30,615 bases of DNA from positions 1 through 30,615 of the IMG/VR virus record IMGVR_UViG_3300047678_000786; one strand, written 5' to 3'. Origin of the DNA: a virus. Position 1 is the stretch's first letter. Every line of letters starts with the position of its first letter. The notes under the pieces were generated by a model. It was not told where the DNA came from. It saw only the letters and a program-made list of their open reading frames with translations, and made no database searches. Positions 1-30,615 of this stretch are shown one piece after another. A program made the position numbers and the translations under genes.

Positions 1-1
1 G

Positions 2-751
2 GGTGGCGGGGGCGGGGGAGGAGGAGGCGGTGGTGGTGGCGGAGGGGGCGGCGGCGGGGGTGGCAGCAACTGCCTCCTCTTCGGCACGCTCGTTCGGTTG
101 GCCGACGGCCGCCTCACGCCCATCGAGAACCTAAAGCCCGGCGATGACGTGGCGTCGATTCAGATCCCCGGCCTGGCGGTCGATGTGCCGCGCAAGGCGC
201 AGTATGAGTGGTTGTCGCCGAGCGGGCTGTCGGGCGTCATTGCCCGCGTCGGCCGCGTGGCCAGCGTGAAGCTCGGCGAGCACGCCGGGTTCTTCGTGAT
301 CAACCGGCGCATCAAGGTCACGTTCGAGCATCCGTTCCTCGTCCGGCGCGGCGACGAGTGGGGCTTCTGCTCGGCGGACGTGCTCGTGGTCGGCGACTGG
401 CTCATCGGCCAAGACCAGCGAGAGGAGCGGATCGAGTCGATCGACCGCATCGACGCGCCGGCCCGAACTGTGGCCATCCGCGTCCCCGGCACGAACACCT
501 ACCTGGCCGAGGGGGTCTGGGTCCACAACGACGCGCAGAACCAGCACACTGGCGTGGCCAATGAGTCGCTCGTGGTAAACGAGCACACCGGAATCAGCGG
601 TGCGAGCAGTCACCACAGCGGGTCCGGGAGCCACCAATCCGGCAGCCATGCGAGTTCATCGCACTCGGGCTCCAGCAGCGGCAAACACAGCGGGTCGTCG
701 TTCCACTCGTCGAGCCATCATTCTGGCTCAGGGCACACCTACTCGGCCTGA
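2..751 (+). CDS. Poly-Gly / Hint (intein-like) domain protein, 5' end outside window
   Basis: The frame is open from the window edge, so the true start lies upstream. Codons 2-64 encode 21 consecutive glycines, then Gly-to-Hint junction residues S-N and a Cys at 71-73. From that Cys to the Asn at 527-529 is a 153-residue Hint domain. It shows the catalytic N-terminal Cys followed by LADGRLTPIENLKPGD, a block-B T-x-x-H (VTFEHP) and a C-terminal V-H-N. All autoprocessing residues are present, so cleavage or splicing is plausible, as in bacterial intein-like or pretoxin-Hint proteins. After the Asn come about 73 residues rich in Ser, His and Gly, with repeated SGSH-like units. The tail resembles no toxin I know and could bind metal. 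It is probably a host surface or secreted protein. Hint assignment is strong; function is unknown. Confidence 0.8.
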   Translation, partial: GGGGGGGGGGGGGGGGGGGGGSNCLLFGTLVRLADGRLTPIENLKPGDDVASIQIPGLAVDVPRKAQYEWLSPSGLSGVIARVGRVASVKLGEHAGFFVINRRIKVTFEHPFLVRRGDEWGFCSADVLVVGDWLIGQDQREERIESIDRIDAPARTVAIRVPGTNTYLAEGVWVHNDAQNQHTGVANESLVVNEHTGISGASSHHSGSGSHQSGSHASSSHSGSSSGKHSGSSFHSSSHHSGSGHTYSA

Positions 752-776
752 GTCCCGAATACTTGGCCCAGCCAGG

Positions 777-798
777 AACTGCTAGAAACTGCTACAAT
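777..798 (+). promoter_or_regulatory. Direct repeat plus -10-like box in front of the HTH gene
   Basis: AACTGCTA occurs at 777-784 and again at 787-794, exactly 10 bp apart, and the second copy runs into TACAAT at 793-798. The GTG start at 806 lies 7 bases after that box, so the transcript could be leaderless. No good -35 is visible at normal spacing. One-turn spacing of the repeats suits an operator bound by the HTH protein encoded just downstream; that is inference. Confidence 0.4.
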
Positions 799-805
799 CC
801 TCATC

Positions 806-1078
806 GTGGCTCATGCGCGTCAGATAACCCCTAACCGGTCCACTGCTCCGGCGGTCATGACTATCGATGACCTCGCAGCGTACATCCAGATTTCGAAGTC
901 GTCACTCTATAAGCTAGCACAGGATGGCCGGGTCCCCGGCCAGAAAATTGGAAAGCACTGGCGATTTAGCCGGGCCGTGATCGACCAATGGCTTGGCAAC
1001 GGCGCGGCGACCGCTCAGGACGGGATAACTCGCCGTCAATCACACCTACGCAAGCCGGAGGGCGGCGATGGCGGCTGA
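806..1078 (+). CDS. Excisionase-type (HTH_17/MerR-like) DNA-binding protein
   Basis: A 90-aa protein. Residues 18-63 (MTIDDLAAYIQISKSS, then LYKLAQDGRVPG, then GKHWRFSRAVIDQWL) are the typical helix-turn-helix/wing pattern of the excisionase-family domain, which reads short DNA sites or controls excision of mobile elements. The GTG at 806 is used as start; the ATG at 857 would keep the whole domain and is the main alternative. Its stop overlaps the start of the 877-aa gene by 11 bp, so the two are translationally coupled. Likely roles are autoregulation, control of the neighbouring phosphorothioation operon, or directionality factor for the island. Domain call is firm; role is inferred. Confidence 0.8.
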   Translation: MAHARQITPNRSTAPAVMTIDDLAAYIQISKSSLYKLAQDGRVPGQKIGKHWRFSRAVIDQWLGNGAATAQDGITRRQSHLRKPEGGDGG

Positions 1079-3701
1079 TTTGCACCCAACCGACCAGCAC
1101 ACCGTTCAGACCGTGTTGGCCACGCTTGGCGAGGCCGATGTGCGTGCGTTGCTCACGAAGGCCGGTATCAAGCCGGACAACCCATCCACCGATTGTGATC
1201 CGTACCGGATCGCCCGCATTCTCAGCCCCCTCGTCGTGGCACATGCGCACAGAACTCTCGGTTCTCTCCTGCCGAACTTGGCCCGGGTCTCAGAGGCTCC
1301 GCTGCCCACGACTGACCTTTCGGTGAGAGCCCAAAACATCCTCGCCCAACAGGACATCCAAAAAGTACAGGACCTCGCGACGTTTACCCCTGAACGGCTA
1401 CTGCGATTCAAGAACGCGGGCCGAAAAACCGTGGCTGAGTATGCGGCGCTGGCCATCCGAATACATATTCAATCGCACGATCCCTCGGCTCGCGCCAGCT
1501 CCAATGGCACCGCGGACTCGGCTGCGGTACTGCTTCCTTTATACGACCGGGCGGGTGAGGCAGATCAGAAATCGCCGAGACAGCTGTCACTGATTCAGTG
1601 CTTCTCCGCGTTGGGCGACTCGGAAGTCCGAACCGTGTTGAAGGACGCGGGCATCAGTCCGTTGGCTATGGTCGAGGACAGCGACGTACACAGAATCGCT
1701 CGCGTGCTCAGCCCAGTGGTTCTGGAGCGGAGCGACAGGCCGCTCGGCCTGCTCTTGCCTGGTTTGGCTCTCGCAGCAGAGAGCGCGCTGCCGACGGCTG
1801 AGCTTTCTGTGAGAGCTCGCAACGTACTCGCGCTCAACGATATCGTGACGATCGCCACATTCGGCGCGTACTCACTCGACTCCATCAAATCTCTCGGCGG
1901 AGCCGGCCGGATCACCATCACCGAATACGCAGGTCTTGCCGTTCGTTTGCACATGCAGGCGTTCCCGACACTTCCCATCACTGAGGCACCGTCAATAACC
2001 ACACCCCCACTCGCCACTGCGCTCGACAGACTCACGGAAGTGGCTTCGTGGGCATGCACCACATACCAGACCGCCACGCTTGGCGATCTTGTTGCTCTAA
2101 CACTTGATACCGAAGCCCTGCCGCCCGACATCGTCGCTGCGCTTACGGAGTTCCGCAGAACATCGCTTTCTCCGTGCGTCGTCTCCGACGCTAGGGTCGA
2201 GGGCTGTGTGGATGCACTGTGGCTCGCGCTAGACGAGCGAGAGCGAGACATCTTTATCGCTCGCCAATTGAGCATTGATCGCCCGACTCTGGAGCAGCTC
2301 GGGGACAAGCACGGGGTCGGAAAGGAGCGAGTACGGCAGATCGAGGTGCATGCATGTGAACTTCTACGGGCCGAACTCTCGACCTCGCCGCAAGCGCCCT
2401 TGCGGTGGCGACTGCATGCATTCTCGTCCGCTGTCCGCAATGGACTTCCCGAGGCGGCTCCGACACTGACGGACGCGCTCGCAAACGCGTTCCGTGGGAT
2501 CACAACATCGCCAACTGTCCAGGAACTCCTTCTGTGGCTTGCTGGTCCCTACTCTCGCAGTAGCGGCTGGCTTCTACGGCAGGGATGCGAAATTCCCATA
2601 GTCCCGATCCACGACCCGCGATTCAACGGTGACGAAGTGCTGCCACAAGCGGTGGCTGCCTGGCTGCACGAGGCGGGATTTCGATCCGAGCTCGTTGAAA
2701 CGGTGATGGCCCATTCAGATCTCAAGCTCCGGGATGGCAAGTGGCTTCAATGGGGCGGCCTTATGCCGGACAAGGCCGCCGCTATTCTGCGGGTAATGCG
2801 TCGGCCCGCTGAAACTGAGGAGCTGGCACGGGAGATCGCGGAGGGCATTTCAGAGCGCTCGGTGCGCAATGCACTGCAATCGGACCCTCGATTCATGCGT
2901 GTCAGCAAGCGGGCGTTTGGACTGCGGGAGTGGGGGCTTGAGGAGTACTCGGGTATCGCTGAAGAGATCGCGCAACGAATCGAGCGAGCGGGAGGCGCTG
3001 TCGAGATTGAGTCGCTCGTATCTGAGTTGGTACAGACCTTTGGAGTCGCCGCGTCCTCCGTCAGGATGTACGCCGAGGCTCCTCGCTTCGTGCTTTCGAA
3101 TGGAATGGTTCGCTTCCGCATGGATGACGAGAAACTCCCCCCTGACGCCCGTGTTCACGCCGTGTTCGGTCTGTTCCCTGAAACGGCGCGGCACCGCGTG
3201 CATCTGGTGGTCGCAGTCGATGATGACGTCGAGCGAGGCTCCGGCATGGGGATCAGACCCGCCGTTGCTAATGCCCTCGGCCTCAAGCCCGGCGAGCGCT
3301 TGTACTTCGACGACGGCGGCGCAGGACGCCTGTTGGTCTCTTGGCCCGACTCTGCTGCGTGCGGGCCGTCACTCGGTTCCACCCGAGCGCTGGCGAATAG
3401 CGCTGGCGCTGTGTCCGGCGATTCACTCTTGATCACGTTTGATTTGGCGGCTCACAGAGTCTGCTCGCACCGGATTCATCCGACCACAGCGGACATCCGA
3501 ATACTGACGGGCTTGGAGATTGCGAAAGGACAGGAACTCGACACAATCGCCGCCTCGATTGGATGCGATCCGATCGAGGTCCGCACCGTACTGGCGAATC
3601 GCGGTGATCATCAATTGCTCAAGGCGCTCCCGATCCCTCATGCCGACTCGCACCTAGAAGCAGCGATTTCGACGCTCACGGAGATTCTTCGCGAGCCTTA
3701 G
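1068..3701 (+). CDS. Tandem alpha-CTD-like / sigma region-4-like / winged-helix fusion protein
   Basis: An 877-aa protein. Residues about 12-135 and 175-297 are an internal duplication. Each copy ends in an RNA polymerase alpha-CTD-like helix-hairpin-helix unit (LSVRAQNILAQQDI at 84, LSVRARNVLALNDI at 246). Residues about 382-437 (LDERERDIFIARQL, then GVGKERVRQIE) match sigma-70 region 4, the -35-reading HTH. Residues about 567-622 and 627-685 are two winged-helix units with HARE/DEK-like features (DPRFMRVSKRAFGLREW). The last 190 residues are unassigned. The start is fixed by GGAGGG at 1057-1062, 5 bases before ATG. The gene converges with the phosphorothioation operon, overlapping its last gene by 26 bp. 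I infer a DNA-binding transcriptional or sensing protein of the defence island. No catalytic motif was seen. Confidence 0.75.
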   Translation: MAADLHPTDQHTVQTVLATLGEADVRALLTKAGIKPDNPSTDCDPYRIARILSPLVVAHAHRTLGSLLPNLARVSEAPLPTTDLSVRAQNILAQQDIQKVQDLATFTPERLLRFKNAGRKTVAEYAALAIRIHIQSHDPSARASSNGTADSAAVLLPLYDRAGEADQKSPRQLSLIQCFSALGDSEVRTVLKDAGISPLAMVEDSDVHRIARVLSPVVLERSDRPLGLLLPGLALAAESALPTAELSVRARNVLALNDIVTIATFGAYSLDSIKSLGGAGRITITEYAGLAVRLHMQAFPTLPITEAPSITTPPLATALDRLTEVASWACTTYQTATLGDLVALTLDTEALPPDIVAALTEFRRTSLSPCVVSDARVEGCVDALWLALDERERDIFIARQLSIDRPTLEQLGDKHGVGKERVRQIEVHACELLRAELSTSPQAPLRWRLHAFSSAVRNGLPEAAPTLTDALANAFRGITTSPTVQELLLWLAGPYSRSSGWLLRQGCEIPIVPIHDPRFNGDEVLPQAVAAWLHEAGFRSELVETVMAHSDLKLRDGKWLQWGGLMPDKAAAILRVMRRPAETEELAREIAEGISERSVRNALQSDPRFMRVSKRAFGLREWGLEEYSGIAEEIAQRIERAGGAVEIESLVSELVQTFGVAASSVRMYAEAPRFVLSNGMVRFRMDDEKLPPDARVHAVFGLFPETARHRVHLVVAVDDDVERGSGMGIRPAVANALGLKPGERLYFDDGGAGRLLVSWPDSAACGPSLGSTRALANSAGAVSGDSLLITFDLAAHRVCSHRIHPTTADIRILTGLEIAKGQELDTIAASIGCDPIEVRTVLANRGDHQLLKALPIPHADSHLEAAISTLTEILREP

Positions 3702-4137
3702 GGCTCGGAGGCAGGATTGCCTCAAGGGCGTTCATCAGCGTCAGTATCGGTTGCGCAGATCCACGCAACTCCTCCGCCAGCCATTCAAGCCCCGTCATCG
3801 CGTACTCGCTACCAATGGTGAGGACCTCGCCCGGATCGGCAAGCACCGACTCGCCCTTCTCTGCGAGCGCAACTAGCTCAAGGTTTGCGATCCGCCACGG
3901 GTCCCTGCTAAATATCGCTCCCGTGTTGAACTTGCTCAGCTTGTCGGGCGGTGGCATTTGCGTTCTCCGCCCGATCGCCACGCCGATCATCATCGCTGTC
4001 CACCACAGATCGATCTTCCTGGCAAACGGCTCTCTGCCACCTGCTGCACGCGAGACCAATTGCTCAGCAAATTCATCATCAAACGCACGGGGGAGGAACA
4101 GGTCCTGTAGCACATACGGAGAAACGAGATCAGCCAT
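3676..4137 (-). CDS. Phosphorothioation-operon small protein, Dnd-associated-protein-4-like (tentative)
   Basis: A 153-aa soluble protein, last gene of the minus-strand operon. The ATG at 4137 overlaps the end of the DndD-like gene by 8 bp, which supports this start over upstream in-frame codons. Seen are a helical N-terminal half, then WWTAMMIGVAIGRR, a central RDPWRIANLELVALAEKG and later EYAMTGLEWLAEEL. This order (hydrophobic helix with GRR, RD.W, ALAE, EYA..GL..L) resembles what I recall of the small Dnd-system-associated protein 4 family, but I cannot confirm it. I see no nuclease or ATPase motif. Position implies an accessory subunit of the restriction module. Its 3' end overlaps the convergent 877-aa gene. 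Confidence 0.6.
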   Translation of the reverse strand: MADLVSPYVLQDLFLPRAFDDEFAEQLVSRAAGGREPFARKIDLWWTAMMIGVAIGRRTQMPPPDKLSKFNTGAIFSRDPWRIANLELVALAEKGESVLADPGEVLTIGSEYAMTGLEWLAEELRGSAQPILTLMNALEAILPPSPKAREESP

Positions 4138-6274
4138 GTTGTTCCCCCCTCGCAACAAGAGAATGAGCGTCGTCGTATCGCCGCTCGCACACGCTACAGA
4201 ACTGCCTGACGCTGCAACCACAGACACGAACGACCGGATGATCACTGTGCCAGTTGTGGACAAGATCCACGGGATAGTGATTGTTGCACGAGAGTGTCTG
4301 CGACTTCCCAACACGCTCGTCAATGAGGGATTCGATCTCGGCAATCTCGGAGCGTGTCAGAAACAGCACGACTTGGTAGGGCGGGCTCTTACCCGCCGGA
4401 GGATGCGTAATCGCGTCCACCATGCGAGTTTTTACTCCACCCGATGTCATCCCCAGCGGCGTATCAATGATCCGAGGAGCAACCTGGCCAGACACCTCCA
4501 TGAGCGCCCAGATAAAGGACAGCGTCAAGGCTCGCTTCGATGCGCCATTCACCTCAAAGTCGGGATCAAGCTGCCCATCGCCCGCGGCTCGCACAACGAT
4601 GTCGAACTCGTCCGTCAAGGTGACGCCCTGAAAGACGGCACCGGCCTGAGCGGTATCCGTGCCGACAATGGCCATGAACATGTCGTTCATGCGAGCCGAG
4701 ACCTGTTGAACGTGGTCAACCTCCAGTACCTGCAGGGTCCGCGTGATCAGCTGCTTGAGATCGTCTGCGACCGCGCGCTTTGTGACGAGCAGCTTGCTTA
4801 CCTTGGCAGCTTTCTCTGCCGTTTCGTATTCGGCCTTTGCCAGCGAGTGGCGCTCTCGAATCGCCGCGAGCTGCGTTTCCAGCCTACCGATCGACTCGCT
4901 CGCTTCGGCGAATTTGGATTGAGCATTGCTCAGGCGATCACTCAGCCGACGAACCTGCTCATCGTCGATGCTCGCGCGTTTCTCCCTCAGCACCTCTAGG
5001 TCCGCACCGGTCTGCTTGAGTTTGTCACGATTGCCCGCGAATGCAGCGAGCTGTCGCTTTCGCTGGTTGACGAAGTCGCTCTTCCCCTCGCAAGTTGCCA
5101 GGTATTCCGCTCGCCCAAGTCTAGCCGAATGGAATGTTTGCGTTTGATGACCGCGATGCTCAGACACTTTGCGCTGTTCGGCGAGCAAGAGTTCGACGTT
5201 CCGTCGCGCTGTTGATCCGTCAGAAAGCTCGGCGTTGCAGATACACCGCTTCAGGTCGAGGCGGTCCACCAGCACTTCCAGTGACGCCCCAGGGATTACG
5301 CCCCGCCCCGCAAGCGTGTCCAGAACGTCGAAGCCCGCTAGGAGTTTTGGCCCGGCCAGCGCCCACGACGCGCCCTGGGCAGAGATGGCAGTCCTCATTT
5401 CCTCCAGCAGTGTTTGATCCCGGTCTTCGAACTCCGTCAGGCTGCTCTCCAACCGCTTTATCTGTGCATTGATGGCATCGATATCGCCGATGCTTCGGAG
5501 TTCGGCCAACTCCTTCTGCGCGCCGTCTCGGTCCACGGCGATCGCTTGTCGCCGAGAGCGCACCGTGGCCAACTCCTGATCGGTCCGAGTGATTTGCTCA
5601 CTCAACTCGGCGAGCCTTCGTTCCAATGCCTCCAGATCTGCTCCGGCAGATTGCGCGGCTTCTCGGCGGCATTTCGAGACAACGTGTTCGAGGTCCTCGC
5701 TCGCAGTCCGCATCTTGTCGAGACCGAGCAGTGCCTTGATCGCATCATGCACTCTCTCCTGACGACCGTGCATCCCTTCACCAGAAATGAACCGCTGCAC
5801 GTCGTCACCGTCGGTAAAGAACACAGATTTCAGTCGAGGTGGCAGGAACTTGGCGATGACAGTATTTGGGTCTCCAGGCACATCCTCGAATCCCGATGGT
5901 GTCCGCCGCAATAGTCGTAGTCTGTTTTGGCCTCTGTCGAACAGGTCGTTTCCCTTCGGTGTCTCCAACATTGTGCGGATGACCCGATAGGCGGTGGTAT
6001 CCTCCCCCTCGACTCGCTCAAACTCAACGATCACCTGAATCTCCACCGGAACACCGACTGGCGCTGCACTTGAAGTCAATCGCACTGTCTGGGCCCCGCT
6101 CGGCAGACCCTGTGGTCCGTAGAGACCCCAAAGGAGCGCGTAGAGGACTGAGGTCTTGCCAGAGCCGTTCTCGGCACGAATCACTGTCAATGGGCGGTCT
6201 CGCGCAGCCGAGAACTCGAGGCGAACGTCCTCGAGCAGCTTGAAGTTACGGATGTGTGCAGCGACAAGACGCAT
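4130..6274 (-). CDS. DndD-like SMC/Rad50-type ATPase of the phosphorothioation system
   Basis: A 714-aa P-loop protein. It has Walker A ENGSGKTS near residues 36-42, long coiled-coil stretches around 195-300 and 385-500, a signature-like ASKRALTLSFIW segment and Walker B RIIDTPLGM near 600. This is the SMC/RecN/Rad50 layout shared with DndD. A C-x-C pair (RCICN near 344) sits at the coiled-coil hinge in place of a normal CxxC hook. The C-terminus carries several cysteines (VCGCS, then FCSVC). The ATG at 6274 lies 8 bases after AAGGAG; an in-frame GTG at 6283 would overlap the previous stop and is the alternative. Position after the helicase suggests the ATPase of the sspFGH-type restriction module; which letter it corresponds to is not certain. 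Confidence 0.8.
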   Translation of the reverse strand: MRLVAAHIRNFKLLEDVRLEFSAARDRPLTVIRAENGSGKTSVLYALLWGLYGPQGLPSGAQTVRLTSSAAPVGVPVEIQVIVEFERVEGEDTTAYRVIRTMLETPKGNDLFDRGQNRLRLLRRTPSGFEDVPGDPNTVIAKFLPPRLKSVFFTDGDDVQRFISGEGMHGRQERVHDAIKALLGLDKMRTASEDLEHVVSKCRREAAQSAGADLEALERRLAELSEQITRTDQELATVRSRRQAIAVDRDGAQKELAELRSIGDIDAINAQIKRLESSLTEFEDRDQTLLEEMRTAISAQGASWALAGPKLLAGFDVLDTLAGRGVIPGASLEVLVDRLDLKRCICNAELSDGSTARRNVELLLAEQRKVSEHRGHQTQTFHSARLGRAEYLATCEGKSDFVNQRKRQLAAFAGNRDKLKQTGADLEVLREKRASIDDEQVRRLSDRLSNAQSKFAEASESIGRLETQLAAIRERHSLAKAEYETAEKAAKVSKLLVTKRAVADDLKQLITRTLQVLEVDHVQQVSARMNDMFMAIVGTDTAQAGAVFQGVTLTDEFDIVVRAAGDGQLDPDFEVNGASKRALTLSFIWALMEVSGQVAPRIIDTPLGMTSGGVKTRMVDAITHPPAGKSPPYQVVLFLTRSEIAEIESLIDERVGKSQTLSCNNHYPVDLVHNWHSDHPVVRVCGCSVRQFCSVCERRYDDAHSLVARGEQHG

Positions 6275-6279
6275 CGTGC

Positions 6280-6492
6280 TCACTCCTTGATCTTGGTGAT
6301 GACGACATTGCCAAAGGTCTCGACGATGGCCAACACCTCCGACCGTCTTTTCGCGTCGGAAAGCCCTTCGCTCTGTGCAGCCACGACCCTGACCAGCAGA
6401 TTGACGAGATCAGCGTGGTATTCCGGATACCGCTTCGGGCAGTTCAGGACCTGCGCTGTGGCAACTGCTGTGAACTGGCGATCAGGGTTCAT
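6280..6492 (-). CDS. Small protein between the helicase and DndD-like genes
   Basis: A 70-aa protein squeezed between two operon genes. Its ATG at 6492 overlaps the helicase TGA (ATGA) and has GGAGG 5 bases upstream, so the start is well supported. An ATG at 6504 adds four residues. The sequence is mostly helical (YPEYHADLVNLLVRVVAAQ, then a charged segment, then VLAIVETFGNVVITKIKE) with no transmembrane segment, Cys cluster or known motif. Its stop falls 5 bases before the next ATG, and its last codons form the Shine-Dalgarno of the DndD-like gene. Tight coupling argues for a stoichiometric subunit. It could be the middle, small member of an sspFGH-type trio, which is inference. Confidence 0.7.
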   Translation of the reverse strand: MNPDRQFTAVATAQVLNCPKRYPEYHADLVNLLVRVVAAQSEGLSDAKRRSEVLAIVETFGNVVITKIKE

Positions 6493-8741
6493 TGCGGCCT
6501 CCATGTCCCATTCTCAAGACGACGGGCGACATCAACTGCGCCGCCGGGATCGTACTCGTTTAGTGCGATCCGGCCGAACTCGGTGACACGACCCAGTTCG
6601 CCCCTCAGAAGCCGCCTGCCGTAAGGGCTTTGGACATCGGGGGGGACGACAACGAAATCGTGCAGGTCGGCAGCCTGCTTGCCCTCTGCTCGGCGCAAAA
6701 TGCGCCCACGCCTTTGGACCCATTCTCGCTGAACTGTGGATGATGCGAGCAAGAAGGCCACGTTTGTTTGCGGAATGTCGATCCCCTCATCCAGCACCTT
6801 CATAGCCGTCAACACTTGGTAGTCACCCCGTCCGAACCTCTCAAGCAGATCTTGCGCATCGCGAGAGGCGGTCTCCGCGTTGGTAAACTGGTGCGAGATC
6901 ACACCCAGATCAGAAAGCATAGCGGTCACAGTGTCGATCTGCCTATCCGCGTGAGGTGCCACCACCGGCTTCGCCGAGGCGTAGATCAGGGTCCGACTGA
7001 TTGTATGGGGGCCATTCTTCACCAGCAGTGAGCGGAGTGTCGGAATCTTATTGCCAGCCTGTTCGATCAGGGCGCGACGTTCTCGAAGGAGTCGCTCCAC
7101 CGTCGCATTCGCAACCAGCCGTCCGTCATCGTCGAGGGCAAAGCCAGCGGCACGAAGTTTGTCGGTGAGTTCCTGGTATCGATCCATCTCTTCGTCGGTG
7201 AATCTGACCGGATGTACCCAGTATCGATAGGGCACGAGGCAGCCGTCCTTGATGGCCTGCTCAAGTGTGTAGGTGAACACCGGCTGCGGCGCGGTGCCGC
7301 CCGCCCTGAAATAGTCGAACAACTGATCCGTTCCGTCGGGATCGTACTGGCGAATCGGGGTAGCCGACAGTCCTATCCGAAACTGAAATGCCTGCGGGGG
7401 GTCATTGACGAACGATGGCGCACCAAGATTGTGTACCTCGTCACCGATCAGCACAGTCGTACACGACATCGCTTGTCGCTCGACGAAACGCCGCAGATCT
7501 GCATCTCGCGCAAACAGTTGGTTTGACGCGATAAGAACCGCCGTCGCATTGCCGCCTTGAAGGGAAGCGGACACCTCGGCGAGAGTCTCATTCCGGTCGG
7601 CCGGGCTTGAGCCCGACAGAAGTCGGGGCTCAACACCGAAGTCGCGCACATCCTCTTGCCATTGCATGGCGAGTGGCGTCGATGGAACGAGCACGACGAG
7701 TAGCATGGGTCGGTGGTCACGTTCCTGGAGTCGTGTCACCGCGACCAGAGACGTTCGGGTCTTTCCTCCGCCAGTCGCAATGGACAGGATGCCAGAACCC
7801 CCGGCAGCCTCCAATTGAGCGATCGCCGCCGCCTGGTGCGAGTACGGCGGCCGATGCCAATCTAGCCACTGTGGAATCGACAGACGGCTCGGTGTCGCAC
7901 TGTATGCGTGCATGCCAGGTGGCAGGACAGGTTCCTTGCCTGACTCAGCATCCTTGCGCCACGCATTCCAGAAGTCGTCCACGGTCGGCGGCTCTAAGCC
8001 GACGGCTCGCTTCTGTAGTAACGCGATCGCCTGAGCAGGCTCAAGGCTCAAAGACTCAGGATGTCGGTTGTTCCACTGTCGGTCAAACTGATCGACCAAC
8101 TTTGACACGCGAATGCGCGATGACTCGCCGTCATTCCAAGGGCGGTCCACCGTCATCTGCTCGCCATTCGCAAGCAATCCCCTTGCTGTGGCATTCCCAG
8201 AGCCATGCACTGCTGCCCAGTGCGTGCCATCCGAGAACAGCCACTGCTTCTTGTGGTACATCCCCTTCCGCATCAGCACGAACCGAATGCGCAGTCTCTG
8301 CTTGGCCACCAAGTAGGCCAGGCAATCTGTGGCATGCGCCGCCAGATGTGTGCTCGGAGATTGCAAGAGCTCGACCGCAAAAGCCCGAATGGCATCCTCT
8401 GGACTGGTTATCCCACGCTCGACACCCTTCCAGTCCTCTGGAGACAACTCGGTGCTTGCCAGAAGGTGCAGGGTCGTGTCCCGGCCGAGCAACTCGGCTA
8501 GACCTGGGGCAATTTGCGCAAGGCATTGGCTGCTAAAGAAACCAGCGCAGATGCGCACCTCTGTGGCGCATCGCATCGCCGGAATCAGCACCCCTCCCAC
8601 CAGGTCGTCGAGCGGAATCTCATAGACCGGCATTGCGTGGGCGAGAGATTCTGCGAGAAGCTCAGGCATGTGCCGATCCGGTGCTTGAAGGGTCAGGTGA
8701 ACGGTTCCGTCGTGATGGAGGGAGGATGTTCGGGAAGGCAT
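6489..8741 (-). CDS. PLD-nuclease / SF2 helicase fusion of the phosphorothioation system
   Basis: About 750 aa. The N-terminal third is phospholipase-D-like: H-K-K at 163-165, Asp at 171 and GSGN at 180-183, the HxK...D...GSxN layout of PLD nucleases. The rest is a superfamily 2 helicase: motif I TGGGKT at 323-328, motif II DEVH at 434-437, motif III SATP at 459-462 and motif VI QRRGRILRR near the end. I chose the ATG at 8741, 11 bases after the sspD stop. GTG codons at 8774 and 8756 are in frame and would overlap sspD; none has a convincing Shine-Dalgarno. PLD plus DEVH helicase is a restriction-type architecture, so this is the likely DNA-cutting component that attacks unmodified phage DNA. 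Confidence 0.85.
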   Translation of the reverse strand: MPSRTSSLHHDGTVHLTLQAPDRHMPELLAESLAHAMPVYEIPLDDLVGGVLIPAMRCATEVRICAGFFSSQCLAQIAPGLAELLGRDTTLHLLASTELSPEDWKGVERGITSPEDAIRAFAVELLQSPSTHLAAHATDCLAYLVAKQRLRIRFVLMRKGMYHKKQWLFSDGTHWAAVHGSGNATARGLLANGEQMTVDRPWNDGESSRIRVSKLVDQFDRQWNNRHPESLSLEPAQAIALLQKRAVGLEPPTVDDFWNAWRKDAESGKEPVLPPGMHAYSATPSRLSIPQWLDWHRPPYSHQAAAIAQLEAAGGSGILSIATGGGKTRTSLVAVTRLQERDHRPMLLVVLVPSTPLAMQWQEDVRDFGVEPRLLSGSSPADRNETLAEVSASLQGGNATAVLIASNQLFARDADLRRFVERQAMSCTTVLIGDEVHNLGAPSFVNDPPQAFQFRIGLSATPIRQYDPDGTDQLFDYFRAGGTAPQPVFTYTLEQAIKDGCLVPYRYWVHPVRFTDEEMDRYQELTDKLRAAGFALDDDGRLVANATVERLLRERRALIEQAGNKIPTLRSLLVKNGPHTISRTLIYASAKPVVAPHADRQIDTVTAMLSDLGVISHQFTNAETASRDAQDLLERFGRGDYQVLTAMKVLDEGIDIPQTNVAFLLASSTVQREWVQRRGRILRRAEGKQAADLHDFVVVPPDVQSPYGRRLLRGELGRVTEFGRIALNEYDPGGAVDVARRLENGTWRPQ

Positions 8742-8752
8742 GTCTTGTGGAG

Positions 8753-9550
8753 TCACACATGACAGAATGAACACGGCAACGAGTCGTCGTCGTCGTCGGA
8801 ATCGTCCAACACATGTACGAGCGCCTTACTCTTCGCTCCTGGAGCTGAAATGGTCAGACGAGCCATCTTCGCCTTGATCTCCGCGACACGCGCTGGTTGT
8901 CCGAGCTCCGCGAGCGATTCTCGTTCGCTCCAGGTGTACCTCTGGCCGGTTTCCGCGTCAATCTTCTCGTACTTCTTGGAGTCTTCGAACAGTTCCGGAT
9001 GGGTCTCCTTGAGCCCGACCCATTCGTGCTTGCGTTGGTAGAAGCAGAAATAGCACCCCGACCGGGTCCGCCATGAGTAGTAGTTCGGGAAACCGATGCC
9101 ACTCTCGTCAAGGATGCGATGTACGTCGGCAAGCGTGTACCCGGCCTCAATGAACGGGTAGACCGGCTGGATGTTCGGCTTGCTTGGGCGATACCCCCCG
9201 CGGTTCTCATCGGCACGGATGCCGATATACATCTTCACCGGATCGTCACCAATGTACTTCTCGAAGGGTTTGATCTTGAGCACCTTCGTGCACCATCGCA
9301 TCCGAGACGAGGGCAGATAGCCCCCATAAATCTGAAGCCAATGATCAAAACCACGGTCTGCCTTCAGACGCACGATCGGCTTCCCCAAGAACGCTTCGAT
9401 CTTTTCAAGGTACTCGTAGGTCTCGGGCAGTTCCTTGTCGGTGTCAGAAAATACATACTCAACCTCTGGCAGACGACCCTTCAGGTAAATCGCCAGCGCC
9501 GTGCTGTCTTTGCCACCGGAGAGAGAGACGATATGACGGAGCGGCTTCAT
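8753..9550 (-). CDS. sspD: SspD-like PAPS-reductase-family sulfur transfer protein
   Basis: A 265-aa member of the PP-loop ATP-pyrophosphatase/PAPS reductase family used by DndC and SspD to activate DNA for backbone sulfur incorporation. The PP-loop SGGKDST is at 11-17. Cys87 (RWCTK), Cys166 and Cys169 (CYFC) are likely iron-sulfur ligands as in DndC. The start overlaps the sspC stop (ATGA) with GGAGGT just upstream. An oddity is the C-terminal tail: an Asp-rich run followed by a terminal C-S-F-C-H-V, adding two more cysteines outside the family core. No cysteine desulfurase gene is near, so sulfur presumably comes from a housekeeping IscS/SufS-type enzyme. Confidence 0.88.
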   Translation of the reverse strand: MKPLRHIVSLSGGKDSTALAIYLKGRLPEVEYVFSDTDKELPETYEYLEKIEAFLGKPIVRLKADRGFDHWLQIYGGYLPSSRMRWCTKVLKIKPFEKYIGDDPVKMYIGIRADENRGGYRPSKPNIQPVYPFIEAGYTLADVHRILDESGIGFPNYYSWRTRSGCYFCFYQRKHEWVGLKETHPELFEDSKKYEKIDAETGQRYTWSERESLAELGQPARVAEIKAKMARLTISAPGAKSKALVHVLDDSDDDDDSLPCSFCHV

Positions 9551-12500
9551 CGAATACCTCCAGCAACGCCATTCACTCCGGCATCGGAACCGATGACCAG
9601 ACCAACTAGCTGCGCCAACGCCGCAAGGACGACGCCCTGGGAGAGTCCCTTCTCCGACACAAGGAGTTGGGAGCGTAGGGCACGCGCCAGCTCGGACACA
9701 TCCGCCGACTGGGCGTCGGAAACATGGAGCACGACTTCGTGATCCTTCATGGCCGACCCGGCAACTGCCAGACGGAACGTCATGCTGCCCGGTCCCAAGT
9801 CGTGTGCAGAAGCGTGCTCGCGTGCAACAACTTCGAGGGATCGGAGGCGCCGAACGCGCTGAGCGAGCGCCACCTCAAAGCGAGCCCGATCTTCGTCTCG
9901 CCACGCCGGAGGGGGCTTGGCAACCAAAATCGCCGCGAGAGACTCCACCCACTGACGATCATCCGTGCTTGCCTCCAGTATTCGCTCTACGAAGCTCCGC
10001 ATTTCTGGGTCCACAGCCACTGACTCGACGGCGCGTGCTCGCGACACCATCGAGCGCCGCAAATCTGGCAGGGCTGACGGAGCCGCGAATGCTGTAGATA
10101 GCGCCCCTTGAACAGATGACAGCAGACCGTCGTAGGCTCGCTGCAGCTCGCTCAGCGACTGCTGAAGGACTGTCAGGTAGCGAGACACGTCGCATTCTCG
10201 GCCACGACTCTTGGAATCAAACGGTGGAACCCCGCACGCCTGTGGCAACTCTACAAAGAGCAGCTGGTCCGGCTCCGTTGCGGTCGAGAGGACGGTGCGG
10301 ATCGAAACAGCTTCAGACGAAAGCGAGCGGGTTGTCTGGGTGTACTGATCGAGCTTGCGATAGAACCTGAGCATTGGCTTCACTACGTCAAGCACGTCAT
10401 CACGTCCTGCGCGCCCCGCTTCCCTGGGCGTGCCGAGCATGGCCGCGAGCTGCTGAAACACCGTCGTGCGAACGCCAGATAGTCGCCATCGCCGAACAGC
10501 AAAGAACTCTGGCGTCTTCATCAACCGCTCGAAGGATTCAATCGACAGTTGTGGAAGGAATGCGCCGTCTTCGTACAGAGCGATCTCGGACTCACAGGCC
10601 TGGAGCACCGCGCACAGTATGACCGGCAGCACGCCATCCCGGAGGCCATATGGGGGCGACCTCAGCACGTCAAAGAAGGCTGCGACGGATTTCCTCTCGC
10701 TCTCCGCAGTGCTGAAGAAGTCGTGAATCCCGCGGAGTAACGCGTCGGCATTGTTCTTGGCCCGACGTGGATCTGCGGAGAACCGACACACGCCAGATCC
10801 TGTCGTATGAAGCCCCAACTCACGCAACACGGAGAGATAAACGCTCCGCTCGGGAGGGTTGCCCTTTATGCCAAGCTCGGCGACACCGGGGTGTTCGATC
10901 ATCGCTTCGATGAGATTCCGTCGCGCGGCAGCCGCCGAAGACGACAGATCCATTCGATTGATGATCTCGTTACGGATGACGGGGGCTGCCTCGAACACCT
11001 TGTCACACACCACAGACAGCAGCTCGTTCAGCTGTCGCGAGTCATGCACTTTGACCATATGACCGCCCTGATACCACCGCGTCATGCCGTCCTTCGTGCT
11101 TCCGAACAGTGTCGCGGAAGACTCGCTTGCGAGCCGCCGACGCACTTCTGACTCCCGCGCATCCAACTCCCGCCGTGCGGTGGAATCTCCGGCAAGCTCT
11201 GGCGATTCTTTGCGTACCGCCTCGATTGCGGCAAGTTCACGAGCCAGCGACGCGAGCTCTCGTGAGTTGGCGGGCACAGCCAAAAGGAGTTGGGGATTAC
11301 CGGCAGTCTCGTCATTCGCCTTCAACGCCGTCGGTCCGCTGGCACCCTCACCAAGCAGCACCAATATCCGCCCATCGCCGCGTGACACTTGGGCCATCGC
11401 GGGTAGTACATGTTGTGCATTCACATAGTCAATTGGAAACACCCGCAGCGTACCGGTCTCGAATGAGTGCCGCCTAGCGATTACCGGGCGCGGCCTGAAG
11501 AACCGCGTAAGCGCGTCTGCAACATCGAGCGAGGTGGGCAGCGCGGCACGAGCGGCACTAAGCTTGGCTTCGATGTCCACGTCGCTGCCTTCCCAGAGCG
11601 CGAGCGTGTCGTTGAACTTCCGCAGTACGACAACAGACCGTGCTCGCAGATCGGCGATGGCCGTCGCAGTGGAGTTTGCGTCGAGTGTGGGGGCAACCGC
11701 GATTTCCACATTCGCCTTGGTGGCTGCCACATCGTGCCACCTACCGATGATGCCCAGCATCGCAATTGTCCGAAACACTGCGACGGCTTCCGGTCCGCAA
11801 TCGACCAACCGGCGATCGAGGTCGATCGCTTCCGCCCACCGCTTCCCATCTCGATTGCTCAGCAGGTTGTCGCCCAATGTAGACGTCATGTACTCGAACA
11901 GGTTGGCCAGCGTGTACATGTCGGAATCACGCGCGGTACAACGAGCGGCAAAGTCCCGGAGTCCGAACGGTTCCCTCGACTGAACGAACGAAAACGCTGA
12001 GCGCTCGTTCTGACCATACCTCTTGAACACGGAGCCCAGCACTACTGCCGTAGCCGGATGCAGTGGCCAGCATCTCTTGAGTAGCTCGGTCGCTTCCGTC
12101 TTGTTGAGACCTCGCGGAAGCGCACCGACTCTCTGCATCGCCTGAAACGTTTGCTTCCACGCGAGCTCTCCAGGACCGGACGGGCCGTCACTCTCAACAG
12201 CACGGGCGAGCAGACGCAGCATCTGATCGGCGGGCTCATCGAACAGAATGTCCTCGAAGCGGCCGCGGATCTTCTCCCACTCTTGGCGTTCCCGTGCAGG
12301 CAGCCCTTGTGCGTAGGCAGAGAAGTCCTGGTGAAGAACTCCAAGCAGGAGCATCGGTGCGGATGTCCGACTTACCGTTTCGGCGAGCTCTTGCAGAGCG
12401 TACACGTCGGAACGGTCGGGGTTCTTGGCCGCGAACTCGAGCAGCTTGCCGAGTTCATCGATCACGACGAGTGTCCCGACAATGCCGTCCTCGTGAGCCG

Positions 12501-13032
12501 AGACACACTCATGCAGTTTGAGCAGGCCTTCGACCGGGTTGCCGAACTTGCCCGAGCCACTGTCTGACATCCATTGCGAACGAAGCCTGCGTGCTGCGGT
12601 GGACTTGCACGAGTCCAAGGCCTCGATCGAGGCTCGTCGGATGGAGTCGCGGATTGACTCAGACGATCCGGTAATCAGTACCGGCAAGAGACTGCCTCGG
12701 CTCGTGATTCGCCGCAACCGGTCGTGCAGTCCCACATCCGCTACTTTGAGCGCCGCCGCCATCGGCGCGTGCAATCGATGCCGACCACCAGCCAGTAAGG
12801 CCGCAGCAAACAAGACGAAAGATGACTTTCCAGTGCCATACGGGCCTGTAATTGTCCATGCGCGGCCAGATGCGGGGTCACTGAGCCCCCTGATGATTCT
12901 GCCGAGAGTCTGACAAGCGCAAGCAGATGCGATGTAGTCGATCGATGCTTGTTTGCGAGCACTGTCGGCGACAACGTTGGTCGAGCGTCGGAATGTGCTT
13001 CGCCGACGGCGGATGGGCTCAGCGAGCGGCAT
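9547..13032 (-). CDS. sspC: SspC-like large P-loop ATPase
   Basis: An 1161-aa protein. Walker A GPYGTGKS lies at 63-70 and Walker B VVIDELGK at 189-196, within a AAA/STAND-like ATPase domain. The remaining roughly 850 residues are mainly helical with no recognised catalytic motif. In Ssp systems SspC is the ATPase that cooperates with the DUF4007 protein and SspD for single-strand phosphorothioate modification. The ATG at 13032 has GGAGGT 6 bases upstream and overlaps the sspB end by 14 bp; the 3' end overlaps sspD by 4 bp. The BrxC/DUF6079-type large ATPases of other defence systems are the main alternative family, but the DUF4007 and PAPS-reductase neighbours decide for SspC. Confidence 0.82.
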   Translation of the reverse strand: MPLAEPIRRRRSTFRRSTNVVADSARKQASIDYIASACACQTLGRIIRGLSDPASGRAWTITGPYGTGKSSFVLFAAALLAGGRHRLHAPMAAALKVADVGLHDRLRRITSRGSLLPVLITGSSESIRDSIRRASIEALDSCKSTAARRLRSQWMSDSGSGKFGNPVEGLLKLHECVSAHEDGIVGTLVVIDELGKLLEFAAKNPDRSDVYALQELAETVSRTSAPMLLLGVLHQDFSAYAQGLPARERQEWEKIRGRFEDILFDEPADQMLRLLARAVESDGPSGPGELAWKQTFQAMQRVGALPRGLNKTEATELLKRCWPLHPATAVVLGSVFKRYGQNERSAFSFVQSREPFGLRDFAARCTARDSDMYTLANLFEYMTSTLGDNLLSNRDGKRWAEAIDLDRRLVDCGPEAVAVFRTIAMLGIIGRWHDVAATKANVEIAVAPTLDANSTATAIADLRARSVVVLRKFNDTLALWEGSDVDIEAKLSAARAALPTSLDVADALTRFFRPRPVIARRHSFETGTLRVFPIDYVNAQHVLPAMAQVSRGDGRILVLLGEGASGPTALKANDETAGNPQLLLAVPANSRELASLARELAAIEAVRKESPELAGDSTARRELDARESEVRRRLASESSATLFGSTKDGMTRWYQGGHMVKVHDSRQLNELLSVVCDKVFEAAPVIRNEIINRMDLSSSAAAARRNLIEAMIEHPGVAELGIKGNPPERSVYLSVLRELGLHTTGSGVCRFSADPRRAKNNADALLRGIHDFFSTAESERKSVAAFFDVLRSPPYGLRDGVLPVILCAVLQACESEIALYEDGAFLPQLSIESFERLMKTPEFFAVRRWRLSGVRTTVFQQLAAMLGTPREAGRAGRDDVLDVVKPMLRFYRKLDQYTQTTRSLSSEAVSIRTVLSTATEPDQLLFVELPQACGVPPFDSKSRGRECDVSRYLTVLQQSLSELQRAYDGLLSSVQGALSTAFAAPSALPDLRRSMVSRARAVESVAVDPEMRSFVERILEASTDDRQWVESLAAILVAKPPPAWRDEDRARFEVALAQRVRRLRSLEVVAREHASAHDLGPGSMTFRLAVAGSAMKDHEVVLHVSDAQSADVSELARALRSQLLVSEKGLSQGVVLAALAQLVGLVIGSDAGVNGVAGGIR

Positions 13033-13978
13033 GTGGAGACCTCCGCTTGAAGTGCTTCTTCAAGAGTGCGAGGGGAGTGGGGAGTGAATCGGCGAGAAGC
13101 ACTTGGCGAAGTCCTGCGGTCCCGCCGAACCGCATCGCACCCGATGTGAAATCATCGAGCTCGTCTAGAAGGTCTGTGAGCGCGTTCTCGGAAAGCCGAA
13201 ATATCTGGCCCGGGCTGCCGGGGCCGTAGGCAACTTGTTCGAACGACCGAGTCCTCGCGCCAACATCTACCCGCCCACAGTAGTCGGCCAGGCAGGAAGC
13301 AAAGACGGCGAGCGGGAGGTTGCGGCGCGGTCCTCTAGGGAAGGAAAAAGCGCCAGCTTCGCCCACTCGATGGACCAGGTCTAGGTCAGCGAGGGGGCAG
13401 TCATGAACGTCCTCCCCTTGGATTTTCTTGTCAGCACTGCTGCCAACATAGCACCGAATACAGCAGTCCACATCGCGTTCGAGGGTCTCCTCGGCCACCG
13501 CCTCGCCAGCGAAACGAGCCTCGTACTGCCGCAACTCACGAGTGAGGGAGCGAGTGGTGAACTCGGAGGATCGAACCTCGTTGAACAAGACATACCAGGA
13601 CGTCGGCCCGGCAACACGAGAGGCAAGCCCCCAATGGATCAACCACAGCGTCGCGGGGTCTTCAACGTATGGGTCGGCTCCGTCTTCGCCGAATAGAAAG
13701 TCGCCGAGTGGCGTGGGTGTCAACGAGGGCGTTCGTGTGCGCACGTCCGATCGCACGGGGCCGATCATCTGTGCCTCCGTACACCAGAAACGAATTGAAC
13801 GAACCATGTTCTTGCCGACGCCTAGCGAGACCATCGCTTCCGGATCGCTAAAGCCCATCGGCTTCGCCTTGCAGAAGCGCACGCCCTTGGCGAGCCAACT
13901 GAATCGCAGCGGAAAGCTCTCGTGACCCGAGAATCGGATTCGAACGGTTTGATCCTGGATGATGGTCGTTTCGGGCAT
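13019..13978 (-). CDS. sspB: SspB-like DUF4007 protein (phosphorothioation nickase component)
   Basis: A 319-aa protein. The N-terminus is diagnostic of DUF4007: RFSGHESFPLRFSWLAKG, then DPEAMVSLGVGKNMVRSIRFW at about 46-66. DUF4007 proteins occur as SspB, reported to nick DNA so that sulfur can be introduced on one strand. The distal part reads as helical with HTH-like segments. It is the first gene of the operon. The ATG at 13978 follows a TATAGT box by 6 bases with no room for a Shine-Dalgarno, so translation is probably leaderless. The start codon itself lies inside a CCTGGATG-type site. Family call is strong; biochemical activity is taken from the described SspB proteins. Confidence 0.87.
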   Translation of the reverse strand: MPETTIIQDQTVRIRFSGHESFPLRFSWLAKGVRFCKAKPMGFSDPEAMVSLGVGKNMVRSIRFWCTEAQMIGPVRSDVRTRTPSLTPTPLGDFLFGEDGADPYVEDPATLWLIHWGLASRVAGPTSWYVLFNEVRSSEFTTRSLTRELRQYEARFAGEAVAEETLERDVDCCIRCYVGSSADKKIQGEDVHDCPLADLDLVHRVGEAGAFSFPRGPRRNLPLAVFASCLADYCGRVDVGARTRSFEQVAYGPGSPGQIFRLSENALTDLLDELDDFTSGAMRFGGTAGLRQVLLADSLPTPLALLKKHFKRRSPHAAR

Positions 13979-14029
13979 CCAGGTACTATAGCGGAAGCGC
14001 CTGGATGACGCCGATGCCGAGCATCCAGT
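13954..14029. promoter_or_regulatory. Four-site operator array: two 30-bp palindromes over the sspB promoter
   Basis: CCTGGATG occurs at 13954-13961 and 14000-14007; its reverse complement CATCCAGG occurs at 13976-13983, and with one mismatch (CATCCAGT) at 14022-14029. The sites alternate forward-reverse-forward-reverse. Each pair has exactly 14 bases between its arms, giving two 30-bp palindromes 16 bp apart with a 46-bp period. The -10 box lies between the palindromes and the sspB ATG is inside the first one. A dimeric regulator binding both palindromes would block or remodel the promoter. The regulator is unknown. Confidence 0.75.
13985..13990 (-). promoter_or_regulatory. -10 box of the phosphorothioation operon (leaderless type)
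   Basis: On the minus strand TATAGT is followed by 6 bases and then the sspB ATG, placing the transcription start at or near the start codon. No recognisable -35 element is present 16-18 bases upstream; one of the CCTGGATG sites covers part of that spacer. This suggests dependence on, or repression by, a bound factor. Confidence 0.55.
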
Positions 14030-14258
14030 CCGAGGTCGGTTGGGTGTCCTTGTGACAGGCTATCCCAAATCTCGTTGGCGTGCTCGCACCAAGGCGAGAC
14101 GCTCGAGCATTGGGCGTTCGCGGTTCCACCGCCGGGCACACGCCACATCGTAGGGATTCAGCCTACGACTCGTGTGCGGGGGCTCGATCGGGGATGAGGG
14201 GTCAGGCCGAAAGGCCTGCCCCCGCGCGTTGGCGCGGGGGCAGACGAGCGGTTCAACA
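14030..14258. other. Intergenic region between the operon promoter and the SMP-like gene
   Basis: I see no gene here. It holds a 7-bp stem hairpin (14148-14154 with 14162-14168, loop GATTCAG) and, further right, the terminator hairpins of the SMP-like gene. The rest is unassigned GC-rich sequence that may include further upstream control sites for sspB. Confidence 0.5.
14203..14243 (-). terminator. Double-hairpin terminator region after the SMP-like gene
   Basis: Two perfect hairpins share three bases: CTGCCCCCGCGC at 14216-14227 with its complement at 14232-14243 around loop GTTG (12-bp stem), and CAGGCC at 14203-14208 with GGCCTG at 14213-14218 around a GAAA loop. They begin 15 bases past the stop of the minus-strand gene. 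There is no T-run, so termination would be atypical or the structures may only stabilise the 3' end. Confidence 0.55.
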
Positions 14259-14453
14259 TCACTTCTTGCCGCCGCCACCTCCCTTGCCGCTGTTGTGCGC
14301 CGCGGCGCTCTGGGCCTTGGCAGCGAAGCTGTCCTTGGCGACCTGCCCGCCGCTTGCCTTGGCCGTCGCGCTCTGGATGCGTGCGGCGGCGTCTGGGGTC
14401 ATCGGCGTGTGGCTATGCGAACCCTGATTGCTCTGAGACGTGTTCTCCGACAT
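14259..14453 (-). CDS. Seed-maturation-protein (SMP/LEA-like) domain small protein
   Basis: A 64-aa hydrophilic protein. Residues 18-55 hold TPDAAARIQSATAK and DSFAAKAQSAAAHN, the pattern of the SMP domain (plant LEA family, also in bacteria as short proteins), with a Ser/Gln/His-rich lead and a Gly-Lys tail. GGAG 7 bases before the ATG supports the start. SMP proteins are usually linked to desiccation or stress tolerance; the bacterial role is poorly known. It sits alone on the minus strand between two defence units with its own hairpin terminator, so it is a separate transcription unit. The inverted repeat TGTGAA/TTCACA (14454-14459, 14475-14480) just upstream could be an operator. Confidence 0.65.
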   Translation of the reverse strand: MSENTSQSNQGSHSHTPMTPDAAARIQSATAKASGGQVAKDSFAAKAQSAAAHNSGKGGGGGKK

Positions 14454-14612
14454 TGTGAAACTCCAATCCCGCAGTTCACAGCCCGTCCAAAGCCCTTCGC
14501 AACGCCCGCTGAGCCGGTCGCGTGGGGCTGTTAACCAGAGAACGGCCGCTCGGAACCCCCTCGGCGGCCTAGATTCGACGGTTTGAACCCGTTACGATCG
14601 GGGAGTTACCGA

Positions 14613-14645
14613 CGCCCTCGCGGAAACGCGGGGGCGTTTTGGTTT
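14613..14645 (+). terminator. Orphan intrinsic terminator
   Basis: A 10-bp stem (14613-14622 with 14627-14636, one G-T wobble) around a GAAA loop, followed by TTTTGGTTT. This is a well-formed rho-independent terminator on the plus strand, but no plus-strand gene ends near it. It may terminate a short untranslated RNA starting somewhere in 14460-14600, or be a leftover of a lost gene. Confidence 0.65.
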
Positions 14646-15038
14646 ACAGGTCGGGCGATCTGGCCGCCCTCGGGCCGTGGCCGCGACGATGCGCGGAAAG
14701 TCCCGTCAGGACGGGGGGTTTCCAACGCTCCGGCGGGACCTGGGCCCGACCCGCCGCGCTCTCGGTCTTGAAACCGAATCTCGGGGTCCGACGGCAACCC
14801 CTACGGTTGCTCACGCCCCACCGGCGGCAACCCTCTCGGACTCTCGCGCTCTCTGGTTGACGGGTGGCCTGAGCTTAACAGCAGGGTTGCTCTCGGGGGC
14901 CTTCACCAAGTGACCCAAGGAATCAGTTAAATTGGACGGGTCTACGCCGGGCGGCCTTGGATCTCTCCCGCGAGCAGGGGCAGATTCCAAGGCCCCCGGA
15001 AATGCGATAGGGTCAAGTCCCCGTTACACTTATCCACA
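14641..15038. other. Gene-free structured region before the helicase-nuclease gene
   Basis: About 400 bases with no convincing gene. Several inverted repeats are visible: GGAAA...TTTCC enclosing CCCGTC/GACGGG (around 14695-14723), GCAACC/GGTTGC (around 14794-14810), and a 12-bp stem with one bulge at 14953-14964 and 14982-14994. A TACACT box at 15025-15030 could be the -10 of the helicase-nuclease gene. It could hold a structured RNA, but it matches no RNA family I recognise. Confidence 0.4.
14884..14896 (+). repeat. Left copy of 13-bp direct repeat flanking the helicase-nuclease gene
   Basis: GGGTTGCTCTCGG, identical to 19906-19918. The similarity extends leftward imperfectly (TGAGC and ACA blocks before the core in both copies). 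The two copies bracket the helicase-nuclease gene and may mark insertion of that unit. Confidence 0.5.
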
Positions 15039-15041
15039 TTG

Positions 15042-18000
15042 GTGCCTGACGCTGCCGCCTTGTGGGATCAGCATGAGACACCCGGCATTTGGCGTTGTCG
15101 CAGCGGATTTCTCGTGTCCGATCAACCTCCCCAAGCGAATCCCGAATCCGCCAAACGCGATCCCGAGCGGAGGCGTGCGCTGGCGATCTTCCGCTACCTG
15201 CGGGACCTCGCGCACCTGCGGACGGCCGTTGTCCGCGATCTACGTTCCTATGAGCGTGTCTTTTGGCTTGATGCTGTTCGCGGGAAGCCCGGATGCACCG
15301 CTCGGTATTTCCGCCCCGAGCCCGGTGTCAATTGGCTCGGTACCGAAGCGACGGACGAGGACGTTTGGCTCACTGTGCGCAAGTTGCCCGAACCGGCACT
15401 TCCCCCGCTTCCGGCGAGCATCAAAGCATGGGTTGACTCTGACTCGGGGAAGGACCCTGACTCGCCACCCCGCTTGTTGGATCGAATCGAACGCCCACGC
15501 CCGGAGAACAAGCCCGGCCGGGCCGACCCATCCGCGTCGATTGGTGCGAACGGTCAATCTTCGCCCGCTGGCGGCAGCGCGACCCGATCTCATTCCGGCG
15601 ACCAATACGAACTTCTTGAGGACCATCCCGAGGTTGCCGTTGCGCTCAACGACTACATGCAGGCGAGTTGGAAGCCGTGGGCGGAAAAATACGCCGCCTG
15701 GGTGGTGTTCCAAGAGAAGGTGTACGCGCCGCTGTTCGTCATTCACAGCGATCTCAAGCGCCTCGGTGAAGAGTTTGAGTTGGTGCTCGGGCTGGGCTGC
15801 CTGACATGGAAGACGCCTAGCGGTCAGCAAGTCCGCCGACACCTCATCGCCGCGCAAGTCGCTCTGGAGTTTGACCCCGCTGGTGGCGTGTTCACACTCC
15901 GCCCCGGTTCTGACGGCGCGAAGCTCGCCCTCGAAATCGACATGCTCGATCCCAGCGAGCAGCCAAGTGTCCCGCAGAGGGAGGTTGTGGCCGCTGACTT
16001 GGCGAAGACCGATGATGATCCCTGGGAGTTCGAGGCCATCGACCGCGCCCTTCGAGGGTTCGCACAAGCGATCAAGGAGGATGGAACCTACGACCCGGAC
16101 GCATATGAGGCCAAAGGGATGGAGCCCGTGCCGCAGGCCGCTTTCGCGCCAGCACTTCTCCTTCGCAGGCGCACGTCGCGGGGACTTCTCCTCGCCTTCG
16201 AGGCCATCATCGAGCAACTTCAGAAGGGTGCGGAAATCCCGCCCGGCGTGAAACGGCTGACGCGCGCCGCGACTGGCGAATCACACAGCGAGGCTCCTCC
16301 GAGTCCCTCTACCTTCGCGGATACACCGACGAACACGCGCGTCTATTTCCCCCTGCCGGCGAATGAGGACCAACGGCAGATTGTCGAACGGCTCAACAGC
16401 AAGCACGGCGTCCTCGTGCAGGGACCGCCCGGCACTGGTAAGTCGCACACGATCGCCAACCTCATTTGCCACCTTCTCGCCACTGGGCAAAGGGTGCTGA
16501 TTACCGCGCAGACGCCCCGCGCGCTGCAAGTGCTTCGGGACAAGTTGCCGGTGGAAATCCGCCCGCTATGCCTTAGCGTTCTGGGCAACGACAAGGCGGC
16601 GCAGGACAACGTAGAGGACAGCGTACGAAATATCACGGACAAGGCGGACTCCTGGAACAGCGGCCCGGCGACGGAAGAAATCCGCAAGGCCGAATCGGAG
16701 TTGGATAGGCTCACCCAGCGAGAGACCACGTTAGAGCGCGAGGTTCGGACGTTCCGCGAAGCCGAGGTTCACGAACACACGCTGGCGGATGGCGCCTACG
16801 CGGGCACGGCACAGGTGATCGCACGACGGGTCAGGCAAGACGCACAAAGATTCGCGTGGTTTGCCGACGGTGCCGACCCGGACAAACCCGCACCGATCAA
16901 TGCGGACGATCTGACAGCGTATCGAGACGGGATGATCCGCGTCAGTCCGCAAAGGGCCGCCGAAGTCGAACAGCGCCGTCCGGCACGCGGAAGCGAGATT
17001 CCAGCCGACGACACGCTGACGAGGCTCATACGCGCCTCACACACGCTGCATAGCCGCATCCGCCCGATCGCGGATGGCGAGGTGCATCTGGGCACACTGC
17101 CGCTCGATGAACTGCGCGGAGTGAGTACCGCCCTGCGTGCCCTCCAAGCGGCAGTCCAGCAGGTTCCGACGGCGGCCACCCCGTGGGCCGCAGTCGCGTT
17201 GTCTGACGTCTTGCGAGGGGCGGGCGCGGGGTGGGACTTGTTGTTGTCCCAAACGAGCGCGGCGGTGGCCGCCCACACCGACCTCGCGGCCAAACTCGAC
17301 AAGGCCGACATTCGACTCCCAGCCGGTCGGCGCTCGGACATGCTGCTGGCGGATGTGGCGGACCTCCTCGGACATTTCCAGCGCGGCGGGGGCTTGGGCT
17401 TCTTCGTATTCCGCGCGAAGGTGGTCAGACGCACGATCTACCTGTGCCGCGAAGCCACGATCGACGGTCGCCCGTGCGATCATGCGGCAGCGCTGACCAC
17501 GGCCAAGGAACACCTCGAATGTTCGGCGGCGGTAGGCAAGACTTGGACGCTTTGGGACGGGAAGGCATTCCCATCGACCAAGACGAATGGACAGCAGGTC
17601 GGTGAACTACGGGAACTGTGCGCCATCCTGACGCGTGTCCTTGGCGTTCGACCAATCGCGGACGCCGCATCCGCAGCACTGACCCGGCTCCACCTCGCGG
17701 AGGTGCCGCCCCTTCACGACCTTCGAGCCGTCGATGAACTCTCGACGCGCTGCGAGCGGGTCATCGTGCGGCGGGAGTACGACGTGGTAACCTCGCGGCT
17801 CGATGCGCGGGTCCACGCCCTCCGCGCCGTCGCCACGTCGCCGAATGCGCATCCGGTATGCGCCCGCTTGGCCAACGCCATAGAGCAGCGGGACGAACGC
17901 GGGGTGACGGCGGCGCTCGCCGAAGTCGCCGGACTCGAAGCCGACGCCGCGCGTCTCGCGGAATGGGCAAGCCTCGACGAACGAATCAGCACGGTTCTTC

Positions 18001-19775
18001 CGAAGTTGGCCCGGTCCATTGCGGAAAACCATGCGGACCCCGCGTGGAAGGTGCGTATCGCCGACTGGAGCGCCGCCTGGCGTTGGGCGCAGGCCGACGC
18101 ATGGCTCACCAAGTACACCGATCCGCGCAAAGCGGCGGCGGTGGAACTGGAACTCCGGCAGGCAAAAGACCGGATCAAGGCGTGCGTGGTCCGAGCATCG
18201 GCAGAGCGAGCATGGCATTCATGCCTCTCGTCGATGAGCCCTGCGCACCAGCAACATCTCAATGCTTGGCGGCAAGCGATCAAGAAGATCGGCAAGGGGA
18301 CGGGCAAGCACGCGGGCCACTGGCGGCGCGTTGCGCAAGGAGAGTTGGAGCAGTGCCGCGACGCCATCCCGGCGTGGGTCATGCCTCTCTACCGGGTGTT
18401 CGAGAGCGTGAAGCCGGCACCGGGCATCTTTGATGTTGTGATCGTGGACGAAGCCTCGCAGTGTGGCCCAGAATCGCTAATCCTGTTCTACCTGGCGAAG
18501 AAGGTCATTGTCGTGGGCGACGACAAGCAGATTAGCCCGTCGAACATCGGCATCGACAAGGACCAAGCCAAGAGTCTCCTTCGCCAGCATTTGGAGGGGA
18601 TCGAACTTGCCGACACCTTCGATGTGGACAGCAGCCTGTTCGATCACGGCCAAGTCCGATTGGGCAAACGGATCACGCTCCATGAGCATTTCCGGTGCAT
18701 GCCCGAGATCATCCGTTTCAGCAACGACCTCTGCTACAAGGGTGCACTGATCCCGCTCCGACAATATCCGCCCAAGAGGCTCGCCCCATATGTCGCGCGA
18801 CGGATTCCCGACGGGAAGCGCGAAGGCGGGCCACAGAGCGCGAAGAACCAGGCGGAGGCCGAAGCCATCGTCGACGCGATTGCGGCGTGCTGTGCTGACC
18901 CGATGTACAAGGACAAGACAATGGGCGTGATCTCGCTCTTGGGCGAGCATCAAGCCAAGTTGATCGAGCGGCTGTTACTCAAGCGAATCGGGGCAGAGGA
19001 GATCGAACGGCGACGGATGGTGTGCGGTGATGCCTACTCGTTCCAGGGCGACGAGCGCCACATCATCTTCCTCAGCCTCGTTGTCGCGGTCAAAGATGAT
19101 GAGTCTCGCGGCTTCGCTTCTCTGACGAAGCTCTCGGACATGCAGCGTTTCAACGTCGCCGCGAGTCGGGCGCAAGACCAACTCTGGCTGTTCCACTCGA
19201 TCATGCCGGAGGACGTTGGCAACCACGAGTGCATGCGCCATCGGCTCTTGACCCACTTCTACGACCCGGCACGGCACGCGGCCCGAAGCATTGGGGTGGA
19301 TGTTGCTGATCTGCGCCAACAGGCGGCTAATCCCGACCGCCCGGAAACGGCTCCGGACCCCTTCGACAGTTGGTTTGAGGTTGACGTTTACCTTCGTATC
19401 GCTGATCGCGGGTTCCGGGTGCTCCCGCAGTACCGCGCGGGTCGTCACAGCATCGACTTGGTGATCGAAGGCAAGTCCCGGCTTGCGATCGAGTGCGACG
19501 GCGACCATTGGCACGGACCGGACAAGTTCGATGAGGACATGGCGCGGCAGCGTCAACTCGAACGGGCGCAGTGGCGATTCTTGCGGGTGCGAGGCAGCGC
19601 GTTCTATCGCGATCCCGATGCCGCGTTGGTTCCGTTGTGGGCGCGCCTGTCAGAACTCGGCATTGTTCCGATGCCTGCAACCGACGGAAGCGGAAGTGGC
19701 GACGGGTACATTCCGCACATTCCTGAGCGGGAAGCGCCAGAGCCAACGCAGGAACAGGCGAGCGCTGCCGGTTAG
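15042..19775 (+). CDS. SF1 helicase with C-terminal Vsr/DUF559-like nuclease, antiphage candidate
   Basis: About 1577 aa. The SF1 helicase core has motif I GPPGTGKS near 461-468, motif II VDEASQCGP near 1135-1143, motif III VVGDDKQISPS near 1155 and late motifs DAYSFQGDERHIIFLS and LTKLSDMQRFNVAASRAQ. A 600-residue insert separates motifs I and II. Residues about 1445-1540 form a PD-(D/E)XK nuclease of the Vsr/DUF559 group (SIDLVIEGKSRLAIECDGD, then HWHGPDKF). The same helicase-Vsr order occurs in single-gene antiphage proteins found in defence islands. The first in-frame ATG is about 200 codons in, inside what looks like real protein, so I use the GTG at 15042 (TTG 15039 is equivalent); no Shine-Dalgarno is seen and a TACACT box 11 bases upstream suggests a leaderless message. 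Confidence 0.85.
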   Translation: MPDAAALWDQHETPGIWRCRSGFLVSDQPPQANPESAKRDPERRRALAIFRYLRDLAHLRTAVVRDLRSYERVFWLDAVRGKPGCTARYFRPEPGVNWLGTEATDEDVWLTVRKLPEPALPPLPASIKAWVDSDSGKDPDSPPRLLDRIERPRPENKPGRADPSASIGANGQSSPAGGSATRSHSGDQYELLEDHPEVAVALNDYMQASWKPWAEKYAAWVVFQEKVYAPLFVIHSDLKRLGEEFELVLGLGCLTWKTPSGQQVRRHLIAAQVALEFDPAGGVFTLRPGSDGAKLALEIDMLDPSEQPSVPQREVVAADLAKTDDDPWEFEAIDRALRGFAQAIKEDGTYDPDAYEAKGMEPVPQAAFAPALLLRRRTSRGLLLAFEAIIEQLQKGAEIPPGVKRLTRAATGESHSEAPPSPSTFADTPTNTRVYFPLPANEDQRQIVERLNSKHGVLVQGPPGTGKSHTIANLICHLLATGQRVLITAQTPRALQVLRDKLPVEIRPLCLSVLGNDKAAQDNVEDSVRNITDKADSWNSGPATEEIRKAESELDRLTQRETTLEREVRTFREAEVHEHTLADGAYAGTAQVIARRVRQDAQRFAWFADGADPDKPAPINADDLTAYRDGMIRVSPQRAAEVEQRRPARGSEIPADDTLTRLIRASHTLHSRIRPIADGEVHLGTLPLDELRGVSTALRALQAAVQQVPTAATPWAAVALSDVLRGAGAGWDLLLSQTSAAVAAHTDLAAKLDKADIRLPAGRRSDMLLADVADLLGHFQRGGGLGFFVFRAKVVRRTIYLCREATIDGRPCDHAAALTTAKEHLECSAAVGKTWTLWDGKAFPSTKTNGQQVGELRELCAILTRVLGVRPIADAASAALTRLHLAEVPPLHDLRAVDELSTRCERVIVRREYDVVTSRLDARVHALRAVATSPNAHPVCARLANAIEQRDERGVTAALAEVAGLEADAARLAEWASLDERISTVLPKLARSIAENHADPAWKVRIADWSAAWRWAQADAWLTKYTDPRKAAAVELELRQAKDRIKACVVRASAERAWHSCLSSMSPAHQQHLNAWRQAIKKIGKGTGKHAGHWRRVAQGELEQCRDAIPAWVMPLYRVFESVKPAPGIFDVVIVDEASQCGPESLILFYLAKKVIVVGDDKQISPSNIGIDKDQAKSLLRQHLEGIELADTFDVDSSLFDHGQVRLGKRITLHEHFRCMPEIIRFSNDLCYKGALIPLRQYPPKRLAPYVARRIPDGKREGGPQSAKNQAEAEAIVDAIAACCADPMYKDKTMGVISLLGEHQAKLIERLLLKRIGAEEIERRRMVCGDAYSFQGDERHIIFLSLVVAVKDDESRGFASLTKLSDMQRFNVAASRAQDQLWLFHSIMPEDVGNHECMRHRLLTHFYDPARHAARSIGVDVADLRQQAANPDRPETAPDPFDSWFEVDVYLRIADRGFRVLPQYRAGRHSIDLVIEGKSRLAIECDGDHWHGPDKFDEDMARQRQLERAQWRFLRVRGSAFYRDPDAALVPLWARLSELGIVPMPATDGSGSGDGYIPHIPEREAPEPTQEQASAAG

Positions 19776-19903
19776 GCCGCCACCGTCGCCGCCGCGACCT
19801 CCGACCACGGCCCCTTTTCCCCGCGCGTTTTCACCTACCGCAGGGCGTAGTACGCCGTCTTGCCCGCTTCGGCGCTGGGGACGTCGGTTTGCCGGGTGAG
19901 CAC
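19772..19903 (-). pseudogene. C-terminal gene fragment with nonsense codon
   Basis: Reading minus from about 19903 gives TDVPSAEAGKTAYYALR, then TAG (19835-19837), then VKTRGEKGPWSEVAAATVAA and TAA at 19772-19774. The motif AYYALRWVNTRGEKGPWSE is a C-terminal signature I recall from a bacterial hypothetical-protein family; here the W codon TGG has become TAG. The N-terminal part is missing. The fragment abuts and overlaps the helicase-nuclease stop codon, so the insertion junction of that gene probably lies here. Confidence 0.5.
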
Positions 19904-19905
19904 AT

Positions 19906-19918
19906 GGGTTGCTCTCGG
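19906..19918 (+). repeat. Right copy of 13-bp direct repeat flanking the helicase-nuclease gene
   Basis: GGGTTGCTCTCGG, identical to 14884-14896. It lies just upstream of the gene fragment and about 130 bases after the helicase-nuclease stop. Confidence 0.5.
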
Positions 19919-20055
19919 CCCCCTCGCGCGCGACTTCGGAATCCCATCGCGTAGGTATCCAGTAGCCAGCGGCAACGTGCCGAGGGCGACCGATCCACGA
20001 TCACCACGACCGACTACGGACGGCCCGAGGTGAGCACCTCTGGAAGGAGTGCCCG

Positions 20056-20262
20056 ATGTCGCTGCGCCCTGACCCGACGGACCCGGGGGACATGACCCCG
20101 GACGAACGGCTGGAGGAGGTGGCGAGCATCTTCGCCCGCGGGATTCTGCGGTTGCATGGCCGCGTTCTCCCCGACAATCCCGACATCGAGAATCTTCCGG
20201 ATTCCTCCGGGACATGCCTTGAACTCTCGGCCGGTCCTCGCCCTGATGGCGTCGCTGGTTAA
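20056..20262 (+). CDS. Short hypothetical protein preceding DUF2924
   Basis: A 68-aa protein with GGAAGGAG ending 7 bases before the ATG. Residues 14-35 (TPDERLEEVASIFARGILRL) form an amphipathic helix typical of short proteins that precede DUF2924 and serine recombinase genes in integrative elements. The C-terminal half is low in structure. I assign no function. Together with the next two genes it marks the integration module of the element. The 280 bases to its left, apart from the fragment and repeat, hold nothing I recognise. Confidence 0.6.
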   Translation: MSLRPDPTDPGDMTPDERLEEVASIFARGILRLHGRVLPDNPDIENLPDSSGTCLELSAGPRPDGVAG

Positions 20263-20288
20263 CGGCCAGAGAAAGGCGGCGATGTGCG

Positions 20289-20810
20289 ATGTTGAACGTG
20301 GGCCAGAAGGTAACCGAGTTGCGGCGCATGACCGTGGGCGAACTTCGGCGGGAATACGCCGAGGTCTTCGGCGAGCAGACGCGCTCCTACCACAAGGAGT
20401 TCCTGGTCCGCCGCATCGCGTGGCGGATTCAGGCCAACGCGGAAGGCGGGCTCCCCGACCGGGCGCGGAAGCGGGCGCTGGAGATCGCCGACGACGCCGA
20501 CCTCCGCACCCGCGCACCCGGTTCGGCCCAGTCGCCAACCCCGGCGGCCCACGCGGGCACGAGTCGGGCGGTAATCGGCCGGGTCGAGGTGGCGGCCGAT
20601 GACCGCCTGCCGATGCCCGGAGCGCTGCTGACGCGGGAATACCGCGGACGGACCATCCGCGTTCGTGTGCTGCCGAAGGGCTTCGACTACGAGGGGACGG
20701 TCTATCGCTCCCTTTCCGCCGTGGCGCAGGCTGTGACCGGCGCGCATTGGAACGGCTACCTCTTCTTCGGCATCCAGACCCCCAAGACGACGGCGACGGA
20801 GAAGCCATGA
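20289..20810 (+). CDS. DUF2924 family protein
   Basis: A 173-aa protein. The pattern LRRMTVGELRREYAEVFGE, HKEFLVRRIAWRIQA and the C-terminal block LTREYRGRTIRVRV, GFDYEGTVYRSLSAVAQAV, TGAHWNGYLFFG is characteristic of DUF2924. These proteins are small, basic and found next to large serine recombinases in phages and integrative elements; a DNA-binding or recombination-helper role is possible but not shown. Its TGA overlaps the recombinase ATG (ATGA), so the two were translated together. The gene looks intact. Confidence 0.85.
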   Translation: MLNVGQKVTELRRMTVGELRREYAEVFGEQTRSYHKEFLVRRIAWRIQANAEGGLPDRARKRALEIADDADLRTRAPGSAQSPTPAAHAGTSRAVIGRVEVAADDRLPMPGALLTREYRGRTIRVRVLPKGFDYEGTVYRSLSAVAQAVTGAHWNGYLFFGIQTPKTTATEKP

Positions 20811-21325
20811 CCCGCAACCAACCCAATCCATCCCGTCCAAAAGCCCCCGCCGTGCGCTGCGCCGTCTACACCCGCAAGAGCAGCGAGGAGGGCCTCGAGC
20901 AGGAGTTCAACTCGCTCGACGCCCAGCGCGAGAGCGGCGAGGCGTACATCGCCAGCCAGAAGAACGAAGGGTGGACCTGCCTGCCCGATCGGTACGACGA
21001 CGGCGGCTTCACCGGCGGGAACATGGACCACGCTCCGCGTGCGTGCGGGCGCGTGCGCAGGCGCGCCCGCGTGCATAGGTATCAATTGGAACTGTCGCGT
21101 CAGTGCGCGGCAGTGCGCTCCAGCAATCCCTCGCCCCGGGCTCCCGCCCGTGGGCCACGACGCTGGCACGGGTCGCGTCCGTCGCGGAACGTCGGGACGC
21201 GGTACGCCCTGCGCCCCGGCCAACCCTGCCGCCACCACCGCGCCCATGCAGGTCGCGTGCCAGGCCGCGCCTACCCGAAGCCTTGCAGCCGGAGTCCGAA
21301 CGGGCAAGGGGAGGGGGGGCAGTAG
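20807..21325 (+). pseudogene. Truncated serine recombinase (N-terminal catalytic fragment)
   Basis: Residues 1-72 are a large serine recombinase N-terminus: CAVYTRKSSEEGLEQEFNSL with the catalytic Ser in the YTRKSS segment, then DAQRESGEAYIASQ and DDGGFTGGNMD. Family members continue with a conserved RPAL segment, the rest of the resolvase fold and a long DNA-binding region. Here homology stops at about 21027 and the frame runs through GC-rich, Arg-rich sequence to a stop at 21325. The catalytic fold is therefore incomplete and the DNA-binding part is gone. The element has probably lost its own integrase and is fixed in place. Confidence 0.8.
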
Positions 21326-21602
21326 GTACTACCCCGCCGAGCGGGCGAATCGACGCCCGCGGGAACAGCCCCCAATCCCGACAGAGTTTGTTTCGCGCGT
21401 CCGGGGGACGGGGAACCCGGAGGCGGGGGTTGTACGCCCCCGCGCCAAGGACGCGACGTGGGCCAACGTGGGCGAACCCGTCGCCAACGGGCCGGGCCGC
21501 CCTTCAACCGGGATTGAGCGCTGGTTCAACAGAGATTCAACCGCTCCGGCCGCGCGTGCGGCGGGGGATGAACGGAAACACGCACGCCGCAAGGAGCGAG
21601 GC
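21028..21602. other. Gene-free stretch after the recombinase break
   Basis: About 575 bases without a supported gene; open frames here are GC artefacts. It contains a GC-alternating tract (about 21037-21076), a tandem 10-bp repeat beginning CAGTGCGC at 21101 and 21111, a 7-bp stem hairpin at 21423-21443 and the phased repeats before the methyltransferase gene. It looks like deletion-joint plus control DNA. Confidence 0.5.
21503..21546 (+). repeat. Four 11-bp-phased repeats upstream of the ParB-methyltransferase gene
   Basis: TTCAACCG at 21503, a degenerate TTGAGCG at 21514, TTCAACAG at 21525 and TTCAACCG at 21536, each 11 bp apart, so all face the same side of the helix. The array ends 56 bases before the methyltransferase ATG. 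It suits an operator or iteron, perhaps read by the ParB-like domain of the encoded protein. Confidence 0.55.
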
Positions 21603-22940
21603 ATGAAGATCGAAATGTGGCCGCTGGCCAAGGTCAAGCCCTACGAGAAGAACCCCCGCAAGAACGAGGGCGCGATCGACGCCGTCGCCAAGAGCATCGA
21701 AGAGTTCGGGTTCCGCGTACCGATCGTCGTCGATGCCGACGGCGTGGTCATCGCGGGGCACACCCGGCTCAAGGCCGCCGAGAAACTCGGGCTGGAGAAG
21801 GTGCCCGTGCATGTCGCGCGGGAACTCACCTCCGACCAGGTGCGGGCGCTGCGCATCGCCGACAACAAACTCCACGAGTTGTCCTCGTGGGACATGGAAC
21901 TTCTGCCGCTGGAGTTGGCCGACCTCAAGGGCGCGGACTTCGACCTCTCGCTCCTGGGCTTCAGCGCCGACGACCTCAGCGCGATCATGGCCCCGGCAGG
22001 GAACGAGGGTCTCACCGACCCCGATGATGTGCCCGCACCGCCTGATGCAGCGACGACTGTTCCCGGCGACATCTGGGTGCTCGGTAACCACCGGCTGATG
22101 TGCGGCGACTCATCAAAGCCCGCGGACCTGGACCATCTGCTCGACGGCCAGCCGATTCATCTGGTGAACACGGACCCGCCGTACAACGTGAAGGTCGAGC
22201 CGCGCTCCAACAACGCCATCGTCGCGGGCCTGAGTTCGTTCGCGTTGCCCGGCAAGGCCGACCAGCACGACCAGCAGAGCGCCGACCTCAACCGCTACCC
22301 CGAGAAGAGTCGCGCCACGCATAAGAAACTCCGCGCCAAGGACCGCCCCCTGGCCAACGACTTCTTGAGCGACGAGGCGTTCGACAAGATGCTCGAGGCG
22401 TGGTTCGGGAACATCACGCGCGTGCTGGTGCCCGGTGGCGGCTTCTACATCTGGGGGGGCTACGCCAACTGCGGCAACTACCCGCCGGTGCTCAAGCGCT
22501 GCGAGCTCTACTTTGCGCAGGCGATCATCTGGATCAAGGAGCACCCGGTCCTCACGCGCAAGGACTTCATGGGCAACCACGAGTGGTGTTTCTACGGCTG
22601 GAAAGAGGGCGCAGCGCACCGCTTCTTCGGCCCCGCCAACGTGCCCGACACGTGGTCGATCAAGAAGGTCAACCCACAGAGCATGGTCCACCTCACGGAG
22701 AAGCCTGTCGAGCTCGCCCGCCGCGCCATCGAGTTCTCGTCACGGCCCGGGGAGAACGTTCTCGACCTCTTCGGCGGCAGCGGGAGCACGCTCATCGGTG
22801 CTGAGATGACCGGGCGGCGGGCGTTCCTCATGGAGCTCGACACGCTCTACTGCGATGTGATCGTGCAGCGGTGGGAGAAGTTCACGGGTCGCAAGGCGGA
22901 GCGGCAATCGAGCATCCGGCAGGTGGAGGTGCCCAGTTGA
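21603..22940 (+). CDS. ParB-like nuclease domain / DNA methyltransferase fusion
   Basis: A 445-aa protein with AAGGAG 6 bases before the ATG. Residues 1-115 are ParB/sulfiredoxin-like (KPYEKNPRKN, VVIAGHTRLKAAEKLG, IADNKLHELSSWD). The rest is an amino-methyltransferase with catalytic NTDPPYNV near 191 and the AdoMet-binding DLFGGSGSTL near the C-terminus, i.e. motif IV before motif I, the beta-class order. It modifies exocyclic amino groups of adenine (N6) or cytosine (N4). Such fusions are common in phages and protect phage DNA from restriction. All motifs look intact. The gene ends 8 bp from a convergent nuclease gene. Confidence 0.88.
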   Translation: MKIEMWPLAKVKPYEKNPRKNEGAIDAVAKSIEEFGFRVPIVVDADGVVIAGHTRLKAAEKLGLEKVPVHVARELTSDQVRALRIADNKLHELSSWDMELLPLELADLKGADFDLSLLGFSADDLSAIMAPAGNEGLTDPDDVPAPPDAATTVPGDIWVLGNHRLMCGDSSKPADLDHLLDGQPIHLVNTDPPYNVKVEPRSNNAIVAGLSSFALPGKADQHDQQSADLNRYPEKSRATHKKLRAKDRPLANDFLSDEAFDKMLEAWFGNITRVLVPGGGFYIWGGYANCGNYPPVLKRCELYFAQAIIWIKEHPVLTRKDFMGNHEWCFYGWKEGAAHRFFGPANVPDTWSIKKVNPQSMVHLTEKPVELARRAIEFSSRPGENVLDLFGGSGSTLIGAEMTGRRAFLMELDTLYCDVIVQRWEKFTGRKAERQSSIRQVEVPS

Positions 22941-22948
22941 AATCCAGA

Positions 22949-23914
22949 TCACTCAGAAGCGGCGATGCGCTCGTTGGACTTGGTGCGAGCCTCGGCCACT
23001 GTGGTGGATGTCAGAAGCAGATCGATCATGGCATGCACCGGACCGGGCGCGTAAATCTTGCCGATGGGTATCGGCTTCGACGGCACGATCGCTGGCCCCA
23101 GCCGGTAGAGGTAGTGCGGTTCAGGCCAGATACCGGGGCTGAGTTCAGGAATGTGCTTGTGGATGTCTCTCACGACCTCCCACGACTGGACATGGTGGAT
23201 GGCCTGGAGGTGGCCATCCCACCTCAGGCCGAGGTAGTTCACTGGCTCCTGACTGTACTGACCACCAACGGGGTGGAAATACATGCTCTTCTTCAACACG
23301 ATTTCCTTGAACGTCAGGCCAAAGCCCTCGGGCTTGTCGTCGCTGATGGCGACAGTCATCACCCAGTTCGACTCTTTGTTTTGCATCTTGACCACATTCT
23401 CCAGATATCGCACGAGTTCATCGAGCAGGCGACGCTCAGCCTGGACCTTCGATTTGCTACGGGCCAGTGTCTGAACCTCGTGCCAAGCGAGATGAACAAC
23501 CGGAAAGCCGCCGATCTGCTGGGGGAGCGTGTGTGCCACAACCTCTCCCGTACATTCGGACATCGTCACGAATGCAGCCCGCGGCCGTCGCTCTTTCTCG
23601 ATGCGCGGAAGATACAGACGGAGTTGGTCCTCAGCGGGAGCCTCCCACCCTCGCTTGGCCTCGACGATGATGTGGAAGTCATCGCCGAGGAGTTCGATGT
23701 CGGTGATCCCTCCGTCTTTCACCCGCTCTTGCAGCCTCACGGTCGCGGAGCCGAAATCGCCTTGGCCCAGGACGCGACTCAGCAGAGCTCCGCGGAACGT
23801 CGAACACTCTGCCAAAGCCCATCCGACGCTGTATGTGATGTCATTCTCATCGTGTCCGAGCAGGTCGAACACGCTGGAGATGGCTTTGCCATGCAGGAAG
23901 AGATCGGCGTGCAT
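22949..23914 (-). CDS. PD-(D/E)XK nuclease-like protein
   Basis: A 321-aa protein. Residues about 60-85 (GGITDIELLGDDF followed by HIIVEAKRGW) show the D...E-x-K pattern of PD-(D/E)XK nucleases. The middle is helical; the C-terminal half (SMYFHPVG, YLGLRWDGHLQAIHHV) is conserved-looking but unassigned. A GTG at 23959 would add 15 residues but lies inside a terminator hairpin, so I use the ATG at 23914. A TACGCT box 8 bases upstream may be a leaderless promoter. It faces the methyltransferase tail to tail. It could be a defence moron carried by the prophage or a restriction partner of that methyltransferase; the sequence does not decide. Confidence 0.65.
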   Translation of the reverse strand: MHADLFLHGKAISSVFDLLGHDENDITYSVGWALAECSTFRGALLSRVLGQGDFGSATVRLQERVKDGGITDIELLGDDFHIIVEAKRGWEAPAEDQLRLYLPRIEKERRPRAAFVTMSECTGEVVAHTLPQQIGGFPVVHLAWHEVQTLARSKSKVQAERRLLDELVRYLENVVKMQNKESNWVMTVAISDDKPEGFGLTFKEIVLKKSMYFHPVGGQYSQEPVNYLGLRWDGHLQAIHHVQSWEVVRDIHKHIPELSPGIWPEPHYLYRLGPAIVPSKPIPIGKIYAPGPVHAMIDLLLTSTTVAEARTKSNERIAASE

Positions 23915-23955
23915 CGGCGAGAGCGTAGCGACATCAGCGATCGACCACCGAAGAA

Positions 23956-23980
23956 CCACCCCGGAAGCGGTCCGGGGTGG
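23956..23980 (-). terminator. Intrinsic terminator of the minus-strand phage accessory genes
   Basis: A perfect 10-bp stem (CCACCCCGGA with TCCGGGGTGG) around loop AGCGG. On the minus strand it lies 30 bases past the stop of the 81-aa gene and is followed by TTCTTC. It separates that gene from the nuclease gene. Confidence 0.7.
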
Positions 23981-24010
23981 CGGGTAAGGATTCCGACGCC
24001 CGAGCGATCG

Positions 24011-24256
24011 TCAATCCTCGTTGTTGGCGGGGAGCGTCCCGTCGGTCGCTTCGTCCCATTCGAGGGCGTAGCGCTCGGCGATGTCCTCGAGGTCATTCTC
24101 CGTCAGGTAGTCCACCGTCTTGCGGTCTTGGCAAGCGGCAACCGCTCGCGCGAGGTCCGCCCATTCCTCGATGGTCAGCATCTGGTCCTGCCGTGCGCCG
24201 AGAAGGTAGAGGGCGGCTTGGAGAACGGCGTCGAGGTGGGCGGGCGTCGCGGTCAT
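24011..24256 (-). CDS. Acidic hypothetical phage protein
   Basis: An 81-aa protein, mostly helical and acidic (LDAVLQAALYLLGARQDQM, then TIEEWADLARAVAACQ, then ENDLEDIAERYALEW). It starts 3 bases after the HARE-HTH gene stop and is followed by a strong terminator, so it is the last gene of a minus-strand unit. I recognise no family. Acidity and size would suit a small regulator or anti-host protein, but there is no direct evidence. Confidence 0.6.
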   Translation of the reverse strand: MTATPAHLDAVLQAALYLLGARQDQMLTIEEWADLARAVAACQDRKTVDYLTENDLEDIAERYALEWDEATDGTLPANNED

Positions 24257-24259
24257 GAC

Positions 24260-24691
24260 TCAGGCCCCCTTTCCCGCGACGAAGACGCCGCGCTCGTGCT
24301 TCTTGAATCGGGCCTTCTCGCCCTTGGCGGCGATCTCGCGGATGATGGCGGCGTAGAGCGTGGCCTCGGGGGTCTTGCCACCGGGGCTCTTCCAGAGGCC
24401 CTTGGCCTCCATCTCCGCGATCATCTCCGTGGCCCGCATGGGCTTGGTGGCCTTGACGAGGACCTGGGCGGCGGCGTCGAGGGCGCTGACGCGCTTGGGC
24501 TTCTTCTCCTTCGCGGGCTTCGGAGCCTTGGGCGTCTTGGGAGTCTTGCCGCCCTTGGCCTTCGCGGCGGCGGCGGGCTTCCCGTCCAGGCGGTTCTGGA
24601 TTTCGGCGATCGCGGCCTTGCGAGCCTTCTCCGTCGCGGGGCTCTTGGACGTGCGGGCGGTCTTCGGGGCCTTCTTGGTCTTCGTACTCAT
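24260..24691 (-). CDS. HARE-HTH winged-helix protein with basic N-terminal tail
   Basis: A 143-aa protein. Residues 1-70 are Lys/Ala/Pro-rich and low-complexity, histone-H1-like. Residues about 76-140 ([61 protein letters not shown]) match the HARE-HTH winged-helix domain found in chromatin proteins and in phage or restriction genes. GGAG 6 bases before the ATG at 24691 fixes the start. The protein is probably a nucleoid- or DNA-binding factor of the phage. It heads a two-gene unit with the 81-aa gene. Confidence 0.75.
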
Positions 24692-24781
24692 GGTCATCTC
24701 CAAACAGGTGGTGCGAAACGCCGTCGCACATTGCGGCGGCTAATCGCGTCCGGCGCGGTTCCCCGCGTCGTCGCGTGCTGG

Positions 24782-25324
24782 TCACTTCCCGAACACGGTC
24801 TCGGCCAGGCCCGCGGCGAGCAGGCCGACGATGGCGCGGGCGGCGTCGGTGGTTGGCTGGCGGTCCCATCCCCGGTCGAAGCAGGCGACCTCGGTGTGCG
24901 TGAAGTGCTCCTGGAGCCAGAGCTTCGAGATGCGGCTGTCGTCGAGCTCGAAGGCGGCGTCGGTCGCGTGCTCGGGGAAGACCAGCGCCTCGAAGGCGTG
25001 GCCCGCGATGTTCCCCTTCACCCAGGTGCCGCCCGTCGGGCGTCCGGTCTTCTTGGTGATCTCCAGCGTGTCGAGCATCGCGCCCGGGTCGGCGGGGTCG
25101 TACTTGAAGGGGGCGGGGGCTCCGCTGCCTGCGGCGAACCCGGCCTCGAAGGCGAGGGCGATCGCGTCGCGGATGCTCGCCACCGAGATGTCGTGGAAGT
25201 CGAGGGCGTCGCGTTTGCGGTCCTCGAGCGTTTCCAACCCGAGGCGGTTGCGGACGGCTTCCGCCGCCGCCATGTGGCGGGCCTTGGTCTTGTTCGTCGT
25301 CGTCGTGGTCTTCTTCGCGTTCAT
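24782..25324 (-). CDS. Phage accessory protein, DUF6900-like plus C-terminal conserved domain
   Basis: A 180-aa protein with AAAGGAG 9 bases before the ATG at 25324. After a Thr/Lys-rich lead, residues about 25-60 (LGLETLEDRKRDALDFHDIS, then IRDAIALAFEAG) resemble DUF6900. The C-terminal part (FEALVFPEHATDAAFELDD, SRISKLWLQ, ACFDRGWDRQPTT) resembles a second small phage/plasmid domain that I recall as DUF7678; both names are from memory. Function is unknown. It is transcribed away from the packaging genes, and the 78 bases between it and the HARE-HTH gene show nothing special. Confidence 0.65.
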   Translation of the reverse strand: MNAKKTTTTTNKTKARHMAAAEAVRNRLGLETLEDRKRDALDFHDISVASIRDAIALAFEAGFAAGSGAPAPFKYDPADPGAMLDTLEITKKTGRPTGGTWVKGNIAGHAFEALVFPEHATDAAFELDDSRISKLWLQEHFTHTEVACFDRGWDRQPTTDAARAIVGLLAAGLAETVFGK

Positions 25325-25431
25325 GTTCGTGGTCTCCTTTGCGGGGTTTCGCCCCGCGTTGTGACACATGAAGCCATGACACTCGCCAACCGGCAAGGCA
25401 AAGCCGCGAGGATTCGCCGTGAATCTCGCTG

Positions 25432-25462
25432 TTGTGGGCAACTACGCGAGACTTGTGGGCAA
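25432..25462 (+). promoter_or_regulatory. 10-bp direct repeat with 21-bp spacing in the divergent phage control region
   Basis: TTGTGGGCAA at 25432-25441 and 25453-25462, two helical turns apart, in the roughly 170-bp gap between the divergent DUF6900-like and packaging genes. Likely an operator or a small-terminase recognition site; no regulator is identified. Confidence 0.45.
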
Positions 25463-25493
25463 GTGGCGGGACGTGCAGGTCCGGGAGGTGGGC

Positions 25494-25733
25494 ATGACTC
25501 CCGAACACGCGCCTAGTTCTGGCCCAGGGCAGGGAATGTCCCGGCTCAATCCCGCCGCGCTGCCCGTGGCGGATGCGGCCCGCGTTCTCACCCGGCTGGG
25601 CGGGAAACCCGTCACCGAAGCGATGCTCCGCGCGGACATCGAAGCCGGAGCGCCAACAAACGCGGACGGCAGCATCAACCTCGTGCGCTTCGCCGCGTGG
25701 CTCCTAAAGGAGATCCCCACCGGTGGCGATTGA
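25494..25733 (+). CDS. Small HTH-like protein, candidate small terminase subunit
   Basis: A 79-aa protein with GGGAGG 5 bases before the ATG. Residues about 22-75 (PVADAARVLTRLGGKPVTEAM, then LRADIEAGAPTNADG, then INLVRFAAWLLKE) form a compact HTH-like unit. A similar unit occurs at the N-terminus of the next protein (LARLLNST...ELINERQL-type region ending VDLVRYVAWLV). Overlap of 11 bp with the large terminase gene and its size point to a DNA-recognition packaging subunit. That role is inferred. Confidence 0.6.
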   Translation: MTPEHAPSSGPGQGMSRLNPAALPVADAARVLTRLGGKPVTEAMLRADIEAGAPTNADGSINLVRFAAWLLKEIPTGGD

Positions 25734-28008
25734 CCCGCGCCAGCTCAAGCCCGGCGAGCTCGCGCGTCTCCTCAACAGCACTCCGCTGGGCGAGGTGATC
25801 AACGAGCGGCAGTTGCACCGTCACAGGACGCGCGCGGGGTTCCGCGTCGCCGCCGACGGCGATGCTGGGCGGGTCGATCTGGTTCGCTACGTCGCATGGC
25901 TCGTGATCACGCGCCACGAGGCGATCGCGGAAGCGGAGAAGGAAGCGGGCGGGCTCACGGGATACGAGGCGCTGAAGGAACGCGCCCGCCTCCGTAACGC
26001 CACGCTTTCGCTCTCGGGACGCGACATCGGCGACCTGCCTGCTGTCGCTGATCCGGAGCGACGGGCCAAGGCCGAACGGGACTTCCGGTTCTTCTGCGAG
26101 GCGTATTTCCCGCTGACATTTCACCTGAAATGGTCCGGCGACCACCTCAAGGTCATCGCCAAGATCGAGCAGGCCGTGCTGGAGGGCGGGCTGTTTGCGA
26201 TGGCGATGCCCCGCGGGTCGGGCAAGACCTCGCTCTGCGAGATCGCCTGCCTGTGGGCCATGCTCTACGGGCACCGCGAGTTCGTCGCCCTCATCGGGTC
26301 CGACGAGGAGCACGCCTCCAGCATGCTGGAGAGCATCAAGGCGGAACTGGAGAACAGCGAGCTGCTCGCGGCCGACTTCCCGGAGGTGTGCCATCCGATC
26401 CGGTCGCTGGAAGGCATCCACCAGCGGGCCGCCGGGCAGCTCTACCTGGGCGAGCAGACGCACATCGGCTGGACCGCCAAAGAGATCGTCCTCCCCACCA
26501 TCGCGGGGTCGCGGGCCTCGGGCGCGATCATCCGCGTCGCCGGGATCACCGGGCACATCCGGGGGATGAAGCACAAGCGTGCCGATGGCGCGAGCGTGCG
26601 TCCGTCGCTCGTGCTCATCGACGACCCGCAGACCGACGAGTCGGCGCGTTCGCCATCGCAGTGCGCCACGCGGGAGCGCATCCTCGCGGGCGCGATCCTC
26701 GGGCTGGGTGGACCGGGTAAGAAGATCGCGGGGCTGATGACGCTCACTGTGGTGCGCCCGGACGACATGGCCGACCGCATCCTTGATCGGGATGCGCACC
26801 CGCAGTGGCAGGGCGAGCGGACCAAGATGGTCTACGCCTTCCCCGTCCGGGACGCTCTGTGGCAGAAGTACGCCGAACTCCGCGCCGACGGCCTCCGCAA
26901 CGATCGCGGGATCGCGGCGGCAACCGAGTTCTACGACGAGCACCGAACCGCGATGGACGAGGGCGCTGTGATCGCGTGGCCCGAGCGGTTCAATCACGAC
27001 GAGTTGTCCGCCGTCCAGCACGCGATGAACCTGCGGCTTCAGGACGAGCACGCCTTCTTCGCCGAGTACCAGAACGAGCCGCTGCCCGAGGTCGCGGCCG
27101 AAGACGATCTGCTGAGCGCAGACCAGATCGCCGCCAAGGTCAGTGGGCAAGCCCGCAGCGAGGTGCCGATCGGTTGCTCGCGGCTGACCATGTTTGTGGA
27201 CGTGCAGGGCAAGGCGCTGTTCTACCTCGTCGCCGCCTGGGAGGACGACTTCACCGGCTACGTCGTGGACTACGGCACGGAACCGGACCAGAAGGCTGCG
27301 TACTTCACTCTCCGGGACATGCGGCGGACGCTGGGGAGCGCCGCACCTCGCGCGGGTGTCGAGGGGGCGATCTATGCGGGCCTCGAACGGCTTGCCGAGA
27401 CGCACTTGGCCCGTGAATGGCGGCGTGACGACGGCGCGATGGTTCGCATCGACCGCTGCCTGATCGACGCGAACTGGGGATCGTCCACCGACGTGGTCTA
27501 CCAGTTCTGTCGGCAGTCCCCGCACGCGGGCGTGCTCATGCCCAGCCACGGACGGTACGTCGGCGCATCGAGCATTCCCTTCTCCGACTACAAGCGCAAG
27601 CGGGGCGAGCGGGTCGGGCTGAACTGGCGCATTCCTGTCGTCACCGGCAAGCGGGCGGTGCGGCACGTCTTGTTCGATACCAACTACTGGAAGTCGTTCG
27701 CGCACGCTCGGCTCGCCGTCCCGATGGGTGATCCCGGCTGCCTCTCGCTCTTCGGCGGCAAGCCCGATCCGCACCGCCTGCTCTCCGAGCACCTGACCAG
27801 CGAGTACCGGGTGAAGACCGAAGGGCGGGGGCGCACGGTGGACGAATGGAAGCTGCGCGTCGATGGCCTCGACAACCACTGGCTCGACTGCCTCGTGGGT
27901 GCCGCCGTCGCGGCGTCGATGGAGGGCGCGATTCTCTTCGGCACCGACAGGCAGGCCGTGGCGCGGCCGCGCGTCAAGCTGTCGGCGCTCCGGGGAGGGA
28001 AACGCTGA
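25723..28008 (+). CDS. Phage large terminase subunit
   Basis: A 761-aa packaging motor. Residues 8-62 are an HTH-like unit related to the preceding small protein. A GYEALKERARLRNATLSLSG linker leads to the ATPase: Walker A MPRGSGKTS at 162-170 and Walker B LVLIDDPQTDE at 296-306. The C-terminal nuclease half carries acidic segments MFVDVQGK (about 490), DRCLIDANWG (about 583) and NHWLDCLVGA (about 720), plausible RNase-H-fold metal ligands. GTG at 25723 with AAGGAG 10 bases upstream is used as start. It powers DNA translocation into proheads and cuts concatemers. The frame looks intact although the downstream head genes are lost. Confidence 0.9.
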   Translation: MAIDPRQLKPGELARLLNSTPLGEVINERQLHRHRTRAGFRVAADGDAGRVDLVRYVAWLVITRHEAIAEAEKEAGGLTGYEALKERARLRNATLSLSGRDIGDLPAVADPERRAKAERDFRFFCEAYFPLTFHLKWSGDHLKVIAKIEQAVLEGGLFAMAMPRGSGKTSLCEIACLWAMLYGHREFVALIGSDEEHASSMLESIKAELENSELLAADFPEVCHPIRSLEGIHQRAAGQLYLGEQTHIGWTAKEIVLPTIAGSRASGAIIRVAGITGHIRGMKHKRADGASVRPSLVLIDDPQTDESARSPSQCATRERILAGAILGLGGPGKKIAGLMTLTVVRPDDMADRILDRDAHPQWQGERTKMVYAFPVRDALWQKYAELRADGLRNDRGIAAATEFYDEHRTAMDEGAVIAWPERFNHDELSAVQHAMNLRLQDEHAFFAEYQNEPLPEVAAEDDLLSADQIAAKVSGQARSEVPIGCSRLTMFVDVQGKALFYLVAAWEDDFTGYVVDYGTEPDQKAAYFTLRDMRRTLGSAAPRAGVEGAIYAGLERLAETHLAREWRRDDGAMVRIDRCLIDANWGSSTDVVYQFCRQSPHAGVLMPSHGRYVGASSIPFSDYKRKRGERVGLNWRIPVVTGKRAVRHVLFDTNYWKSFAHARLAVPMGDPGCLSLFGGKPDPHRLLSEHLTSEYRVKTEGRGRTVDEWKLRVDGLDNHWLDCLVGAAVAASMEGAILFGTDRQAVARPRVKLSALRGGKR

Positions 28009-28193
28009 TGCCCCGTGCCAAACGAGACATGCCGTCGCAGGATGGTCCGAAGGTCGGCCTCGTGTGCAGGCAGTGCGGGTGCCAGCACTTCCGCGTGGTT
28101 TACCTGAAGCGTCGTCCCGGCGGGGTCGTGGTGCGTCGGCGCGAGTGTCGGCACTGCGGACGGTGGACGCTGACCCGCGAGACCCAGGTATAG
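28008..28193 (+). CDS. Zinc-ribbon protein
   Basis: A 61-aa protein whose ATG overlaps the terminase stop (TGATG). Two Cys pairs, CRQCG at 20-24 and CRHCG at 48-52, frame a basic strand segment (VVYLKRRPGGVVVRRREC), the layout of an NrdR/Ogr-like zinc ribbon. Small zinc ribbons between terminase and portal genes are usual in related prophages. It may bind nucleic acid or assist packaging; the exact role is unknown. Confidence 0.75.
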   Translation: MPRAKRDMPSQDGPKVGLVCRQCGCQHFRVVYLKRRPGGVVVRRRECRHCGRWTLTRETQV

Positions 28194-28208
28194 GTCGATC
28201 TATCGACC
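28193..28208. promoter_or_regulatory. Near-perfect palindrome GGTCGAT-CT-ATCGACC
   Basis: Seven-base arms separated by only two bases, at the start of the 99-bp gap between the zinc-ribbon and connector-like genes. The two-base centre disfavours an RNA hairpin and suits a protein-binding site. Nothing else was seen in that gap. Confidence 0.4.
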
Positions 28209-28292
28209 GACCTCGACCCGCTGCACGCCACATTGAGGAGCGTTCGCGTAGATGCCTCATGGACGCACACCACGCCGCGTCGCGGAGCTTCG

Positions 28293-28505
28293 ATGCCGGA
28301 CCCTTCGCCGAATCTTGAGCAGACGATCCGCGACAACGCGGCCGGTCCTGCCAAGGCCAGCGGCGACTCGGGGTCTGTCGAGCAGCATTCGCTGACAGAG
28401 CAGATCGAAGCCGACCGCTACCTCGCCTCCAAGCAGGCGGCGGCGTCCCCCGCCAAGTCCCTCCGTTTCACGCGGCTCATCCCGCCCGGCGCGAGGGAAA
28501 GCTGA
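28293..28505 (+). CDS. Small phage protein before the portal gene
   Basis: A 70-aa hydrophilic protein with GGAG 5 bases before the ATG. The centre (SLTEQIEADRYLASKQAAAS) is helical and the C-terminus ends FTRLIPPGA. Location between terminase and portal is where a gpW-like head-tail connector or small adaptor lies in lambda-type phages, and the overlap with the portal start (TGATG) suits that. The sequence alone does not prove it. Confidence 0.6.
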   Translation: MPDPSPNLEQTIRDNAAGPAKASGDSGSVEQHSLTEQIEADRYLASKQAAASPAKSLRFTRLIPPGARES

Positions 28506-29647
28506 TGCTCGGCCTGTTCAAGACCAAACCGAAAGCGCCGCCCCCGCCTGTCACTTCGACGGTGCGGGCCAGTCTCGTCCGTAATGTTCTCCGCGCGGGT
28601 TTCGACTCGGCGGTGACCAACGAGGCCAACATCCGCCACTGGTCCGCCGCCGACGGTCTGTCCGCCGACGCCGCCGCCAGCCCCGGTATCCGCCGCACGC
28701 TGCGGAACCGTGCCCGCTACGAGACCGCCAACAACGCCTATGCGAAGGGCATCGTCCTGACGCTCGCCAACGACGTGGTCGGCACCGGCCCGCGTCTTCA
28801 GTTGCTCGCCGACGATGATCAGGCCAACGACCGGATCGAGGCGGAGTTCGGGCGCTGGGCCAAGGCCGTGGGCCTTCCCGAGAAACTCCGCACCATGCGG
28901 GCCGCCCGCGCCACCGACGGCGAGGCGTTCGCCGTGCTGGTCAGCAATCCCAAACTGCCCACTCCCGTCAAACTCGACCTGCGGCTCGTCGAGGCCGACC
29001 AGGTCACCACGCCCGACCTGTCGTTCCTTGACATCCACTCCATCGACGGAATCGTGTTCGATGCCTCGGGCAACCCCATCGAGTTCCACGTCCTCAAGGC
29101 CCATCCCGGCGACACGCGGAGCGGGTTCCTCGGCATCGAATACGACCACGTCCCCGCCGAGTCGGTGATCCATTACTTCCGTGTCGATCGCCCCGGCCAA
29201 AGCCGTGGCATCCCCGACATCACGCCCGCGCTCCCGCTGTTCGCGCAGCTCCGTCGCTTCACCCTCGCGGTGCTGGGCGCGGCGGAAACCGCCGCCGACT
29301 TCGCAGGCATCCTCTACACCGACACGCCCGCCAACGGCGAGGCCGAGAGCGTCGAGCCGATGGACACCATCGAGCTGGAGGCACGCTCGCTTCTGACCAT
29401 GCCGGGCGGCTGGAAGATGGCGCAGATGCAGGCCGAGCACCCCTCGACCACCTACGCGGAGTTCAAGCACGAGATCTTGAACGAGATCGCCCGCTGCCTG
29501 AACATGCCGTTCAATGTCGCGGCCGGCAACTCCTCGGGGTACAACTACGCCAGCGGTCGCCTCGACCACCAGGTGTACTCCAAGAGCATCCGCCCCCCCA
29601 CGTCGAGCAGCACCACCTGCAGCTCGCCGTGCTCGATCGCATCATGA
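28505..29647 (+). pseudogene. Lambda-type portal protein, frameshifted and truncated
   Basis: The first 360 residues are a lambda-family portal protein (NAYAKGIVLTLANDVVGTGP, DGEAFAVL, HYFRVDRPGQSRGIPDI, EILNEIARCLNMPFNVAAGN, GYNYASGRLDHQVYSKSIR). At the seven-C run 29593-29599 the frame changes and ends in a Ser/Pro-rich tail. Adding one C restores VEQHHLQLAVLDRIMKAWRGEA, the expected family continuation, up to about 29672. There homology ends abruptly; roughly the last quarter of a normal portal is missing and host sequence follows. The head cannot be built from this copy. The frameshift could also be a homopolymer sequencing error, but the truncation is independent of it. Confidence 0.85.
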
Positions 29648-29682
29648 AGGCGTGGCGCGGTGAGGCGGTGCAGAAACAAATC

Positions 29683-29709
29683 GACCCCGGCTTGTTGAGG
29701 GCCGGGGTC
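29683..29709 (-). terminator. Terminator of the lectin-like gene
   Basis: A perfect 9-bp stem (GACCCCGGC at 29683-29691 with GCCGGGGTC at 29701-29709) and a 9-base loop. On the minus strand it lies 37 bases past the stop and is followed by GATTTGTTTC, a T-rich tail. The prophage remnant ends about 10 bases away. Confidence 0.7.
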
Positions 29710-29746
29710 GCGGGGGATCTGGGGGAATCAGGTTGAGGGCGATCGA

Positions 29747-30580
29747 TCAGCGGCGACGGCGAGCGGCCATTAGCCCGCCGAGGCCGAGGAGCGCGGCGGC
29801 GGAGGGGGTCGGTACAGTGTACGAGAAATCATTGATGAAGAGATTAGCGCGGTTTGCACCCAGCACACCAGCAGTGAACCCGATGTAGGCATCAGCCGAA
29901 CCGAGACGGTTCGAGATCGATCCGATGAGGGTAGGGTTAGGCGACCACGTAGCGCCAGTCGTCAGGTCGGTGTAGTTGATGGTCAGCAATGAGCCGTCAT
30001 AGTTGAGATTGACACGGATCGAGTTACCGCTCGCTGCGTTGACCGGCAGCGTCGCGGAACTGCCACCGCCAACCTGCCCGTTGAAGAACACGCCGCTGTA
30101 CGACTCAGTGGGACTACCACGCAGCACGACTTCGGTGGTGATCCCCACGCTCGGTGTGATCTGCGGATTGCCGTTATTGAAGTTGTATCCGAATGCCGCA
30201 CCCGGCAGGGTTGCAGTTCCAGTAGGCGCGTTCTGGATGACAAACGTGATTCCGTCGCGATTGAAGGTGTCGTTGTTTCCAGTAGCCCGGAACGTGAACT
30301 GCGCCGCAAACTGCGATACGTTCTGACGCTGATTGAACCACAAACTACGGAACTGCCCCGCCGCACCCGTCGTGATCTGAATTCCTGTGTTGCCAATGAG
30401 TTGGGCAGGGTTGCCCGTGTCGCTCTGGTTGTAAGTGAAGGAGCCGGGCTGAAAGCCCACGATGTCAGCCATTGCGCTTGTCGCCGAGCAAGCGACGACA
30501 GCCGCCACGGCGAGGATCGCAGGGCGGATTGAGGTGGTGAGGTTAGCGGGGACGGAACGGCGGAAGGCACGGATGGTCAC
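29747..30580 (-). CDS. Secreted L-type-lectin-like protein with PEP-CTERM-type tail
   Basis: A 277-aa exported protein. Residues 1-38 are a signal peptide: basic N-region, hydrophobic PAILAVAAVVACSATSA, cleavage likely after AMA. The body is beta-rich and resembles bacterial legume-lectin-like domains (SLWFNQRQNVSQFAAQFTFR, RDGITFVIQN, GVFFNGQVGG, LTINYTDLTTG, YIGFTAGVLGA). The C-terminus VPTPSAAALLGLGGLMAARRRR-like segment (Pro-rich start, hydrophobic helix, Arg run) is a PEP-CTERM-type sorting tail as common in planctomycetes. GTG at 30580 with GGAG 7 bases upstream is the start. Presumably a host cell-surface or exopolysaccharide-associated protein. Confidence 0.82.
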   Translation of the reverse strand: MTIRAFRRSVPANLTTSIRPAILAVAAVVACSATSAMADIVGFQPGSFTYNQSDTGNPAQLIGNTGIQITTGAAGQFRSLWFNQRQNVSQFAAQFTFRATGNNDTFNRDGITFVIQNAPTGTATLPGAAFGYNFNNGNPQITPSVGITTEVVLRGSPTESYSGVFFNGQVGGGSSATLPVNAASGNSIRVNLNYDGSLLTINYTDLTTGATWSPNPTLIGSISNRLGSADAYIGFTAGVLGANRANLFINDFSYTVPTPSAAALLGLGGLMAARRRR

Positions 30581-30615
30581 GAGAGAGCTCCTGGGTGAGA
30601 ACGCCGTGTCTTGTG

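What the first reader, a model, noticed from the sequence alone, without database searches (positions are those of the whole stretch)
13954..14029. Two identical-geometry 30-bp palindromes over the phosphorothioation operon promoter
Four CCTGGATG-type sites in strict alternating orientation, both pairs with a 14-base spacer, a 46-bp unit period, one mismatch in 32 positions, bracketing a -10 box and covering the start codon. Chance is very unlikely. DndB is a known repressor of dnd operons, so a dedicated regulator is plausible; candidates here are the 90-aa HTH protein, the 877-aa fusion or SspB itself.
Basis: partly seen in the sequence, partly recalled or inferred. Interest (0 to 1): 0.75.

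Follow-up and report, generated by a model that had tools for sequence, protein, structure and literature searches.

The report
Conserved operator of a DNA-sulfur defence operon
Two matching DNA palindromes straddle the promoter and start codon of a bacterial anti-phage operon that puts sulfur into DNA, and the same half-site, which contains the very three bases (CCA) that such systems are known to modify, sits in the same place in front of related operons across several phyla, including E. coli, so the operon probably switches itself off through its own DNA-binding protein, SspB.

Summary
CTGGATG-N14-CATCCAG occurs exactly twice in the window (13955-13982, 14001-14028; 0.01 expected by chance), 46 bp apart, flanking a TATAGT -10 box. 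One copy contains the sspB start codon.

It is real biology. The same 28-bp element covers the sspB start codon in two distant planctomycete genomes; in both (one a 7.4-Mb genome) that is the only exact copy. A sister form with the same half-site, CTGG-N9-CCAG, is in the sspB promoter of 41 of 125 sampled loci, all in one SspB clade (41 of its 43 members; 0.4 loci expected in shuffles; about 80-fold enriched over flanking DNA). Later-fetched loci fit: two E. coli sspBCD loci, A. baumannii and two alphaproteobacterial plasmids have it. N9 and N20 differ by 11 bp, one helical turn. The site nearest the gene starts 2-5 nt after a -10-like hexamer in 24 of 44 loci.

Best reading: an autoregulatory operator bound by SspB, the FokI-like triple-winged-helix recognition subunit. 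The invariant core TGG/CCA equals the published Ssp modification motif CpsCA. Binding, repression and sulfur-sensing are inferred. SspB and SspC trees are congruent, so SspC is not excluded.

The parts
13954..13983 (.). promoter-proximal operator CCTGGATG-N14-CATCCAGG, containing the sspB ATG and its first codons
   Evidence: same element at the sspB start in L012/G001 and L124/G360
14000..14029 (.). promoter-distal operator, same geometry, one outer mismatch (minus strand ACTGGATG-N14-CATCCAGG)
13985..13990 (-). -10 hexamer TATAGT between the two operators, ending 6 nt before the ATG; leaderless start inferred
   Evidence: offset of 2-5 nt to the proximal operator recurs in 24 of 44 loci
13019..13978 (-). 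sspB (DUF4007), first gene; triple-wHTH nickase/recognition subunit, proposed autoregulator
   Evidence: Pfam DUF4007 1.5e-79; PADLOC SspB 4.6e-85; AlphaFold model matches 6lb9/6juf SspB, TM 0.83-0.85
9547..13032 (-). sspC (AAA+ ATPase)
   Evidence: PADLOC SspC 6e-295
8753..9550 (-). sspD (PAPS reductase-like)
   Evidence: PADLOC SspD 4.6e-109
6489..8774 (-). PbeA-like helicase, same operon
   Evidence: PADLOC PbeA 6.7e-173
4130..6283 (-). PbeC/DndD-like ATPase, end of operon
   Evidence: PADLOC PbeC 1.1e-56

Best explanation
The two palindromes are a tandem operator controlling the sspBCD(-pbeA-pbeC) operon. A two-fold symmetric DNA-binding protein, most likely SspB itself, binds inverted TGG...CCA half-sites over the -10/start region and just upstream, blocks RNA polymerase, and so keeps the phosphorothioation nickase low. 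When SspB is scarce, as on entry into a new host, the operon is open; when it accumulates, it shuts the promoter. Because the half-site contains CCA, the trinucleotide that characterised Ssp systems modify, the modification state of the operator may also feed back on binding. Shown here: the element, its conservation, its position relative to -10 boxes, its association with particular SspB/SspC clades rather than host phylum, and the absence of another identified shared regulator gene. Inferred: SspB as binder, repression rather than activation, leaderless start, feedback by sulfur.
For: Exact core twice in the window against 0.01 expected. In 125 sspB loci, CTGG-N9-CCAG is in 41 promoters (shuffle mean 0.4, max 4), 2.02/kb in promoters against 0.026/kb elsewhere. 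N9 carriers fall in one SspB clade (41 of 43 rows, SH-aLRT 99); the three N20 carriers form another (94; 99/92 in the smaller careful tree). It follows the operon, not the host: genomes of planctomycete phylum (G144, G255, G397) and a Dehalococcoidia MAG (L084) with N9-clade SspB have N9 operators. Loci fetched later fit: E. coli L167 (1 copy) and L168 (2), A. baumannii L161 (2), L163, L164; L162 has one mismatch; L165 and L166, whose SspB is nearest to operator-free loci, have none. Families shared by 33 N9 loci: SspB 33, SspC 33, SspD 30, SspA 19; clusters in 28 and 21 loci were not identified (their strand suggests antisense frames). Only outer bases vary (TTGG-N9-CCAA in Vibrio L160, L149, L146); TGG/CCA stays. 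Known motif: CpsCA (PMC9646914). SspB is a FokI-like triple wHTH recognition subunit (PMC10853773).
Against: No binding or expression data. SspB and SspC trees give the same operator clades, so phylogeny cannot separate them. Two-thirds of the sampled SspB loci show no CTGG/CCAG element, so autoregulation of this form is not universal. A conserved 4-mer contains CCA or TGG by chance about 6% of the time (own estimate), so the motif match is suggestive only. The window's own modification motif is unknown. N20 against N9 spacing needs a different dimer arrangement or two dimers. The window lacks a -35-like hexamer, so the promoter is inferred.
Confidence: 0.62

Rival explanations
1. The operator is real but is bound by another operon product (SspC or SspD, or an SspBC complex) rather than SspB alone.
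For: SspC is present in 33/33 and SspD in 30/33 N9 loci; the SspC tree gives the same operator clades.
Against: In the literature read, SspB is the subunit assigned to DNA recognition; SspC is described as a ring-forming ATPase and SspD as a sulfur-transfer enzyme (PMC10853773, PMC12707154).
Confidence: 0.12
2. A separate regulator, encoded by the host or by a gene that differs from locus to locus, binds the palindromes.
For: Some loci have a small HTH gene next to sspB: 'DNA-binding protein' in A. baumannii L161, HTH_17-like genes before sspB in L036, L063, L113, which lack the operator; a WYL gene in E. coli L168.
Against: No such family was identified as common to N9 loci; operator type goes with SspB/SspC clade across phyla; the window's 877-aa candidate is absent from G360 and G001.
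Confidence: 0.17
3. The palindromes act at the RNA level, as hairpins controlling translation of sspB.
For: The arms can pair and one covers the start codon; the 76-nt stretch folds strongly in silico.
Against: The distal copy lies upstream of the -10 and would not be transcribed; with a start near the ATG the proximal left arm is mostly untranscribed; in many N9 loci the distal copy lies well upstream of the proximal site's -10-like hexamer.
Confidence: 0.03
4. Chance or a mobile-element trace with no regulatory role.
For: CCTGGATG-N14-CATCCAGG with one mismatch occurs at a background of about one per 20 Mb in Planctomycetota.
Against: Conserved position at sspB in three planctomycete-type loci and 41 N9 loci, 0.4 expected.
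Confidence: 0.01

Closest known systems
DndB operator of the dndBCDE promoter, Salmonella enterica Cerro 87 (PMC4507180)
   Same: Two spaced palindromes over the promoter of a phosphorothioation operon, bound by a product of the operon's first gene, which represses it
   Different: TACG-N10-CGTA, unrelated to the GAAC/GTTC modification motif; DndB is a ParB-superfamily protein; no DndB hit and no exact TACG-N10-CGTA here
SspBCD systems of E. coli and Vibrio (SspABCD-SspE, SspBCD-SspFGH; PMC8092258, PMC9646914)
   Same: Homologous SspB, SspC and SspD; two E. coli sspBCD loci carry CTGG-N9-CCAG
   Different: The window has N20 instead of N9, PbeA/PbeC-like genes instead of SspE or SspFGH, and no sspA was recognised in it; no operator is described in the papers read
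FokI DNA-binding domain (recognition GGATG; own knowledge)
   Same: PMC10853773 relates the SspB triple wHTH to it; the N20 half-site CTGGATG contains GGATG
   Different: Most N9 half-sites lack ATG, so the GGATG match may be coincidence; Foldseek hits were SspB itself and weak wHTH matches
C-proteins and autoregulatory methyltransferases of restriction-modification systems (own knowledge)
   Same: Self-limiting control of a modification enzyme at establishment in a new host
   Different: Separate HTH regulators or methyltransferases; here the candidate is the nickase/recognition subunit of a sulfur system

Membership tests
SspBCD phosphorothioation operon | Adjacent sspB (DUF4007), sspC ATPase, sspD PAPS reductase | tested here: met
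SspBCD phosphorothioation operon | CpsCA modification of host DNA | not testable with these tools
   needs LC-MS or PT sequencing
SspBCD phosphorothioation operon | SspA or another cysteine desulfurase | tested here: inconclusive
   no cysteine desulfurase among the window proteins scanned; PMC8092258 says an IscS elsewhere can substitute
sspB-promoter CTGG/CCAG operator family (described here) | Inverted CTGG..CCAG half-sites at the sspB promoter | tested here: met
sspB-promoter CTGG/CCAG operator family (described here) | N9 spacing of the main clade | tested here: not met
   window spacing is N20; no CTGG-N9-CCAG in the window; 20-9 = 11 bp
sspB-promoter CTGG/CCAG operator family (described here) | Bound by SspB | not testable with these tools
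   gel shift or footprint needed
DndB/dnd operator | dndB gene in the operon | tested here: not met
   no DndB hit among the window proteins scanned
DndB/dnd operator | TACG-N10-CGTA palindromes | tested here: not met
   no exact match; one-mismatch matches lie outside the promoter

The most novel reading that the evidence does not exclude
The phosphorothioation machinery reads its own modification motif as its operator: SspB binds inverted, unmodified CCA sites at its promoter, and sulfur modification of those CCA sites changes binding, so the operon measures the cell's modification level directly.
Probability: 0.22. Interest if true: 0.85.

Novelty: new variant of a known kind. Interest (0 to 1): 0.64.

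Why it matters
How Ssp phosphorothioation operons are regulated was not described in any paper found here, although control of the related Dnd system by DndB is known. A conserved operator with a defined half-site, present in E. coli sspBCD, makes the question testable with existing laboratory constructs. If SspB is the binder, one protein would serve as target-recognition nickase and repressor, and the shared CCA core would link operator recognition to the modification motif. That could bear on the open question of why only about 14% of CCA sites are modified (PMC9646914).

Tried and rejected
(1) SspB as a single-protein query found no relatives in genome contigs; an alignment was needed. (2) Host-factor regulation was tested through mismatched host and SspB clade and disfavoured. 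(3) The 877-aa protein as regulator: absent from G360 and G001; its G397 homologue (~31% identity) sits with PbeC/PbeA genes. (4) The HTH_17 protein: no BLAST hit around the G360 operon, but HTH_17-like genes precede sspB in three operator-free loci. (5) SspC tree as discriminator: congruent with SspB, so uninformative. (6) Other common palindromes in operator-free clades: none. (7) RNA hairpin: disfavoured by position. (8) E. coli sspB by DNA similarity with L007 or Vibrio sspB: no match; found through sspD. (9) The initial SspB paper (10.1038/s41564-020-0700-6) is not held.

Full report
Observation. On the minus strand the sspB upstream region reads ACTGGATG-N14-CATCCAGG, then CGCTTCCGCTATAGTA, then CCTGGATG-N14-CATCCAGG, the ATG of sspB being part of the second CCTGGATG. 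Both palindromes are at the stated coordinates; the exact 28-bp core occurs only there, with 0.01 expected. No CTGG-N9-CCAG and no exact TACG-N10-CGTA occurs in the window. The operon is sspB-sspC-sspD-pbeA-like-pbeC-like. The SspB model (mean pLDDT 90) matches the solved SspB structures 6lb9/6juf.

Conservation of the exact element. In two genomes, G001 (L012, titled Planctomycetota; SspB 43% identical) and G360 (L124, found in a search of the phylum of G002; 43%), CTGGATG-N14-CATCCAG covers the sspB ATG in the same register: CTGG followed by ATG, with CATCCAG at codons 6-8. N-terminal peptides otherwise differ (MPETTIIQ, MNAMSPIQ, MESNTSIQ), which points to constraint on the DNA. A -10 hexamer ends 6-7 nt before the ATG in each (TATAGT, TATACT, TACACT). 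The exact element occurs once in each of these genomes, 7.4 and 2.7 Mb, at that place. The one-mismatch 30-mer is otherwise rare background.

The wider family. Among 125 sspB loci from genomes, plasmids and viral contigs, CTGG-N9-CCAG is the outstanding inverted word: 35 of 105 in the first scan, where the best unrelated word had 8; 41 of 125 in the full set against a shuffle mean of 0.4. Many loci have two copies, with either 12-18 bp between them (L056, L047, L055, L069, L081, L107; the window has 18) or mostly 36-42 bp. The proximal copy starts 2-5 nt after a TA...T hexamer in 24 of 44 loci; the background of 0.017 per position predicts about 7%. Half-site identity is strict: among exact N9 carriers and three outliers only outer bases vary at one mismatch, and Vibrio-type and L146 loci have TTGG-N9-CCAA, so TGG/CCA is the fixed core. 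N9 to N20 is +11 bp, which keeps the half-sites in similar rotational phase; that is an inference, not a measurement.

What the element goes with. On the SspB tree the N9 loci fill one clade (41 of 43 rows) and the N20 loci another (careful tree of a subset). Genomes of planctomycete phylum and a Dehalococcoidia MAG that hold N9-clade SspB have N9 operators, whereas planctomycetes with other SspB types do not. Loci fetched later matched: E. coli L167 and L168, A. baumannii L161, L163 and L164 positive, L162 one mismatch, L165 and L166 negative. These were fetched to look at promoters of known relatives and are few. Shared families in 33 N9 loci are SspB, SspC and SspD, with SspA in about 19; clusters found in 28 and 21 loci were not identified and are probably antisense reading frames of these genes. 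The SspC tree is congruent, so this does not choose between SspB and SspC.

Mechanism. Position over the -10/start region argues for occlusion of RNA polymerase. SspB is the best candidate because it is the first gene, is described as a triple-wHTH recognition subunit related to the FokI DNA-binding domain (PMC10853773; PMC12839542), and the operator core equals the CpsCA motif modified by characterised Ssp systems (PMC9646914). Repression, SspB binding and modification sensing remain untested. The closest precedent is DndB on the Salmonella dndBCDE promoter (PMC4507180).

Literature. No paper found in the searchable library describes a regulator or operator of sspBCD. The library omits most subscription journals, including the original SspB structure paper, so absence there is not proof of novelty.

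Noticed in passing
window 1068-3701 (+): 877-aa protein with an RNA polymerase alpha-CTD-like domain and a sigma-70 region 4. A 748-aa homologue of its central and C-terminal part (~31% identity) lies beside PbeC/PbeA-like genes and sspBCD in G397 (L181), suggesting a conserved Pbe-module component rather than the sspB regulator.
   Followed up: partly
L036, L063, L113, just upstream of sspB: HTH_17-like genes directly precede sspB in three loci that lack the CTGG/CCAG operator: a possible alternative regulator.
   Followed up: no
L155:7414-11723 (G360): The G360 sspBCD operon is followed by a gene pair, one with two HATPase domains and one without a Pfam hit, where the window has PbeA/PbeC; neither matched PADLOC: possibly an undescribed Ssp effector module.
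   Followed up: partly
window 15039-19775 (+) and 21039-22940 (+): 1578-aa helicase with an MTES_1575 nuclease domain, and a ParB-N6/N4 methyltransferase fusion: further candidate defence genes next to the operon.
   Followed up: no
window 14259-14453 (-): Unlisted 64-aa ORF (MSENTSQSNQ...GGGGGKK) upstream of the sspB promoter, resembling small SMP-type proteins (own recollection; no search run).
   Followed up: no
window 7682-21032 against IMGVR_UViG_3300047994_000589: A second viral-collection contig is 100% identical over at least 13.35 kb but only 92% over 194 bases near the window's right end, suggesting a strain variant or rearrangement.
   Followed up: partly
L160 (Vibrio scophthalmi plasmid): SspC appears split into two annotated genes between sspB and sspD.
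   Followed up: no
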